Shown: positions 1 to 64,000 of the stretch, one piece after another
Numbering within the stretch: position 1 is the first letter of the stretch
Layout of the letters: every line of letters begins with the position of its first letter
NCBI GenBank assembly: GCA_016290905.1
Contig: JAEEVO010000004.1
Location: forward strand, 1-64,000
Direction of reading: 5' to 3'
DNA from: Lachnospiraceae bacterium
GTDB lineage: Bacteria > Bacillota > Clostridia > Lachnospirales > Lachnospiraceae
DNA: 64,000 nucleotides
Made by a program: the position numbers and the translations under genes
Notes under the pieces: model-generated
Databases searched by the model: none
The model's input: the letters and a program-made list of their open reading frames with translations, nothing else
Told to the model about the DNA's origin: nothing

Positions 1-227
1 CCTATATCGTCCGTTTTACTGTTTATTTGGGTAGTATTTCTACTTCCGTTCAACTTGCCATCTCTCAATGGCTTACCTCGTTAGAGGTAATGAAATTTTA
101 GGAAATTTCAAGGTTGTCTTGCTATTCAGTTATCAAGGTTTAATCGCGTCTCTCTTAAGTTTTGAACTGCTTTCGGCTCACATTCAAGTGGCTCGTTTTT
201 GTTCTCTTCTCTCAAGCGACAAGACGC

Positions 228-256
228 ATTATATCACCATAAAATTTGTTTGTCAA
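228..256 (-). promoter_or_regulatory. Consensus sigma-A promoter, probably of an rRNA operon lying beyond the left edge
   Basis: Minus strand TTGACA (251-256), 17-nt spacer, TATAAT (228-233). The downstream leader contains AACCTTGATAACTGAATAGCAAGACAACCTTGAAA, typical of Firmicutes rRNA leader/spacer regions. The rRNA itself is not in the window. Confidence 0.6.
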
Positions 257-350
257 CTACTTTTTTTAGTTTTTTTAACATTTTTAATATTTCGCACAAT
301 TCAGACAATTTATCGTTTTTCCGTCTGTTTTTTCACATCTGTTTCAACCC

Positions 351-851
351 TTATAAAAGCCTTGATTTATCTATTATTTCCTTAACCAGCTGCCAAGCTA
401 TCCCGCCTTCTCGAAGCATTCCCGGAGCATCGTTCAGGTCAAACCATTTTGCAGAATCTACTTCTCCCGAAAGTACAAATTCCTTCTTGTCTGCCTTCAC
501 CATGAATCCCAGCATAAGCAGATTTTTCTTTTCATACGGATAACTTCTTATATAGGTAAGCTCTCTTACGTTTAAGCCAAGCTCCTCCTCTACCTCACGC
601 TTTACCGTTTCTTCTGCAGACTCCCCGCTCTTCATATGACCGGCTACACATACATAGTTTACGTTTGAAACATATCCCTGTCTGAGCAGTGCTATTTCAT
701 TGAGCTCATTTATAACGGCACAGATTATTGAAGTATTAAAATAATCCCACAGGGGCGCCTGACACTGAGGGCAAAAAGGCATCATGCCTTCATCTCCGAT
801 TTCTTTTTCAGTAGCCTTCGATCCGCAGACCGGACAAAAATTCATCTTCAT
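351..851 (-). CDS. NUDIX hydrolase with N-terminal zinc ribbon
   Basis: CPVCGSKA...CPQC zinc ribbon and a Nudix box-like GHMKSGESAEETVKREVEEELGL. Confidence 0.9.
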   Translation of the reverse strand: MKMNFCPVCGSKATEKEIGDEGMMPFCPQCQAPLWDYFNTSIICAVINELNEIALLRQGYVSNVNYVCVAGHMKSGESAEETVKREVEEELGLNVRELTYIRSYPYEKKNLLMLGFMVKADKKEFVLSGEVDSAKWFDLNDAPGMLREGGIAWQLVKEIIDKSRLL

Positions 852-1053
852 ATTATATTCTCCAGTATGTATTATTCTTTTAATTCATTAAGACGGCATC
901 TTCAACACGCTTGACGCCGGCCATTGCTGCAACATTATCATTCCCGTTGTAAATTTCTAAGCCATGCGTCCAGCAATCCGTAAAAATTTCTTTATATTTT
1001 TCAAAAAGCCCGGGGAAATATTCCCCGAGCTTCAGATTATAAAAGAACCGCTT

Positions 1054-2793
1054 TTATTTCTTAAATCCGTCCTTCAAAGAAACGCTTCTGTTGAATACAA
1101 GATGGTCGGCACTGCTGTCCTTGTTGTCAAGGCAGAAGAAGCCCACACGCATAAACTGGAATGTAGGAGCATTGGTTCCGGTCTTATTCTCTCTCTTGTC
1201 AAATTCCACTGCTACATCAAGCATGGATTTTTCAACCTTGCAGTTTGTAAGGACCGTCAGGCTCTCCGGGTTAAGTGCCTCAAGGAAATTCTTATCGGGA
1301 CCGTCCGGCTGAGGATCTGAGAACAGATTATCATATAAACGTACTTCAGCATCAAGGCAGTTTTCCGAATCTACCCAGTGGATTGTTGCACCCTTTACCT
1401 TTCTTCCGTCCGCAGGGTCTCCGCCGCGTGAATCAGGATCATACTCGCAAAGAACTTCCGTTACATTCCCGTTCTCATCCTTTACACAGCCTGTACAGGT
1501 AACCAGATAAGCACCCTTAAGCCTTACCTCATTCCCTTTGAACATTCTTTTGTACTTAGGGATAGGCTCTTCCATGAAGTCATCTTCTTCTATATATAAA
1601 TGACGGCTGAATGTAATCTTATGAGTTCCCTGCGAAGGATCCGTCGGATTGTTTTCCACCTCAAAGGTCTCTGTCTGTCCTTCCGGATAGTTGGTAACCG
1701 TAAGCTTCACAGGATGAAGCACTGCCATGGTACGCTCGGCCGTTGCGTTAAGGTCGTCCCTTAAGCATCTTTCAAGCTCTGCAAATTCTATTACATTGGT
1801 ATTTTTAGCCACGCCTATAGTATCGCAGAAAGTCCTGATGGACTTTGCGGTATATCCGCGGCGTCTCAGACCGCAAAGAGTAGGCATTCTCGGATCGTCC
1901 CAGCCCGAAACATACTTTTCCTCTACAAGCTGTCTGAGCTTTCTCTTACTCATAACCGTATGGTCGATGCCAAGACGGGCAAACTCTATCTGTCTCGGCT
2001 TATGGTACGGTATCGAAACATTCTCTACAACCCAGTTATACAAAGGCCTGTGATCCTCGTACTCAAGTGAGCAAAGCGAGTGCGTGATACCTTCAAGAGC
2101 ATCCTGAATGGGATGTGCAAAGTCATACATCGGGAAGATGCACCACTTTGTGCCCTGACGATGATGGTTGATGAAACGTATCCTGTAGATTACGGGATCA
2201 CGCATGTTGAAATTGCCGCTTGCCAGGTCAATCTTGGCTCTGAGCGTCATCTTGCCTTCTTCAATCTCACCGTTTTTCATTTTTTCAAATAACGCAAGAT
2301 TCTCTTCTATCGGCCTGTCCCTGTAAGGAGAACGTGCAGGTGTTGTCGTATCGCCCCTGTACTCCTTGAACTGCTCGGGAGTAAGCTCACAGACATATGC
2401 AAGACCTTTTTTTATAAGTTCTATGGCATATTCATAGTCCTTTTCAAAATAATCCGAGCCATAAAAGAATCTGTCACCCCAGTCAAAGCCCAGCCAATGG
2501 ATATCCTGCTTAATTGCATCAACGTATTCCGTATCTTCCTTTGCCGGATTTGTGTCGTCCATACGGAGGTTGCAGAGTCCGCCGAATTTCTCAGCCATAC
2601 CGAAATCTATGCAAAGTGCTTTACAATGTCCGATATGAAGATAACCGTTAGGCTCCGGTGGGAAACGTGTATGTACAGTCTTTCCTTCATACTGACCGCC
2701 CTTTGATATATCCTCTTCTATGAAATTGTAGATGAAATTCCTGGTGTTTTCATCCGCTTCGGGGATATTTGTCAATTTCTCTTCGTCTGCCAT
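1054..2793 (-). CDS. glnS: Glutaminyl-tRNA synthetase
   Basis: RFPPEPNGYLHIGHCKA HIGH motif and VMSKRKL KMSKS-type motif; about 579 aa; GlnRS-specific C-terminal anticodon-binding region. Confidence 0.96.
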   Translation of the reverse strand: MADEEKLTNIPEADENTRNFIYNFIEEDISKGGQYEGKTVHTRFPPEPNGYLHIGHCKALCIDFGMAEKFGGLCNLRMDDTNPAKEDTEYVDAIKQDIHWLGFDWGDRFFYGSDYFEKDYEYAIELIKKGLAYVCELTPEQFKEYRGDTTTPARSPYRDRPIEENLALFEKMKNGEIEEGKMTLRAKIDLASGNFNMRDPVIYRIRFINHHRQGTKWCIFPMYDFAHPIQDALEGITHSLCSLEYEDHRPLYNWVVENVSIPYHKPRQIEFARLGIDHTVMSKRKLRQLVEEKYVSGWDDPRMPTLCGLRRRGYTAKSIRTFCDTIGVAKNTNVIEFAELERCLRDDLNATAERTMAVLHPVKLTVTNYPEGQTETFEVENNPTDPSQGTHKITFSRHLYIEEDDFMEEPIPKYKRMFKGNEVRLKGAYLVTCTGCVKDENGNVTEVLCEYDPDSRGGDPADGRKVKGATIHWVDSENCLDAEVRLYDNLFSDPQPDGPDKNFLEALNPESLTVLTNCKVEKSMLDVAVEFDKRENKTGTNAPTFQFMRVGFFCLDNKDSSADHLVFNRSVSLKDGFKK

Positions 2794-2983
2794 AGTGTTT
2801 TCCTCGCTTTTAAAATGGTATTACCTATTATATATGTTGTTCTTTGTAATTTCAAGTAAAAAGTTTAGTAATTTTCAAGCACATTCTCAATATCTCTGAA
2901 ACATTCCTTTCATCAAATTTACCTTGCAAGAACAAAGCCACTATATTATAATGCTATTTATAAAATAAAAGGGAAAACAGATC

Positions 2984-3886
2984 ATGGCAACTAAGAATAA
3001 ACAGACAATCGGGGCATTTCTTATCATCCTTGCAGGATGCTTCTGGGGGAGCATGGGTATCTTTGTAAGGAGACTGGGAACATATGGATTTGATTCGATC
3101 CAGATTGTCTCCATACGTGTGACGATCGCAGCATTGATCTTTGCTGTAATACTATTGTTTAAAGACCGTTCGGGATTTAAGATCTCACTACGAGATATCC
3201 CGCTGTATTTAGGTTTGGGCTTTGGCAGCATCTTATTTTTTACGGTCTGCTATTTTACGGCAATCACTATGATGTCACTGTCAACGGCAGCAATACTTCT
3301 CTATACTTCCCCCATATGGATCATGCTTATGTCAGTGCTGTTCTTTAGGGAAAAGCTGACAAAAAAGAAACTGATTGCACTGCTACTTGCCTTTGGAGGA
3401 TGTGTCCTGGTTTCCGGAATTTCAGGAGATGGCATCTCTCCTTTAGGCCTGCTGGTAGGCCTTGGTTCAGGGATTGGATATGGTTTATACAGTATTTTAG
3501 GGACAGTTGCTCTAAGGAAATACTCCCCGTTTACGGTTACATCTTATACATTTATGTTTGCTGCCATCGGCTCATGGGTTATATGTCGTCCCGTAGATAT
3601 GCTTTCAAAATTCTCAGATGCTTCAGATCTTGGATTTTTGATATTCTTCTGCGGATTAACTGCTTTGATCACAGCAGTGATCCCCTTCTTAGCATATACT
3701 CTCGGACTAAAGTATGTCGAAGCAAGCAAAGCAGGTATCATAGCCACTATTGAACCCATGGTGGCAACATTGGTCGGGATCATCGTATTTTCCGAACCGT
3801 TAACACTTTTATCCGGTTTGGGGATAATTTTGATCCTGGCGGCAGTGATCATACTGAATATTAACCGGTCTCCGGTAAATACATAG
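2984..3886 (+). CDS. EamA/DMT family transporter
   Basis: About 10 TM segments in two EamA repeats (GCFWGSMGIFVRR; PMVATLVGIIVFSEPLT). Confidence 0.88.
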   Translation: MATKNKQTIGAFLIILAGCFWGSMGIFVRRLGTYGFDSIQIVSIRVTIAALIFAVILLFKDRSGFKISLRDIPLYLGLGFGSILFFTVCYFTAITMMSLSTAAILLYTSPIWIMLMSVLFFREKLTKKKLIALLLAFGGCVLVSGISGDGISPLGLLVGLGSGIGYGLYSILGTVALRKYSPFTVTSYTFMFAAIGSWVICRPVDMLSKFSDASDLGFLIFFCGLTALITAVIPFLAYTLGLKYVEASKAGIIATIEPMVATLVGIIVFSEPLTLLSGLGIILILAAVIILNINRSPVNT

Positions 3887-3946
3887 GATAGGGTCAATGA
3901 CATAAAATACAAATAGATTCTTTGTTTAAAAAAGGAGCGGATCAAG

Positions 3947-5248
3947 ATGGAAAAAGTATATGTCCTAGGTCATAGGAATCCTGATTTTGACAGTGTATGC
4001 TCTGCATATGCCTATGCAAAACTGAAAAATATGATCGACCCACAAAAAAAGTATATTCCCGTTCGCTGTGGGCATCTTCCGAAGAGCATGAAAAAAGTCT
4101 TTGCGGAATTGGGCGTGGAGCCGCCCGAGTACATCCGGGATGTTTTTCCCAAGGTAAGCGATGTATATCTTACTTCGTCAACCGTGATTGATGCCGATGC
4201 TCCGTTAAATATGGTAGCCGCGTCATATAAAGCTACCAACCCTTCCGTTATCCCCGTATTTGAGAAAGACAGATTTTACGGCTTGCTGAGTGTTGATGAT
4301 ATCACAAGCTGGGCTATGGAGGAACTGTCCAGGAAAGGTAAAATAAGCGATATCCCCCGTGTTCGTGATATAATGCGCCCGGAGGAGGAACCGGTCGAGG
4401 CTTCTGAAATGTTTGAGGAAGCAAAAAGGAAGCTTTCTTCATCCAAGAAACGCGGCCTTGCAGTCATGGAAAACGGCAATTTTGTCGGATTTGTTACCAG
4501 AAGATGTTTCTTGAAATCCCCCAAGAATAATGTTATCCTTATGGATCACAATGAGGCAAAGCAAAGCGTAAAAGGTATTGAAACAGCCAATGTCGTGGAG
4601 ATCATAGACCATCACAGGCTGGATTCGGTAAAAACGGAACTTCCCATTTTTATTGACGCCGAGCCTGTTGGCAGTACCTGCACCATCGTGTTCAGAAAAT
4701 ATATCCAGGAAGGTATAACTCCGGATACGGCTTCCGCCAAGATGCTGCTAGCCGGGATTGTATCGGATACACTGATACTGAGAAGTCCTACCACCACCCC
4801 GGTAGATGTGGCTTCGGCAAATCGGCTTGCCGCGATTATCGGAGAAGATCTGAAAGAGATCGGACTAAGGATGTTCTCATGTATGGAAGGTCTCAAAAAC
4901 CGCGCGCCCAAAGAGGCTGTGGAATCGGATTTCAAGACATACAGCGAAAAGAATCTGAAGATAGGCATAGGCCAGTGCGAATGTACTACATTGGAAGATG
5001 TAGAGGATTACAGGGCTGAGTACATTGAAGCTTTGGAGGATATAAGGAAGCGTCAGGAACTTGACTGGGCAGTCCTCATGATCACAGATGTGCTCCGCGA
5101 GCACAGCGTTTTGCTCTCCACAGATTTTGTGGCAGGCAGTCATCTGCCTTACAGCCTGATATCCGATCATGTGTATGATATGCCGGGTGTCATGAGCCGT
5201 AAAAAACAGCTCCTACCGGAGATATTGCACGCGATAGCTGAAGGCTAA
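3947..5248 (+). CDS. ppaC: Manganese-dependent (family II) inorganic pyrophosphatase with inserted CBS domains
   Basis: GHRNPDFDSVCSA, DHNEAKQS, EIIDHHRLD DHH motifs and a central CBS pair; 433 aa. Confidence 0.88.
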   Translation: MEKVYVLGHRNPDFDSVCSAYAYAKLKNMIDPQKKYIPVRCGHLPKSMKKVFAELGVEPPEYIRDVFPKVSDVYLTSSTVIDADAPLNMVAASYKATNPSVIPVFEKDRFYGLLSVDDITSWAMEELSRKGKISDIPRVRDIMRPEEEPVEASEMFEEAKRKLSSSKKRGLAVMENGNFVGFVTRRCFLKSPKNNVILMDHNEAKQSVKGIETANVVEIIDHHRLDSVKTELPIFIDAEPVGSTCTIVFRKYIQEGITPDTASAKMLLAGIVSDTLILRSPTTTPVDVASANRLAAIIGEDLKEIGLRMFSCMEGLKNRAPKEAVESDFKTYSEKNLKIGIGQCECTTLEDVEDYRAEYIEALEDIRKRQELDWAVLMITDVLREHSVLLSTDFVAGSHLPYSLISDHVYDMPGVMSRKKQLLPEILHAIAEG

Positions 5249-5314
5249 GGAAATGAACTTCGACATGAATACTATACGGTCGTTACAAAATATTTTTCGT
5301 TTTAAAAAAAATAC

Positions 5315-5343
5315 TTGACATCCGGAATATTTCATGATATTAT
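5315..5343 (+). promoter_or_regulatory. sigma-A promoter of the tRNA-Ser
   Basis: TTGACA (5315-5320), 17-nt spacer, TATTAT (5338-5343), about 16 nt upstream of the tRNA. Confidence 0.7.
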
Positions 5344-5358
5344 CTTTTAGTGTTGTTC

Positions 5359-5444
5359 GGAGAGTTGGCCGAGTGGTTGAAGGCGCTGGTCTTGAAAACC
5401 AGTGATCCCGTAAGGGACCGTGGGTTCGAATCCCACATTCTCCG
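5359..5444 (+). tRNA. tRNA-Ser (UGA)
   Basis: GGAGAGT/ATTCTCC acceptor stem, long variable arm, anticodon stem-loop CTGGT-CTTGAAA-ACCAG, GTGGGTTCGAATCCCAC T-arm. Confidence 0.96.
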
Positions 5445-5460
5445 CGAGATTTTCAACATC

Positions 5461-5493
5461 GAATGACCACCAATGCAGGTGGTCATTCTTTTG
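5461..5493 (+). terminator. Rho-independent terminator
   Basis: GAATGACCACC-aatgca-GGTGGTCATTC followed by TTTTG. Confidence 0.8.
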
Positions 5494-5546
5494 TAGAAGA
5501 TTTTCGTTTTTTATATGACCCGGTGACGGGGTGATTTAGGTTCTTT

Positions 5547-5635
5547 GGAGAAATACCCAAGAGGCTGAAGGGGCTCCCCTGGAAAGGGAGTAGAGCGTTA
5601 ATAGCGCTGCATGGGTTCAAATCCCATTTTCTCCG
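5547..5635 (+). tRNA. tRNA-Ser (GGA)
   Basis: GGAGAAA...TTTCTCC acceptor stem, CTCCC-CTGGAAA-GGGAG anticodon arm, long variable arm, TGGGTTCAAATCCCA T-arm. Confidence 0.96.
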
Positions 5636-5636
5636 C

Positions 5637-5676
5637 TAAAAAAGATCTGACCTTAATATGTGTCAGATCTTTTTTA
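5637..5676. terminator. Bidirectional terminator between tRNA-Ser and the convergent gene
   Basis: AAAAAAGATCTGAC...GTCAGATCTTTTTT hairpin. Confidence 0.85.
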
Positions 5677-5678
5677 TT

Positions 5679-5945
5679 TCAGTCCTTGGTCCAGTACGGT
5701 TTCTGGTCTTTATGCGAGTACCCTTTCAATCTTTCTTGGAATACCTGCAGGGTATCTTCATACTTGGCGGCGGATTTCTCCTTGATCCGGCCTTGCTCCT
5801 TAAACCTTGTGAGGGCCGATTCAAACTCCGCCAGGTTTTTCTGGGCGTTATCCTTATAATTGTTGCTCATGTTCATCTGCATCTCGGACAGTATCTCGTC
5901 CAGCTTCTTTTCATATTTATTCTTAAAAAGGTCCGTCAATCCCAT
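5679..5945 (-). CDS. Small helical protein of unknown function (88 aa)
   Basis: Complete ORF with upstream RBS-like sequence; ends at the bidirectional terminator. Confidence 0.7.
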   Translation of the reverse strand: MGLTDLFKNKYEKKLDEILSEMQMNMSNNYKDNAQKNLAEFESALTRFKEQGRIKEKSAAKYEDTLQVFQERLKGYSHKDQKPYWTKD

Positions 5946-6062
5946 AATTCTTCTCCTGAAATTCCTAAACTTTTCATCACCATAATGTTTTACTTTCTTT
6001 TGCGTGGTTTTGTATTTCTTTGATATTCTGTGTCCATTGCAAAAAACAATAAAGAAAGCTGT

Positions 6063-6692
6063 TTACAGTTGCATCAGTATCGCACGGCAGGGTGCTCCGT
6101 CAGCTCCGCCCAGGTTTATCGGTGCGGCATCAAGTAAGTAAATACCTTCTTCAACGTCTGCAAGCCTGATCCCTTCAAGAAGCACTATTTCAGCCCCAAG
6201 CATAATAAGGTGTACCGCCATGGGAGCATCCTCAGGTCCCACAGTCTGAGATTCGTTACCAAACAACAGAAGATTACTCTCGACAAATACCTTTGCAGCC
6301 TCTTCAGTCACCACAGCTTTGCCTTTTACCAGTATTCGCCTGCATTTATCGGGCGTTTCGACCTTAATGCACGGTGCATTCTCTTCAGCAAATGCCTTAT
6401 TTGCTTTTTCTACCATCTTCCGGGCATCATCTCCGGTGATATTTCCCTCGAATTCAGTCACATATGCAAAACCTACAAACCTCTCCATAGACACTTCATC
6501 GATCTTTTTCCCGCTGTCGATAAAATGATACGGTGCATCCACATGCGTTCCGTTATGAGCGCACATCTTGATCGCAGTTAGGTTGCATACAGCGCCTTCA
6601 TTTATCTTCATAACACTGATTTTTTCCGGCTGAGGATCCCCCGGGAATACATTGCAGTTAAATACTTCCTGTGAAATATCATAAATCTTCAT
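6063..6692 (-). CDS. Cyclase family protein (kynurenine formamidase-like)
   Basis: MKIYDISQEV...FPGDPQPE and HNGTHVDAPYHF metal-binding motif. Confidence 0.88.
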   Translation of the reverse strand: MKIYDISQEVFNCNVFPGDPQPEKISVMKINEGAVCNLTAIKMCAHNGTHVDAPYHFIDSGKKIDEVSMERFVGFAYVTEFEGNITGDDARKMVEKANKAFAEENAPCIKVETPDKCRRILVKGKAVVTEEAAKVFVESNLLLFGNESQTVGPEDAPMAVHLIMLGAEIVLLEGIRLADVEEGIYLLDAAPINLGGADGAPCRAILMQL

Positions 6693-6738
6693 ACACTTCT
6701 CCTTCCTTATCGGTGATCACCGTTTCCTTTAAGCATTG

Positions 6739-7770
6739 TCACATGAGTTTCTCACAAATATCCCACTCCGCTTTGTTATTCAGATAAACGTCGGTATAGA
6801 CCGCATCCCATGTGGAGTGCGCCGACATTACGTTAAATCCGTAAAGATATGTTTCCCTCATAAAGGAATATACATCTGTTGAGAAATTGATCTTGTACTC
6901 TCCCGTTGCAAGATGCTCGGCATTCGAATACTTTGCCATGAAGTATCCCGTTTTTTTCTCATCATTCTCGTTATAATCAAAAGAAACGACAAATACGGAC
7001 ATCTGCTTTGAATAATCTTTTTTAACAAGTGTATATACGGCATACACCTTAAAACTGTCCTTTATGTATGCAAAATCGGAATCATCGCACTCCGTTACCG
7101 CTTTTTGTATAGCGTTTTTCTTCAATGCCTCAAGATCTTCCTCTCCGACCGCGGTAATATCGGTAACATATTCATTAAGTCCCGCAACGGTATATTTCTT
7201 TTCAGTTTCGGTAAGAACATACTTTGTATTTTTCTGCGTAACCGTATCCTTACCGTACTTTACGGTGATCGTATCTCCGTTACTCAGCTTTTCCATATCG
7301 CCGGTCGTCTTTTCTATCGAGGAGACGGCATTTACGTTTGCATCATAAAGCCTTGCTCTGCCGGCACCGCTTATACCGTCAAACTTGATCGTAAGCTTAT
7401 CAAAAGGATTAATCTCCTTAACCGTTTCCTGTGCTTCGTTTTTGGAACGCTCGGAATTTTTCTTCATGATCCCACCGACAACCCCTAGCGAAATGCAGCC
7501 CAAGATCAGTATGCATACAATGGTTAAGCATACGACGGCTGGTTTTCTCCTTGTTTTAACCGCATCATCCCCACCGTTCATGTTATCCATTATGTGCTTT
7601 ATCTGCATATCCTGGATATCGTCGCGCTCACGGTCCTTCTTCTCACCGTACTCCTCCGTCATATCGAGGACTGCACCGCAGAATTCGCACACCGTCGTTT
7701 TGTTTCTGTCATCATATTTAACTCTTGCCCCACATGAAGGACAGGTTACGGATTTAACATTAATGGACAT
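6739..7770 (-). CDS. Zinc-ribbon membrane protein
   Basis: CPSCGARVKYDDRNKTTVCEFCG zinc ribbon, then one TM segment. Confidence 0.7.
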   Translation of the reverse strand: MSINVKSVTCPSCGARVKYDDRNKTTVCEFCGAVLDMTEEYGEKKDRERDDIQDMQIKHIMDNMNGGDDAVKTRRKPAVVCLTIVCILILGCISLGVVGGIMKKNSERSKNEAQETVKEINPFDKLTIKFDGISGAGRARLYDANVNAVSSIEKTTGDMEKLSNGDTITVKYGKDTVTQKNTKYVLTETEKKYTVAGLNEYVTDITAVGEEDLEALKKNAIQKAVTECDDSDFAYIKDSFKVYAVYTLVKKDYSKQMSVFVVSFDYNENDEKKTGYFMAKYSNAEHLATGEYKINFSTDVYSFMRETYLYGFNVMSAHSTWDAVYTDVYLNNKAEWDICEKLM

Positions 7771-7850
7771 TTTTACTCCTTCTAAACCAATTTTTATCGC
7801 GCCCGGTACTTAAACCGTTCTTATGACATAAGCGGTTATTGTTGATAAGA

Positions 7851-10028
7851 TCAATTCAGGTCAATATACATTACCGGACGTATACCCATCATAAGATCGT
7901 CAACATGCCTTCCTTCGACATCAACATATTCGTACACGGCTGCCATTTTGTAATAATCGTTTTGATATCCGACACCCGGTGAGCGCAGCCACCACCACTC
8001 CAACTCGCCATCATAACGGTAACAATCAAGAGCTTTGTAGTGTTGTTCACTCGAAAAATCTACATGGAAATACTTCTCAAGCTCTTCCAAAGACAAGAGG
8101 AATATATGGTCTTTTGTATCTTTTCCTCCATCAGTGCCATAGATGGGATTCTTATTGTTCTTAATATTCGTGAGCTTGATCAATGCCCTTTCGTAAGTAG
8201 AAAATGCGTCATAATAGAAATAACCGTTAAGCCATTCACGAAGCGGACTCTTATCCCATGTAATTTTTTTATTCTTTTCGTTATATTCCCCCATTTCGAC
8301 AATATACTTGCTAAGAAGCATCACCCTGTTGTTCTTTTCATCGTAATCAAGGATCTGCCACTCCAAGTCTTCCAATTTATAGTCCATGGGGTCATCTTCT
8401 TTTTGTATGTTATAGCTTCCGAATTTGACCAGTAGCTGAGAGAGCACCTCCATGTTGCCGGGCGTGAGATTGTTTTCTTTTATTATCTCGTCAGTCAGTT
8501 TAATCCTGAAAACGGGACGGACTCCGGTAGAATAATTAACTTTAAAAGACTCTCCCCAAGGCTCGTAATCTCCGCCATAATCCACATAGAGAGCGTATTT
8601 GGCATTCAGATAAAGCGGTGAATAGTCCGGGTCTCCTCCATTATAGCTGACACCCATTGAACGAAGCCACCAGCATCCTGTCTCGCCGTTTTTATACGTT
8701 GCAGTCCTGTTCTCATCCTTGGAGCGTTCCGCATCCTCTATGAGATATTCCTCAACCTCTTCGTCTGACAGCAGGAAAACCTTGTCTTCAACATTTTCGT
8801 GGATGACAGGCGTTATCAGCGACCTCTCCTTCTCCGTAAATGCAGTCTTATAAAAATCCTCATTCAGCCATTTCCTCAAAGAACACGTTTCCCATGTGAC
8901 ATTCTTGAGTTTTGTATTGTACTGACGCTCTTCTATGATATTTTTGCTGATAACCAGAGCGCTTTTCCCATCTTCCGAGTATGCAAGTACTTCCCATTCA
9001 AGCTCTGTCTTTTCAGGCTCGGTAACATATACGTCATTATCGTAATCCCAATAGCTCATATTCCAGCTTCCAAGCCTGATATAGTCCTTTTCTGCATTCT
9101 TCTTATACTCTGTAGAAAAGCTGAAATACCCTTTATCCGCAAGTTCAAGAAGCTTGGGATAATGCTTTGAAACATACTCTGCTACATCCTCCGGAACAGT
9201 CTGATTGACTAATTTCTCACATTCAACCCATAAACTGTCGGAATCCGGGTTTATATACAATACGTATTTCGTATCGGGATCAACCGTAACGACCAGTTCA
9301 TCTATACCGTCATCAAAAAATACATCGGAATAACTGGTTTTTACATCCCAACCTTTCCAGTCATTCTCCATGTTAAATGCCAATGCAGCCTTAAGCTTTG
9401 CTTTCACATACTTTTTTAAAACCTTTGAGTCTGACTGCTTTACTTTGAGCTTGATGTTGTTTTTCAGTAGAGGCTTCGTAAATTCGGTATACTTCTTTTT
9501 CGAAACCTTTTCCTCTCCAATATAATACTCTTTCAAATACAGCATCTCATAGGCTTCATATATCATGTTGCATATCTTGGAAAAAGTGCCGTCCGAGAGC
9601 TTATAAACCATATCTTCCTTTATAAAATAATCATTTTCAATGATCTCCAGATAGCAAGTGTCGGAATAATAAACCTTAAACTCGACACTGTCATATAATC
9701 CGGTCGTATCAAGATTGAGACGCAGCATTTCCGAAACTTTTCCTTTTTTATACTTGAAAACAACAAGGTTCTTTTCGGTATCGTCCCCTTTCTCATCAAA
9801 CTTACCGCTTACAAACATAGCTATAAGCTCATCCGTACCATCCTTATCAATGTCTGCAAAAGCATACTTGCACTGTTTGTTTTTGATCTTCTTCTGAAGC
9901 TTTTTTTGAACCTTTGTATTTGAAAGCGCAGCCGCCCGGGTACCTTCCGACGGCATTATAGGTAAAGCAAAACAGAATACCAATACAACAGCTAATAAGA
10001 TTCTTGCAAGTGAATGTTTTTTCAGCAT
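7851..10028 (-). CDS. Secreted protein with two DUF6273-like domains
   Basis: Signal peptide MLKKHSLARILLAVVLVFCFALPIMPS with AAGGAGG RBS; two WxxLRxWLNxxFYxxAF...WWWLRSxG units. Confidence 0.7.
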   Translation of the reverse strand: MLKKHSLARILLAVVLVFCFALPIMPSEGTRAAALSNTKVQKKLQKKIKNKQCKYAFADIDKDGTDELIAMFVSGKFDEKGDDTEKNLVVFKYKKGKVSEMLRLNLDTTGLYDSVEFKVYYSDTCYLEIIENDYFIKEDMVYKLSDGTFSKICNMIYEAYEMLYLKEYYIGEEKVSKKKYTEFTKPLLKNNIKLKVKQSDSKVLKKYVKAKLKAALAFNMENDWKGWDVKTSYSDVFFDDGIDELVVTVDPDTKYVLYINPDSDSLWVECEKLVNQTVPEDVAEYVSKHYPKLLELADKGYFSFSTEYKKNAEKDYIRLGSWNMSYWDYDNDVYVTEPEKTELEWEVLAYSEDGKSALVISKNIIEERQYNTKLKNVTWETCSLRKWLNEDFYKTAFTEKERSLITPVIHENVEDKVFLLSDEEVEEYLIEDAERSKDENRTATYKNGETGCWWLRSMGVSYNGGDPDYSPLYLNAKYALYVDYGGDYEPWGESFKVNYSTGVRPVFRIKLTDEIIKENNLTPGNMEVLSQLLVKFGSYNIQKEDDPMDYKLEDLEWQILDYDEKNNRVMLLSKYIVEMGEYNEKNKKITWDKSPLREWLNGYFYYDAFSTYERALIKLTNIKNNKNPIYGTDGGKDTKDHIFLLSLEELEKYFHVDFSSEQHYKALDCYRYDGELEWWWLRSPGVGYQNDYYKMAAVYEYVDVEGRHVDDLMMGIRPVMYIDLN

Positions 10029-10044
10029 AAAAAACTCCTCCTTC

Positions 10045-10120
10045 GTCAAAGTCACCTCGAAAACGCTTTCAGCGTTTCCTCGGTAACAAAACGATGCTCC
10101 GCATCTTCTGTTTTGTTATA
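10045..10120. repeat. 76-bp REP-like element, copy 1
   Basis: Identical 76 bp at 54791-54866; two internal imperfect hairpins. Confidence 0.9.
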
Positions 10121-10289
10121 TCCTTTATTATGCCACAAATCGCAAAAGTGTCAAGTTTTGCCGCATATTTTTTTGTCCGTTTTTAATCGGATAACCTTGA
10201 CAAATTGTTATTATAGCCTTAAAGTCATAGTATGGAAAGTATTCATCAAGCCGTTTGTGTCCACGTGACGAGAAAGGAAGGATAACCAG

Positions 10290-10439
10290 ATGAAAAAGAA
10301 GATGCTGATCATGTAGAAGGATACTCTTTTGATCACAAAATGTTCATCCGGCAAGAAATATAAATACGCAGTACGTGCATACGTTAACGGTACATGGACA
10401 GAGATAGATAAGGCTTCGACAGCTACGATAATGCTTTAA
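10290..10439 (+). pseudogene. Remnant of a secreted Fn3-type protein (start region joined to a C-terminal tail)
   Basis: RBS and ATGAAAAAGAAGATGCTGATCATG then TAG in frame, followed by KDTLLITKCSSGKKYKYAVRAYVNGTWTEIDKASTATIML*, typical of a bacterial Fn3 C-terminus. Has TTGACA-N17-TAAAGT upstream and a terminator downstream. Confidence 0.6.
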
Positions 10440-10442
10440 GTA

Positions 10443-10473
10443 AAAGACGCAGGGCTTTGGCTCTGCGTCTTTT
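10443..10473. terminator. Terminator
   Basis: AAAGACGCAG-ggctttgg-CTCTGCGTCTTTT hairpin. Confidence 0.85.
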
Positions 10474-10485
10474 CTATGACCATGA

Positions 10486-11178
10486 TCAATTTTCAAAATA
10501 ACCCGATGGTACAATCCCCGTACCTGTCACATTGTATTCCCTTTTAAAAACAGTTCCATCTTCAATCGGGAAATTGCTAAACCCCGATGAACCTTCTGCC
10601 CTAAAGATCAGATCACCGTCTACTACGTCAAAGTAATTTTTCTTTGTTCCTTCGATAATCGTCAGCAGATTGTCCTCTATATTCCAGTTACCACTCGAGA
10701 TATGACTGCTGTACACCGGCTGAGAATAAGAAACCGTCCCATCTTTAAATAACAATAACCTGAAAGGGCTTGTCTTCTGCTCTAAATTAGGAACTGTAAC
10801 CTTATCATCGGTACATTTGTATGATTTCCCACCAATCTCCTTATCCTGAGCATAAGGCAATGCAGGCTCAAACCCGGGACCCGTTCTATAAGCATTTATA
10901 TCATTTACCGTTTTCGTCTGCGGATCATAATATACCATGATCCCGTCACCGTTTTCTACATTGTTTCCGTTTATATTCGTAGTACTTTCAGTCTCCGTCC
11001 CAGCTTTATCTTCCTTCGCAGTATCCTTATGATTGGCTAAAAAAACTACTCCCATTACAGTGCCTGCTACCAATACCACGACTATGATCCAAAACAACGG
11101 TTTCTTATAATTCAATATCGATTTCATGCTGTTCTTTACTCCTGTCTTGTCAAAACCGTCCTTATCGTTACCAAACAC
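10486..11178 (-). CDS. Hypothetical membrane-anchored protein
   Basis: One TM near the N-terminus (PLFWIIVVVLVAGTVMGVVFLA) and a long extracytoplasmic region. Confidence 0.65.
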   Translation of the reverse strand: MFGNDKDGFDKTGVKNSMKSILNYKKPLFWIIVVVLVAGTVMGVVFLANHKDTAKEDKAGTETESTTNINGNNVENGDGIMVYYDPQTKTVNDINAYRTGPGFEPALPYAQDKEIGGKSYKCTDDKVTVPNLEQKTSPFRLLLFKDGTVSYSQPVYSSHISSGNWNIEDNLLTIIEGTKKNYFDVVDGDLIFRAEGSSGFSNFPIEDGTVFKREYNVTGTGIVPSGYFEN

Positions 11179-11210
11179 TGCTGCCTTTGTCCGACACCCG
11201 GGATAATGTT

Positions 11211-12113
11211 TTAGATAAGCGATGTACTAAAGTATCTTTCTGCCCGGTCAGGCAACATAGTAGCGATAGTCATATCCTTCCCATATTTTTCCGCCATCTT
11301 CTTGGCTGCCCATACATTGGCTCCCGATGATGTACCTACCAATAGTCCCTGAACGCGAGCCAGTTCACGGGCCGTGTTTATGGCATCTTCATCCGATACT
11401 TCCACTATATCCGTGATGATGGAAGTATCAAGTATATCGGGAATAAAACCGTCTCCTATTCCCTGTATCTGATGCAGTCCGGGCTCATCTCCGAGAAGAG
11501 CCGAAACATTTTTGGGCTCAACGGCAACTATCTTACATTCAGGATTTCTTTCAAGCAGATATTCTGCCACGCCTTGCAGCGTTCCGCCGCTGCCTATACC
11601 GGATACATAGACATCTATCTTTTTCCCGAGCTGTTCCGTTAATTCTACAGCAGTAGTCTTGTAATGCATCCTCGGATTTGCGGGATTCTGAAATTGTTGA
11701 GGTACGAAGTAGTCTTCCGAAGAAGCTGCTATCTCCAACGCCTTATCTACAGAACCGCCGATACTTAGTTTAGGATCCGTCAGAACCAGTTCAGCCCCTA
11801 AAGCTTTTATGATTTTCTTACGTTCCTCGCTCATGTTTTCAGGCATAACGATAATAACCCGATAGCCCTTCCTGACGCCGCATAATGCAAGCCCGATACC
11901 TGTATTGCCGGACGTCGGCTCTATGATAGTCATACCGGGTCTTAATCTCCCGTCCTTTTCCGCTTCCTCGATCATATTGAGAGCTATCCTGTCCTTTATA
12001 CTTCCGCCCGGGTTTAAGAATTCTGCTTTAGCATATAACTGTAATCCTGTTGTCTGCTCCAAACTGATAAGAGGAGTGTTTCCGATCAGATCCAAAACAT
12101 TTGTATAGTACAT
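11211..12113 (-). CDS. cysK: Cysteine synthase A
   Basis: LIGNTPL, NPGGSIKDRIAL, PTSGNTGIGLA, GIGSGGTLQG motifs. Confidence 0.95.
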   Translation of the reverse strand: MYYTNVLDLIGNTPLISLEQTTGLQLYAKAEFLNPGGSIKDRIALNMIEEAEKDGRLRPGMTIIEPTSGNTGIGLALCGVRKGYRVIIVMPENMSEERKKIIKALGAELVLTDPKLSIGGSVDKALEIAASSEDYFVPQQFQNPANPRMHYKTTAVELTEQLGKKIDVYVSGIGSGGTLQGVAEYLLERNPECKIVAVEPKNVSALLGDEPGLHQIQGIGDGFIPDILDTSIITDIVEVSDEDAINTARELARVQGLLVGTSSGANVWAAKKMAEKYGKDMTIATMLPDRAERYFSTSLI

Positions 12114-12115
12114 CT

Positions 12116-12310
12116 TTACTTTTCTCCTTGTTCTTTATATTCTTTTTGCTTTCTCTTCTTCTTTTTCTTATGTGCGATTATCAATGCGATAATGCATATG
12201 ATCCCTACGCCCGGGATTATGATAACCAGGGGATTGTACTTTAACAGAAGCAGAAACAGTACAAAAATTTCGTTCGCCGTGCTTTTAATCCTTTTCCATA
12301 AGTTTTTCAT
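12116..12310 (-). CDS. Small membrane protein
   Basis: 64 aa, one TM, Lys-rich C-terminus; RBS AAGGAG upstream. Confidence 0.55.
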   Translation of the reverse strand: MKNLWKRIKSTANEIFVLFLLLLKYNPLVIIIPGVGIICIIALIIAHKKKKKRKQKEYKEQGEK

Positions 12311-12337
12311 AAAAAATCTCCTTTCTGTATTACAAGT

Positions 12338-12439
12338 TTATAGTAGTACTTCTCTAAAATCCGCTTCTTTGCATCCGTTTTTTATTGCCTTCTTATAATC
12401 TTTCTTGAATTGTGCAGTTCGCTTTATTTCTTTAATCAT
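12338..12439 (-). pseudogene. Truncated YafQ-family toxin (33 codons)
   Basis: Overlaps the antitoxin stop (ATGATTAA); encodes MIKEIKRTAQFKKDYKKAIKNGCKEADFREVLL*, matching only the YafQ N-terminus. Confidence 0.65.
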
Positions 12440-12686
12440 TCAAATCCTCCATAAGTTCATCTATGGAAGAGAACGATACCATCTCACCGTTTTCAGCGTC
12501 TTTTATCGCCTTTAGTGTTACAGCATTCGGAATTTCGGCAGTAACAGGAAAAGGTATACCTTTATGCAGGATTACCTGACGAAGATAAATATTTATAGCC
12601 GTCGACATATCAAGCCCTACACTCTGAAACACATTACCTGCTTCTTTCTTTATATTATCATCTACTCTTACTGTTATAGTACTCAT
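12432..12686 (-). CDS. RelB/DinJ family antitoxin
   Basis: MSTITVRVDDNIKKEAGNVFQSVGLDMSTAINIYLRQVILHKGIPF is typical RelB/DinJ. Confidence 0.92.
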   Translation of the reverse strand: MSTITVRVDDNIKKEAGNVFQSVGLDMSTAINIYLRQVILHKGIPFPVTAEIPNAVTLKAIKDAENGEMVSFSSIDELMEDLND

Positions 12687-12766
12687 AACATCGCCTCCTT
12701 TGTACTAACAATATAACACATTGTTAGTACATTGTAAATTGCTTTTTTGTTTTTAAATCACTCCGA

Positions 12767-14221
12767 TTACAGCTTTATTTTCAGCACTCCGGGCATGCCG
12801 GTGTCTTTTCTTTCAGGCAAGTCTATGACAAGTACTCCTGCATGTTGTACATAGTTTACAGGGCCTGCTCCGAGGTACTCTATGCTCTGTACTTTTTCTT
12901 CCGGGGTAAGTGACTTGATGACAGCGGTTTTTGAGTGATTGCCCTTCATGATGAAGGCATATATGCATCCGTCCTTCTGTACAAAACGGAAGTCATCCTC
13001 CTGCCAGTCTACCTGATCCTCCCTGAAGCCTTCTATGATGACATGTGAATGTCCTTCTCCAGATACCCTGTAAGGTCTTGTACTATATACCGCCTCATTG
13101 TTAACGCTGAACCATTTTGCAAGCTCATCAAGTATCCATTCAGCCTGTTCATCTATGGTCCCGTCCGGACGCTGCAGGATATTGAGGAGCAGGGTTCCGT
13201 TTTTCGCTATGCTGTCAATCAGGATATCTATGATATGTCTCGGCGTCTTATAATGTGCTTTCTTATCGTAAAACCAGCCGCCTATGCAAGTCTCGGACTG
13301 CCACGGTACGGGGCTGATGTCAGGCAGCTGACTTCTCTCCATATCAAGCACGCCAACACGGTATATCCTTTCGTCGCGGTGCTTCTGGGTATACACTGCA
13401 TTATTCTCCCCATAGAGCTTTTCTGCAGTATTGTACAGGTAGCTTACTGCCTCTAAGCCGTACCTGTAGAGATTATCGTTCTTGTCCTCCAGATTGTTTT
13501 CTTCTTCAAACGGCAGCCAGCTGTCGGAATATAGAAGATCCGGCTGATAGTTATCTATGATTTCCTTCATGACATTCAGCCAGTACTCATGGAACTTCTC
13601 ATTTTTCGTGAGCCATATGCACTTGCTGTCGTCCTCACCGGGCTTAGTAACATGCTCATAGTTATCATGATAAAAATCCCTGTAGGCAGGGTCATTGCCG
13701 TCGTAAGGTACGCCCGCGTACGGTCCATAAGTATCGCAGCCTTTATTCGAGCGCCACCAGGAGAATGATGCTCCCAGATGCTCCGTCATGCCAAAGGGCA
13801 TATTGTATTTCTTTGCGGCTGCTTTCCACAGACCGCATATATCCTTATGCGGTCCCACCTCCACACTGTTCATGCGGTTATATTTCGACTTGAAGTTAAA
13901 GAAGTGGTCATGATGCGATGCCTGAGCAACAAAATACCTTGCTCCTGCCTTATAGTATTTTTCCATCAATACATCGGGATCGAACTTTTCCGCTTTCCAG
14001 AGAGCACAGATGTCCTTAAATCCGAACTTCGAAGGGTGTCCGTAGGTACGAAGATGATACTCATACTGGTCGGTTCCCTGTATGTACATGTTCCGTGCAT
14101 ACCAGTCTCCGCACATAGGTACAGACTGTGGTCCCCAGTGGCTCCATATGCCGAATTTCACATCCCTGAACCATTCAGGGCATTTATATGTTCTTAACGA
14201 TTCAAATGTGGGTTCAAACAT
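12767..14221 (-). CDS. Alpha-L-fucosidase (GH29)
   Basis: WFRDVKFGIWSHWGP..., YYKAGARYFVAQASHHDHF and QPDLLYSDS motifs of GH29. Confidence 0.9.
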   Translation of the reverse strand: MFEPTFESLRTYKCPEWFRDVKFGIWSHWGPQSVPMCGDWYARNMYIQGTDQYEYHLRTYGHPSKFGFKDICALWKAEKFDPDVLMEKYYKAGARYFVAQASHHDHFFNFKSKYNRMNSVEVGPHKDICGLWKAAAKKYNMPFGMTEHLGASFSWWRSNKGCDTYGPYAGVPYDGNDPAYRDFYHDNYEHVTKPGEDDSKCIWLTKNEKFHEYWLNVMKEIIDNYQPDLLYSDSWLPFEEENNLEDKNDNLYRYGLEAVSYLYNTAEKLYGENNAVYTQKHRDERIYRVGVLDMERSQLPDISPVPWQSETCIGGWFYDKKAHYKTPRHIIDILIDSIAKNGTLLLNILQRPDGTIDEQAEWILDELAKWFSVNNEAVYSTRPYRVSGEGHSHVIIEGFREDQVDWQEDDFRFVQKDGCIYAFIMKGNHSKTAVIKSLTPEEKVQSIEYLGAGPVNYVQHAGVLVIDLPERKDTGMPGVLKIKL

Positions 14222-14360
14222 GGTGACCTCCTCTTCATATTCCTAATATAATCTATTTTATGTCGTCTCTATATATACCCTATTCTTTTCTCTAACTGTT
14301 TTGAAAGTATGGATGGTAACATAAAAACCTTTCCCCTATCATTTTATAAAACCTTTCCGT

Positions 14361-14516
14361 GAAAGTTACCGGCAAGTTAAATTTCCCTATATTTCGATAT
14401 TTTTTCCTCAAAAACATTCTGTTCTGCAAGTTACCGGCAAGTTAAATTTCCTTTGTTTTTCGGGATTATTCTTTCATAAACATCCTGTTCTGCAAGTTAC
14501 CGGCAAGTTAAAGAAA
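14361..14516. repeat. About 65-bp tandem repeat upstream of the alpha-fucosidase
   Basis: AAGTTACCGGCAAGTTAAA at 14363, 14428 and 14494 (spacing 65 and 66). Confidence 0.85.
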
Positions 14517-14577
14517 CAATTTTTTTAGAAGTATCTTGTCAAAAATCCAAATAATTATCTCACTATGATTAAAGCCA

Positions 14578-16866
14578 TCAGGACAACAATATCACCGCGC
14601 CGTCAAAATCTGACAGACCGGTAATCGTCAGGCGACGTCCGTCAAGCTCAACTCCTATGCCTTTACGTTTGAAGCATTCGCATGCCGGCTCGATATTCGG
14701 ATTGCTTCCAAGAACAGCCTCGGGCAATTCTATTTCTATCGTATCTTTTCCTTCCATGGCAAAAGTGTTTACCACTATAACTGCCTTGGGTGATACAGAA
14801 ACGTTCTTTGTGTCGCCGTTTTCAGCGGCTCTTACTACAACCTGCCAGCCTTTTAGCTCATTATAGCTGTTCTGATAAGGTCCGTAACGGAAGTTTCTCC
14901 CGTGCTTTATGACCGGAGCGCATTTCTTATAAAAAGCTATGGCTTCATCTACGATTTTAAATTGTTCTTCGGATATCGTACTCATGTCGCCGGACAGGCA
15001 CATTCTCCCAAGGAATGTATTTGAGAGAGAATAATACAGTCTTTTTTCATCATCCTTTGCCCGGAGCACTGCCCAAATCTGGCTCTGGGCCGGAAGTATC
15101 GCACGGGTTACATTTGCTGCGATCACAGGGATTGCCTGCCATTCGTGCGCGTCGGAGAATGATGCCATCGAAGTTACCGCCTGCATCGAAGGTTCAAGAC
15201 GATGACCTCCCGAGGAACAATTTTCTATGACTATTTCCGGGATTTCTTTTCTTATCTTTTTAAAGAAATCTCTTGATGCCTCGAGGCTCTGTCTCATGCC
15301 TTCTCCCTGGGACTCCGCACCGTCGCATCCGATCCCGAGATTATCGTTGTAATCAACCTTCAGATATCCGAAACCGTTGTCCTTCAGGTTATTGATAACA
15401 CGTTCTGTAAGGTAATCTATAACTTCGGGTTTTCTCATATCGAGGAATCTCCGGAACATGGTCTGTATCGGTATCCCGTCACGTTTCAGGAGCATATCCT
15501 CATTTTTAAACATGTCGGAATCCTTTCCGACCACTTCCATTTCATACCAAAGCCCGGGTATCATCCCGCATTCCCTTATTTTATCGGCCGTCTTTTTAAG
15601 GCCGTTGGGGAATTTGTTCTTATTTGTGATCCAGTCTCCGATATCGGACCAGTCGTTTCCGTCCTTGACGTGCCAGCCCGCGTCTATTACGCAGTACTTT
15701 ATACCATGGCCTTTGAGACGCTCGGCTATGGCTTCCATTTCCTTCTCATCCGGGTTGCCCCAGCTGGTGCAGTACTCATTGAATATGATCGGCAGTTCTT
15801 TTTCGGACTCCGGTACGTTTTCCAGATTTATAAGCTGAGCGGATGTAAGTCTCCGACTCACCTCATCAACACTGTTTAAGGTTATTCCGTAATTTTCATC
15901 GCACCCGGTAAAAATGTTGGACCCGACTCCTGTTTTACAAACTGTAAGTACTGCTTCGGGAGTAACAAAGCTTTCTTTCGGCTTCAATTCCTTCATCCAG
16001 TGCCCGAACTCCCTGTCGGCTATACCGCCCGAGAGTGAATTTTTCTCGTCCCTGTTATAGACCTCCATCTGCCATGATGAATTCATGTACAGCTGGGCTC
16101 CGATTGAATATCCGCTTGACTCTTTCCCGTTACCCTGTGAAGAAGCTCCTGTTTTTTCTCCCCTATCAGTCACTACCATCCATGGGAAATACCTTCTCAC
16201 GGGCATGGAACCCACCTCACCGAATCTTTCGCTCGACGCGCCTATACGCAGCCACGCAGGTTCAAGCTCCATATCAAGGAAGCTCCTGCTTTCAAGCTTT
16301 CCTTCCATGCTCCACTTGCTTTTCATTCGGTGAAGCACAAGGTCCTTCTGCCTAAGTCCCTTACCCGTAACCGGGAAGGCGCAGATATTAAAAGAGGACG
16401 CCATCTCTAAAGTCTCTTTTTCCTTTGAATCCGATTCAAAAATCGAATAGGCTTTAATGTATTCAGTGCCCCCGATATATTCTATAACAGAAGATATTTT
16501 AATATTTCTTCTTTCGTATTCCGTAATGATCCTTTGAATGCCTGCTGCTCTGTTGCCGCTTCCTGTATCTGCGGTTATATAACCGTCCTTCGAAATATTT
16601 TCCACCCTCTGAGCTATGAATTTCATGTCGTTCGAGGACTGGCTGTTCTTCATGGAATGTCCGTGTATAAAACCATCCGGATAGTTGTCACCGATAAACT
16701 TGCATTGCACTGCCGGCTCCACGCTCCACCATCCTTCAAGATTTATCCTGTCGTCATAGCCTGCCGGCAAAAGCGTGTAACCTACACTTCCGCTCCGGTT
16801 ATCTTTTATGAAAATGACCAGCATGTCACCCAATTCAAATTTCGAATATATTTCTTTATCTGCCAT
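14578..16866 (-). CDS. Alpha-galactosidase (GH36)
   Basis: GIKYCVIDAGWH, GFGYLKVDYN, SSGGHRLEP...FSDAHEW; 762 aa. Confidence 0.9.
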   Translation of the reverse strand: MADKEIYSKFELGDMLVIFIKDNRSGSVGYTLLPAGYDDRINLEGWWSVEPAVQCKFIGDNYPDGFIHGHSMKNSQSSNDMKFIAQRVENISKDGYITADTGSGNRAAGIQRIITEYERRNIKISSVIEYIGGTEYIKAYSIFESDSKEKETLEMASSFNICAFPVTGKGLRQKDLVLHRMKSKWSMEGKLESRSFLDMELEPAWLRIGASSERFGEVGSMPVRRYFPWMVVTDRGEKTGASSQGNGKESSGYSIGAQLYMNSSWQMEVYNRDEKNSLSGGIADREFGHWMKELKPKESFVTPEAVLTVCKTGVGSNIFTGCDENYGITLNSVDEVSRRLTSAQLINLENVPESEKELPIIFNEYCTSWGNPDEKEMEAIAERLKGHGIKYCVIDAGWHVKDGNDWSDIGDWITNKNKFPNGLKKTADKIRECGMIPGLWYEMEVVGKDSDMFKNEDMLLKRDGIPIQTMFRRFLDMRKPEVIDYLTERVINNLKDNGFGYLKVDYNDNLGIGCDGAESQGEGMRQSLEASRDFFKKIRKEIPEIVIENCSSGGHRLEPSMQAVTSMASFSDAHEWQAIPVIAANVTRAILPAQSQIWAVLRAKDDEKRLYYSLSNTFLGRMCLSGDMSTISEEQFKIVDEAIAFYKKCAPVIKHGRNFRYGPYQNSYNELKGWQVVVRAAENGDTKNVSVSPKAVIVVNTFAMEGKDTIEIELPEAVLGSNPNIEPACECFKRKGIGVELDGRRLTITGLSDFDGAVILLS

Positions 16867-17614
16867 TATCGATACTTTCCCCTATGTTCATATAATGCTC
16901 TGCAAGTCCTATATCTTCCGGTGTGGTTATCTTGATGTTTCTATAGTCTCCGGGAACTATCTTCACCTTATGCCCTGTGTATTTTTCTACCAGCATGGCA
17001 TCATCGGTTATTGCCTTTGATGCTGAAGACCCGTTATGGGCCGCTTCCTCATAAAACTTCTCAAAAGCCTCTTTTATCAGCGAAAGGCTAAAGCACTGCG
17101 GGGTCTGGATGCGGTACATCTTTTTCCTGTCGGGAGTATGCGATACATCCATGTTCTCATCCGCTTCCTTAACTGTATCCTTTTCGGGCACACCCGGGAT
17201 ACAAGCCTCGTATTTTACCACATTTTCGATACAGGAATTTATAAGCTCCGGCGTAACCAGAGGACGCACGCCGTCATGTATCAGAATATAGTTTTCGGCA
17301 ACATCACTCCCTGACGTTCCTTTTAGTACCTGTTTTAATCCCTCGTATACAGAGTCGCATCTCTCAGCACCGCCGGCACATATAGCCGTAACCTTTTTTA
17401 AACAGTATTTCCGTACTATCTCTTCCCTGACATAAGCAATTTCATCTTTTCCGGTGACCACGATCACATTGTCTGCATTGCTTTTTTCAAACGCTTTCAG
17501 GGTCAGGCTTAGAATTGGATGCGAATTAAGTTCGATGTACTGTTTTTTCACAGTACTGTTCATCCTCTTTCCTGCTCCTGCCGCAACAATTATAGCTGAA
17601 AATCTTTTTGCCAT
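16856..17614 (-). CDS. ispD: 2-C-methyl-D-erythritol 4-phosphate cytidylyltransferase
   Basis: SAIIVAAGAGKRM nucleotidyltransferase motif and IHDGVRPLV; start chosen by GGAGG RBS. Confidence 0.92.
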   Translation of the reverse strand: MAKRFSAIIVAAGAGKRMNSTVKKQYIELNSHPILSLTLKAFEKSNADNVIVVTGKDEIAYVREEIVRKYCLKKVTAICAGGAERCDSVYEGLKQVLKGTSGSDVAENYILIHDGVRPLVTPELINSCIENVVKYEACIPGVPEKDTVKEADENMDVSHTPDRKKMYRIQTPQCFSLSLIKEAFEKFYEEAAHNGSSASKAITDDAMLVEKYTGHKVKIVPGDYRNIKITTPEDIGLAEHYMNIGESIDNGR

Positions 17615-17636
17615 TTGAACCGTTCCTCCGACTTGA

Positions 17637-18749
17637 TCATGCACGTTCCCCGAGCTTCAGGTTCGGGACGGCGTTCAGGTCGAGACCGTGCCGTGTACCG
17701 GAAATGTATTCGTAATATGCGGCGCATCCGATCATGGCGGCGTTATCGGTGCAGAGTATCGGTGACGGATAATACAGCGTATATCCGTTTGCTTCACAGG
17801 CTGCCTTCATTCCGGCACGGAGCGCCGAATTTGATGCAACTCCGCCTGCCATGGCGATTTTGGTATATCCGAAATCTTTTGCGGCTGCCATTGTTTTGCT
17901 GACAAGCGCATCTACTACTGCTTCCTGGAAAGACGCTGCCACATCTGCGACCGTCACTCCCTGTTCCTCATCTATCATGTCATTACCTGAAAAAACTGTT
18001 TCGTAAACAGTTTTTCCCTGTTTTGGCTCTTCTTCGACATGTCCCGCCGTCTGCTTCATCTTGCAAGAATTAAGGTAGTTAAGCACTGCCGATTTAAGGC
18101 CGCTGAAGCTGAAATCATAAGGACAGCCTTCGATATGGGCTCTTGGAAATGCCAATACATCCTTTCTGCCGGTCTTCGAAACCTTATCAACCTTCGGCCC
18201 GCCCGGATATCCGAGTCCGATGGCTCTGGCTACTTTATCAAATGCCTCACCCGCCGCATCGTCGTGGGTTCGTCCGATTATCTCATATTCCGCATATCCG
18301 TTAACTTTTACGAGATGTGTATGTCCGCCGGATACGACAAGGCAGAGATACGGGGGCTCCAGCTCTTTATGTTCAACATAATTTGCCGCTATGTGCCCTT
18401 CAATGTGATGTACTCCGACCAGCGGTTTGCCGGTTGCATATGCTATGGCTTTTGCCTCAGCCACACCGACCAGAAGTGCCCCGACAAGTCCGGGCCCGTA
18501 GGTCACTCCGATCGCATCGATATCGTCAATTGTGACACCTGCATCCTTAAGCGATGTTTTAATCACCTGATTGATCTTTTCTATATGTTTTCTTGATGCT
18601 ATCTCCGGCACAACGCCTCCGTACAGCGTATGAAGGTCTATCTGAGAATAAATCGTATTAGAAAGAACCTCCCTGCCGTTCTTGACTACGGCAGCCGCGG
18701 TCTCATCGCACGAAGATTCAATTGCAAGTATCAAAACATCCTTACCCAT
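17637..18749 (-). CDS. tsaD: tRNA N6-adenosine threonylcarbamoyltransferase
   Basis: [37 protein letters not shown]. Confidence 0.96.
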
Positions 18750-18785
18750 TTTTCACACTTCCTGATTTAAAATTTACTGATTGAT

Positions 18786-19394
18786 TCAGTCAGCCTCGGT
18801 GATGGTTGACTCGTCCTTTATTTCCTTGAAGGCGGCTATCTTCCACTTTTTGTCGGCATCTTTAACGATACTGAATTTTTCGTAGACCTTCTTCATTCCG
18901 GAACCCTGTTCGGTAAACGACATATTTATTATCGCGGTTTCTCCGAATTTGGTCTCAATATATTCGATATTTTCGGTAGAATCTATCCAGTAATCAAATA
19001 TAGATTTCTTTTCCTTCTTATATTTTTCCCGTTCATTCTTTATCGCTTCCACCTGTTGATCCTCACTGTTGATAGCAAGCAGATCCGGATAATAAAGGTC
19101 TCTGAGCTTGGAAACAAGCTTTTCTATCTGTTCGTCGGTAAGCTCATCATTATACAGGCACTTCGTTATCCTGCAATAGATTTTCAGTACTTCACGCGGC
19201 GTTGCCGGATAGTTTTTTACCAGGTCTTTTCTGATCAGTGTTTCTGCTTCCGTTAATTCCGAAGGTATTTCCGTAGCCTCTTCTTTCCCGTTGTCTCTTG
19301 TCAGCATGATATATAATCCTATGATCACGCCTGACAGGATTACCAGAAATACTATCGTCCCTACCGGGCTGGTTTTCGTCTTTTTAATATTCAT
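18786..19394 (-). CDS. Hypothetical membrane-anchored protein
   Basis: N-terminal TM; TsaD-adjacent; no family recognised with confidence. Confidence 0.65.
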   Translation of the reverse strand: MNIKKTKTSPVGTIVFLVILSGVIIGLYIMLTRDNGKEEATEIPSELTEAETLIRKDLVKNYPATPREVLKIYCRITKCLYNDELTDEQIEKLVSKLRDLYYPDLLAINSEDQQVEAIKNEREKYKKEKKSIFDYWIDSTENIEYIETKFGETAIINMSFTEQGSGMKKVYEKFSIVKDADKKWKIAAFKEIKDESTITEAD

Positions 19395-20314
19395 ATTTCT
19401 TCATCCTTAAAGTTAAGTGTGACAGTTCTCAAATCCTTTGCGGCGATGGCGTTCGGGAATATTTTCCTGATCTTACCGACATATTCTGCAGGGTTGACAA
19501 GTGACGGGCTGTAATGGGTAAGCCACATCTCGTCAGGTCTCGGATCTGCCGATGCCGCAAGTCCCGCCGCTTCGGCAAATGTCATGTGCTTATGTTCTAC
19601 TGCCTTATTGTCCTTGTCATCCTCTCCGTACATGCCTTCACATATGAAAATGTCCGAGCCTGCTGCCATCTCCGAGATGATGCCGACAGGACGCGTATCC
19701 GTACAATACGTTACCTTTATACCCTTTCTTTCGGGACCGAGGATCATGTCCTGTGTATATTCGATCCCGTCCAGTTCCACAACCTGACCCTTCTGCAGCC
19801 TGCTCCAGGCCTTCATCGGAACATTGTTTGCTGCGGCTTTTTCGGGATCAAACTTTCCCGCACGGTCTATCATGATGCTGTATCCGTAGCAGGTAACCCT
19901 GTGATTAACTCTGAACGCTTTTATCCTGTATCCGCACATGGAATACTCACACACTGTATCATTCAGTTCTATGAACTTTATCTCAAACGGAAGCTCGGGC
20001 GCTATCACCCTCAATGCATTTACCGTTCTCTCCAGTCCTTTGGGACCGATCAGTGTTACCGGTTCCGTTCTCTCCGCGTTCCCCATCGAGAGCAGAAGCC
20101 CCGGCAGACCGCTTATGTGATCTCCGTGAAAATGTGTAAAGCACACAGTGTCTATATCGTGAAAGCTCCAGCCTCTTTCCCTTATCGCCACCTGGGTTCC
20201 CTCACCGCAGTCGATAAGCAGGCTGCTTCCGTTGTACCGTGTCATAAGTGCCGTCAGCCTCCTGTAAGGCAGCGGCATCATGCCACCGGTACCGAGTAAG
20301 CATAAATCCAACAT
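19391..20314 (-). CDS. rnz: Ribonuclease Z
   Basis: LGTGGMMPLPYRRLTAL, FTHFHGDHISGLPG, TDTRP. Confidence 0.93.
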   Translation of the reverse strand: MLDLCLLGTGGMMPLPYRRLTALMTRYNGSSLLIDCGEGTQVAIRERGWSFHDIDTVCFTHFHGDHISGLPGLLLSMGNAERTEPVTLIGPKGLERTVNALRVIAPELPFEIKFIELNDTVCEYSMCGYRIKAFRVNHRVTCYGYSIMIDRAGKFDPEKAAANNVPMKAWSRLQKGQVVELDGIEYTQDMILGPERKGIKVTYCTDTRPVGIISEMAAGSDIFICEGMYGEDDKDNKAVEHKHMTFAEAAGLAASADPRPDEMWLTHYSPSLVNPAEYVGKIRKIFPNAIAAKDLRTVTLNFKDEEI

Positions 20315-20384
20315 ATTTTAACCTTTCTGAAAATGTTTTACTGTCATATGTCCGAAGGATCTTGTTTACCATTATGGTTGTCGA

Positions 20385-20846
20385 TTAAATCAGAGGCCGT
20401 ACAAGGCTCATTAGGACTGCGTCCTCCGTCGGATTCGAATAATAATCCTTCCTGAGTCCCGTTTTCGAAAAACCGGTCTTCTCATAGAGCTTTCTTGCAG
20501 GCTCATTCGAGGCTCTTACTTCGAGATAAAACATCCCGGCCCCTTTGTCCTTTCCAAGCTCAAGCATCTTTTCAAGCAGATGATACCCTGTTCCTTCTCT
20601 TCTGCCCGTTTTCCTTACGGCTATCCGCAGGATCTCGCATTCGTCGAGCACGATCATGACCACGCCGAACCCCAGGAGTTCTCCGTCTCTTTCCGCAATA
20701 AGAACAGTCTGGGTATTCCCTTTTAGGATGGCCTCGAACTGTCCGACAGACCACGGATCGCTGAAGGCTTCCTCTTCTATTTTCATGACAGCATCAATAT
20801 CCCCGTCTGTCATAAGACGCGTTGTTAAATTTATATCATTCATCAT
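20385..20846 (-). CDS. rimI: Ribosomal protein S18-alanine N-acetyltransferase
   Basis: GNAT fold with EILRIAVRKTGRREGTGYHLL and YLEVRASNEPARKLYEKTGF; lies in the tsa block. Confidence 0.92.
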   Translation of the reverse strand: MMNDINLTTRLMTDGDIDAVMKIEEEAFSDPWSVGQFEAILKGNTQTVLIAERDGELLGFGVVMIVLDECEILRIAVRKTGRREGTGYHLLEKMLELGKDKGAGMFYLEVRASNEPARKLYEKTGFSKTGLRKDYYSNPTEDAVLMSLVRPLI

Positions 20847-20864
20847 AAATCTGCCGTTAGGGCT

Positions 20865-21623
20865 TCATCCTTTCGCTGCAAGTTCCCGTTCAGCCTGGGA
20901 TTTTCTTAAGTATACCGGTACATGTGCATCAGCATCAACGGTTTTCCCCGTCTCACAGATTATTGTACCGAGTGCCGCAACCGAAGCCGCCCTTTGCAAA
21001 AGCAGGCTGTTTGAAGCAAAAGCATATTCCTCTTTGAAATTTTCCTTTATATATTCCGCATAAACCGGAACACCGTCACCGTTAAACAAAACTTTCCTGT
21101 TAAGCCCCTCAAGCTCTCTTAAAAGCTCGTCAAGAGGACATGCCTTTTCCGGGATGACTGTTTTTAAAGGCCATATCCGGGCTGCCGCATCCGCCTCGTT
21201 TGCATTAGCTTCACTATTACCTGCAACGCTCTCCGCAACTTCATAGGCGGCTGTATAAACCTCCTGCCTCCTTGCGTCCATTATGGGACAGAGTATGCAG
21301 TCCTTTGCTTCCGACAGGTTATAAGCCAATGCCTCAAGTGTTGAAACCTCTGCAATTCTTTTATCAAGTGCAAGTCCCAGTCCCTTTGCCGTAGCTGAGC
21401 CTATCCTGAGTCCGGTAAAGGAACCCGGTCCCCTTGATATGGCTATGCAGTCCAAATCCTTTGTCTCAAGACCTGCGGATTTCATCACTTCCGAGATCAT
21501 GGGAAGCAGTGTCTGCGAATGTGTTTTCTTATTGTTTACGGTATATTCCGAAATAAGCCTTCCGTCAGTCATGACCGCAGCCGAAGCGGTAAGTCCCGAG
21601 CTTTCTATTCCTAAAATATTCAT
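20865..21623 (-). CDS. tsaB: tRNA threonylcarbamoyladenosine biosynthesis protein TsaB
   Basis: MNILGIESSGLTASAAVM and ISRGPGSFTGLRIG. Confidence 0.94.
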   Translation of the reverse strand: MNILGIESSGLTASAAVMTDGRLISEYTVNNKKTHSQTLLPMISEVMKSAGLETKDLDCIAISRGPGSFTGLRIGSATAKGLGLALDKRIAEVSTLEALAYNLSEAKDCILCPIMDARRQEVYTAAYEVAESVAGNSEANANEADAAARIWPLKTVIPEKACPLDELLRELEGLNRKVLFNGDGVPVYAEYIKENFKEEYAFASNSLLLQRAASVAALGTIICETGKTVDADAHVPVYLRKSQAERELAAKG

Positions 21624-21653
21624 GAGATCCGTCCTCTGATATCTGATTTTCTA

Positions 21654-21697
21654 GTCAAAGTCACCTCGAAAACGCCTTCAGCGTTTCCTCGGTAACA
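21654..21697. repeat. REP-like element, half copy
   Basis: GTCAAAGTCACCTCGAAAACGCCTTCAGCGTTTCCTCGGTAACA matches the first hairpin of the 76-bp repeat. Confidence 0.85.
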
Positions 21698-21705
21698 ATT
21701 TCTAA

Positions 21706-22179
21706 CTAAAGCTTTCCATATGTCATCTCAATACACCTGTAATCAAAGCCCTTCGAGGCGTCCTTTTTCAGCCTGAGCTTCACGGCATTTGACGGTATAA
21801 TCTCCTTTATCATGTCGGACCACTCAATAACCGTTACCCCGTTTCCGAAGAAATAGTCGTCATAGCCTATCTCTTCCATCTCCGAAGGATCCTCTATCCT
21901 GTATACATCAAAATGGTAAAACGGAAGCCTTCCGTCCGTATATTCTTTTATAACAGTAAATGTCGGGCTGCTGACAGGCTCCTTTACTCCGAGAGCCGCT
22001 GCTATGCCTTTGGCGATAACGGTTTTCCCTGTTCCGAGATCCCCGTCAAGGCAGAATATGTCACCTGCGGATGCCTTACTCCCAAGTTCGTACCCGTATT
22101 CAAATGTTTCTTTATCCGAAAATGTTTCTTTTATCATTTTTAATCCCGCCAAATGTATCATTATCGTAAAACTGTCCAC
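21706..22179 (-). CDS. tsaE: tRNA threonylcarbamoyladenosine biosynthesis ATPase TsaE
   Basis: CLDGDLGTGKTVIAKGIA Walker A, SSPTFTVIKEY, FYHFDVYR. Confidence 0.95.
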   Translation of the reverse strand: MDSFTIMIHLAGLKMIKETFSDKETFEYGYELGSKASAGDIFCLDGDLGTGKTVIAKGIAAALGVKEPVSSPTFTVIKEYTDGRLPFYHFDVYRIEDPSEMEEIGYDDYFFGNGVTVIEWSDMIKEIIPSNAVKLRLKKDASKGFDYRCIEMTYGKL

Positions 22180-22260
22180 TTTTTATCATATCATTATTAC
22201 AGAATAATAGCAATAAATATTTTCTTGCGGAGCTTGCACTTTAGGGCTGGGCTTATCGCG

Positions 22261-22303
22261 AAAAAAAACCGTGTTCCCTGCATTAAGCAAAGAAACACGG
22301 GTC
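22261..22303 (-). terminator. Terminator downstream of 22329-23117
   Basis: Minus strand CCGTGTT...AACACGG followed by T8. Confidence 0.8.
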
Positions 22304-22328
22304 TAAAGTCCACATGTCGGATTTATGA

Positions 22329-23117
22329 TCATCCTTTAAAATTCTTAACGTTTTCTCTCATAAGCTGAAGGAAAATCTCCTCATTCTCACCGAGATCGGC
22401 CTTAGGAGCAAGGAATGCCCTCATCTTTCCGAGATATATGTAATAAGCTGTCTTACCGTTGATGACTTTCATGATACGGTCGTACTTATATGCAGCGTAC
22501 TCAGTCTGCCTTGTCATGTCAAACCCGGCCTCGCTGAATGTATAAGTGATCGTACCTTCCTCTGTGCACATGTTCTGTGACTGTGCCTTTGACCTTTTTT
22601 TGAGGCTCAGAGGACTGTTTATGATAAAGAAAAGGAATATTGCTATGAATATTACGCCCTGGACGTTCTCACCCTTCGTAAAGCTCCATACAGACATAAC
22701 TACCGAAGCAATAACTATAAGAATGGCAAATACTCCGACGATACTGCAATAGGTATGGTGGAACATAAACCTGAATACATCCTCCGGCGTAGGCTTTCCG
22801 GCAAAGGTAAGCTGCTTTCCGTAATGCTCCATTGGAGGATCGTTATCATCCCCGGGCTTTTTTTCGGTCTCTTCCTCATCCGTCTCTTCTGAATATTCAT
22901 CGGGATCATCTTCAGGATTTTCTATATTGTCCCCGTCGTATTCGTCATCAACGTCTGTCTCCAATGCATCTTCGTCTTCGTTTGCTTCCGCAAGTTCTTC
23001 TTTTGAGAGAGTTGAAAGCGAAGCCAGCTCAGCTATCGATCTGCCCGATCTTTTGGGCGCTTCCTGTTTCTTTACTTCAACTTCATCATCTGTCTTTTCT
23101 TTAAGCTTTAAACTCAT
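22329..23117 (-). CDS. Membrane protein with YcxB-like C-terminus
   Basis: Acidic N-terminus, two TM segments, TYTFSEAGFDMTRQTEYAAYKYDRIMKV region resembling YcxB. Confidence 0.6.
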   Translation of the reverse strand: MSLKLKEKTDDEVEVKKQEAPKRSGRSIAELASLSTLSKEELAEANEDEDALETDVDDEYDGDNIENPEDDPDEYSEETDEEETEKKPGDDNDPPMEHYGKQLTFAGKPTPEDVFRFMFHHTYCSIVGVFAILIVIASVVMSVWSFTKGENVQGVIFIAIFLFFIINSPLSLKKRSKAQSQNMCTEEGTITYTFSEAGFDMTRQTEYAAYKYDRIMKVINGKTAYYIYLGKMRAFLAPKADLGENEEIFLQLMRENVKNFKG

Positions 23118-23131
23118 CTTTCTCTTTCCTT

Positions 23132-23968
23132 TTACTTGTTCTGTCCCTTACTTTTCATAAACCGGCTTAACGGCTTGTATACAACCATTGTCACTATCGA
23201 AACCGCTATACCTTTCAGCAGGTTGAACGGACCGGTGGCAAGCAGGATAAATGTGGTTTCATCCGATATCATGGAATTTGCCTTTGTACCGAGCTTGACT
23301 ATATCCGCCATGGTCGTTGTACGTCCCTGCTCCGTAAAGAATTTGATAAATGCGGGGATCAGGTACAGCCAGTTAAATATCATGCTGAATACCGTTATGC
23401 TAACGGTTGCGACAACGCATGCAACGATGGCTCTCTTTTTCGTCTTGTTGTTGAAATATATAACCGCAGCGGGGATAATGAAGCTGCAGCCTACCACAAA
23501 GTTTGCAAGTTCACCGATAAATGCGGTCGACGTTCCTTTAATGAGCAGCTTGATGAGTATCTTCATGAACTCCATGACCACGCCCGTTGCAGGACCGTAA
23601 GCAAATGCTCCGATCATAACGGGAAGCTCACTGAAGTCAAACTTGTATATGCTGCCCGGTATAAAGGGAATGGGGAAATCCAAAACCATGAGCACAGCCG
23701 CCATAGCTGAAAGAACTCCTATCACCGCCATTTTCTTGGTGGTAAAGAATTTTTCCTTTTCCGATCCGGCATTATTCTTGGTGAAAAGCTTTTCCAGCAC
23801 GAACGCTATGACGAACATAGCAACAATGATACCGAAAAACACAAGCAGATATACAATATTTTCTGCTGCCGTCTCCCAGAATGTAGGAGACTGTTTTGTT
23901 GTTTCAGCGGCTTTCTCTGCCGCTTTTGTTACCTCTGCAGCCTGTTCGGCTACCAAAAACAGATTCAT
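23132..23968 (-). CDS. ribU: ECF transporter S component, riboflavin type
   Basis: Multi-TM with DFPIPFIPGSIYKFDFSELPVMIGAFAYGP; FMN riboswitch directly upstream. Confidence 0.88.
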   Translation of the reverse strand: MNLFLVAEQAAEVTKAAEKAAETTKQSPTFWETAAENIVYLLVFFGIIVAMFVIAFVLEKLFTKNNAGSEKEKFFTTKKMAVIGVLSAMAAVLMVLDFPIPFIPGSIYKFDFSELPVMIGAFAYGPATGVVMEFMKILIKLLIKGTSTAFIGELANFVVGCSFIIPAAVIYFNNKTKKRAIVACVVATVSITVFSMIFNWLYLIPAFIKFFTEQGRTTTMADIVKLGTKANSMISDETTFILLATGPFNLLKGIAVSIVTMVVYKPLSRFMKSKGQNK

Positions 23969-23979
23969 ATCTTTCTCCT

Positions 23980-24080
23980 TTCATCCGGACTCTGACCGTT
24001 GGTCCCGGAGTTGCACCGGGTCAGCCCTTGGGCACGCGGACTATACCGCCAGTAGGGAATTGCACCCAACCCTGAAGATT
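23980..24080 (-). promoter_or_regulatory. FMN (RFN) riboswitch
   Basis: Minus strand ATCTTCAGGGTTGGGTGCAATTCCCTACTGGCGGTATAGTCCGCG...CAGAGTCCGGATGAAAGG matches the RFN consensus. Confidence 0.93.
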
Positions 24081-24283
24081 TTTAACAGAGATACAATACC
24101 ACTTCTTTTGGAAAAAAGCAAGTAAAAAATGCTAACTTAGCCCAATTCTTGCCGTAACCTTCTAAAACAGTTGTCAAACATAATAAAATGTGCTATTATG
24201 GTCTTTGACGTTTTAATGCGGGCAATGATGGTTTTTATTTCATGCCTATAGTCTGTACAATCATTGTAAACGAGGATATAACA

Positions 24284-25630
24284 ATGTTCAAGAAAACAGC
24301 TTTAGTTTTAATAGCCGCCCTGGCAATATCCCTGATACTTCCCTGTACACAGGATGTCTTTGCCAAGAAGTCAAAAAACAAAACAGCATCCGGGACATTA
24401 ACGGAAACCGTTTCACTTTCCGGAGAGGAAACCGTTACACAATCCGGTGAAGGAACTGAGACAGATCTCGAAGACACATCTGCACCTTCCGATGAGCCCG
24501 GACTTAATTACACAAAAAAGGTACTGTATGTCGGCAAGACCTTCGATCTGGAACTGAACGGAGTCGAAGGAAAGATCAAATGGTCATCATCCGACAAAAA
24601 CATTGCTACAGTAAGCAAGGGACATGTCACAGGCATAAGCGCAGGTTATGTTTACATATACGCTGACTGCGAAGGCATAAGATATGAATGCCTTGTAAAG
24701 GTAAAGTCGGCAGGTCTTACAACAATATCAAAGAGGATCAGGAAGGGCAACTCCTTCAAGCTTAAGGTAAAGGGCACCAAGGCTGTTTCGTTCAGTTCTT
24801 CTTCAACAAAAATAGCAAAGGTTGACGCAGACGGCACTGTTACTGCCCGTAAGAAAGGAACCGCGGTAATCTCCTGTCTTTGCGAGAACGGTGAAACATA
24901 TACATGTGAAGTCGAAGTATATTTGAACATCCTTGATATAGAAGATCCTACATTTTCAGACCTTGCCCCGACCGTAAACATGAGCTTTGAGGAGCTTGTC
25001 GGAGATAACGGCATATATGACGAGCTCACAGCCATGCCCGAAGCGGGCACCTATAAGATCATCGTCGATCTTTATCATAAGGTTGTTATGGCATACACAA
25101 AGGACGAGAACGGTAAATACACACGTCCCGTAAGATACATGCTCTGCGGAGTAGGCGCTTCGAGCACCCCCACTCCTACCGGCACCTTCAAAATGGAGAA
25201 CTACAGACTCCGCTATGAACACTTCAACAAAACCAACTGTTACGGTCAGTACTGGAGTATCCTTACCGGCAGGATATATTTCCATTCAATCCTCTATACT
25301 TCGTTTAACGCTAAGGATTATACCGATACATCTTATGATAACCTCGGGAAAGCCGTATCGCACGGATGCATCCGCCTCACTGTTCCCGACGCAAGATGGA
25401 TCTACTACAATGTAGCTCCCGGAACCACGGTCGTTGTCAGAAAAGGCTCTTCCGATGACAAGGAAACCGCAGCCATCCGTGAAAAGCTTGTACTTGCGGA
25501 ACGTCCCAAGACAAGACCCAATCTTGTAAAGGGCGAAATACCCGATACCGACAACTGGACGATAGACGAAGTACCTCATGAGACAAAATTCATACAGGGT
25601 TCGCAAAACGGCGGCGAGGCTGCCTTATGA
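24284..25630 (+). CDS. Secreted L,D-transpeptidase with Ig-like (BIG2) domains
   Basis: Signal peptide; BIG2-like repeats; YkuD HGCIRLTVPDARW motif. Confidence 0.9.
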   Translation: MFKKTALVLIAALAISLILPCTQDVFAKKSKNKTASGTLTETVSLSGEETVTQSGEGTETDLEDTSAPSDEPGLNYTKKVLYVGKTFDLELNGVEGKIKWSSSDKNIATVSKGHVTGISAGYVYIYADCEGIRYECLVKVKSAGLTTISKRIRKGNSFKLKVKGTKAVSFSSSSTKIAKVDADGTVTARKKGTAVISCLCENGETYTCEVEVYLNILDIEDPTFSDLAPTVNMSFEELVGDNGIYDELTAMPEAGTYKIIVDLYHKVVMAYTKDENGKYTRPVRYMLCGVGASSTPTPTGTFKMENYRLRYEHFNKTNCYGQYWSILTGRIYFHSILYTSFNAKDYTDTSYDNLGKAVSHGCIRLTVPDARWIYYNVAPGTTVVVRKGSSDDKETAAIREKLVLAERPKTRPNLVKGEIPDTDNWTIDEVPHETKFIQGSQNGGEAAL

Positions 25631-26331
25631 TAAAAAACATAAACGATCACATATCCTACATTCCCTGCTGTGAGATGCCTATCTCGGGGGATGTGGGTAT
25701 TATAAGGGGAAAAAAGAGCACCTATCTGTACGATGTCGGAAGCACGCCCGAATGCCTTGATTTCCTTCATTCGCTAAACGGCAGGATGCAGCTGGTCATC
25801 TCGCACTTCCACGCAGATCATACGTGGTGGCTCACAAAACATAAAAAAGGAGACGCCGATGTCCGTGACGATGACGAGATCAGCATTTCCTACGAAAGAC
25901 CCGCATTTGAGAAGCTTTATATAGGAAAGAGCACGGAGAAATACCTTCCCGACGGCACGATCGTTACAGAGCCGCTGCTGATTGAAGACGAGACTCCTTC
26001 AGGCGCTCCGTTAAAGCTTGAGATCATCCCCATGCCGTCTTCGCATTCCAAGGGTTCCCTTGCTCTGTCCGTAGATGACGAATATCTTTTCCTTGGAGAT
26101 TCCACATATTGCAGGATCAGGAAAAATGCGGAGACCGGTGAGGAATGGGCAGAATACAATGTCATGAAGCTGCAGCAGCAGATAGCCGTTTTAAAATCCT
26201 TAAAAGCAGAAAAATGCCTGATCAGCCACGATCGGCATTTCATAAGGCCGAAGGCGGTAGTGATCAGGCAGCTTGAGGCTTTTTATTCAAAAAGGGAACC
26301 GGGTGAGAACATAATAAAGGTCTCCCGGTAA
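25627..26331 (+). CDS. Metallo-beta-lactamase fold hydrolase
   Basis: VISHFHADHTWW and SHSKGSLALSVDDEYLFLGDS; ATGA overlap with the preceding gene. Confidence 0.88.
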   Translation: MIKNINDHISYIPCCEMPISGDVGIIRGKKSTYLYDVGSTPECLDFLHSLNGRMQLVISHFHADHTWWLTKHKKGDADVRDDDEISISYERPAFEKLYIGKSTEKYLPDGTIVTEPLLIEDETPSGAPLKLEIIPMPSSHSKGSLALSVDDEYLFLGDSTYCRIRKNAETGEEWAEYNVMKLQQQIAVLKSLKAEKCLISHDRHFIRPKAVVIRQLEAFYSKREPGENIIKVSR

Positions 26332-26357
26332 ACAAATTATCAGCTATTTTACCAACA

Positions 26358-26861
26358 TCAAAGCTGACGGAACGATATTGTCTTATCAAGCTTTCCGGCG
26401 GCTATTGTTTTATCTACCCAGAGCTTAAGGGTTTCGATAGATACCGAAATCCTGTCAAGCTGGTTCTTTATATTGTTAAAATCACGGAGCTCATCATCGG
26501 AAATCTCTCCGTCCGCAGTGATCTCTATGAGGCGCTCCTTTTCCTTGTTCATAGCATTAAGGGATGCTATCATCTCAAGTATGATCTGAGAAAGATCCTG
26601 GAGCTTCAGCTCTGCAACATGAGTCTGTCCTATGGGACACTCTTTAGCACAGAAGAAATTACACAATTCGGGAGCCTTGTAGCACTCAGCCATTGCAAGT
26701 ATCTCATCGGGATGCGGCAGCGTCTTACCGCTTTCTATCTTCTCGATCCTGTCGTCCGACATAAATACCATGGATTCGCTTGCCTTCTGTCTGGTAAACT
26801 CGCATTTCTCACGGCACAGCTGATAAATGTTCTTGTTCTCCTTGATTGATTTCTTACCCAT
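26358..26861 (-). CDS. XRE-type helix-turn-helix protein
   Basis: N-terminal HTH (CREKCEFTRQKASESMVFMSDDRIEKIESG) with C-terminal helical region. Confidence 0.75.
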   Translation of the reverse strand: MGKKSIKENKNIYQLCREKCEFTRQKASESMVFMSDDRIEKIESGKTLPHPDEILAMAECYKAPELCNFFCAKECPIGQTHVAELKLQDLSQIILEMIASLNAMNKEKERLIEITADGEISDDELRDFNNIKNQLDRISVSIETLKLWVDKTIAAGKLDKTISFRQL

Positions 26862-26884
26862 TACACTTCCTCCTGTGTCATTAT

Positions 26885-27313
26885 TTATTGTATTTTATTT
26901 GCAGCCTGATTTCTGTCCTTGGGTTTAAGCGTGTTTACAGCCTTGGCTATAGCCACCTGTGTTTTCATGAAGTCAACCCTTGCTTTTCTTTCTTCTTCCT
27001 CGATCGTTTCCTCATACTGCCTTCTTCTTTTAAGCTCCTCTTCCTCTTCGCCGGGCGAAATGGCCGATTGACAGAGGAGTCTTGCATCATTCTTTGAAAT
27101 ATCGAACATACCCTTTGAGATGATACATCTGCGTTTTTCCCCGTCAGGCAGCGTAAAGCTTACCTCTCCGTCACCCAGGACCGCCGTCATTGCGGGATGA
27201 TTGGCCATAACACCTATCATTCCGTCGCTTATCGGAAGCACAACCGATATACAGTCGCCTTCATAGAATGGCCGCTCCGGAGAAAGGATCTCCAAATGGA
27301 ATGTGTTGCTCAT
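26885..27313 (-). CDS. atpC: F1Fo ATP synthase subunit epsilon
   Basis: FHLEILSPERPFYEGDCISVVLP; last gene of the atp operon. Confidence 0.93.
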   Translation of the reverse strand: MSNTFHLEILSPERPFYEGDCISVVLPISDGMIGVMANHPAMTAVLGDGEVSFTLPDGEKRRCIISKGMFDISKNDARLLCQSAISPGEEEEELKRRRQYEETIEEEERKARVDFMKTQVAIAKAVNTLKPKDRNQAANKIQ

Positions 27314-27316
27314 CGA

Positions 27317-28783
<1,467 letters not shown>

Positions 28784-28812
28784 CTAACATTTTCTTATTT
28801 CAGATATAATGA

Positions 28813-29712
28813 TCAACCTTTTCGTTTTGCCTGCTCTCTCATCTTTTTAAGGGCTTTGGTGCCTGAGGTAAGCTCCGTCATCTCTCTGGTGATCGCAGCC
28901 TGACGTATGCCGTTATACTCCTGCTTAAGCTTTTTGAGCATGTCGTCCGCATTCTTTCCCGCAGTACTCATTGCAGACATTCTCGCATTCTGTTCACTGC
29001 AGTAGCTGTCAACCAGGGCGCTGTATACAAAGCCCGTAAGCAGGCTTGGAATGATGCCCTTCAGCACCGATGTCGGATCCGGATAATATTCTTTTCCGAA
29101 CGGTATCTCAAAATCATTCGAATCGTAAAACTGGCTGGCGTTTAACGGAAGGAGGCAGATGCTCTTGCACTCCTCGGGTCTTCCTGCCATATAGTGGGTG
29201 TAAATGATATCAACTTCATCCACCACATCATTGTTATAATAGTCCAAAAGCGCCGAACAAATGCTTTTGGCTTTCCATATGGTCGGAAATGCTGCGGAAT
29301 AGCTGAAGCCTTCAGCCACTTTAAAGCGCCCGTTTGCGAAATAGTTCTTGCCATACTCGCCGACCGGGAACACTATCATATCATCATGTTCCTTAAGCTG
29401 CTTTTCCGCTGCCTTGATAGCCGTATGGTTATAGCTGCCGCTTAAGCCTTTGTCGGAGGTAATGAGGAGAAGCGCTCTTCCGACTATCCCGTCCGCATCA
29501 AGTATCTGGAAATACCTGTTCTTGTTCTCCGGGATATAATGCAGAAGCTCTCCGAGTTCCTCTCGCAACGCCTTGAAATACGGTGTGGTCTTCTCTATCT
29601 CGCGTTTTGCTTTCCTCATTTTTACGGAGGATATCATATACATTGCATCAGTCACTTTTCTGGTTTCGGAAATACTGTTTATCCTGGATTTTATCTCTGC
29701 GGCATCAGACAT
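28813..29712 (-). CDS. atpG: F1Fo ATP synthase subunit gamma
   Basis: EIKSRINSISETRKVTDAMYMISSVKMRKA and the C-terminal gamma signature ITREMTELTSG. Confidence 0.95.
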   Translation of the reverse strand: MSDAAEIKSRINSISETRKVTDAMYMISSVKMRKAKREIEKTTPYFKALREELGELLHYIPENKNRYFQILDADGIVGRALLLITSDKGLSGSYNHTAIKAAEKQLKEHDDMIVFPVGEYGKNYFANGRFKVAEGFSYSAAFPTIWKAKSICSALLDYYNNDVVDEVDIIYTHYMAGRPEECKSICLLPLNASQFYDSNDFEIPFGKEYYPDPTSVLKGIIPSLLTGFVYSALVDSYCSEQNARMSAMSTAGKNADDMLKKLKQEYNGIRQAAITREMTELTSGTKALKKMREQAKRKG

Positions 29713-29746
29713 GTACTGTTCCTCCTTTCCCTGTTATTTTCTGATA

Positions 29747-31552
29747 CTATTCAGCCTTTATGGCATGCAGTTTTTTATATTTCTTAAAGAATTCCTTTGC
29801 TGCGGTCAAGATCTTTTTCTTTAATTTATCCGAATATACCTTCTTATGCTCGATGCTCATGCAAAGGTTTATATTTGTTTCGGCAAACCATCCGAGCAGT
29901 TCCTTTTTAACAGCCGGGATATCCTTTATCGGGATGTCAAGGAACATCTTTTCCTTGGCACAGTTAAGCAGTATGACCTGCTCATATAATGTAAGCGGAG
30001 CCTGATTGGGCTGCTTTAAAAGCTGCATCAGACCCGAACCGTATTTTAACTGCGTAAGCGTCTGCTCGTCCAGGTCGCTGCCGAACTGTGAGAATACCTG
30101 CATCTCACGGTACTGTGCAAGATCAAGACGTATGCTTCCGACAGACTTCTTCATGACATTTGTCTGAGCTGCGCCGCCGACACGGGATACTGACAATCCG
30201 ACATTTACCGCAGGCCTCTGTCCCGAATAAAACAGCTCGCTGTCGAGGAATATCTGTCCGTCGGTAATCGATATGATATTTGTCGGGATATATGCCGATA
30301 CATCTCCCGCCTGTGTCTCAACTATGGGGAGCGCCGTCATGCTTCCGCCGCCTTTTTCGTCGGAAAGCTGAGCCGAACGCTCAAGAAGCCTTGAATGAAG
30401 ATAGAATACATCGCCCGGATAAGCCTCTCTGCCGGGAGCCCTCTCCAAAAGAAGGCTTATGGTCCTGTATGCCACCGCATGTTTTGAAAGATCGTCATAT
30501 ATTATAAGCACGTCCCTGCCGCGGTCCATAAAGTACTCCGCAACAGCACAGCCCGCATACGGTGCAATATACTGCAGTGAAGCGGCATCGCTTGCGGGTG
30601 ATGAAACGATGACAGTATAGTCCATGGCGCCGTATTTCTTAAGCGTATTTACAACCTTTGCTACAGAGCTTGCCTTCTGGCTTATGGCAACATAGACACA
30701 TACGACATCCTTCCCCTTCTGGTTAAGTATGGTGTCCACCGCAACAGATGTCTTTCCTGTCTGACGGTCGCCTATTATAAGCTCTCTCTGTCCCCTTCCT
30801 ATCGGGAACATGGAATCGATCGTTAGAATTCCGGTTTCAAGAGGTACGCTTACCGACTTTCTGTCTATGATCCCGGGAGCCGGTCTTTCTACCGGATAAT
30901 ACCTTTTCGCACCTATCGCCGGACCGCCGTCTATCGGTTTCCCCAGCGGATCGATCATACGTCCCAATATCCTGTTACTGATGGGTATGCCGGCGGTACG
31001 TCCGGTTCTTACAACTCTTGAAGCCTCAACTATCTCCGTGGCGTCGCCGAAAAGTATGACACCCGTAGTCCCGTCGGTCCTTATGTCCTGTACCATGCCC
31101 TTTACGCCGCAGTCAAAAAGGACTATCTCTCCGTATGCCACGTCATGCAGCCCTGTTATGACCGCGATGCCGTCGCCCACAGTAAGCACTTCTCCGACCT
31201 GCTGATAACCGAGATTAAGTTCAAAATCCTTAATATCCTCTTTCATAAGCGAAATAATGTTCTTGAAGTCTTTCTCTTTCGGTAATGCCTGTATCGATTT
31301 CCTCAGCTGTCTTATCCTGCCGAGCGTCGACCAGTCGTAATTGTCATCTCCGACGAAAATATTGAAACCGTCCGCTGCCTTCGGATCCTTTTTTATTACG
31401 ATCTCAACGGAATCAGCGCCGTATTTTTCCTGCATGATCTGCCCGATTTTCTTTTTCTGTTCCTCATCGGGCGGAAACATGCATCTGATTTCTACCTTTA
31501 GCGGCAGTTTTGCTATTTCCTCGCTGTTTTCAAAATCGTCAACTATACTCAT
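29747..31552 (-). CDS. atpA: F1Fo ATP synthase subunit alpha with N-terminal delta (OSCP) C-domain-like extension
   Basis: [15 protein letters not shown]; 601 aa. The first ~95 aa ([70 protein letters not shown]) read like a delta-subunit C-domain. Confidence 0.93.
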
Positions 31553-31580
31553 TCCAAATCCTCTGTATATGTATTCCTGC

Positions 31581-32075
31581 TTAATGACTCTCAGCCGCCG
31601 TCTTCTTTATGAACTCGTCATAAAGATTGTGGACACGCTCCTCGGAAGCACTTTCCGTAAGCAGCTTCTGGGTTGCCTCTATAACCAGCTCACCGATCTC
31701 GGTCTGGGCAGAATCCAGGATATGAACCTTACGGATCTCAGCCTCATTCTCTGCTTCGGCTATGATGGCATTGGCCTTTTCCTGTGCGGTATCGATATAT
31801 TCCTTCGAAGTCTCTGCGGTTTCAATCTTAACTTTTTCCTTCTTCTCGGCGATTTCCGCATCCGCATCACGTAACTTGGCCTCATACTCTTCCTTCAGTT
31901 TTTCGTTCTCGGCTGCATTTTTCTCGTTTTCCTGTTTCTGCTTCTCAAAATACTGCTGTCTCTCACCTATGAATTTCTTTACAGGCTTAAACAGAAGCAG
32001 CGTAAGACCGCCGGCAAGGATCACAAAATTCAGCATATGCAGAAGGATCTGCACAATATCTATGTTTAACGGCAT
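31581..32075 (-). CDS. atpF: F1Fo ATP synthase subunit b
   Basis: N-terminal TM ([26 protein letters not shown]) and long helical stalk. Confidence 0.92.
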
Positions 32076-32190
32076 GTCAAACCTCCACTTGATCTAAATT
32101 ATTCCGGATGTCAAAATACGGATCCGTTCCGGCACTCAACTGTACCGGATTGTCCTTAATATATGACCCTCCGATAAATACGGATTTTTG

Positions 32191-32559
32191 TTACAGTACG
32201 AATATGATAAGGATTGCTACGATAAGTGCATAGATTATCGCAGTCTCTATAAATACCATACCAAGCATCATGGTAGAGTTGATCTTACCTGCTATTTCGG
32301 GCTGGCGTGCCATGCTCTCGGTTGACTTTGCAACGGCTATACCCATGCCTATAGCGCCTGCTGCGGCTGCAAGTCCGACTACTATGCCGGCTGCCAGAGC
32401 CTTTGAACCGGTGCTGTTGTCTGCTGCTTCCTCAGCCTGCTCTACTGCTGTTTCCTCAGCCGCATCAACAGGAGTATCTTTGGAAATACCTATCATCAAA
32501 ACAAAAACCATTGCGCACATTAAAGCTGCCAGAAGTGAAATAAATCTTTTTTTACTCAT
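32191..32559 (-). CDS. atpE: F1Fo ATP synthase subunit c with N-terminal extension
   Basis: AAGAIGMGIAVAKSTESMARQPEIAGKINSTMMLGMVFIETAIIYALIVAIL. Confidence 0.93.
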   Translation of the reverse strand: MSKKRFISLLAALMCAMVFVLMIGISKDTPVDAAEETAVEQAEEAADNSTGSKALAAGIVVGLAAAAGAIGMGIAVAKSTESMARQPEIAGKINSTMMLGMVFIETAIIYALIVAILIIFVL

Positions 32560-32588
32560 GTCTTTTCTCCGTTTTCTATAAAATATAA

Positions 32589-33416
32589 TTACTCTGTTTT
32601 CTTTACTTTCTTAGGTTCCACCGCTTCTCCGTAGAATACCGAGGCAAGGGTTGCAAGTACGTATGTCTGTATCAGCGCATGAAGTGATGTAAAGAGCACT
32701 CCGACTATGACCGGCAGGACAAAGCTTAATGATATGTAGTAATATACAAGCTCCGTTACCAAAAGTCCGCTTAGCAGCGCTCCGAAAAGTCTGAAGCTCA
32801 TCGATATCGGGAGCGAAAAATCCTTTAAGACCTTCAGTCCGCCCTTAACACCGTTCGATACGATACCTGCTGCAAGTATCATCAGATATGTCATAAAGCC
32901 CATGGCTATCGCGGCATTGATATCCGCTATCGGTGCCGGAAGAGCTATCGAATGCCCCGCAGTCGTAACTCCCTGAATACCCAGCAGCTCGAACATCGTA
33001 CTGAAAAAGATGTATACGCCCGCGCTGAATATATATGCTGCTATGAACCCCGTCCTATGCGGACTGTTCCCTTTGGCCATATTGTCAAAGAACTCAACCA
33101 GGGCCTCTATCACGGTCTGGAACTTTCCGGGGATCATCTTGAACTTCGGTATCGCAAATATCCTGATCAGCAGTGCGGCTACGAGAAGCACCGCAGTTAC
33201 CACATAGGCTGAGATAAGCGCCGGATTCACATCAATGATGCCGAACAGGCTTATCTTGTTCTTATCATGCAATACACCGTCCTTCATGGCCACCTTAATG
33301 CTTTCGGTCTCTGCCGGAGGTTCCCACAGCGCGATTATCGCTGCCAGGATTATAAATATCAGGGCCAGCCAGACAAATATGAAGACTGCCCTGCGCTTTG
33401 AGATTTTCTTCTTCAT
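32589..33416 (-). CDS. atpB: F1Fo ATP synthase subunit a
   Basis: LRLFGAL-like SFRLFGALLSGLLVTELVY and LIQTYVLATLASVF. Confidence 0.92.
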   Translation of the reverse strand: MKKKISKRRAVFIFVWLALIFIILAAIIALWEPPAETESIKVAMKDGVLHDKNKISLFGIIDVNPALISAYVVTAVLLVAALLIRIFAIPKFKMIPGKFQTVIEALVEFFDNMAKGNSPHRTGFIAAYIFSAGVYIFFSTMFELLGIQGVTTAGHSIALPAPIADINAAIAMGFMTYLMILAAGIVSNGVKGGLKVLKDFSLPISMSFRLFGALLSGLLVTELVYYYISLSFVLPVIVGVLFTSLHALIQTYVLATLASVFYGEAVEPKKVKKTE

Positions 33417-33454
33417 TTCAGCGCCTTTCTGTGTCAGCTAAAACTTTCAGGATC

Positions 33455-33677
33455 ACTTCGATGCCACGGATTGCTTCGTTGCAGGCAACTTTCGCAATCC
33501 TGCAAACACCTCGAATCCCACGATTTTTGAAAAAATCGCTTCTTCTCGGTGTTTGGACTTTTTCTTTGTGATTACCTCGATGCCACGGATTGCTCCGTTG
33601 CAAGCAACTTCCGCAATCCTGCAAACACCTCGAATCTCGCAATTTTTTTAAAAAATTGCTACTTCTCGGTGTTTGGG
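33455..33677. repeat. Two tandem copies of a 119-bp-period palindromic element
   Basis: Copy A from 33455 and copy B from 33574; each carries GGATTGC-ttc-GTTGCaRGCAAC-ttyc-GCAATCC and AAACACC...GGTGTTT nested hairpins. Confidence 0.88.
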
Positions 33678-33735
33678 CGGTCAAAAGTCTAAAAGCCTTT
33701 TCAAGCTAGCTTGAACGGCTTTCGGACTTTTGCCC
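33675..33735. repeat. About 60-bp imperfect palindrome
   Basis: CAAAAGTC..AAAGCC..TTCAAGCTAGCTTGAA..GGCTTT..GACTTTTG. Confidence 0.8.
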
Positions 33736-33816
33736 TTGGCATCTCATTATACACCTTTACTTAAAAAAAATCCACCCTAAAAAATAATAGGGATGAAAAT
33801 AATCCCAAAAACTTAA

Positions 33817-33858
33817 ACGGCCTCCGGTCAGCGGAAATACCTTACTGTCGGAGGCCGT
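33817..33858 (-). terminator. Terminator of the trpB gene
   Basis: ACGGCCTCCG...CGGAGGCCGT stem followed on the minus strand by TTTAAGTTTTT. Confidence 0.8.
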
Positions 33859-33881
33859 ATCTTACATTTTAAAATATGTTA

Positions 33882-35255
33882 TCATTCAACCTTGGGAAGC
33901 TTTGCAACGGATGCTGCGATCTCTTCGTCTGTAGGGATGTAGTCGCTCATCTCTTTGTCATTGTATTTCTGGTAAGCAACAAGATCAAAGTAACCTGTTC
34001 CGGTAAGACCGAATACGATGGTCTTCTCCTCACCGGTCTCCTTGCACTTTAATGCCTCGTCAATGGCAACTCTAATAGCATGTGCGCTCTCGGGAGCGGG
34101 AAGGATACCCTCAATCCTTGCGAACTGCTCTGCTGCCTCGAATACAGATGTCTGTTCTACACTTGTAGCCTCCATATAACCGTCATGGTAAAGCTGTGAA
34201 AGTGTGGTGCTCATGCCGTGGAAACGAAGTCCGCCTGCATGGTTTGCCGAAGGGATAAAGCTGCTGCCGAGTGTGTACATCTTTGCAAGAGGACAGATCA
34301 TACCGGTATCGCAGAAGTCGTATGCAAATGTACCACGTGTAAAGCTCGGGCAAGATGCAGGCTCAACAGCGATGATCCTGTAATCAGCCTCACCTCTTAA
34401 CTTCTCGCCCATGAAAGGAGCGATGAGTCCGCCTAGGTTAGATCCGCCGCCTGCGCAGCCGATGATGATGTCGGGCTTGATGCCGTACTTGTCAAGAGCT
34501 GTCTTGGTCTCAAGACCGATAACCGACTGATGAAGGAGTACCTGGTTAAGGACAGAACCGAGTACGTATCTGTATCCGGGATTCTTTGTAGCAACTTCAA
34601 CAGCCTCGGAGATAGCGCAGCCGAGTGAGCCGGTTGTTCCGGGATGCTCAGCCAGGATCTTCTTTCCTACTTCTGTAGTCTCTGAAGGTGAAGGAACAAC
34701 GGATGCACCGTAGGTCCTCATAACCTCACGTCTGAAAGGCTTCTGCTCATAGGAAACCTTAACCATATATACTTTACAATCAAGTCCGAAATATGCACAT
34801 GCCATGGAAAGTGCCGTTCCCCACTGACCTGCACCGGTCTCTGTGGTAACGCCCTTTAAGCCCTGCTTCTTTGCATAATAAGCCTGAGCTATTGCAGAAT
34901 TAAGCTTGTGGCTTCCGCTTGTATTGTTTCCTTCGAATTTGTAGTAGATCTTTGCGGGTGTCTGGAGCTTCTGCTCAAGGCAGTAAGCACGAACAAGGGG
35001 TGAAGGCCTGTACATCTTGTAAAAGCCTCTGATCTCCTCGGGGATCTCGATGAAAGGTGTTGTCTCATCAAGCTCCTGAGCAACGAGCTCCTCACAGAAT
35101 ATGGGAGTAAGCTCCTCAGCCGTAAGTGCCTTGTGTGTTCCCGGATGCATAAGGGGTGCGGGCTTAACCTTCATATCCGCTCTCAAATTGTACCAAGCCT
35201 TGGGCATCTCATCTTCTGTTAAATAAATCTTGTAGGGTACTTCTGTTTTTGACAT
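33882..35255 (-). CDS. trpB: TrpB2-type (TrpB-like) tryptophan synthase beta chain
   Basis: GRPSPL-like YRPSPLVRA, FEGNNTSGSHKLNSA, ETGAGQWGTALS, GCAGGGSNLGG. Confidence 0.93.
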   Translation of the reverse strand: MSKTEVPYKIYLTEDEMPKAWYNLRADMKVKPAPLMHPGTHKALTAEELTPIFCEELVAQELDETTPFIEIPEEIRGFYKMYRPSPLVRAYCLEQKLQTPAKIYYKFEGNNTSGSHKLNSAIAQAYYAKKQGLKGVTTETGAGQWGTALSMACAYFGLDCKVYMVKVSYEQKPFRREVMRTYGASVVPSPSETTEVGKKILAEHPGTTGSLGCAISEAVEVATKNPGYRYVLGSVLNQVLLHQSVIGLETKTALDKYGIKPDIIIGCAGGGSNLGGLIAPFMGEKLRGEADYRIIAVEPASCPSFTRGTFAYDFCDTGMICPLAKMYTLGSSFIPSANHAGGLRFHGMSTTLSQLYHDGYMEATSVEQTSVFEAAEQFARIEGILPAPESAHAIRVAIDEALKCKETGEEKTIVFGLTGTGYFDLVAYQKYNDKEMSDYIPTDEEIAASVAKLPKVE

Positions 35256-35366
35256 TTGTTTGTCCTCCTGTTGTTTTTCTTTTTGGGACCTTTTTATTTT
35301 CGTCTGATTACTGTACTATTCTATACTTATTTACAACAAAATTTTCCCACATGGTTGTAAATAAAA

Positions 35367-35416
35367 GATTCTTCGCTTCGCTCAGAATGACATATGGCTT
35401 CGCTCAGAATGACATT
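35367..35416. repeat. Short repeated motif GCTTCGCTCAGAATGACAT, two adjacent copies
   Basis: GATTCTTCGCTTCGCTCAGAATGACAT then GGCTTCGCTCAGAATGACATT. Confidence 0.7.
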
Positions 35417-35451
35417 TTGAAATATGTACTCCTGCCGACAGAAAATAAAAA

Positions 35452-35765
35452 GTCCCAACAGTAGTTACTGCTGGGACAGGTAAATTCATAAAACCTGCGG
35501 TGCCACCCGGCTTGGTGTAATAACACCCTCTCGTCCATACACCGGTATGAATAATCCGATATAACATCTATCCGCGACCACGGATAAGCAGATCACATAC
35601 CATCATATGATGACTGTTTTTACGCAGAGTCCGCTGCGTCTCCCATACTCTGCACCCGATTGTAATTACCAAATGCATTTCCGTTCGCCCTCCAAAGTCC
35701 ATTCGTAATCGTTATCCCTGCCGCATTCCCACCATCTGCGGCTCTCTGTGAAGAATATTACCGAA
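35452..35765 (-). promoter_or_regulatory. T-box leader, probably Trp-specific
   Basis: Minus strand GGGTGGCACCGCAGG T-box, terminator GTCCCAGCAG-taact-a-CTGTTGGGACTTTTTATTTT, upstream Stem I-like GATTACGAATGGAC with TGG as candidate specifier. Confidence 0.88.
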
Positions 35766-35849
35766 AACTACTCCTCTTTTTCAACGGTTTAGTTAATTAA
35801 AGCACAGCTTTTCGATTTTGTCAACATTTTTTTAATGTTTTTAAGCTTT

Positions 35850-36911
35850 TCAGGTCTCAAGAGTACTTATGACGTATGCCACATCCCTGATATGGTTTAC
35901 GGCATTATCGTTCGGGTAATAGAGATACAGCATGCACACTATACCGGTCGCATCATTTTTAAAGAAAAACTCAAGACGGTAGTCATTCCCGTCGGCCGGC
36001 TTGTATGTTGTCGAACAATAATCAAGCTTTTTCCCGCCGGGATAGGATATGGTTTCAACATCTATATCGCCGGTATTTGTAAGATTCCCGAGGATATTTT
36101 CTATGATAAGCTCTTCGATATCCTCAATATCAAACGAATCGGGATCCTTCTTCACTTTATCAAGATATGTCTCGTACTTAAAGTAGAACATATAGAAATT
36201 TTCCGGGAAATCAAGATTCTGCGGTGATATTGCATTCAGATAAAACTGATATCCGTTCACGTTATTGTTTGTCAGACGGCTCTTAACGTACTCATTGTTC
36301 CATTCCGAAGGCATATAAAACTTTACATGTCCGTCTGCTGCAAGATCGGTAACCGCTTCTTCATCATACACCTTTTCCGGATAGTATACACCTGCATACA
36401 TGGGAATCTGCTTTTTTAAGGTTCTTTCCATATGCTCGGCCTTAAGCTCAAACGAGCTGCCGGTCATACCTTTGACTTCGATGATCCCGTACACGGTAAC
36501 CTCATCCCCGGAACTCAACTGGCTCACAAGACCTTTTACCTGGGGCTCGGAGGAATCTATGGTTATGCTTTTCTCTTTACCGTACAGTGTAAACTCTTCC
36601 TTGTCGGACGAGATCGAGTTACCGTACACTATACCCGTGACTACGGCATAGGTCTCATCAAAAAGATCGTCAAAACGGCTCTTGTTTGACGCGAAAAAGT
36701 AACTCAGATAATCGGGTGTATACGAAATATACATGTGATCGTTGTCGAGACAGTACCTGAGCCTTGCCGTCCGTTCCGCGGCTCCTACGGAAATATTAAA
36801 AACAATTACAAGAACCGCGGAAAAGATCAGTATGAACTTTTTCAAAAACAATTTTGCTTTCATACTCCTACTCCTCCTCTTCCGTTCTCTCGGTTCTGTA
36901 ATCCGTTTCAT
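35850..36911 (-). CDS. Hypothetical membrane-anchored protein
   Basis: N-terminal TM; contains an OB-like stretch (SQLSSGDEVTVYGIIEV). Confidence 0.65.
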   Translation of the reverse strand: MKRITEPRERKRRSRSMKAKLFLKKFILIFSAVLVIVFNISVGAAERTARLRYCLDNDHMYISYTPDYLSYFFASNKSRFDDLFDETYAVVTGIVYGNSISSDKEEFTLYGKEKSITIDSSEPQVKGLVSQLSSGDEVTVYGIIEVKGMTGSSFELKAEHMERTLKKQIPMYAGVYYPEKVYDEEAVTDLAADGHVKFYMPSEWNNEYVKSRLTNNNVNGYQFYLNAISPQNLDFPENFYMFYFKYETYLDKVKKDPDSFDIEDIEELIIENILGNLTNTGDIDVETISYPGGKKLDYCSTTYKPADGNDYRLEFFFKNDATGIVCMLYLYYPNDNAVNHIRDVAYVISTLET

Positions 36912-37386
36912 TGGCTTTAAGGTAATCTATCACGGACCTGTAGGTTTTTGCCTCCGCGTAGTTGTCAACTACAATAAAATCTTTTTCCTTCTCAATATCT
37001 GTCTCAAAAAACGCCGACAGCTCCTCAGGAGAAATTATGACATTCCCGTTGGCCGTTATCTTTTCACCTGAGCCGGACATATCCTCATCTCCGACAACTA
37101 TCCTTACTTCAACCTTTTCCGGAGGTTCCGGCGGTGTTTCCGTCGGCTCCGGGATATCCGTGATCTGCGGGATATCGGTCGGTTCGGGATTATTTATCTG
37201 CGTAGCCTTATCGTGCGCAGTCTTTGCATTTCCGATGGATTCTCCTATGGAACCCGAAAGATCTATGAAGGGCTTATCCGCATTTATAAGCTTAGGCATG
37301 TTCCATGACCAGAAAGCAGTAAGAAGAAGGAACATTATAAGCCCTGTTACGATCAGTTTTTTCTTCTTATTCGAGCCATTTTTCAT
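36868..37386 (-). CDS. Single-TM protein with ExbD/TolR-like C-domain (tentative)
   Basis: N-terminal TM, Pro/Thr linker, FIVVDNYAEAKTYRSVIDYLK motif. Confidence 0.5.
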   Translation of the reverse strand: MKNGSNKKKKLIVTGLIMFLLLTAFWSWNMPKLINADKPFIDLSGSIGESIGNAKTAHDKATQINNPEPTDIPQITDIPEPTETPPEPPEKVEVRIVVGDEDMSGSGEKITANGNVIISPEELSAFFETDIEKEKDFIVVDNYAEAKTYRSVIDYLKANETDYRTERTEEEE

Positions 37387-37852
37387 TTTCTATACTGTAC
37401 CTTACTCCTTTTTTCTCCAGGATGGCTTTTATCTCACGGAACGCAGCAGCCGTGGAATAGTCATCGACTATAGTTACAAGAATATTGTTCTCAACTCTGT
37501 AATCAAGGTATTTTTCCAAAGCCTTCTGATCGGCTATCGCGTTTTCAACCCATATTTCATTTCCCCGAAGTACTACGCAGTTTTCTCTTATGATCGGCGT
37601 CTCCTCCTGCTCCGAAGCCTTCTTTTCGGATTCCGCACCGTCAGCATAATCGGGGCTTCCGCCGGTCTTGTTGTTAACCAGGTAATTTACAAGATATACT
37701 ATGGTGAATGCGATAACGATGAAAAGCAGTACAAATATCCCCTTCGGCATCCTCCTGATATACTGCTTTATGGACGGAAGGATAATAAGGAACAAGCCTA
37801 TAAGAAGCAAACCAAGAACAACTATCATGACAATAGCCGTTGTCCTGCTCAT
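37367..37852 (-). CDS. Membrane protein with ExbD/TolR-like C-domain (tentative)
   Basis: Two TM segments; LEKYLDYRVENNILVTIVDDYSTAAAFREIKAILEKKGVRYSI. Confidence 0.55.
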   Translation of the reverse strand: MSRTTAIVMIVVLGLLLIGLFLIILPSIKQYIRRMPKGIFVLLFIVIAFTIVYLVNYLVNNKTGGSPDYADGAESEKKASEQEETPIIRENCVVLRGNEIWVENAIADQKALEKYLDYRVENNILVTIVDDYSTAAAFREIKAILEKKGVRYSIENEKWLE

Positions 37853-37890
37853 ATATCTCCCTCCTTTCCGAAAAGCGATAACTTTTAAGC

Positions 37891-38439
37891 TTATCGCATA
37901 GAAATATTTGAATACTCACTCATCAGATCCTTAAACATGTCATAGATAGCTTCTTCATCCCTGTAAAGCATCTGCTCACTGTTCTCTGTACTAATGGAAA
38001 GAACCGCATGCGCGTTCTCATTATTCTGTATGACTTCTTCTATCATGCTCCTGCACTCGGCCCACGCGTTCTTTTCCGTACTCGGATTAAGATTTATCTC
38101 TTTTGGCGCATCCGCATTGATCATGACATATATGGTACGGAACTTTCTGTTTGCGGGATTATACCCGGCGTATACGGTTATAAGGTTAACATACTCGCTT
38201 ATCTCACCGTAAGCCTTCATCTGTTCCGTATATGTGGCGGTCTTTGCTTCCATTTCCGCCAATTTGGCATCTGCTTCGGAAACATACTGTTCGGCATCTG
38301 CGTATTTTTTGTCAGCTTCCGCATTATAACTGTCCCGTCCCACCAGTACAACTATGAGGACTATGAAAATGACATCCAAGAGAGGGGTCAGATCGATCAG
38401 AAGCTGTCCTATCGTCTTCGGTTTTTTATTTTTTCCCAT
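37891..38439 (-). CDS. ExbD/TolR-like protein
   Basis: LLIDLTPLLDVIFIVLIVVLVG matches the ExbD TM with its conserved Asp; adjacent to the ExbB-like gene. Confidence 0.75.
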   Translation of the reverse strand: MGKNKKPKTIGQLLIDLTPLLDVIFIVLIVVLVGRDSYNAEADKKYADAEQYVSEADAKLAEMEAKTATYTEQMKAYGEISEYVNLITVYAGYNPANRKFRTIYVMINADAPKEINLNPSTEKNAWAECRSMIEEVIQNNENAHAVLSISTENSEQMLYRDEEAIYDMFKDLMSEYSNISMR

Positions 38440-38456
38440 AATCAGCTTCCTCTGTT

Positions 38457-38987
38457 TTATTCTGCGGTATCAAGTATATGCTTATCCTTTGCCATCTGAT
38501 AATTCTGCTCGAAGATCTCAAAATACTGATCCATCTTGTTTACGGTCTTGCTTACCAGTATCGCATCCGCAAGCTTTAAAACGATTGCAGCCACAAGTCC
38601 CCAGAAGGTGGTCGACATGGACAGCGTCAGTGCCTCTTTCATCTTCTCTATATCGTCAAGCTGCTGGATAAGACCTGCCACCGTACCAAGGATACCCAGA
38701 AGCGGGAATATAGGTACTAACTGCCCGAAGGTCGAGTAAATGATCTGTATCTTATTGAACTCTTCCTTATACTCCAGAGTCTCCTCCCATGTATAGGCGT
38801 CGGGAGTCTTTTTTATACCGCCCGGGGTAAACTCCGTAGACCTGTTCTTCTTATGCTTTTCCGCTATCGTATTCTGAAGCTTTGTGATCTTCATGACAAC
38901 GTATGCAAATCCGGCGATGGTTATTATCGCCATCCCCAAAATGATCCCGTTAATTGATTTACCGATGATGATAGCCAGTGATTCCAT
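38457..38987 (-). CDS. MotA/TolQ/ExbB proton channel family protein
   Basis: FGQLVPIFPLLGILGTVAGLI...MSTTFWGLVAAIVLKLADAI is a MotA/TolQ/ExbB signature. Confidence 0.88.
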   Translation of the reverse strand: MESLAIIIGKSINGIILGMAIITIAGFAYVVMKITKLQNTIAEKHKKNRSTEFTPGGIKKTPDAYTWEETLEYKEEFNKIQIIYSTFGQLVPIFPLLGILGTVAGLIQQLDDIEKMKEALTLSMSTTFWGLVAAIVLKLADAILVSKTVNKMDQYFEIFEQNYQMAKDKHILDTAE

Positions 38988-39010
38988 ATGCTCTCCCTTT
39001 CTGCTTATAC

Positions 39011-39838
39011 TTATTCCTTTGGTATGTTTATTCCTTCATTGTCACGGACCGGTGCGATCAATATCCTGCCGGTGCCGGTGTATACATTTACAAGTCCTTC
39101 GCCCGAAGCAAGCGACCCTATCAGCGTGCTCGTCGTTTTCTCGACCGAAAAATCAAGCGTCGACGACCAAGCGATAGCCATATCCCCGTCAATCCTTATC
39201 ACGTCGTCCTCAATATCGGCAACGATCAGCTCATCGAAAGGCACAGGGCTTTCCAGAGCCACGATCCCTTCGCCCGTGAGCCTCGTATTGAAGATCCCTT
39301 CGTTACCGAAGATCAGCGAGGAGATGTTCTTCCTGCCGGAGATACCCAGCTCGACGGTATCATCACATGCAAGGAACATCCCGTCCTCTATGACAACATC
39401 GCTGTCCCACGATTTAAGGTCTATGAGCAGAATGTGATAAAACGTAGGCTCAAGTACCACATTCCCCCGTCCGGTATAATGGGGCTTTATGATGGTCTCC
39501 TTCGTGACACTGCTCTTTACGACCTTCTTTAGGAAATCTCCCGCTCCCTTGATATCTGTGGAAGCTTCGATATCACCCATCATTATCTGCATCTCGCCCG
39601 CCTGGACATAGGCTCCGAGATCCGGATCGATATCTATGACCAGCTGACGCTTTCGTACATTCATCTCGGAAGCAAAATACGCCTCCTGAGCTTTCTTCGG
39701 AGAAACGGAAATATCCCGCAAATACTCGATCACGGAGAAATGTCCCATCTTGTCTATTATCTTCCGCGACTCTGTCTCCGAAAGCAAATTTGTCCTTATC
39801 ATCCAAGGCCTCCGGATATTTTTGTAAGATTTTACCAA
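39011..39838 (-). CDS. AIM24 family protein
   Basis: QAGEMQIMMGDIEAS and NISSLIFGNEGIFNTRLTGEGIVALESPVPFDEL. Confidence 0.85.
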   Translation of the reverse strand: MVKSYKNIRRPWMIRTNLLSETESRKIIDKMGHFSVIEYLRDISVSPKKAQEAYFASEMNVRKRQLVIDIDPDLGAYVQAGEMQIMMGDIEASTDIKGAGDFLKKVVKSSVTKETIIKPHYTGRGNVVLEPTFYHILLIDLKSWDSDVVIEDGMFLACDDTVELGISGRKNISSLIFGNEGIFNTRLTGEGIVALESPVPFDELIVADIEDDVIRIDGDMAIAWSSTLDFSVEKTTSTLIGSLASGEGLVNVYTGTGRILIAPVRDNEGINIPKE

Positions 39839-39987
39839 CTACTTTGAAATTTTACTACATTTCGATACTTTTGTAAAGTACTGCTTGAAAAATATAAAAT
39901 CTATGTTAAAATAAAGTTACTATTTAAATCAAAACAGGAGGTCAGGCAGAGGGATATCTTTCAAAAGATTTTTCTGCAAAAAAGAAC

Positions 39988-42111
39988 ATGAAAAAAATTC
40001 TTCGTTTATTACCTTTACTGGCACTGGTGATATGTTTTGTTGTATACTTTGAACCGGAAGACACATCTGCCGCTTCATATGCAAAAACCATCACCCTGAA
40101 GCTAAAGGACGGACAGGACGCCACAAACGAGATCCAGAACGCACTGGACGAGGCCGCAAAAACCGGTACCTCTAAAAAGCAGGTACTCGTATCTGTCCCC
40201 GCAGGAACCTACTACATAAGCCACACTCTTGTCATCGGCTCAAACACATGCTTACAGCTTGACAAGAAGACTTACATCAAGAAGAACCAGAAAGCAAAGG
40301 ATCCCATACTCCACATGCTCCACACAAAGCAGGGATCAAAAGGAAAATACGCAGATAACTCCAACATCACCGTTCAGGGCGGTGTCTGGGATACCGAGTT
40401 CATCCATTACAACGACAAGACAAGCGGCTCCATTTTCATGTTTGCCCATACCACAAAGCTTAAGATAATCGATGTAACCCTTCGCAACAGCTTCGGAACG
40501 CACCTTATCGAGCTCGGCGGTGTAAAGAACTGTACAATAAGCGGATGTACGCTTTACGGATTTAAGGCTCCCGATGCTGTAGAAAAGGAAGCCATCCAGC
40601 TGGATGTCTGCCATTCACAGTCGATCATCGACAGCGCAGCTCCTTATGACGATTCACCCTGTACCAACGTTACCATCACAAAATGTGAGATATACGACTA
40701 CTCCAGAGCCGTCGGTTCCCATATGATGGTCGAAGGTATCTATCATAAAAAGATCAAGATCACCAACAACAATTTCCACGACATAACAGAAGCCGCAGTT
40801 TACGGATATAATTACGCCGATGTAACCATCAAAGGAAACACCTTCAAAAACATCGGATGCGGCATACAGCTTAAGACCGACTCCGTCGCAAAGAACACCA
40901 TCCTCACAAGGAACAGCGGCGTTAAGGCCATGAGCGTTGCAAAAAACAAGTTTAAGCTTAAGATCATCGATAATACGATAACTCTTGCAAACGAGCTCTC
41001 CGACGACAAGATAAACAAAGGAACCTCAATGGGTATATTCATCTACGGCTCCGATGTATATCCGATGAAGGACGCGACCATTAAGGATAACAAGATCACC
41101 TGCAATTCCTCAGGGATATACTTAAGATATGTAAACGATACCGTAATATCCGGAAACTATGTGGACAGACACCAGAATGCATTCTCGGTTGACAAAACAA
41201 CATTTGCCGAGGATGCGATCAAGCTTCTCGATTCCAGCAATGCAGCGATCAGTTCAAACCACATCTCGACAAAGACTTCTCTTCTGTTTGAAAACGGTAT
41301 AGCACTCCGTGAAGGAAGCAAGAATGCAACAGTAAGCGGCAACGAGATCACGGCAACCGTTAAATCCGGCATAGGTATTTACGAATCAAGCTCGATCACG
41401 GGCGGTTCGGACAATACATTCCGTAAGGCAGGTCTTAACGGCATAACCATCAAGGATTCAAGCGTAAAGCTCAGCACCACTACGATATCCGATTCCTCAG
41501 AGCACGGCATTTCAATGACAAACTCCTCTACTCTGGAGCTTGATGACTGCAAGATCATAAACAGCGGCAGCAACGGCATCAACATTGCATCCGGCTGTAA
41601 GGTAACGATAAACAAAGGCGAGATCATATCAAGCGGCGGAAAAGGCGTAAATGTCATGGATTCCGGAAGCTTAAGCGCTACAGAGCTTTACGTCAGCAAG
41701 AGCACCGGAAAGGGCATCGATATCGGCGGCAACAGCACAAATGTGCTTAACGGCTGCAAGATCTTCAGCAACGGCGCAAACGGCGTCTTCGTTGACGGCA
41801 CCAACAGTGATACCACGATAAAGAACTGCAAGATATATGACAACTCCGGCAACGCTCTTCAGTTAAAGAACGGAAAAGTTCATGTAGACTCCAATGAATT
41901 TACCAACAACTGCCAAAAGGAAGCCGATGGTAAAGCAGTTATGGTATTTTCAGGTATAAAGGGCGAGATAACAAACAATACCTTCTCCAACCCCAACGTT
42001 AAGAGCGAGCTCTGGCTGTCCTCGGGCGTTTCTCTTTCTCCCATCCTCTCCACAATGAAGAGGGATAAATCGATAGGACTCAGGGATGCCGGCGGCAACT
42101 ACTACAAATAA
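39988..42111 (+). CDS. Secreted right-handed parallel beta-helix protein
   Basis: Signal peptide and many NosD/pectate-lyase-like repeats (ITNNNFHDITEAAVYGYN...). Confidence 0.85.
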   Translation: MKKILRLLPLLALVICFVVYFEPEDTSAASYAKTITLKLKDGQDATNEIQNALDEAAKTGTSKKQVLVSVPAGTYYISHTLVIGSNTCLQLDKKTYIKKNQKAKDPILHMLHTKQGSKGKYADNSNITVQGGVWDTEFIHYNDKTSGSIFMFAHTTKLKIIDVTLRNSFGTHLIELGGVKNCTISGCTLYGFKAPDAVEKEAIQLDVCHSQSIIDSAAPYDDSPCTNVTITKCEIYDYSRAVGSHMMVEGIYHKKIKITNNNFHDITEAAVYGYNYADVTIKGNTFKNIGCGIQLKTDSVAKNTILTRNSGVKAMSVAKNKFKLKIIDNTITLANELSDDKINKGTSMGIFIYGSDVYPMKDATIKDNKITCNSSGIYLRYVNDTVISGNYVDRHQNAFSVDKTTFAEDAIKLLDSSNAAISSNHISTKTSLLFENGIALREGSKNATVSGNEITATVKSGIGIYESSSITGGSDNTFRKAGLNGITIKDSSVKLSTTTISDSSEHGISMTNSSTLELDDCKIINSGSNGINIASGCKVTINKGEIISSGGKGVNVMDSGSLSATELYVSKSTGKGIDIGGNSTNVLNGCKIFSNGANGVFVDGTNSDTTIKNCKIYDNSGNALQLKNGKVHVDSNEFTNNCQKEADGKAVMVFSGIKGEITNNTFSNPNVKSELWLSSGVSLSPILSTMKRDKSIGLRDAGGNYYK

Positions 42112-42118
42112 AAATTCA

Positions 42119-42150
42119 AGGCACAGCCACATAAGTGGTTGTGCCTCTTT
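42119..42150 (+). terminator. Terminator
   Basis: AGGCACAGCCAC-ataa-GTGGTTGTGCCT followed by CTTTTTTA. Confidence 0.9.
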
Positions 42151-42151
42151 T

Positions 42152-43633
42152 TTATTGTTCTACTATAACAATGGCTTCTCCGGTTGGTGTTCTTGCAATC
42201 TCTCCGTTATTGCCCACAGCTTCGCCGGGCTTCCTGATACCGTACTCTTTAAGTCCGTCTTCTATTTCCTTCTCCGACATTCCTATATCCGATACAACAG
42301 AGCTTCTCTCAAGGCTGTATATCTTTACCCTCTTGTTTCCCTTAGTACCTGAAACCTTATATACAAGCCTGCACAGACGGCCGTTGATACCGAAAGGCAG
42401 GTAATAGCTTCCGGCTTTATACTCGCCTATAGCCGTAGGATCCTCGGTATTCTTGATCTCTATAAGTCTCTTTTCTATCAGCTCAAAATCATGCCATGCG
42501 AAATTCTGCACGAGCTTTATGAAAAATACAGGTTCAAAATCAAAAACATCATCATATATCCTGGTCCAGCCTCTTGAAATATCATTCTCAAGGACACGGC
42601 TCAGCTGGTCTGCAAGTTCAACAGTCACCCTGTTCTTCTTATCCAGCTCCTCGATAGTCACATCGCATTGGCGTATCTCTTCCTGGACACGCTCGCGTTC
42701 AGCTTCCCACTCCATGATATAATGCTTTCTCTCTGCCTGATCCATCGTATCATTTGAACCGCCGCGCCTGCTGTTCCTTAAGTCCGCATTTATCTGTTCC
42801 TTCTGACGCTCCGACTCCTTCTTGCTTTCCTCGAGTTCCTTGATCCTGTCGTCGGTCGCATTCCTGTCGGCGTTGAGCGAATGCAGTACTCTCAGTCCTC
42901 TCTCAAAACGGCTTGCATCATTTTTCATCGTCTTCCTGATGGAAAGCTCGTCAAGCGATACTACAAACATTTCTCCGAGACATCTTCCCGAAAGTGAAAC
43001 TGTTTTAGCCAGCTTTTCGAAGGAAAGTCTCCTTCTGAAAAAGAACCAGATCAGAACCTCAACCACAAGACCGATCAATAGAATAACGACCGGAGAAATA
43101 TCTATTACAAACATAAGAACGATGTCTATGATAAAGAGCAATATCGCCGAGATCAGCCAGATATACGGCAGCCGCTTTACCGTATTCGGATTCCGGTGCC
43201 CGCACTGCCGTTTCAGCTTGTCGGCCTTTTCGGCAGGTGACATGAGCGGATAATCCTTGTTCCGGTACAGCCTGGATACCGCATTAAGCGAGCATACAGA
43301 AAGTCTGTCATCGCTGCCGCCCTTTATCAGAAGATAAATATCACGCAAAGCCTTGGCCATCTGTTTTCTCAAAATATTCAGAAGATGGTCTTCGTCTTCA
43401 TCCGACAGTTTTTTATAGATATTATCATATTCAAAGGGCATGCTGACCTGAACATACTCCCTTTTGAAGAGTTTCTTAAAGAAATTTACAAACTTCTTTA
43501 AGGCAACCTTCGCCATGATCAGAGGATTGTATGTTTTATATATCGCTGCAAGCTCTACAAGCTGCCGCTGGGGCGCTTTCCCCAGACCGTCTATAATATT
43601 TGCCATAACCCCGCTACCTCTTCCTTTAAACAA
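42152..43633 (-). CDS. Hypothetical membrane protein with coiled coil
   Basis: Two central TM segments, then a long Glu/Lys/Arg-rich coiled-coil region. Confidence 0.65.
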   Translation of the reverse strand: MFKGRGSGVMANIIDGLGKAPQRQLVELAAIYKTYNPLIMAKVALKKFVNFFKKLFKREYVQVSMPFEYDNIYKKLSDEDEDHLLNILRKQMAKALRDIYLLIKGGSDDRLSVCSLNAVSRLYRNKDYPLMSPAEKADKLKRQCGHRNPNTVKRLPYIWLISAILLFIIDIVLMFVIDISPVVILLIGLVVEVLIWFFFRRRLSFEKLAKTVSLSGRCLGEMFVVSLDELSIRKTMKNDASRFERGLRVLHSLNADRNATDDRIKELEESKKESERQKEQINADLRNSRRGGSNDTMDQAERKHYIMEWEAERERVQEEIRQCDVTIEELDKKNRVTVELADQLSRVLENDISRGWTRIYDDVFDFEPVFFIKLVQNFAWHDFELIEKRLIEIKNTEDPTAIGEYKAGSYYLPFGINGRLCRLVYKVSGTKGNKRVKIYSLERSSVVSDIGMSEKEIEDGLKEYGIRKPGEAVGNNGEIARTPTGEAIVIVEQ

Positions 43634-43688
43634 TAGTTAAGGAAATTATATAGCAGAATTTCTTTTTTGTCAAACGGTAACACGAAGA

Positions 43689-44831
43689 TTATAGATTGAT
43701 CACTAAAGCAGGGCGAATGCCCATGTCGTAGTAGGCATTGGTACCGATGGAGTCCACACTGCCACTTGAGCCCACATTGACGGCACTGATGTCACGGTAA
43801 CCGGGTGAGCGCAGCCACCACCAGAAAGACAGTTTATCCTCCTCAGTTTTTTCATAAATACTCGGATCAGCACCACGTGCCATAGCATAATCAGTAACAG
43901 CGCATTTACGTTTTTCATCACAAGTATCATAGTCTTTTGAAAATCCATAAGCTGTATTGATCATTTCAAGCTGGGACAGCAGGAATACCTTGTCCGCGGT
44001 ACTGTTTCCGCCCGGTGTTTTATACTCCGGATGATTTTTGTTTTTTATCGATGTTTCCTTTATCATCCCCTGCTCGGTTTCATTAAAGGCGTTCTCATAA
44101 AACCTTTTGTTCAGCCATTGCCTTAATGTACATGTTCCCCATGTAACCGTTCCCAGATCTTTGTTATATGGCATATAGTCAATAGCATATTTACTTAAAA
44201 CAACTATCTGTGACTTGGTTTTTTTAAGCACTATCCACTCTATAGGTTCCTGTCCGTTTATAAAGTTTCCGTCCTGCTCATATGCACCGAATTTAATTGT
44301 GTCACCTTTCTTTACTTTTGAAAAATCATACGATGACTTATATCCTGCGCCCAATTTCTTTGCTTCGATCGTTAAAGACTCAGGTTTACTGAACTCACTG
44401 TTTATTATGGAAGTATAATCTCCCAGATACTGTGCATTTACCTTGATCGTATATTTACCGGCGGGAAGAGTTTTACAATTTGCATTTATCAATTCCTCGG
44501 CTTTTATTGTTACTTTCCTTTTCTTTTTTCCTGATAAAAGTACATCCGCCACGTACTTATCTTCACAACTAAGATAATCATTGCTATACCATTCAGCCCC
44601 ATCATTATAAAGAGTATTATCTGCCTCAAAAGTCAGATAAACCATATAACTTTCTGCATTTTTTGTTTTCCCGATAGTTAATACTATACCTTTTTCATTC
44701 TTTGCGGCTTTTATAGAAATCTTGGGTGTTGCAACTTTTATCTCTTTTGCATCCGCCTGTACACTCCCAAACGGCCATAAAAGCAATACTGCTGTCAGCA
44801 TCAGAGCTAACACTTTCTTTGTAAATCTCAT
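43689..44831 (-). CDS. Secreted DUF6273-like domain protein
   Basis: Signal peptide; TWGTCTLRQWLNKRFYENAFNETEQGMI...FWWWLRSPGYR; related to 7851-10028. Confidence 0.72.
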   Translation of the reverse strand: MRFTKKVLALMLTAVLLLWPFGSVQADAKEIKVATPKISIKAAKNEKGIVLTIGKTKNAESYMVYLTFEADNTLYNDGAEWYSNDYLSCEDKYVADVLLSGKKKRKVTIKAEELINANCKTLPAGKYTIKVNAQYLGDYTSIINSEFSKPESLTIEAKKLGAGYKSSYDFSKVKKGDTIKFGAYEQDGNFINGQEPIEWIVLKKTKSQIVVLSKYAIDYMPYNKDLGTVTWGTCTLRQWLNKRFYENAFNETEQGMIKETSIKNKNHPEYKTPGGNSTADKVFLLSQLEMINTAYGFSKDYDTCDEKRKCAVTDYAMARGADPSIYEKTEEDKLSFWWWLRSPGYRDISAVNVGSSGSVDSIGTNAYYDMGIRPALVINL

Positions 44832-44916
44832 GTCTGCACCTCCTATATTTTTTCGTATTAATATTGTTTCTTACTTTGATTATATATGCATATCAAAATA
44901 ACGTCAAGAGTTTTCC

Positions 44917-44941
44917 AACGTAAAAATAAGCGAAAAGTAAC
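44917..44941 (-). promoter_or_regulatory. Candidate ECF-type promoter
   Basis: Minus strand GTTAC-N16-CGTT, upstream of 43689-44831. Confidence 0.45.
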
Positions 44942-44976
44942 TTTCCGCCAAGATCAGCAAGTATTCAAATAAACAA

Positions 44977-45005
44977 AGGGTGTCCGGACTTACCGCAACA
45001 CCCTC
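44977..45005 (-). terminator. Terminator copy (duplicate of 51743-51770)
   Basis: AGGGTGT...ACACCCT hairpin. Confidence 0.75.
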
Positions 45006-45024
45006 TTAATTCAATCTCTATGGC

Positions 45025-45085
45025 TTATGATGCGGACAGGTTAACAATCTTTGCCAGGTCAACCTTGCTGTCCGTAAACGTCAGC
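45025..45085 (-). pseudogene. 3'-end remnant of a paralogue of 51791-53035
   Basis: About 44959-45085 matches 51721-51851; encodes a tail ending VDLAKIVNLSAS*. Confidence 0.85.
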
Positions 45086-45129
45086 ACAACCTGCAAATCC
45101 GTAGAACTTTCACTTTTTGACTTTATACC

Positions 45130-47691
45130 CTATGATAAGAATGAGTCAAATATATCAACGGAAAGTTCATCTTTTTCCGGAACAATATCCTTTTCATCAT
45201 TTCCGATATTATCATAATTCTTAGGAAAGTTTCCGTCAATCGCAATTTTTATATTATTTCCCTTTAGATAAATAATATTATTTCCGGTATCTGCTTCAAA
45301 ATAATAGTTTCCGGAATCAAGCCGGTTTAAAACATCTGCAAACATTTTTCCCGAACTCATAGAATAACTATTGTCAGTTCGTAGTACATTTGCAATATGT
45401 ATACATCTTCCCTCATAAAAGAACGGAACATAATATAATCCGGATGTATTTCGGACAGATATAGGAACTCCGATTTCTATACCACTATCAATATTGTTGT
45501 CTAAGCCTACAACAATGATCAATTCCTCTTTCTTCCCAATAATGTATTCTTTTACATCACTATCGTTCCGACTATAAAAATATATGTTATCCTTCTTCTC
45601 TGATGTCATTAAATTGTTTACAATTTCTCTATAGATAGGGAGAACTGACAGGAAAGTATCCTCATCATATACTCCTAACTGCTCCGGTGAATATACTCCG
45701 GCAAGGACTTTCCCTCCGGTTATTTCCGTGTCAAGCGGGTAACGGCATGAATAATCTCCTCTTAGGAAGTACGTTCCTTCATCTCCGCCCTTCTTTAAGA
45801 AATACAGCCATTTATCCCCCTTGATCATAGGTGTCAGTTCGGAATAAGTGATAATCCTTTGATTTTCTTCATCTATGAAGTTTTCCTGCCTTATGGTTAT
45901 TGTATCAGACTCCGCACTACCCTTATATACCTTGTCAATTTTGAATGTGTTATGCGAAAAGCCCTTATACTCCTTATATCTGCAATCAGTGATGTCATAT
46001 TGTCTGGTTGTTTCTTTTATTGCATCATCTATAAAGCTACCGGAAACTACTAAATCCGAATCCTCAAAAAGAGTATTGTAATCATCATATGGATTAAAAT
46101 ACCAGTTGGTCAAGACATAGTACGGATCAACCTTATATACTGCGTATTCTTTTCCATTGACAGACATTGTCCTTCCTGTATCGTATGCTTCCTCAATCGG
46201 CATTTCCCGTGATTCCGGTTTTTCAGCGATATACATCCTTTCCTCCTGAGAAAGGCTGTACAATTCACACCAATGATCTATATAATACAGATAGTATTTC
46301 CCATCCTTATAGGCATACTTACACCCAAGAAACGGTCGGAAATTCGTCTCACCATTTTTCTCAGGCATCTTTCTGTCACTGACAGCAGAAGATATTTCTC
46401 CAACAACATACTCTGAAAAATCCTCATCCATATCTTTTATGACAATATAACAATCCCCGTCTATCAAAAGAACCGACGGCAAAGAATTTGCTGCCCACTC
46501 ATTATCTTCAGCTGCGGCATCTTCATATTTTTGCTTGTAATAGTCTAAATCGATATGTTCTTCTAATTCAAGAAGTTCCTTAAGCTTTTTCCCCTGTTCT
46601 TCTTCAATTTCAAATCTCAACATACTCCAATAAGGTTTTAAACAGGTATCTCCTACAAAACAAACTGTCTGTTCACCACTACGATCAGAATAGGTAAATT
46701 TCAGCAATAGATAAAGTGAATTCTGTGGAATCTGCCGGTCATCATAACCCTGTGTCAGGTTCAGCTCATCAAAAAAATCTTTAATAGCATTTATCCTGTC
46801 AATATCTGTAATAGAATACTCAAACTCTTCACGATCATCAGTTACTGTCAGCCCAACGATATCTCCTTCGGGTAACAATCTGTAAATTCCATCATCTACG
46901 CGAATATCATCCAATAAAATCTCTTCGTCCCAATACTTAAACGTCCGTCCATCGCTTTTAAAATAGGAACTCAAATAGTAATCCGCATAATCAATCGGTT
47001 TAATTGTAGTAATTTTGTCATAATCTTTTCCCGCGTCCCCTACAATCCAGCTTAAGTCATTATCGATCTTTCGAATTATATATAATCCCTCAGCCTTACC
47101 AGGAAAAGAGTCCCCATATCTTAACGTATTAAAAGGTTCACATTCAGATCCCTGCTGATAACTATAGGAAAAGCTTGAAATGGTTGTTACTTTAAACTCA
47201 TCATTATCTTCACAATTCTTTATGCCTTCTGAAATCTTAAGGCTAAATGTTGAAATATAGTGTGTATAGTGTCCTTCTTCAACTTTGACCATAGAAATAT
47301 CACTGATACTTCCTATACCAACTATACTGGTTGTTTTTTTCAATGCGTATATATAATCATAAGGCGGGGCAGAACCGGAACCCAGACTATTTAAGGGCCA
47401 TTCAGAGTTATCTATTACCTGTGCCCCTTTTATCGATTTTAAAGTGCGGTACCTTCCGGTTTCGTCCATCTCGATTTCGTCTTGAACTGGAGCGGTGACA
47501 ACCGGAGTGACCGTATTTATACCAGGTTCTGAAACTGCACTTGTTATCACTGCCTCATCCGCCGTCTTTTCAAAAGAAGCATCATTTTTCTTTTTAGAGA
47601 AAAATACAGCACAGGCGACAGCTGCCACAGACAAAGCCAGCACCACTATAATCGAGATCACACTCATAGGTAAGCCTTTTTTATTATCCAT
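45130..47691 (-). CDS. Membrane-anchored surface protein (paralogue A)
   Basis: N-terminal TM (VISIIVVLALSVAAVACAVFF); first ~400 aa highly similar to 56767-59085. Confidence 0.75.
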   Translation of the reverse strand: MDNKKGLPMSVISIIVVLALSVAAVACAVFFSKKKNDASFEKTADEAVITSAVSEPGINTVTPVVTAPVQDEIEMDETGRYRTLKSIKGAQVIDNSEWPLNSLGSGSAPPYDYIYALKKTTSIVGIGSISDISMVKVEEGHYTHYISTFSLKISEGIKNCEDNDEFKVTTISSFSYSYQQGSECEPFNTLRYGDSFPGKAEGLYIIRKIDNDLSWIVGDAGKDYDKITTIKPIDYADYYLSSYFKSDGRTFKYWDEEILLDDIRVDDGIYRLLPEGDIVGLTVTDDREEFEYSITDIDRINAIKDFFDELNLTQGYDDRQIPQNSLYLLLKFTYSDRSGEQTVCFVGDTCLKPYWSMLRFEIEEEQGKKLKELLELEEHIDLDYYKQKYEDAAAEDNEWAANSLPSVLLIDGDCYIVIKDMDEDFSEYVVGEISSAVSDRKMPEKNGETNFRPFLGCKYAYKDGKYYLYYIDHWCELYSLSQEERMYIAEKPESREMPIEEAYDTGRTMSVNGKEYAVYKVDPYYVLTNWYFNPYDDYNTLFEDSDLVVSGSFIDDAIKETTRQYDITDCRYKEYKGFSHNTFKIDKVYKGSAESDTITIRQENFIDEENQRIITYSELTPMIKGDKWLYFLKKGGDEGTYFLRGDYSCRYPLDTEITGGKVLAGVYSPEQLGVYDEDTFLSVLPIYREIVNNLMTSEKKDNIYFYSRNDSDVKEYIIGKKEELIIVVGLDNNIDSGIEIGVPISVRNTSGLYYVPFFYEGRCIHIANVLRTDNSYSMSSGKMFADVLNRLDSGNYYFEADTGNNIIYLKGNNIKIAIDGNFPKNYDNIGNDEKDIVPEKDELSVDIFDSFLS

Positions 47692-47773
47692 TTGAGCTTC
47701 CTCCTATACTTTAAAACCAAATTCTCCGATAATTCAGATTATACCATCAGTTCCGGACTCTATCAATATATAA

Positions 47774-47799
47774 GACGAAAAAAATATGTAAAAGGTAAC
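47774..47799 (-). promoter_or_regulatory. Candidate ECF-type promoter
   Basis: Minus strand GGTTAC-N17-CGTCTTATATATTGATAGAG, upstream of 45130-47691. Confidence 0.65.
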
Positions 47800-47837
47800 C
47801 TTCCACCAAGATTAGCAAATACTCCTCATTAACTTAT

Positions 47838-48060
47838 GTTTCTTACAGTTATAAAATGCATATTTCTGAAGCTTCTTACAAGTTTTTGGAAGGATTACTT
47901 CCTTGAGTTTTGCCGATTCATCATAATTATCATAATAGGAATTTACAAGGTACTTTGGTATTTTTTTAATTTTTGTTTCACTTAGATCAAGTCTTGTTAT
48001 ATTCCATCCTATACTCTTTGATTCTATTGAAGTAACAGTATCGGGAAGTTTATAGTTCCT
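47838..48060 (-). pseudogene. 3' fragment of a paralogue of 54815-56002
   Basis: About 220 bp nearly identical to 54932-55151 (for example AAATGCATATTTCTGAAGCTTCTTACAAGTTTTTGG). Confidence 0.9.
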
Positions 48061-48077
48061 AGAAATCTAAACCCGGA

Positions 48078-49346
48078 TCATTTCCCTACATCCATGACCG
48101 TCCCGATAAAGAAAGGTATTTTACTGTATGTGTCAATCAGCATAAATAAAAAAGGGCGGTCGAGATATACCTCTGGCGGTTCGGTCGGATTTAATGAAAC
48201 TCCGTTTTCCATATTCACTACCGTTGCTGCACCGGCCTTTGTACCTTGTTCGTCAACACTGATATATGTTTTATGTAACACGCTGCTGATAAACGGCCGG
48301 TTGTCATCCTCTTCACCTGTCTGCATGCCGGAAAAATCTGCCTTATCCGGGTCAAACGCATCTGTTATCCCAAGTTTCTTCAACGTTTCAGACATTTCAA
48401 TCGTATAATCAAATGAGAACTTAGGGATTTTTGTATAAATTTTCTCATTTTTAGCCGAAGAAATAAGATCCGCCAGGTTCTTTCCGTCTAAAGCTGCGAC
48501 ATAGTCCGATATGCTGATACCTGCTTTCGGCAAGAGTGCCACAAAGGCATACTTTCCACCTTTATAGGACTTTATAAAACCGGTCGCATTTTCACCTTCT
48601 ATATATTCGTATTCTGAAGAGCTCATGAATTCAACTTGCTTTTCGGTCCCATCTTCTTTGGTAAAAATTCCCTCTCTTACTGCCATATCCATATAAGCTT
48701 TCGTCCAGACAGCATCAAATGACAGTGCGTTAACAAGAAACATAAGATCATCTTTCTCTATTTCATCCAGTATCTTAGGGATCATACCGTCAGTCTTTTT
48801 ATTTACCCATTGATTTATCTCATTTAAAGCAGAATCATCAAACTCTCTTCTGTAAACATCTGCGCCATAAAAATCCGCGTTCTTCTGCAAGAAATCTTTG
48901 CTTACGTTTTTAAACCTCTCAGAGATCCAAATGGAATCTGCTAGCTTCAGATTACAGTATTGGCCTTTTTTAGTCATATAATCTATGTAATTATACATAT
49001 ACTGATCAAGCGTTTCAATGGGTACTCCGAACGCACTTTCAAACTGTGCCAGGGTTTCTTTACCGGCTCCGTTTGCGGTCATACCAAGTGCCGACATTAC
49101 GGACAGGGGCGAGATCAGCTGGTTTTCACCTTCTTTATAGCTGCTCTTAAACAGTTTTACTGCGAACTCGTTCAAAGCAGGAGCATACTCTTCTGCATGA
49201 ACGAGATCCTGTACACCTTCCTGTCTCTTTACATCTTCCATAAGGTCCGCAGCATTAGCCCCGGCAGTACATCCGGCAAGCAGTGAGCAGCACAAAATTA
49301 GTATCAAACATACGTGAGTTATCCTTCTCATTGGCACCCTCCTCAT
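48078..49346 (-). CDS. Lipoprotein serpin, predicted inhibitory
   Basis: Lipobox CSLLAGC; LISPLSVMSALGMTANGA; hinge DEQGTKAGAATVV; C-terminal DRPFLFMLID...PFFIGTV. Confidence 0.92.
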   Translation of the reverse strand: MRRVPMRRITHVCLILILCCSLLAGCTAGANAADLMEDVKRQEGVQDLVHAEEYAPALNEFAVKLFKSSYKEGENQLISPLSVMSALGMTANGAGKETLAQFESAFGVPIETLDQYMYNYIDYMTKKGQYCNLKLADSIWISERFKNVSKDFLQKNADFYGADVYRREFDDSALNEINQWVNKKTDGMIPKILDEIEKDDLMFLVNALSFDAVWTKAYMDMAVREGIFTKEDGTEKQVEFMSSSEYEYIEGENATGFIKSYKGGKYAFVALLPKAGISISDYVAALDGKNLADLISSAKNEKIYTKIPKFSFDYTIEMSETLKKLGITDAFDPDKADFSGMQTGEEDDNRPFISSVLHKTYISVDEQGTKAGAATVVNMENGVSLNPTEPPEVYLDRPFLFMLIDTYSKIPFFIGTVMDVGK

Positions 49347-49369
49347 AGTCTATCTTTCCCTCATTCACT

Positions 49370-49411
49370 GCAAAGCATCTTTAATAATTGTTCTTTATCC
49401 ACATCTTATGA
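49370..49411 (-). pseudogene. 3'-end remnant of a DUF4367-type anti-sigma gene
   Basis: Encodes DVDKEQLLKMLCSE*, compare VDKETLIKMLCGE* at the end of 60578-61270. Confidence 0.75.
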
Positions 49412-49462
49412 AACAAAACTATAAATCTATTTTTCATCCTTGCTACTCATATAACACAGTGT

Positions 49463-50980
49463 TCATGCAGGATTATTAACTATACCTGTAAACAACGGTA
49501 CATTTGTCGATGAAACTATCGAGAAAAGGAACGGTCTGTCCAGAGTATAGTAAAAATCCTCATCAGGTTCGATTGCACCCCACGCATCAATAGTCTGTAT
49601 TGCAACGGCACGGCACCCCTCTTCATCTATCATGACTCTTACACCCTGCTTGGCACTTTGTAAATATACATTATCCTTTTCGATCAAAGGAGAAAAATCA
49701 GCCAAAGAAGGATCAAATGCATCGGTTACTCCCAAAGCCTTTAATGCACCCTCAAGTTCCATACTTGACGATATATCAAACTTAGGTATGGAAATGTGGG
49801 TTCTTTTTATGTCATAATACAGGGTTTTTCCCGATAAGCATGCCAAAGCCTCACTATCCCGCAGAAGTTCTTCGCAGGTTACTCCCTCGTCAGGAAGAAT
49901 GGTTATCATCTTACAGCCGTTATCCATCATAAACGAAACAGAAGAAAACTTCTTTCCAAAATTATACGAGGTTTTTTCAGTATGCATAAAATCGCATTTC
50001 ACATCCCCATCCGGCGTATGGAATACATCCTCATTCGTTTTAGATTCATTAAATTTCTCCCTCCATGCTCCTGAGAAATTTAACGTTGAAGCTAATGTAA
50101 TGATCATTGCCGGACTCATTTTGATCTTTGAAACATAATCCTTTAACAATCCATCCGTATGATCGTTTAACCATTTTCGAAGTCTTTCGACATATTCCCC
50201 TGATGCCGGATCTCCGCCGAAAACCGAAGCATAATAGTTCTTTGCCAGTAATTCTATTACTGATTTTTTATAGGTTTCCGCTACATTAAGCCATAATGAA
50301 GCTGATGGGATGACTTTCGATTTTCCATTATCCATATAGCTTAATTCCCAGATGTTTTTTGCAGTCTGTCTTATAGTTTCAAGATCCTCAAGTCCAAGTA
50401 AAGCCGTTATCTGCCGCTGTGAATTGCCTTCCGTTATCTCAGCCGACATGGCCAGTGACATATAAAGGCTGATTGGTGAATATATCACATTTTTATCCGC
50501 ATCTGCAAGAACGGTTGCCGCAGTCTTTTCAAAAAAAGTGTATGTGCTTTCAAGTTCACTGTTCGACAGACGTCCTGCATTGTATTGAACCGTATCAGGG
50601 TATGTTGCAGTAGCTAGAAGGAATTGTGTATCTGTATCTGCTTCTTTCAAAACAACGCCCTCTTTACCATCCTGAACAAAACCGTTTTCAGATACGTTAT
50701 CTTTCATATTTGTAGGGTGATTTCCCGTATACGTCCGGTCATTACCGGAATTCATATGAATTTCATTTGCCTGTCTTGTGACAAAGAAAACAATGGCAAT
50801 AACGGCCGCAACAGAAGCAAACAAAGCGGCAACTCTAAATATTTTCTTTGAAGAAACAGGTTTGCTGTCCGTTTTTTCATTTCTGTCTTTTTCTGTTGTT
50901 CGTACATCCTCCGATATGTCCGGAACCAGTTCTTCATCAACTTCACCTATTGCGTACAGAAGCATTTCGTTGTTCTTCAT
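49463..50980 (-). CDS. Putative anti-sigma factor with extracytoplasmic serpin domain
   Basis: N-terminal LLYAIGEVDEELVPDISEDV, TM IFRVAALFASVAAVIAIVFFV, then a full serpin domain (IYSPISLYMSLAMSAE...DRPFLFSIVSSTNVPLFTGIV); start overlaps the sigma gene stop. Confidence 0.88.
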   Translation of the reverse strand: MKNNEMLLYAIGEVDEELVPDISEDVRTTEKDRNEKTDSKPVSSKKIFRVAALFASVAAVIAIVFFVTRQANEIHMNSGNDRTYTGNHPTNMKDNVSENGFVQDGKEGVVLKEADTDTQFLLATATYPDTVQYNAGRLSNSELESTYTFFEKTAATVLADADKNVIYSPISLYMSLAMSAEITEGNSQRQITALLGLEDLETIRQTAKNIWELSYMDNGKSKVIPSASLWLNVAETYKKSVIELLAKNYYASVFGGDPASGEYVERLRKWLNDHTDGLLKDYVSKIKMSPAMIITLASTLNFSGAWREKFNESKTNEDVFHTPDGDVKCDFMHTEKTSYNFGKKFSSVSFMMDNGCKMITILPDEGVTCEELLRDSEALACLSGKTLYYDIKRTHISIPKFDISSSMELEGALKALGVTDAFDPSLADFSPLIEKDNVYLQSAKQGVRVMIDEEGCRAVAIQTIDAWGAIEPDEDFYYTLDRPFLFSIVSSTNVPLFTGIVNNPA

Positions 50981-51528
50981 ATGTTAACGCCCTCTTTCTC
51001 CAAGTATTTCTTCAACTTGTCGCGTATCCTCTTAAGCGTCATCTTGACCGTCCCGACAGAAGCAGCCGTCTTCTCGGATATTTCTCCTACAGGCATCATA
51101 TACCAATATCTGTACATGAATATCCGTCTGTTTTTTTCCGGCAGTTCGCGCAGAAACCGATTGATCAGATCCTTCAGGACGACACCCTCCTCTATAAAGC
51201 TTCCCTTGCTTACACATTCTTCAAGTTCTTCCAGACATAAAGCTATCTCCCCGCCATTGTTCTTCAGGCTTTTATTCTGCCTAAAGCGGTCAATAGCCAG
51301 ATTCCTTGTTATTTTACCTAAAAAAAGTGACAGCTTCCCCGGCTTCTGCGGCGGTATGGCATTCCATGCCCTAAGCCATGTATCATTAACGCACTCCTCG
51401 GAATCTTCAGGAGAACTAAGTATATTTACAGCTATGCTCCTGCAATAGCTCCCATACTTCTCCTGGCTCATCTTTATAGCCGTCTCGTCTCTCTCCCAGT
51501 ACATTTCTACTATGTCTTTATCATTCAT
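50977..51528 (-). CDS. ECF-family RNA polymerase sigma factor
   Basis: Region 2 (SPEDSEECVNDTWLRAWNAIPP...LGKITRNLAIDRFRQ) and region 4 (LPEKNRRIFMYRYWYMMPVGEISEKTAASVGTVKMTLKRIRDKLKKYL). Confidence 0.93.
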   Translation of the reverse strand: MNDKDIVEMYWERDETAIKMSQEKYGSYCRSIAVNILSSPEDSEECVNDTWLRAWNAIPPQKPGKLSLFLGKITRNLAIDRFRQNKSLKNNGGEIALCLEELEECVSKGSFIEEGVVLKDLINRFLRELPEKNRRIFMYRYWYMMPVGEISEKTAASVGTVKMTLKRIRDKLKKYLEKEGVNI

Positions 51529-51561
51529 TCCATTAATCCTGTCAATGTCATTAAACTCATA

Positions 51562-51630
51562 TCATTCTGAACAAAGTGAAGAATCATTAAGCTTTATGTA
51601 ATACGATTCTTCGCTAACGTTACAGGATGA
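51562..51630. repeat. Imperfect inverted repeat in the sigma-gene leader
   Basis: TCATTCTG..GAAGAATC...GATTCTTC..CAGGATGA. Confidence 0.7.
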
Positions 51631-51681
51631 CAAATAGAACTAAACTGATTAACATCGGTTCTATACTCTCTAAATATATAA

Positions 51682-51707
51682 GACGAAAAAAACATCAAAA
51701 AAGTAAC
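51682..51707 (-). promoter_or_regulatory. Candidate ECF-type promoter of the sigma/serpin operon
   Basis: Minus strand GGTTAC-N17-CGTCTTATATATT; same geometry as 47774-47799. Confidence 0.65.
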
Positions 51708-51742
51708 CTCTCAGATTAATAAGTATTCAAATAAATAAACAA

Positions 51743-51770
51743 AGGGTGTTCGGAATTACCGCAACACCCT
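51743..51770 (-). terminator. Terminator of 51791-53035
   Basis: AGGGTGTT...AACACCCT then T-rich on the minus strand. Confidence 0.8.
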
Positions 51771-51790
51771 CTTAATTCAATCTCTATGGC

Positions 51791-53035
51791 TTATGATGCG
51801 GACAGGTTAACCATCTTCGCCAGGTCAACCTTGCTGTCCGTAAACGTCAGCAGGTAGAATACGCCATCCTTTATTTTCATCTCGCTGCTTATCCAGAAAT
51901 CCGAAGCCATAGCTTCTCTCTCAATGTAACACTGATACCGTATGTTTCCATTGCTATCTGTGCATACTATCCATGGATCATCAACTTGAATAACAAAACA
52001 GAAATACTTGCCATCGGTAGCTATCAGTTTGAAATAGTCCTCTTCCCCGTATTTGACACCCTGTATATCAAATAACTTCCTGTATTTCCAGTCTTTTCCA
52101 ATCCTGTATACAGCCCACTGTGAATCCGCCCACTTTTCAAATAAGAGTCTCAAGCTTTCCGGATCATCATAGTCATATGTACCATCATCGTAAACTATTG
52201 CCCACCAGTCAGTCGCATATATGTTTTCTCCATCTTTTCCGATTTTGCCCCTTCCTGTCGGGATAATCTTTCCAAGACTTATAAATTTCTCTGTCACAGT
52301 ATCATATTTGTATACCAGCTGACCTGACCACGCATATAATTCACCCTCGATCTCACCGAATGAAAATTCGCTGTTTTTCCCCTTAGGGTTTACCAGTGTC
52401 TTTTTCTCACCGGTCTCAAGATCCATCACGCAGATCTTGTGGTCAAAATTCCAATACTGCCATGACTCTGAATCATTCCCATTAACAGCCTTGCTATAAA
52501 ACATCTTTCCGTCAAGTACATAAGCTGTTTCATGTGTAAGGCTTGAACCCGTCATATTGCCTTTATTATTGAATATCTTTTTAAGCCCGCTACCATCATA
52601 GTTTACTTCATAAAGATATTTCTTTCCCCAGAAATAAATCTTCTCTTCATCAGTACTCAAGACATAGTATACGCCCCTGGAAACAAGCGTTGACTTGCTT
52701 TTCCCTATCTCCATGCGGTACAAGCTGTTCGACCAGGGTTTCCAGTAATAAATATAATTGCCTTCAATAAAGAATTTCCTGACACCCTTTTTATATACCT
52801 TGGGAGCCTTTCCGCTTTCTGCCATATTTTTATCATAGCAGTATAATGTGCCATCTGTAAAATACAGTACCCCATCGTGTTCAATCCCGTTCACCCCGGC
52901 TGCACACTGCATCTCCAAGCTAAGCTTTGATACATCTACTTTATCTGATGCTGCTTTTGCTTCAACGCTGTACACAAGCGGTAAAAATATCAGAAGAATT
53001 AAAAAGAAAAGTGCTTTTCTAAGTGTTTTACCCAT
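51791..53035 (-). CDS. Secreted DUF5050/beta-propeller-like protein
   Basis: Signal peptide; repeated GVLYFTDGTLYCYDK, IYYWKPWSNSLYRMEI-type blades. Confidence 0.7.
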   Translation of the reverse strand: MGKTLRKALFFLILLIFLPLVYSVEAKAASDKVDVSKLSLEMQCAAGVNGIEHDGVLYFTDGTLYCYDKNMAESGKAPKVYKKGVRKFFIEGNYIYYWKPWSNSLYRMEIGKSKSTLVSRGVYYVLSTDEEKIYFWGKKYLYEVNYDGSGLKKIFNNKGNMTGSSLTHETAYVLDGKMFYSKAVNGNDSESWQYWNFDHKICVMDLETGEKKTLVNPKGKNSEFSFGEIEGELYAWSGQLVYKYDTVTEKFISLGKIIPTGRGKIGKDGENIYATDWWAIVYDDGTYDYDDPESLRLLFEKWADSQWAVYRIGKDWKYRKLFDIQGVKYGEEDYFKLIATDGKYFCFVIQVDDPWIVCTDSNGNIRYQCYIEREAMASDFWISSEMKIKDGVFYLLTFTDSKVDLAKMVNLSAS

Positions 53036-53111
53036 AGTAGAACCTCCTCATGTAATTGCAGAGAATATCAGGGAATTTTCTCAAAGATGCCATATAGCCC
53101 CGACTATACGA

Positions 53112-53140
53112 ATTATAACATCTTGCAAACCAAATATCAA
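53112..53140 (-). promoter_or_regulatory. sigma-A promoter
   Basis: TTGATA-N17-TATAAT on the minus strand; near-copy at 56725-56753. Confidence 0.65.
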
Positions 53141-53203
53141 TAGACTATCTCTGCTATCCCTTTCAAGTTCATGAATACAATTTCATCTGCTTCAGAAATT
53201 GTA

Positions 53204-54589
53204 TCACTTTATCTCCTTCTTACTCTCGTTCTCTTTTGTAATAGCTTCCTCCAGCGGAATGATCTTAACACCTGCAACTCGTCCACCACCATCATGCTCA
53301 ATCACATATACTTTACCATCACGAATTTTAGCTGTAACGGTGCTTTCATCAGCATCATAACCATCTTGAATATCATCTACTTTGTCAAGATATCCTAACG
53401 AAAACAGATAATTTCCTTCTCTATCAATAAATAAAGGGAAAAAATACTCATCCCCGAAACGAATGCACATGTAATCCTCATCTGCATAATCCAGATACAT
53501 AATGAAATCTTCATTTATTATATATCCTTGGTCAACACGGATATTAACGCCACTGAAGATGGGTATTAGTTTCCAATCAGCACCTACCCTGTAGATATCT
53601 ACAGTATTGATACACTGATCAACTCGAACCGAAGCGCTTTCCTTAAGTTCGTCAGGAATCTCGGTTATTATCTTGTACAGATACAGATATGTTCCGTCAT
53701 TCCCGAGAATATTATAAGTATGCTTTCCTCCAAAAATTTTATCGTTACTCCAATATGTTGGAAATTCAATATTCTTAACTTTTTTAAACTTTTCTTTTTT
53801 CTCGTTATATCGATAAATATCTGTTCCAGAAACGGCAAACAGTTCGCCTTCAATCTCATAGAAATTAAATTCCGGGTTGGCACCTTTTGGGTTCAGCACA
53901 GTTTTTCGTCCTGTTCCGTCAAGATTTTTGGAGCAAATCTTGTAATCACATGTTTTTCCAGAATAAGGATATGATGCATATGTACCATTTTCACTTTTAA
54001 ATCCACATGAATAAAAGAATCTGTCTTTGAAAAAGCATACCGACCGCCCACGGTTATACAGTCCATAGTTTCCACTGTATTTAGCAAGTAGTATACGGCT
54101 GCCATCTGTTTCTGAAACACTATAAAATTTATTATTATCCCACAGATAAAAATATCCATCTGTGTGAAAATCGGTAAGGCAAACGCCGTATTTTTCCTTT
54201 GACAGCTGTGTGGTTTTACCATCGCTTAAGTTTATGCGGTATACTGCATTGCCATAGCTTTTCGTATAAAAGATGGCATCATTGTCAATCCTGAAAGATT
54301 GTGCATTGTTGACGACCAATGTCGGTTCCTTACCTGTTTTTGATTGTTCAGCGGTATATTTATATAACTTTGCATCACTTATAAAATAAAGATCCCCATC
54401 ATACTCAACGCCGGTAAACACGGCTCCGGCCTGCATTTTCTCTCTAAGTCCTGATATATCAATAGTGACATACTTATCAGTTTCGCCTGTTACAGCCTCA
54501 GCTTTAACAGCATATCCTCCGTCCAACAGTGCACATACAACCAGACACAGTATAAATGCACACATAAATAACAATGATTTTCTAGACAC
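53204..54589 (-). CDS. Secreted DUF5050/beta-propeller-like protein
   Basis: Signal peptide; blades DGDLYFISDAKLYKYT, AIFYTKSYGNAVYRINLSDGKTTQLS; paralogue of 51791-53035. Confidence 0.7.
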   Translation of the reverse strand: MSRKSLLFMCAFILCLVVCALLDGGYAVKAEAVTGETDKYVTIDISGLREKMQAGAVFTGVEYDGDLYFISDAKLYKYTAEQSKTGKEPTLVVNNAQSFRIDNDAIFYTKSYGNAVYRINLSDGKTTQLSKEKYGVCLTDFHTDGYFYLWDNNKFYSVSETDGSRILLAKYSGNYGLYNRGRSVCFFKDRFFYSCGFKSENGTYASYPYSGKTCDYKICSKNLDGTGRKTVLNPKGANPEFNFYEIEGELFAVSGTDIYRYNEKKEKFKKVKNIEFPTYWSNDKIFGGKHTYNILGNDGTYLYLYKIITEIPDELKESASVRVDQCINTVDIYRVGADWKLIPIFSGVNIRVDQGYIINEDFIMYLDYADEDYMCIRFGDEYFFPLFIDREGNYLFSLGYLDKVDDIQDGYDADESTVTAKIRDGKVYVIEHDGGGRVAGVKIIPLEEAITKENESKKEIK

Positions 54590-54790
54590 CTTAATACACC
54601 TCCCTTATTTCAGTGACAACAAATCTATACAAAAGTACAAATATTTTATATATTATAATTATGTCAATCATATGACATAATCGGAAATTACTTTTGAATA
54701 CTCCGTATTATAAATTGGTAGCAATAATACAAATTTGTAAAAAAAGTATCAAAATGGTATCAATACCCCTTTTTTTTGTAAACCTAGAAA

Positions 54791-54866
54791 GTCAAAGTCA
54801 CCTCGAAAACGCTTTCAGCGTTTCCTCGGTAACAAAACGATGCTCCGCATCTTCTGTTTTGTTATA
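54791..54866. repeat. 76-bp REP-like element, copy identical to 10045-10120
   Basis: Base-by-base identity over 76 bp. Confidence 0.92.
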
Positions 54867-56002
54867 TTACACTTCTTACGTAGTGCACGATACCCTATGT
54901 TTACATTTTCAAACATGCCGATATTCTTAAGTTTCTTACAGTTATAAAATGCATATTTCTGAAGCTTCTTACAAGTTTTTGGAAGGATTACTTCCTTGAG
55001 TTTTGCCGATTCATCATAATTATCATAATTGGAATTTACAAGGTACTTTGGTATTTTTTTAATTTTTGTTTCACTTAGATCAAGTCTTGTTATATTCCAT
55101 CCTATACTCTTTGATTCTATTGAAGTTATGGTATTGGGAAGCTTCAGTTCTACCGGTTCATCAAATCGAACATTACAGAATGCATAATATTCTATCTTTG
55201 TTACCTTGTATTTTTCACCTTTATAGTATACTATTGAAGGCTGCGTATAGCATGTCCCTTTTATCCCCTTCTTTTTCAAAGCATATGAACATATAAGGGA
55301 CACAGTCTTTTTATCAGGATTCAATATCCTGTAATATGAATCCTCAAATATAAAAGCCTCCGGATTAACACTGCTGTCACCTATTTTAGCAATAGGAATT
55401 CCTGTATAGCTCCGTATTCCCCTATCATTATCCAAGAATATACACCGTAGCTTTCCGGCAAATAATGCTTTATATTCTTCAAGATATTCCTCAGGGACAT
55501 ATATGATACTCTCAATTGCGGCGTCATTCACATCTATGCTTTCTATCTGTTCAAAAGCATCCGGCGAACACTTAAAAACGAACTTAACACCATGGATTTC
55601 TTTTACTTTCTCTGATTCCGGATTTCTTTCCAGATCAAAAGTAAAATGTTTTACTTTAATAATATTAGTCGTTGCAGGTATTTCTATTTCGCTAATCCAC
55701 TCCGAATTCAAAGTACCATTTGGGGATTCTATAGCTGTTACGGTATAAAGTGTATTTTCATACATGACTGTTTCAGGTATCACGATCTTTACAGAGTTGA
55801 CCAGATTTATATCATCAAATTCATTTTCCCATCCAATGACCGAACAGATGTTTTCTTCGCCGGTATTCTTTATCTCAAAAGTAATAATCCCGGTCTCATC
55901 GGTAAATGTATCACCTACCTGTACTGCCTGTATCTTATGGCTACTTGTCAAAGCAATAAACACCAGTGTAAATATAGCAGATAAAATCAATGTCTTACTC
56001 AT
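54815..56002 (-). CDS. Secreted leucine-rich/BspA-like protein whose C-terminus lies inside the REP element
   Basis: Signal peptide; IRFDEPVELKLPNTITSIE..., LKEVILPKTCKKLQKYAFYNCKKLKNI; last residues ITKQKMRSIVLLPRKR* are REP-encoded. Confidence 0.75.
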   Translation of the reverse strand: MSKTLILSAIFTLVFIALTSSHKIQAVQVGDTFTDETGIITFEIKNTGEENICSVIGWENEFDDINLVNSVKIVIPETVMYENTLYTVTAIESPNGTLNSEWISEIEIPATTNIIKVKHFTFDLERNPESEKVKEIHGVKFVFKCSPDAFEQIESIDVNDAAIESIIYVPEEYLEEYKALFAGKLRCIFLDNDRGIRSYTGIPIAKIGDSSVNPEAFIFEDSYYRILNPDKKTVSLICSYALKKKGIKGTCYTQPSIVYYKGEKYKVTKIEYYAFCNVRFDEPVELKLPNTITSIESKSIGWNITRLDLSETKIKKIPKYLVNSNYDNYDESAKLKEVILPKTCKKLQKYAFYNCKKLKNIGMFENVNIGYRALRKKCNITKQKMRSIVLLPRKR

Positions 56003-56022
56003 AAAGATTCACCCATTCCTTT

Positions 56023-56310
56023 TTATATTTGATACTTATATATCTTAAATCTGAAACTTGATCCAGCCTTTCTAAACATCATGTACATATAATCATTGGA
56101 AGATTCTGTATATATTTTTATACCTTCTATTTCAGCATTCTTTATAAAATGATTTGATGGAGCTGTTGTATTTTTTACAATATACTGACATTGAAGAGCA
56201 TCGCCATAATTAGGGTCATTAATGTTCTTTTTATAGTTTTCATCATAGCTAATCTTCCTCCATTTTTCAAGCAAAATTAAACTGAATTCAGGTATTTTTT
56301 TGTTTAACAA
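56023..56310 (-). CDS. Hypothetical protein
   Basis: Open 95-codon ORF between flanking co-directional genes. Confidence 0.4.
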   Translation of the reverse strand: MLNKKIPEFSLILLEKWRKISYDENYKKNINDPNYGDALQCQYIVKNTTAPSNHFIKNAEIEGIKIYTESSNDYMYMMFRKAGSSFRFKIYKYQI

Positions 56311-56366
56311 TATCGATATGCAGTATTGACTAGAAATTTATCTTGACATTTGACTAAGATTAATCC

Positions 56367-56401
56367 AAAAAAGGTCAGTTTCCTTCACTACTGACCTTTT
56401 C
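56367..56401 (-). terminator. Terminator
   Basis: AAAAGGTCAGT-ttccttc-ACTACTGACCTTTT. Confidence 0.75.
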
Positions 56402-56409
56402 CTCTTTCT

Positions 56410-56706
56410 TTATGGCTCATCTTCAGTTGCTTTTTGAATCATTATCTTACGATAATCTTCCTTTTCTTCCTGATTTATCAAATCACTTTTTTCTATCATT
56501 TTATCTATATTGTCCTTGATATATTTTTCCTTTAATCCATCCTTAGTATAAACAGTATTTTCTACATCTTCCTTTAGGTCTTGGAAAACAACCGTTTCAT
56601 CGTTTGAATCCATCAAAGTTTTATTATAAATAAAAATTGACAATATTACTACCGTAAGTATTCCAAATAAAGCTATACCAAGCCAAAAATAGTGTTTTTT
56701 CGACAT
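56410..56706 (-). CDS. Small single-TM protein
   Basis: FWLGIALFGILTVVILSIFIY TM; promoter at 56725-56753. Confidence 0.55.
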   Translation of the reverse strand: MSKKHYFWLGIALFGILTVVILSIFIYNKTLMDSNDETVVFQDLKEDVENTVYTKDGLKEKYIKDNIDKMIEKSDLINQEEKEDYRKIMIQKATEDEP

Positions 56707-56724
56707 AAATGATCACCTTATCCT

Positions 56725-56753
56725 CATATAACATCTTGCAAACCAAATATCAA
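56725..56753 (-). promoter_or_regulatory. sigma-A-like promoter, duplicate of 53112-53140
   Basis: TTGATA-N17-TATATG; flanking ~37 bp nearly identical to 53114-53151. Confidence 0.55.
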
Positions 56754-56766
56754 TAAACTATCTCAC

Positions 56767-59085
56767 CTAAACCAGATTTATTTTTTGACATTTGTCAATC
56801 AACGTAAATTCCCCGTTAACAGTATCATATTTGTAATTGTCATGAATAACGTATACACAGTCTCCTACTACAGCCGCATGCATCCAGCATTCATCCGTAT
56901 ATCCAGCTATCTGCAGATTCAGAAGCAGTTTGCCGCCCATATCGGTCACGATTACCCTGTCCACTTCCTCACCATTGGCTCCATAACTTAAAAGATAACC
57001 GTTCTTTATAGAAAAATCTCCTACACTAGTCCACTTTATATCGGAATATCTTCCAAAGGTTTCCCATTTTCCATTTCTGTCCTCTCTGAGGATTATTAAG
57101 CCTCCGCCACTCTCATACTCTGAAATATCCATATTGTACGAATAACCGTCAGTCTGTCTTTTATCATATTGCGGATATTTATCGGCAAGTCCAAGCTTCA
57201 CAAACTTATTTCCGTTATATTGATATAACATGTTGTGTTCATATGGAATATCTGCCATCTTTTGGCTATAGTCAGTATAAGCGATCAATAAATCCTGATC
57301 ACGGATAACTAAATCTGCCTCTGCTATGCCTTCCAGTTTTTTCATAAGCTTTTTTCCGGTTCCGTCTGGGTTGCAACTATAAACTTTAGTTCCTTTCACA
57401 TAGCCTTCCTTTGAAGTAAAATAAGTCTTGAAATAAATCTTACCCTCAAACACGGTAACCATAGTATCCGGTTCTTTATATCCTGAAGAAACATTTGAAG
57501 CTATCCGTCTTTTTCCTGAACCGTCCGTACCTATAACATATAGTCTGTTCTTACCTTTAGTCTCATCAGCAAAATATATTCTGTTCTCATATTTCCGAAC
57601 ATATCCACTCCAGCCATTTTTCGTTAGCCTCATCTTTTTTCCTGTATCAAGGTTTACAGCATAAAGTCTGTTATCGGATAAACTGTTATAGAACATATAA
57701 TTATCGATAAAATTCGGAGTGAAAACATCGTTTTTATATTTTTTCAATTCATAATTTTTTATCCCTATCCTGTAAACATCCCTGTCCGATGCTGCGCTCT
57801 TATAGAAATACATGTAATCTCCATATACATATCCGTAAACAGCCATATAAGCTGTCCATGTCTCATCTAATCCGCAGTTCGTTATAACTTCATCTTTAAT
57901 GGTTTCAGGATCATATATGTCTTTTGACCTATAAAAGTCCATATCGACATGTTCTTCTAATTCCAGAAGTTCCTTAAGCTTTTTCCCCTGTTCTTCTTCT
58001 ATAACAAATCTATAATTACTTGAATAAGGTTTCAGACAAGTATCTCCTGCAAAGCAAACTATATGTTCATTACCTCTGTCAGAATAAGAAAATTTTAGCC
58101 ATAGATAAAGTGAATTCTGCGGAATCTGCCATTCAGCATAACCCGGTGTCAGATTCAATTCATCAAAAAATTCTTTTATAGCATTTAACCTGTCAATATC
58201 TGTAATAGAATACTCAAATTCTTCACGATCATTAGTTACTGTCAGCCCAACGATATCTCCTTCAGGTAACAATCTGTAAATTCCATCATCTACGCGGATG
58301 TCATCCAGTAAAATCTCTTCATCACAATACTTAAACGTCCGTCCATCGCTTTTAAAATAAGATTTCAAACAGTAATCCGCGTAATCAATCGGTTTAATTG
58401 TAGCAACTTTATCATAATCTTTTTCCGCATCCCCCACAATCCAGCTTAAGTCATTATCTATCTTTCGAATTATATATAATCCTTCAGCCTTACCAGGAAA
58501 AGAGTCACCGTATCTTATTGAATTAAACGGTGTACACCCGGCTCCCTGCAGATAACTATAGGAAAAACTTGAAATAGTTATCACTTTAAATTCATCCTCG
58601 TCCTTACAATTCTTTATGCCTTCTGAAATTTTAAGACTAAATGTTGAAATATAGTATGTATAGTGTCCTTCCTCAACTTTAACCATAGAAATATCACTGA
58701 TACTTCCTATACCAACGATACTTGTGGTTTTTTTCAAAGAATACATATAATCATAAGGCGAAGTATCACCGGAATCCTGACCATTTAACGGCCATTTGGA
58801 ATTATCTATTACCTCTGCCCCTTTTATCGATTTTAAAGTGCGGTACCTTCCGGTTTCATCCATCTCGATTTCGTCTTGAACCGGAGCGGTGACAACCGGA
58901 GTGACCGTATTTATACCAGGTTCTGAAACTGCACTTGTTATTACTGCCTCATCCGCCGTCTTTTCCAAAGAATCATCATTTTTCTTTTTAGAGAAAAATA
59001 CAGCACATGCGACAGCTGCCACAGACAAAGCCAGCACCAATATAATCGAAATTGTATTCATAGGTAAGCCTTTTTTATTATCCAT
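56767..59085 (-). CDS. Membrane-anchored surface protein (paralogue B) with DUF5050-like C-terminal half
   Basis: First ~400 aa highly similar to 45130-47691; C-terminal half has propeller-like YMYFYKSAASDRDVYRIGI, RLYAVNLDTGKKMRLTKNG. Confidence 0.75.
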   Translation of the reverse strand: MDNKKGLPMNTISIILVLALSVAAVACAVFFSKKKNDDSLEKTADEAVITSAVSEPGINTVTPVVTAPVQDEIEMDETGRYRTLKSIKGAEVIDNSKWPLNGQDSGDTSPYDYMYSLKKTTSIVGIGSISDISMVKVEEGHYTYYISTFSLKISEGIKNCKDEDEFKVITISSFSYSYLQGAGCTPFNSIRYGDSFPGKAEGLYIIRKIDNDLSWIVGDAEKDYDKVATIKPIDYADYCLKSYFKSDGRTFKYCDEEILLDDIRVDDGIYRLLPEGDIVGLTVTNDREEFEYSITDIDRLNAIKEFFDELNLTPGYAEWQIPQNSLYLWLKFSYSDRGNEHIVCFAGDTCLKPYSSNYRFVIEEEQGKKLKELLELEEHVDMDFYRSKDIYDPETIKDEVITNCGLDETWTAYMAVYGYVYGDYMYFYKSAASDRDVYRIGIKNYELKKYKNDVFTPNFIDNYMFYNSLSDNRLYAVNLDTGKKMRLTKNGWSGYVRKYENRIYFADETKGKNRLYVIGTDGSGKRRIASNVSSGYKEPDTMVTVFEGKIYFKTYFTSKEGYVKGTKVYSCNPDGTGKKLMKKLEGIAEADLVIRDQDLLIAYTDYSQKMADIPYEHNMLYQYNGNKFVKLGLADKYPQYDKRQTDGYSYNMDISEYESGGGLIILREDRNGKWETFGRYSDIKWTSVGDFSIKNGYLLSYGANGEEVDRVIVTDMGGKLLLNLQIAGYTDECWMHAAVVGDCVYVIHDNYKYDTVNGEFTLIDKCQKINLV

Positions 59086-59165
59086 TTGAGCTCCCTCCCA
59101 TACTTTAAAACTAAGTTCTCCGATAATTCAGATTATACCACCCGTTCAGGACTCTATCAATATAT

Positions 59166-59190
59166 ATGACAAAAAAACAGGTAAAAAGTA
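59166..59190 (-). promoter_or_regulatory. Candidate ECF-type promoter (diverged -10)
   Basis: Minus strand GTTAC-N16-TGTCATATATATTGATAGAG, upstream of 56767-59085. Confidence 0.5.
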
Positions 59191-59237
59191 ACAAAACAGG
59201 ATGACCGTCTATCAGAGTATCGTATAACTGTCCTTTA

Positions 59238-59307
59238 TAATGTATTCTTTTATATCACTATCGTTCCGACTATAAAAATATATGTTATCCTTCTTCTCCG
59301 ATGTCAA
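59238..59307 (-). pseudogene. Internal fragment of a paralogue of 45130-47691
   Basis: LLTSEKKDNIYFYSRNDSDIKEYII, compare MTSEKKDNIYFYSRNDSDVKEYII; DNA nearly identical to 45539-45608. Confidence 0.85.
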
Positions 59308-59561
59308 AAGAATTTGTTCATTATTCTCCGTCTCATCTGCGGGAGGGGTTATATAAGAGGCCGGCTTACCCTTAGCCCCATCATCAAGAATAAAACTACT
59401 TTTTACAGTCTCACTATTTCTTAACGAAATTATTATCACCAGCCTTATTATACTAGCTATGAATCTTATTACACAAGGTACAAAGATTCTTCACTACACT
59501 CAGAATGAAACTAACATAATCGCGTTAAAACATTTTCTCCTTTCTATATTTTGTAAAATCA

Positions 59562-60023
59562 TCAGTCTTCAAAAATCCGATTCTCCACATCCTTAATCTG
59601 ATCATTTGTTACCAAGACAGCAGTACGGCTTGAAACAGGACTCCCCCATGATATTACCGATACCTTTTCTTTGGGTATCTTATATGTAGCGAGAATCAGT
59701 TTCATATCTTCCGGACTCACACCTTCACCAAGTCCCATCTCAATTTTTTCTCTTGTATTATACACATCTTTATCATATTGATATAGTATTCCAGAAAGCA
59801 AGCCACATTGTATGGAATCCCTTTCATGTTGCCATACGCACACGGTAAGCCCATCATCAGAGTTTAAATTAAACCATTGAAAATTTTTTGCTTTTAATCG
59901 TTCAATTTTATCATTGTTTTCTTTCACAATAATCATTTTCCGGATAAATAATCCCATAAAAACAATTACCATACATGTCCCAAATATAATAACCACTCTG
60001 ATTATAAATATCTTTTTGTGCAT
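59562..60023 (-). CDS. Hypothetical single-TM protein
   Basis: GAGGAG RBS before MHKKIF; TM VVIIFGTCMVIVFMGLFI. Confidence 0.55.
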   Translation of the reverse strand: MHKKIFIIRVVIIFGTCMVIVFMGLFIRKMIIVKENNDKIERLKAKNFQWFNLNSDDGLTVCVWQHERDSIQCGLLSGILYQYDKDVYNTREKIEMGLGEGVSPEDMKLILATYKIPKEKVSVISWGSPVSSRTAVLVTNDQIKDVENRIFED

Positions 60024-60099
60024 ATGCTTTCTCCTCACTTTTTTCAAGAAAATAAACACAACTACTCTTTTTTAAGCTTTATACCATAAATGATAATAG

Positions 60100-60541
60100 T
60101 TAATATGTCACTGTATTTCCGTCAACATTGAACGATTCAGCTCCAAATCCCGGCGCCTCTGCATATACAGACATCCAAACTCTGTATGTTCCGTGAGACA
60201 CGCCGGTTGTATCTGTGCCCTGTAGTTTTTTCCCACCGGTGTGATTCCATGAAGCATAACTCTGCCAAGATCCACTTACCAGTTTTTCAAGATATACTGT
60301 TATGCTTGTTGACGTATTTTCAAATTTTCCTTTTACATTATATGATATTGATGCACATCCGGATGATGATATTGACAAATTACAGAAAGCATCCTCCACT
60401 ACAACATAAGGTTGATCCTCTTCAATCTCTATAGGTTCTTCAATTTCATTACCAGATACGCTTATGTTTGTATATATCATAAAAATTGCACAAATACATA
60501 TGACATATCGACTTAATCTTATTAAAAACTCTTTTTCATAA
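60100..60541 (-). pseudogene. Secreted DUF6147-like protein with frameshift in the signal peptide
   Basis: GGAAAGGAG RBS then ATGAAAAAGAGTTTTTAA; adding one A to the A5 tract restores MKKEFLIRLSRYVICICAIFMIYTNISVSGNEIEEP, which is continuous with the annotated ORF. Confidence 0.6.
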
Positions 60542-60577
60542 GAATCTCCTTTCCACTAAGTGATCTATTTCCCTTTT

Positions 60578-61270
60578 TCATTCACCGCACAGCATCTTTA
60601 TCAATGTTTCTTTATCCACATCTGAGGAAATTAAATCATAAACGTATTTGCCATCAGTAACAATAAGATAGTAACAAGTATCACCCCACTTGCTATCTTC
60701 TATTAGCACCCCGGAATACTCTCCAAAAGCTACATTTTCACTTTTTCCATGCTCAGCTCCGTAATGTGTTTTTACCCAAGTCACAATTTGACTATAATCA
60801 ATGAATTTATTACCTTTTCTATAACTAATAGCATATGATGTATCCGTCCTGCCTTCATATTCTTTTTCAAACCCTTCGGGTACCCAGACAGGCTCATAGC
60901 AGTTTTCAATAACTTTCGGAGGTTCTTCTCCATTCATATCTCTGTCATCAAACGTAACCTCGGTATGGTTATCGAGTTCCTTAACCTTTAATCTATTGAT
61001 ATATCCCATAACCAGAGAGAAACCGCATAATCCGACAGCAACACATACTATAGTTATCAAGCATGCTGCTTTGCTGAATTGCAGGCTTCCGATATGCCAG
61101 ATCGATCTTTCTTTTGGGGACGCTGATTGCGGGCATTCTTCCCTGTACCCGGAAATATCCATAGATTGGAGAATTTCTTCTACTTTCTGGGAATCGTCTG
61201 CAGATAGTCCGGTTTCACCATAATAAAGCTTTATAGCCTCTTTCATTGTCCGGTCTTTTTCTTCTTTCAT
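60578..61270 (-). CDS. Anti-sigma-like membrane protein with DUF4367-like domain
   Basis: TM AACLITIVCVAVGLCGFSLVM; C-terminal VWVPEGFEKEYEGR...YCYYLIVTDGKYVYDLISSDVDKETLIKML; downstream of a sigma gene. Confidence 0.75.
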   Translation of the reverse strand: MKEEKDRTMKEAIKLYYGETGLSADDSQKVEEILQSMDISGYREECPQSASPKERSIWHIGSLQFSKAACLITIVCVAVGLCGFSLVMGYINRLKVKELDNHTEVTFDDRDMNGEEPPKVIENCYEPVWVPEGFEKEYEGRTDTSYAISYRKGNKFIDYSQIVTWVKTHYGAEHGKSENVAFGEYSGVLIEDSKWGDTCYYLIVTDGKYVYDLISSDVDKETLIKMLCGE

Positions 61271-61313
61271 ACCACCCCTCACTCCTGCAAATATTCCGAT
61301 TTTTTCTGTATAA

Positions 61314-61883
61314 TTATACATTTGTTTGCCACCCTTTCCTTAGGAATACCTTTCTCAAAACTGCGATGCTCCGATACACCCTTTTCTTTGCCGCATCCTC
61401 GCTTATCCCGTGCTTTTCCGCAATCTGCTTCATCGTCAACTCTTCATAAAAGTATTCTTTTATATACTTCCGATGCTTTTCGCTCAACCTGTCCAACGCT
61501 TCCAACAGGTCGATTACCTCATACTTCTTCAGAACCGTGTTCTCAAAAGACTCAACACTGAAGCCGTCATCGTTTTCTTCAATTTCATCAAGAGGGATTT
61601 CATGAGATTTTATCTGCCGGTTCTTTCTGTATGCATCGATAGTAAAGTGTCTGACGACCTTTAAAACATAGTGCCGTGTTTTTTCCTCATTCTTGCCCAC
61701 TTTATCTAAGTTTCGGGCAAGATAAGAAAATGCTGACTGACATGCGTCCCGTGCAAGCTCTGAGTCCCTCAGCACACTGTATGCTACTTCTACGGCAATA
61801 CGGCAATATTTATCATATAATTCATCAAAAATGATATCCGGATTATCATTTGACTTTTTCATAATATCTGCTAAATACACCAA
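61314..61883 (-). CDS. Sigma-70 family (ECF) sigma factor
   Basis: AYSVLRDSELARDACQSAFSYLARNLD and region 4 LSEKHRKYIKEYFYEELTMKQIAEKHGISEDAAKKRVYRSIAVLRK. Confidence 0.9.
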   Translation of the reverse strand: MVYLADIMKKSNDNPDIIFDELYDKYCRIAVEVAYSVLRDSELARDACQSAFSYLARNLDKVGKNEEKTRHYVLKVVRHFTIDAYRKNRQIKSHEIPLDEIEENDDGFSVESFENTVLKKYEVIDLLEALDRLSEKHRKYIKEYFYEELTMKQIAEKHGISEDAAKKRVYRSIAVLRKVFLRKGWQTNV

Positions 61884-62016
61884 ACGGCTTTTGACCTTTC
61901 GATTTATTGATCCTTTTCTCCCTCTATTATATATAGCGTATAAAATGCAAAAAAGGGACGAATTTTTTCAAAAAAGTTGTTTTCGGTATATATCATTACC
62001 ATTTTCAAATCAAAAA

Positions 62017-62043
62017 GGACGATAGCCATATCGGTTATCATCC
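62017..62043 (-). terminator. Terminator downstream of 62139-63137
   Basis: Minus strand GGATGATAACCG-atat-GGCTATCGTCC followed by TTTTT. Confidence 0.7.
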
Positions 62044-62097
62044 TTCATCTCGTATGAACCATAGGGACGGGGTTAGTGGTCCATTTGTTTATAAATA

Positions 62098-62133
62098 TCA
62101 CCTCGAAAACGCCTTAAAGTGTTTTCGAGGTGA
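62098..62133. repeat. REP-related perfect hairpin
   Basis: TCACCTCGAAAAC-gccttaaagt-GTTTTCGAGGTGA; left arm matches the 76-bp REP. Confidence 0.85.
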
Positions 62134-62138
62134 CTTAA

Positions 62139-63137
62139 TTAAAGATATGTTTTAAAAAATCCTTCAAGTTTATCAAACGGGATATAATCCTTATCTCCGC
62201 CATCATACAGGTCGGTATGGACAGCATCAGGGATGATCATAAGCTCTTTATTTTCCTTATACCTGCTGTCCTTTATCATATCGGCATATGCATCCTTTGA
62301 AAAATAACAGGAATGTGCCTTTTCTCCATGGATCAGCAGAACTGCGCTCCTTATCTCATTTGAATATTTTAATATGGGCTGGTTGATGAACGATTCACAG
62401 CCGATCACATTCCAGCCTCCGTTACTGTTGAGCGATCTTTTATGATATCCTCTGCCGGTCTTATAATAATCGTAATAATCTTTTACAAAGAAGGGAGCAT
62501 CCGAAGGCAGCGGATCTACCACTCCTCCGCCAAGCTTATACTCTCCCGCATTTAAGTCAGCAAGTCTCTGCGCACACATGGCTTTTCTTTTTTCGTAGCG
62601 TGCCTCCTCATTGTCTTCCGAATCAAAGTATCCCTTTGCATTTACACGTGTCATGTCATACATGGTGGATGCCACGGTAGCTTTAACCCTTGTATCTAAG
62701 GCTGCGGTATTGATAGCCAGTCCGCCCCAGCCGCATATCCCTATGATACCGATACGGTCCGGATCAACCTTATCATTTAATGACAGAAAATCAACCGCTG
62801 CCATAAAATCTTCCGTATTGATATCGGGAGAGGCCATATATCTGACATTTCCACCACTCTCCCCGGTAAAAGACGGATCAAATGCAATAGTAAGGAAACC
62901 TCTTTCCGCCATGGTCTGTGCATACAGGCCCGAGCACTGTTCTTTTACCGCACCGAAAGGTCCGCTCACAGCTATGGCAGGAAGCTTTCCTACAGCATTT
63001 TTAGGTACATACATATCTGCTGCCAAAGTAATACCATATCGATTTACGAAGGTTACTTTACTATGCTCTACTTTTTCACTCTTTTTAAATGTTTTATCCC
63101 ATTCGGAAACTAATTTCAGTTCTTCTTTTTTAATCAT
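62139..63137 (-). CDS. Alpha/beta hydrolase (dienelactone hydrolase-like)
   Basis: Nucleophile elbow-like GIIGICGWGGLA, C-terminal His region PDAVHTDLYD. Confidence 0.85.
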   Translation of the reverse strand: MIKKEELKLVSEWDKTFKKSEKVEHSKVTFVNRYGITLAADMYVPKNAVGKLPAIAVSGPFGAVKEQCSGLYAQTMAERGFLTIAFDPSFTGESGGNVRYMASPDINTEDFMAAVDFLSLNDKVDPDRIGIIGICGWGGLAINTAALDTRVKATVASTMYDMTRVNAKGYFDSEDNEEARYEKRKAMCAQRLADLNAGEYKLGGGVVDPLPSDAPFFVKDYYDYYKTGRGYHKRSLNSNGGWNVIGCESFINQPILKYSNEIRSAVLLIHGEKAHSCYFSKDAYADMIKDSRYKENKELMIIPDAVHTDLYDGGDKDYIPFDKLEGFFKTYL

Positions 63138-63210
63138 AATCCGGTCTCCTCTATAATATGTACTGTTTTAAATTTCTGTTACTTACTGATACTTTTACAC
63201 TATTTTCAAT

Positions 63211-63276
63211 GTCACCTTGAAAACACCTTCAGCGTTTTCTAAGAAAAAAATGATGCTTCGCATCTATTTTGTTGTA
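63211..63276. repeat. REP-like element, degenerate copy
   Basis: GTCACCTTGAAAACACCTTCAGCGTTTTCT...TGATGCTTCGCATCTATTTTGTTGT. Confidence 0.75.
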
Positions 63277-63284
63277 ATGCTCTC

Positions 63285-64000
63285 TTAATTTTCAATTACA
63301 ACCGTCACATCGCCTCCGGACAGAAGGTCTTTCAGCTGACTTCCATCCATGCCCGTTATCTTTCCGAGCCTTGTATAACTCCAGGAATTACTTCCATAGA
63401 ATATCACCATCTTATCACCCGAATAAAGGACAATATCCCCGGCTGATGTAGAAGTCTGCACATCGTTTCTCGGCAGGCTTTTCCCGATCGGGCCGACCTG
63501 TTCAAATCCGCCGTACATTGACATATTTATTGTTACAGGGCCTGTTTTTGCCATTTCCTTTAATGCCGCTACAGATTCATTTTCTTCCCATTTAACGGTT
63601 ACTTCCGTATTTCCTATCTTCAATCTCATATCTGTCTCTGTCTTTTCGTCTTTTTTATCCGAACTGTCAGCTGTTCCCGCTTCTTTACCGATCCACTCTT
63701 CTATATCTTTTTCGGATGATCGTGTAAGGTCTTTTCCTGCCTTAACTGTGGCACCTTCTGCCATGTCTCTTATATGCTGCATGCTTCCGGAGATCCCGCT
63801 GCTTCCGGATGTACAGAACGGTATCAGAGTTTTACCTTCCATACTGTATTTTGAAAGGAATGTCCTGATCACTCCGGGTTCCTTTCCCCACCAGATAGGG
63901 TAACCGAGATATATGGTTTTATACCGGTCCAGATTCTTTATCACAGTAGCTATCGAAGGTTTTGAATCTGCCGCCTGTTCCTTATTGGCCCGGCATTCAC
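63285..64000 (-). CDS. Flavodoxin-cyclophilin-like fusion, 5' end beyond the window
   Basis: YKTIYLGYPIWWGKEPGVIRTFL flavodoxin and a C-terminal cyclophilin-like domain (MRLKIGNTEVTVKWEENESVAAL). Frame stays open to the window edge. Confidence 0.85.
   Translation of the reverse strand, partial: ECRANKEQAADSKPSIATVIKNLDRYKTIYLGYPIWWGKEPGVIRTFLSKYSMEGKTLIPFCTSGSSGISGSMQHIRDMAEGATVKAGKDLTRSSEKDIEEWIGKEAGTADSSDKKDEKTETDMRLKIGNTEVTVKWEENESVAALKEMAKTGPVTINMSMYGGFEQVGPIGKSLPRNDVQTSTSAGDIVLYSGDKMVIFYGSNSWSYTRLGKITGMDGSQLKDLLSGGDVTVVIEN

Follow-up and report, generated by a model that had tools for sequence, protein, structure and literature searches.

A putative autogenous promoter of a serpin-linked ECF sigma factor, and related boxes near neighbouring surface-protein genes

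The window, by which we mean the whole 64 kb stretch of DNA analysed here, contains a gene for an ECF sigma factor that overlaps the gene for a probable anti-sigma factor by 4 nt (Table 1). The sigma factor is placed in the ECF group by its domains: its 183 aa hold regions 2 and 4 only, and region 2.4 contains the sequence DRFR (D80-R83). The product of the overlapping gene, 49463-50980, has a short conserved N-terminus and one hydrophobic segment (judged by eye), to which a predicted extracytoplasmic serpin domain is fused. Judged by this sequence and by the partners of related sigma factors, it fits the layout of a membrane anti-sigma factor encoded beside its sigma. The partners found across the sigma's clade share a short N-terminus (MKNxExLLDVIGxxDExLIP) and a hydrophobic segment and carry variable outer domains; the outer domain is a serpin in nine of 28, and the rest match no Pfam family.

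A second serpin gene, 48078-49346, lies 116 nt from the gene upstream of it and probably belongs to the sigma operon. In inhibitory serpins the hinge (P17-P9) is close to ExGTEAAAA (PMC8233489). The hinge of the free lipoprotein serpin, read from the translation as EQGTKAGAA, fits this pattern well; that of the fused serpin, EEGCRAVAI, departs from it. Between the two serpin genes, at 49361-49438, is a 78-nt remnant of the 3' end of the DUF4367 partner of a second ECF sigma factor. This second sigma and its partner stand at 60578-61883 with ACAAC...CGTCCC upstream, a different -35.

Three genes for surface or secreted proteins lie in the same region. In front of each stands a sigma-A promoter that agrees with the consensus at 11 of 12 positions, 7-9 nt 3' of the proposed ECF box, so that none of them need depend on the ECF sigma factor. 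Unlike these three genes, the sigma gene has no sigma-A promoter in front. This absence and the terminator-like hairpin at 51728-51768 were both counted in favour of site 1 as the promoter of the sigma operon. The hairpin repeat in the sigma leader, downstream of site 1, is about 75 nt long and has about 40 matches in the window's own genome (an assembly of 2.94 Mb, 81% complete); from the -10 to the sigma ATG is 153 nt in the window, compared with mostly 24-50 nt in relatives. A search of Rfam identified no RNA family between 42 and 62 kb.

Table 1. Positions of the genes, promoters and hairpins discussed in the text.
Feature	Position	Strand	Description
ECF sigma factor gene	50977..51528	-	183 aa; Sigma70_r2, Sigma70_r4_2; NCBIfam sigma70-ECF above cutoff
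Probable anti-sigma factor	49463..50980	-	505 aa; Serpin 4.1e-56; N-terminus common to clade members' partners
Second serpin	48078..49346	-	Lipoprotein-like signal LLAGC; Serpin 1.4e-87
Terminator-like hairpin, T-rich tail	51728..51768	-	-11.7 kcal/mol, z -3.5; after gene 51791-53035, just 5' of site 1
Interspersed hairpin repeat	51560..51640	-	Between site 1 and sigma start codon; -21.9 kcal/mol, z -3.4
Surface/secreted protein, mosaic	45130..47691	-	853 aa; N-terminal hydrophobic segment
Surface/secreted protein	56767..59085	-	772 aa; DUF5050; 5' half 89% identical in DNA to that of 45130-47691
Secreted protein	43689..44831	-	380 aa; DUF6273; signal-peptide-like start
Sigma-A promoter of 45130-47691	47738..47766	-	TTGATA-N17-TATAAT
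Sigma-A promoter of 56767-59085	59132..59160	-	TTGATA-N17-TATAAT
Sigma-A promoter of 43689-44831	44879..44907	-	TTGACG-N17-TATAAT
Site 1	51682..51707	-	GTTAC-N17-CGTC then TTATATATT; putative autogenous ECF promoter of sigma operon; 23.8 bits
Site 2	47774..47799	-	GTTAC-N17-CGTC then TTATATATT; before 45130-47691; 26.7 bits, top of window
Site 3	59168..59192	-	GTTAC-N16-TGTC then ATATATATT; before 56767-59085; weak, 15.2 bits
Claimed site 4	44917..44941	-	GTTAC-N16-CGTT; before 43689-44831; 9.4 bits, background

The original prediction placed a shared ECF-type promoter before the sigma gene and the three surface-protein genes and took these genes to be the local regulon of the sigma factor. 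It passed over the sigma-A promoters directly 3' of sites 2, 3 and 4, the duplications that link the sites, and the terminator 5' of the sigma operon. The sequence GGTTAC-N17-CGTCTTATATATT given for sites 1 and 2 is exact in letters and position on the minus strand. These two are the only GTTAC-N15-18-CGTC strings in the 64 kb; from base composition, about 0.5 occurrences of GTTAC-N17-CGTC and 8e-6 of GTTAC-N17-CGTCTTATATATT would be expected per window. Site 3 is a real string, GTTAC-N16-TGTCATATATATT on the minus strand, found two bases away from the 59166-59190 first given for it. Compared with the stronger sites, either it has lost the C of the -10 or its spacer is one base shorter. The string proposed as site 4 also exists, as GTTAC-N16-CGTTGG; the final C of CGTC is missing and there is no TATA past the -10.

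How far do these sites stand above background? We scored them with a weight matrix trained on 25 sites from relatives, with the window left out. Across the window this matrix ranks site 2 first (26.7 bits) and site 1 second (23.8 bits); its maximum over 20 shuffled windows is 17.8 bits. Shuffled sequence yields 0.3 matches of at least 15 bits per 64 kb, the level of site 3 (15.2 bits), and 2.6 matches of at least 10 bits, a level above that of site 4 (9.4 bits). Sites 1 and 2 are a real motif, far above chance. Site 4 is no better than chance.

The motif recurs with the sigma factor itself, relatives of which are found in many rumen and gut Clostridia. In the nearest relatives the consensus 5' of the sigma gene is GTTACYT-N15-CGTCTATA followed by GTGAAAG, and 24-136 nt separate the end of the motif from the start codon. 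The -10 in the window has one extra T relative to this consensus and is not followed by GTGAAAG. The pattern G[TA][TA]AC-N16/17-[CT]GT[CAT] occurs 5' of the sigma gene in 29 of the 31 other clade members (spacer N17 in 27, N16 in two), and the remaining two carry near variants (GTCAC in L062; an ending of CGAC in L079). Controls gave 2/31 on the reverse strand, 0/31 with the reversed pattern and 32/1015 in other 250-nt blocks. Because the motif accompanies the sigma gene so regularly, the putative autogenous promoter is well supported; on this footprint, and on a match to a measured promoter discussed below, the proposal that the sigma gene lies under its own promoter appears sound.

A tree of 103 sigma factors places the window protein inside the GTTAC clade with support of 99/80, and motif types group together on it. 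In other clades the -35 is TGTAAGAT or GAAAC; these include serpin-linked sigma factors of the same genus and the one on contig C12 of the window's own genome. All 32 members of the GTTAC clade have K at residue 162 (region 4.2); S takes this position in 10 of the 11 GTAAGAT-type sigmas, and the six GAAAC-type sigmas have K as well. In the DXXR motif of region 2.4, D is present in 31 and R in 32 of the 32 clade members. One clade sequence, L060, comes from a contig of a same-genus genome (apparently G010:C12) and is nested among Ruminococcus sequences, a placement that may reflect horizontal transfer or contamination of the bin.

Genome-wide, the pattern GTTACN{15,18}YGTCWTATA, which was picked after the sites had been seen and so measures rarity (the advance test being the relatives' matrix), occurs at five places in the window's own genome, compared with none for the reversed-pattern control. 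Three of the five are sites 1-3; the other two fall within genes of the opposite strand. Upstream of genes, this looser pattern matches at the three window sites only. We set aside an exact match at C53:10593, within a gene running the other way, and GTTAC...CGTT strings at 54808, 21671 and 10062, which belong to an interspersed repeat that mimics the pattern. This repeat, with an inverted core GTTACCGAGGAAACGCTGAAAGCGTTTTCGAGGTGAC, is found at 54790-54867, 21653-21698 and 10045-10121 and also turns up among the own-genome pattern matches. A genome-wide search for the regulon with a calibrated model puts sites 2 and 1 at the head, among matches at chance level (E 0.03 and 0.22, respectively). 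The same model gave no match in 299 genomes of the family, which is uninformative, since the threshold is one that the window's own genome does not pass either.

In 775 kb of relatives' loci there is no site of at least 19 bits outside the fronts of family sigma genes; the matrix was trained on those relatives' promoters, so that only this absence of other matches is informative. Across 15 genomes of the genus, a strict pattern has one site before a clade sigma (G010:C12), and its other matches are no commoner than those of the reversed pattern. Within these loci and genomes, neighbouring genes under this promoter seem to be peculiar to the window's own genome.

The history of the boxes bears on their meaning. 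The segment 46529-47799 matches 57922-59192 at 89%, both copies stopping at the G of GTTAC; 47742-47801 matches 51650-51709 (82%); and 44951-45086 matches 51713-51852 (92%), stopping just short of the box. In part, then, the boxes are shared by descent and are not independent evidence. Since sites 2-4 are kin to site 1 or to each other, their presence alone is no proof of selection. Two things weaken the claim of a shared regulon: the location of the sites in or beside duplicated segments, and the strong sigma-A promoter of each surface-protein gene. The surface-gene cluster at 42000-62000 is itself a mosaic, in which the 3' ends of other genes of the locus stop 10-45 nt 5' of sites 2, 3 and 4; besides the pair that begins at 44951 and 51713, 47833-48051 corresponds to 54926-55144 and 45539-45608 to 59237-59306.

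It is possible, if rather unlikely, that the sigma factor controls its own operon only, sites 2-4 being passive remains of duplication and the surface-protein genes being served by sigma-A alone. Such an account would explain why the duplicated blocks extend to the sites, why the sigma-A promoters there are near consensus, why relatives have no second site nearby and why sites 3 and 4 are degraded. It does not sit well with site 2, which outscores the sigma's own site, or with the alignment of sites 1 and 2 over 60 nt, in which all 11 mismatches fall outside the 15 motif positions (P about 0.03). Divergence between sites 2 and 3 is roughly equal within the box and across the remaining duplicated block, so that selection on site 3 is not visible.

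From these sequence comparisons, site 2 is likely to be functional beside the housekeeping promoter, and control of 45130-47691 by the sigma factor is plausible; site 2 scores above the sigma gene's own site. Control of 56767-59085 through site 3 appears doubtful, and control of 43689-44831 is not supported.

Could another ECF sigma factor of the same cell read the sites, for instance the one encoded at 61314-61883 or a paralog on contig C12 or C152? The promoter of the C12 paralog does have the same -10, CGTCTTATAT, but its -35 is TGTAAGAT and the region 4.2 residues of the protein differ. There is no GTTAC box upstream of 61314-61883, and among the sigma factors of this genome on the tree the window sigma alone falls in the GTTAC clade. 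We consider such cross-reading very improbable. Finally, we reject the idea that the segments of GTTAC plus T-run are weak intrinsic terminators of upstream genes. A scan does place hairpins resembling terminators at sites 2 and 4, but it marks none at sites 1 and 3, and the fold at site 2 is a weak one (-5.8 kcal/mol, z -1.7). The region has 9 terminator-like matches compared with 8.9 in shuffles, and relatives conserve GTTAC and CGTC and no stem.

The reading we prefer, with a probability of roughly 0.7, is that site 1 is an autoregulated promoter, that the serpin-bearing membrane protein holds the sigma factor, and that release drives the operon and adds to the output of 45130-47691, perhaps also of 56767-59085. 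The anti-sigma factor, with its serpin domain outside the cell, would sequester the sigma through its N-terminus, by analogy with Tt-TolB, and would let it go when the anti-sigma is lost, as in RsiV (PMC5014341). The freed sigma would guide RNA polymerase onto boxes of the form GTTACYT-N15-CGTCT(T)ATA. Expression of the sigma, the serpin anti-sigma and very likely the lipoprotein serpin would rise. Beside its housekeeping promoter, 45130-47691 would gain an inducible start, and 56767-59085, which likewise has a housekeeping promoter, may gain a weak one. The additional boxes would have been carried along with duplicated pieces of the locus. A more speculative extension, which we think improbable as a whole, is that proteases attack the serpin of the anti-sigma and so set the sigma free; the cell would sense proteolysis outside and respond by making more serpin and changing its surface proteins, and copying of the sigma's promoter to neighbours would have widened the response. 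The serpin as protease sensor is a hypothesis.

These observations provide a promoter consensus, derived from genomes, for an apparently unstudied sigma clade of rumen and gut Clostridia; they link it to region 4.2 residues and tie it to a measured promoter. They also suggest a route, duplication, by which a promoter box may reach neighbouring genes, and point to a serpin-bearing anti-sigma factor whose signal can be tested directly. In the literature as far as we could consult it, we found no paper joining serpin, ECF sigma factor and anti-sigma, and none linking a serpin to an anti-sigma factor. The promoter type is already known; what is less usual is an anti-sigma factor that bears a serpin.

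Among the closest known systems are the TGTAAGAT-type sigma/serpin pairs of the genus, whose sigma factors are 45-48% identical to that of the window, are followed by a serpin-bearing membrane protein and have GTCTTATA as -10. They differ in the -35 (TGTAAGAT) and in region 4.2, and in the window's own genome their promoter has a single site, before the sigma on contig C12. The C12 pair (L192, sigma at 3865-4413) has the promoter TGTAAGAT-N15-CGTCTTATA once in the genome. The C12 and window pairs may be read as sigma/serpin systems that are insulated from each other within a single cell.

The measured promoter is that of Tt-RpoE1 of Thermoanaerobacter tengcongensis, which reads tGTTACN16CGTC and activates its own gene; the D of its DXXR motif reads the -12 G, and the N-terminal 39 residues of the downstream membrane protein bind it (PMC3397946). 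The predicted AAC-type -35 with CGTC fits this promoter, GTTAC and CGTC being exact at sites 1 and 2 (site 3 has GTTAC and GTC; site 4 is without the final C). The spacer at sites 1 and 2 is 17, unlike the N16 of Tt-RpoE1, which makes the promoters the same in kind and not identical. As in Tt-RpoE1/Tt-TolB, the window sigma has DXXR and a partner directly downstream with a short N-terminus and one transmembrane segment; the outer domain is TolB-like in Tt-TolB and a serpin here. The likeness is one of promoter, DXXR and partner layout. A model for the serpin is offered by SigV/RsiV of Bacillus subtilis, in which the outer part of the membrane anti-sigma RsiV binds and inhibits a hostile enzyme, lysozyme (PMC5014341). 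The partner of the serpin, if it has one, would by contrast be a protease, and the analogy is one of mechanism only.

Follow-up and report, generated by a model that had tools for sequence, protein, structure and literature searches.

Transmembrane serpins paired with ECF sigma factors in gut Clostridia as putative anti-sigma factors

What is a serpin doing on the outer side of a membrane protein whose gene overlaps that of an ECF sigma factor? The question is raised by a locus of a Lachnospiraceae bacterium (assembly GCA_016290905.1), lying within the first 64,000 nucleotides of contig JAEEVO010000004.1, the stretch analyzed here and called the window. The earlier note on this DNA had proposed that the serpin domain is a single-use sensor of extracellular proteases, whose attack or collapse would release the sigma factor and induce protective surface proteins including a nearby lipoprotein serpin.

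Organization of the sigma-serpin locus

As listed in Table 1, the three genes recognized in that note, encoding the sigma factor, a transmembrane (TM) serpin and a lipoprotein serpin, were all confirmed on the minus strand. The sigma protein contains sigma-70 regions 2 and 4 only (Sigma70_r2, E 1.4e-11; Sigma70_r4_2, E 2.9e-11; TIGR02937, E 2.6e-21) and, at 183 aa, has the size of an ECF factor (about 180 aa). Its TGA stop codon shares the tetranucleotide ATGA with the ATG of the TM serpin gene, and the latter has the layout of a membrane-bound ECF anti-sigma factor, namely a co-operonic gene, a cytoplasmic segment, one TM helix and an extracytoplasmic sensor. The ATGA, the Pfam search and AlphaFold together bore out the 4-bp overlap, short cytoplasmic N-terminus, single TM helix and whole outer serpin described before. 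Serpin was the only Pfam domain found in this 505-aa protein (E 4e-56), located C-terminal to the TM helix. In the AlphaFold model of the product of 49463-50980, a prediction that had been suggested as a check, the domain adopted the serpin fold (domain pLDDT about 85), residues 45-76 formed the TM helix, and the reactive loop (466-479) was disordered. The top PDB matches returned by Foldseek for this model were all serpins (tengpin, antithrombin and PAI-1), and latent-state tengpin was also among the matches.

Table 1. Features of the sigma-serpin locus and its surroundings in the window
Feature	Position	Strand	Evidence
ECF sigma factor, 183 aa	50977-51528	-	Sigma70_r2/r4, TIGR02937
Anti-sigma-like TM serpin, 505 aa (the sensor)	49463-50980	-	ATGA overlap with sigma gene, Pfam, AlphaFold, Foldseek
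Cytoplasmic N-terminal motif, residues 1-25, MKNNEMLLYAIGEVDEELVPDISED, putative anti-sigma segment	50906-50980	-	Motif common to sigma-linked serpins; comparable N-termini in proteins other than serpins that accompany paralogous sigmas
Single TM helix, residues ~46-72	50765-50845	-	Sequence; model helix 45-76
Serpin domain, residues 159-504	49469-50506	-	PF00079 E 4e-56; Foldseek to PDB serpins
Hinge and reactive centre loop, residues 455-479, GCRAVAIQTIDAWGA-IEP, expected P1 Ala469	49544-49618	-	Alignment with 53 sensors
Lipoprotein serpin, 422 aa, perhaps a local target; not conserved as a component	48078-49346	-	PF00079 E 1.4e-87; lipobox SLLAGC; hinge GTKAGAAT
ECF-type promoter GGTTAC-N17-CGTC, 5' of sigma gene, presumed autoregulation	51682-51708	-	Exact extended site
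ECF-type promoter, second copy, 5' of 853-aa gene	47774-47800	-	Exact extended site
853-aa TM protein, no Pfam match, candidate second sigma target	45130-47691	-	Promoter only

The operon sits among genes for surface or secreted proteins (54815-56002, 51791-54589 and 43689-44831 (-); BspA-type LRR, a DUF5050 match and DUF6273). In addition, at 60578-61883 (-), a second ECF sigma gene, only distantly related to the first, precedes the gene of a TM protein with DUF4367; the two are likely another sigma/anti-sigma pair.

Recurrence of the pair and its N-terminal segment

The survey of sigma-serpin gene pairs across Clostridia that the earlier note had called for was carried out, and yielded 54 distinct pairs of a sigma factor and a TM serpin from Lachnospiraceae, Oscillospiraceae and other gut Clostridia. 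From a survey of 397 genomes of the family together with a scan of named genomes, 167 distinct serpin proteins were collected, of which 54 were encoded directly 3' of a sigma gene of the window-sigma family, a proportion not to be taken as a population frequency, the named-genome scan having been seeded with sigma-linked sensors. The distance from the sigma stop codon to the serpin domain ranged from 325 to 626 bp in the sigma-linked serpins, PF00079 was detected in all 22 serpin sensors scanned, and a full-length match including the N-terminus was present in at least 16 of the 397 family genomes. Among the named carriers are Cuneatibacter sp. NSJ-177, Flavonifractor sp. AGMB03687, Candidatus Blautia stercoripullorum and Oscillibacter MAGs. 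The host genome encodes five serpins, among them a second sigma and TM-serpin pair (C12, L004) whose sigma factor and sensor are 48% and 38% identical, respectively, to those of the window. Furthermore, in another family, a distant sigma type (about 100 bits to the window-sigma profile) was accompanied by a TM-serpin partner with the N-terminus MKDRDIINMFDHVDPETLAETD (L188-L190), apparently a second coupling of a serpin to a sigma factor. Serpins of the sensor clade, or whole sigma-serpin pairs, were seen in tandem at four loci (L120, L047, L125 and L194).

The sigma-linked serpins start with a motif resembling MKxxxLxdAIgxiDDdLieeA, followed by a basic stretch and the TM helix. When the motif profile was tested by jackknifing, clear scores outside the sigma-linked set were confined to L120 (a tandem copy belonging to the same operon) and L147 (at a contig edge), while a few sigma-linked members themselves scored weakly; motif and sigma adjacency coincide almost without exception. 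Lipoboxes were recognized in 5 of the 54 sigma-linked serpins as against 78 of the 113 others, and those five are apparently chance hits within TM helices. Meanwhile, genes of paralogous sigma factors in the host and other genomes (L086, L181-L183) were found to be followed by proteins with a similar N-terminus and TM helix and a non-serpin exterior. Since such N-termini also occur on non-serpin partners, the N-terminal segment goes with the sigma factor, and the sensor, here a serpin, is the part that is exchanged. The sharing of this segment among sigma partners suggests that the sensor N-terminus binds the sigma factor. Together with the tight association of motif and sigma adjacency, it supports the earlier proposal in part and provides good evidence that the sigma-linked TM serpin is an anti-sigma factor with an extracellular serpin as its sensor.

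Reactive loop, output and membrane anchor of the sensors

In an alignment of 53 sensors, the hinge was found to be well conserved, with Ala at P12 in 51, Ala at P10 in 51, Thr at P8 in 50 and a nearly invariant Gly at P15. Judged by the features of an inhibitory hinge (Gly at P15, Thr/Ser at P14, small residues at P12-P9 and Thr at P8), all of which are present in the window lipoprotein serpin, the sensors keep P15, P12, P10 and P8 and differ at P14, where Val or Cys replaces the canonical Thr/Ser, and at P9, which is Tyr or Phe. Even-numbered hinge residues point inwards once the loop of a serpin has been inserted, and for this reason the sensor loops look insertable. The variability of P5-P3 was near or above the 90th percentile for the domain, and P1 was mostly Ala, Ser, Thr or Gly (48/53), residues that would suit elastase-like or subtilisin-like targets. 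The combination of a conserved hinge and variable P5-P3 looks like the pattern of a working loop.

The window sensor itself is an outlier, in that its hinge (GCRAVAIQT) deviates at P11, P9 and P8 and Gln replaces the shutter His. Given this degenerate hinge and altered shutter, it may be weakened, and its trapping of proteases is doubtful; the claim of a single-use trap is weakened for this copy because its hinge departs from that of the family. The same two features would be expected if the serpin were a passive cleavage sensor or tether, its fold serving as a stable cap with a bait loop, such that clipping of the loop or linker by any extracellular protease would start anti-sigma proteolysis in the absence of trapping, and the variable length of the linker between TM helix and serpin domain among the sensors also fits such a cap. 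However, nearly all other sensors have the conserved hinge, for which a simple bait loop would have no need, and we consider this explanation possible but rather unlikely.

As for the output, the extended bipartite promoter site occurred twice in the assembly with no mismatch, in front of the sigma gene and of the 853-aa gene, the sigma2 promoter being next best. Upstream of serpin-linked sigma genes, TGTCA-N17-CG[AT]C was present in 17 of 52 cases versus 0.5 expected, and a spacing of 17 was found in 11 of 14 strict cases; the motif was absent or unrecognized in about two thirds of the loci. In three genomes the strict site was single, namely that of the sigma-serpin operon itself, and strict searches in the host genome and six others returned almost only the sigma operon, with the reservation that weaker members of the regulon can escape such a search and that the assembly of the window is about 81% complete. 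The total of promoter sites in the host genome was no higher than that of the reversed-pattern control, and neither of two weak sites there (C65 and C173) was followed by a correctly placed ORF of 100 aa or more. A large regulon was accordingly rejected on the basis of these seven genomes. The genes 3' of the sigma-serpin operons, which normally comprise two genes, showed no conservation, and only 3 of 44 loci had another serpin within 4 kb. The promoter motif and the lack of conserved downstream genes point to autoregulation as the output, with the serpin itself as the main product.

The lipoprotein serpin, whose only Pfam domain is Serpin and whose hinge is canonical, had been put forward as an induced effector. 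This role did not generalize, in view of the 3 of 44 loci and of its belonging to a deep clade different from that of the sensors; it was rejected as a conserved partner, and the evidence points to a local addition. The earlier model, in which the sigma factor would serve a separate protective programme by inducing this serpin and the 853-aa protein while inhibition by the sensor itself would be unimportant, gains from the exact second promoter copy and from the position of the lipoprotein serpin gene directly downstream of the sensor gene, no terminator-like site having been found between them. The scarcity of further serpins at the other loci and the single strict promoter in three other genomes speak against it, and we regard it as unlikely in this form. 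Judged from its promoter, the 853-aa protein is probably a second target of the window sigma factor. Its first 388 residues are 86% identical to those of another large TM protein encoded at 56767-59085 (-), the C-terminal halves being unrelated, and the gene of the latter is likewise preceded by an ECF-like promoter copy, which lacks the C of CGTC.

The serpin tree was divided into two clades. All sigma-linked serpins fell in one, together with many lipoprotein relatives; the other, mostly canonical with a GTKAGAAT-type hinge, holds the window lipoprotein serpin and contains no sigma-linked member. The shutter is altered in most sensors (Ser56 to Asn, Asn186 to Ser/Thr), as it is in their sigma-free lipoprotein relatives. 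The changes that P14 and the shutter show throughout the clade, as well as the match to latent-state tengpin, would be compatible with a non-protease ligand, or with a protease-independent conformational sensor (of heat, pH or latency), as in non-inhibitory serpins such as hormone carriers. The small conserved hinge residues and the variable P5-P3 nevertheless resemble an inhibitor under target-driven selection, making such a function very unlikely.

After some contig-edge and tandem copies had been relabelled or dropped, well-supported branches of the tree forced at least six changes of anchor between lipoprotein and anti-sigma TM helix, so that the anchor has switched repeatedly. Switching is most evident for the C12 sensor, the closest relative of which, L192 from a genome of the same genus, is a lipoprotein with 67% identity and no sigma gene found beside it; this is a recent switch of anchor. 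Although such frequent switching could be taken to favour a chance or local adjacency free of regulatory meaning, that explanation is hardly credible and was rejected because the pairing recurs, in 54 distinct pairs that have a common N-terminal motif and a serpin gene starting where the sigma gene stops, and again in the distant sigma type with a serpin coupling of its own.

Proposed mechanism and relation to known systems

To the reading in which the serpin is an inhibitor and a receptor at once, with protease engagement leading to anti-sigma proteolysis and the sigma factor to replacement serpin, we give about an even chance. In this mechanism, the cytoplasmic N-terminus of the membrane anti-sigma factor would hold the ECF sigma factor, and the outer serpin would be both bait and inhibitor. 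An extracellular protease attacking the reactive loop would cleave the serpin, whereupon the loop would insert and the protease would be trapped or the serpin spent. This change would make the juxtamembrane stretch accessible to a site-1 protease, probably signal peptidase as in RsiV, and a site-2 protease would then free the sigma factor; the host genome encodes a site-2 protease and signal peptidases. An AxA motif just after the TM helix was present in 23 of 49 sensors versus 8 of 56 other serpins (p 5e-4), a difference that is confounded by kinship; the motif also occurs in sigma-free relatives, and it is only suggestive of a signal-peptidase site. The freed sigma factor would produce mainly more sigma factor and more serpin, since its promoter precedes its own operon, and consumption of the inhibitor would thus be coupled to its replacement. 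As each serpin molecule serves only once, such coupling would be economical. In the host genome, the lipoprotein serpin encoded downstream in the same direction and, as a probable second target, the 853-aa protein may be added to this output. In short, we infer a protease as the signal, the cleavage route, the binding of the sigma factor and the replenishment of the serpin. The stronger version, that the irreversible stressed-to-relaxed change of the serpin is itself the transmembrane signal and that the sigma factor, once free, directs resynthesis of the consumed inhibitor, constituting a one-shot, transcription-coupled receptor, is put forward tentatively.

The closest precedent is RsiV, which binds and inhibits lysozyme and is exposed by this binding to cleavage by signal peptidase (PMC5014341, PMC6066255). 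In the RsiV/sigma-V systems of B. subtilis and C. difficile, as proposed for the serpin sensors, an outer domain that is both inhibitor and receptor of a host-type enzyme is combined with an ECF partner. The serpin sensor differs in its fold, that of a suicide inhibitor of proteases, and its signal and cleavage route are putative. None of the 22 serpin sensors matched DUF4179, and the partner of a paralogous sigma factor remained below the threshold (18.7 vs 30.1 bits); membership in the DUF4179/RsiV (ECF30) family, whose mark is this domain combined with TM and amphipathic helices, was therefore rejected. The earlier note had drawn its analogy to RsgI-type anti-sigma factors, and RsgI/sigma-I of Clostridium thermocellum does resemble the serpin sensors in being a membrane anti-sigma system with exchangeable extracellular modules. 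That system, however, employs sigma-I and polysaccharide-binding sensors, whereas the window pair has an ECF sigma factor and gave no match to the RsgI N-terminal domain; the RsgI type was rejected for want of this domain, and RsiV is the better comparison.

Serpins of gut bacteria have been described in other contexts. The serpin of Bifidobacterium breve is protease-inducible and autoregulated via a two-component system (as cited in PMC8012564). It is comparable to the window system as a gut bacterium's serpin gene, induction by proteases being the B. breve feature, and differs in that the two-component system lies beside the serpin operon with no sigma factor or serpin-bearing anti-sigma factor. 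The siropins of Eubacterium siraeum, along with other group T serpins of bacteria, occur in the gut and have elastase-type targets (PMC5127057, PMC8233489); they are described as plain inhibitors, with no cytoplasmic anti-sigma segment or sigma linkage. A search of the open literature, most subscription papers lying outside its scope, returned nothing relevant on a serpin together with an ECF or anti-sigma factor. The serpin is a new sensor type within a known kind of system, near RsiV in its logic and outside the DUF4179 family.

In the many gut Clostridia that carry the pair, the serpin inhibitor probably doubles as a receptor that reports protease attack. The records of Cuneatibacter sp. 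NSJ-177 and Flavonifractor sp. AGMB03687 are not marked as metagenome bins, and these organisms may permit an experimental test. With this system, it becomes a testable question by what route an extensive conformational change outside the membrane could start the proteolysis of an anti-sigma factor. If the proposal is true, bacteria would possess a serpin-based signalling circuit, apparently reached with two distant sigma types, and gut Clostridia would directly detect host or rival proteases, including the elastase-like ones raised in gut inflammation.
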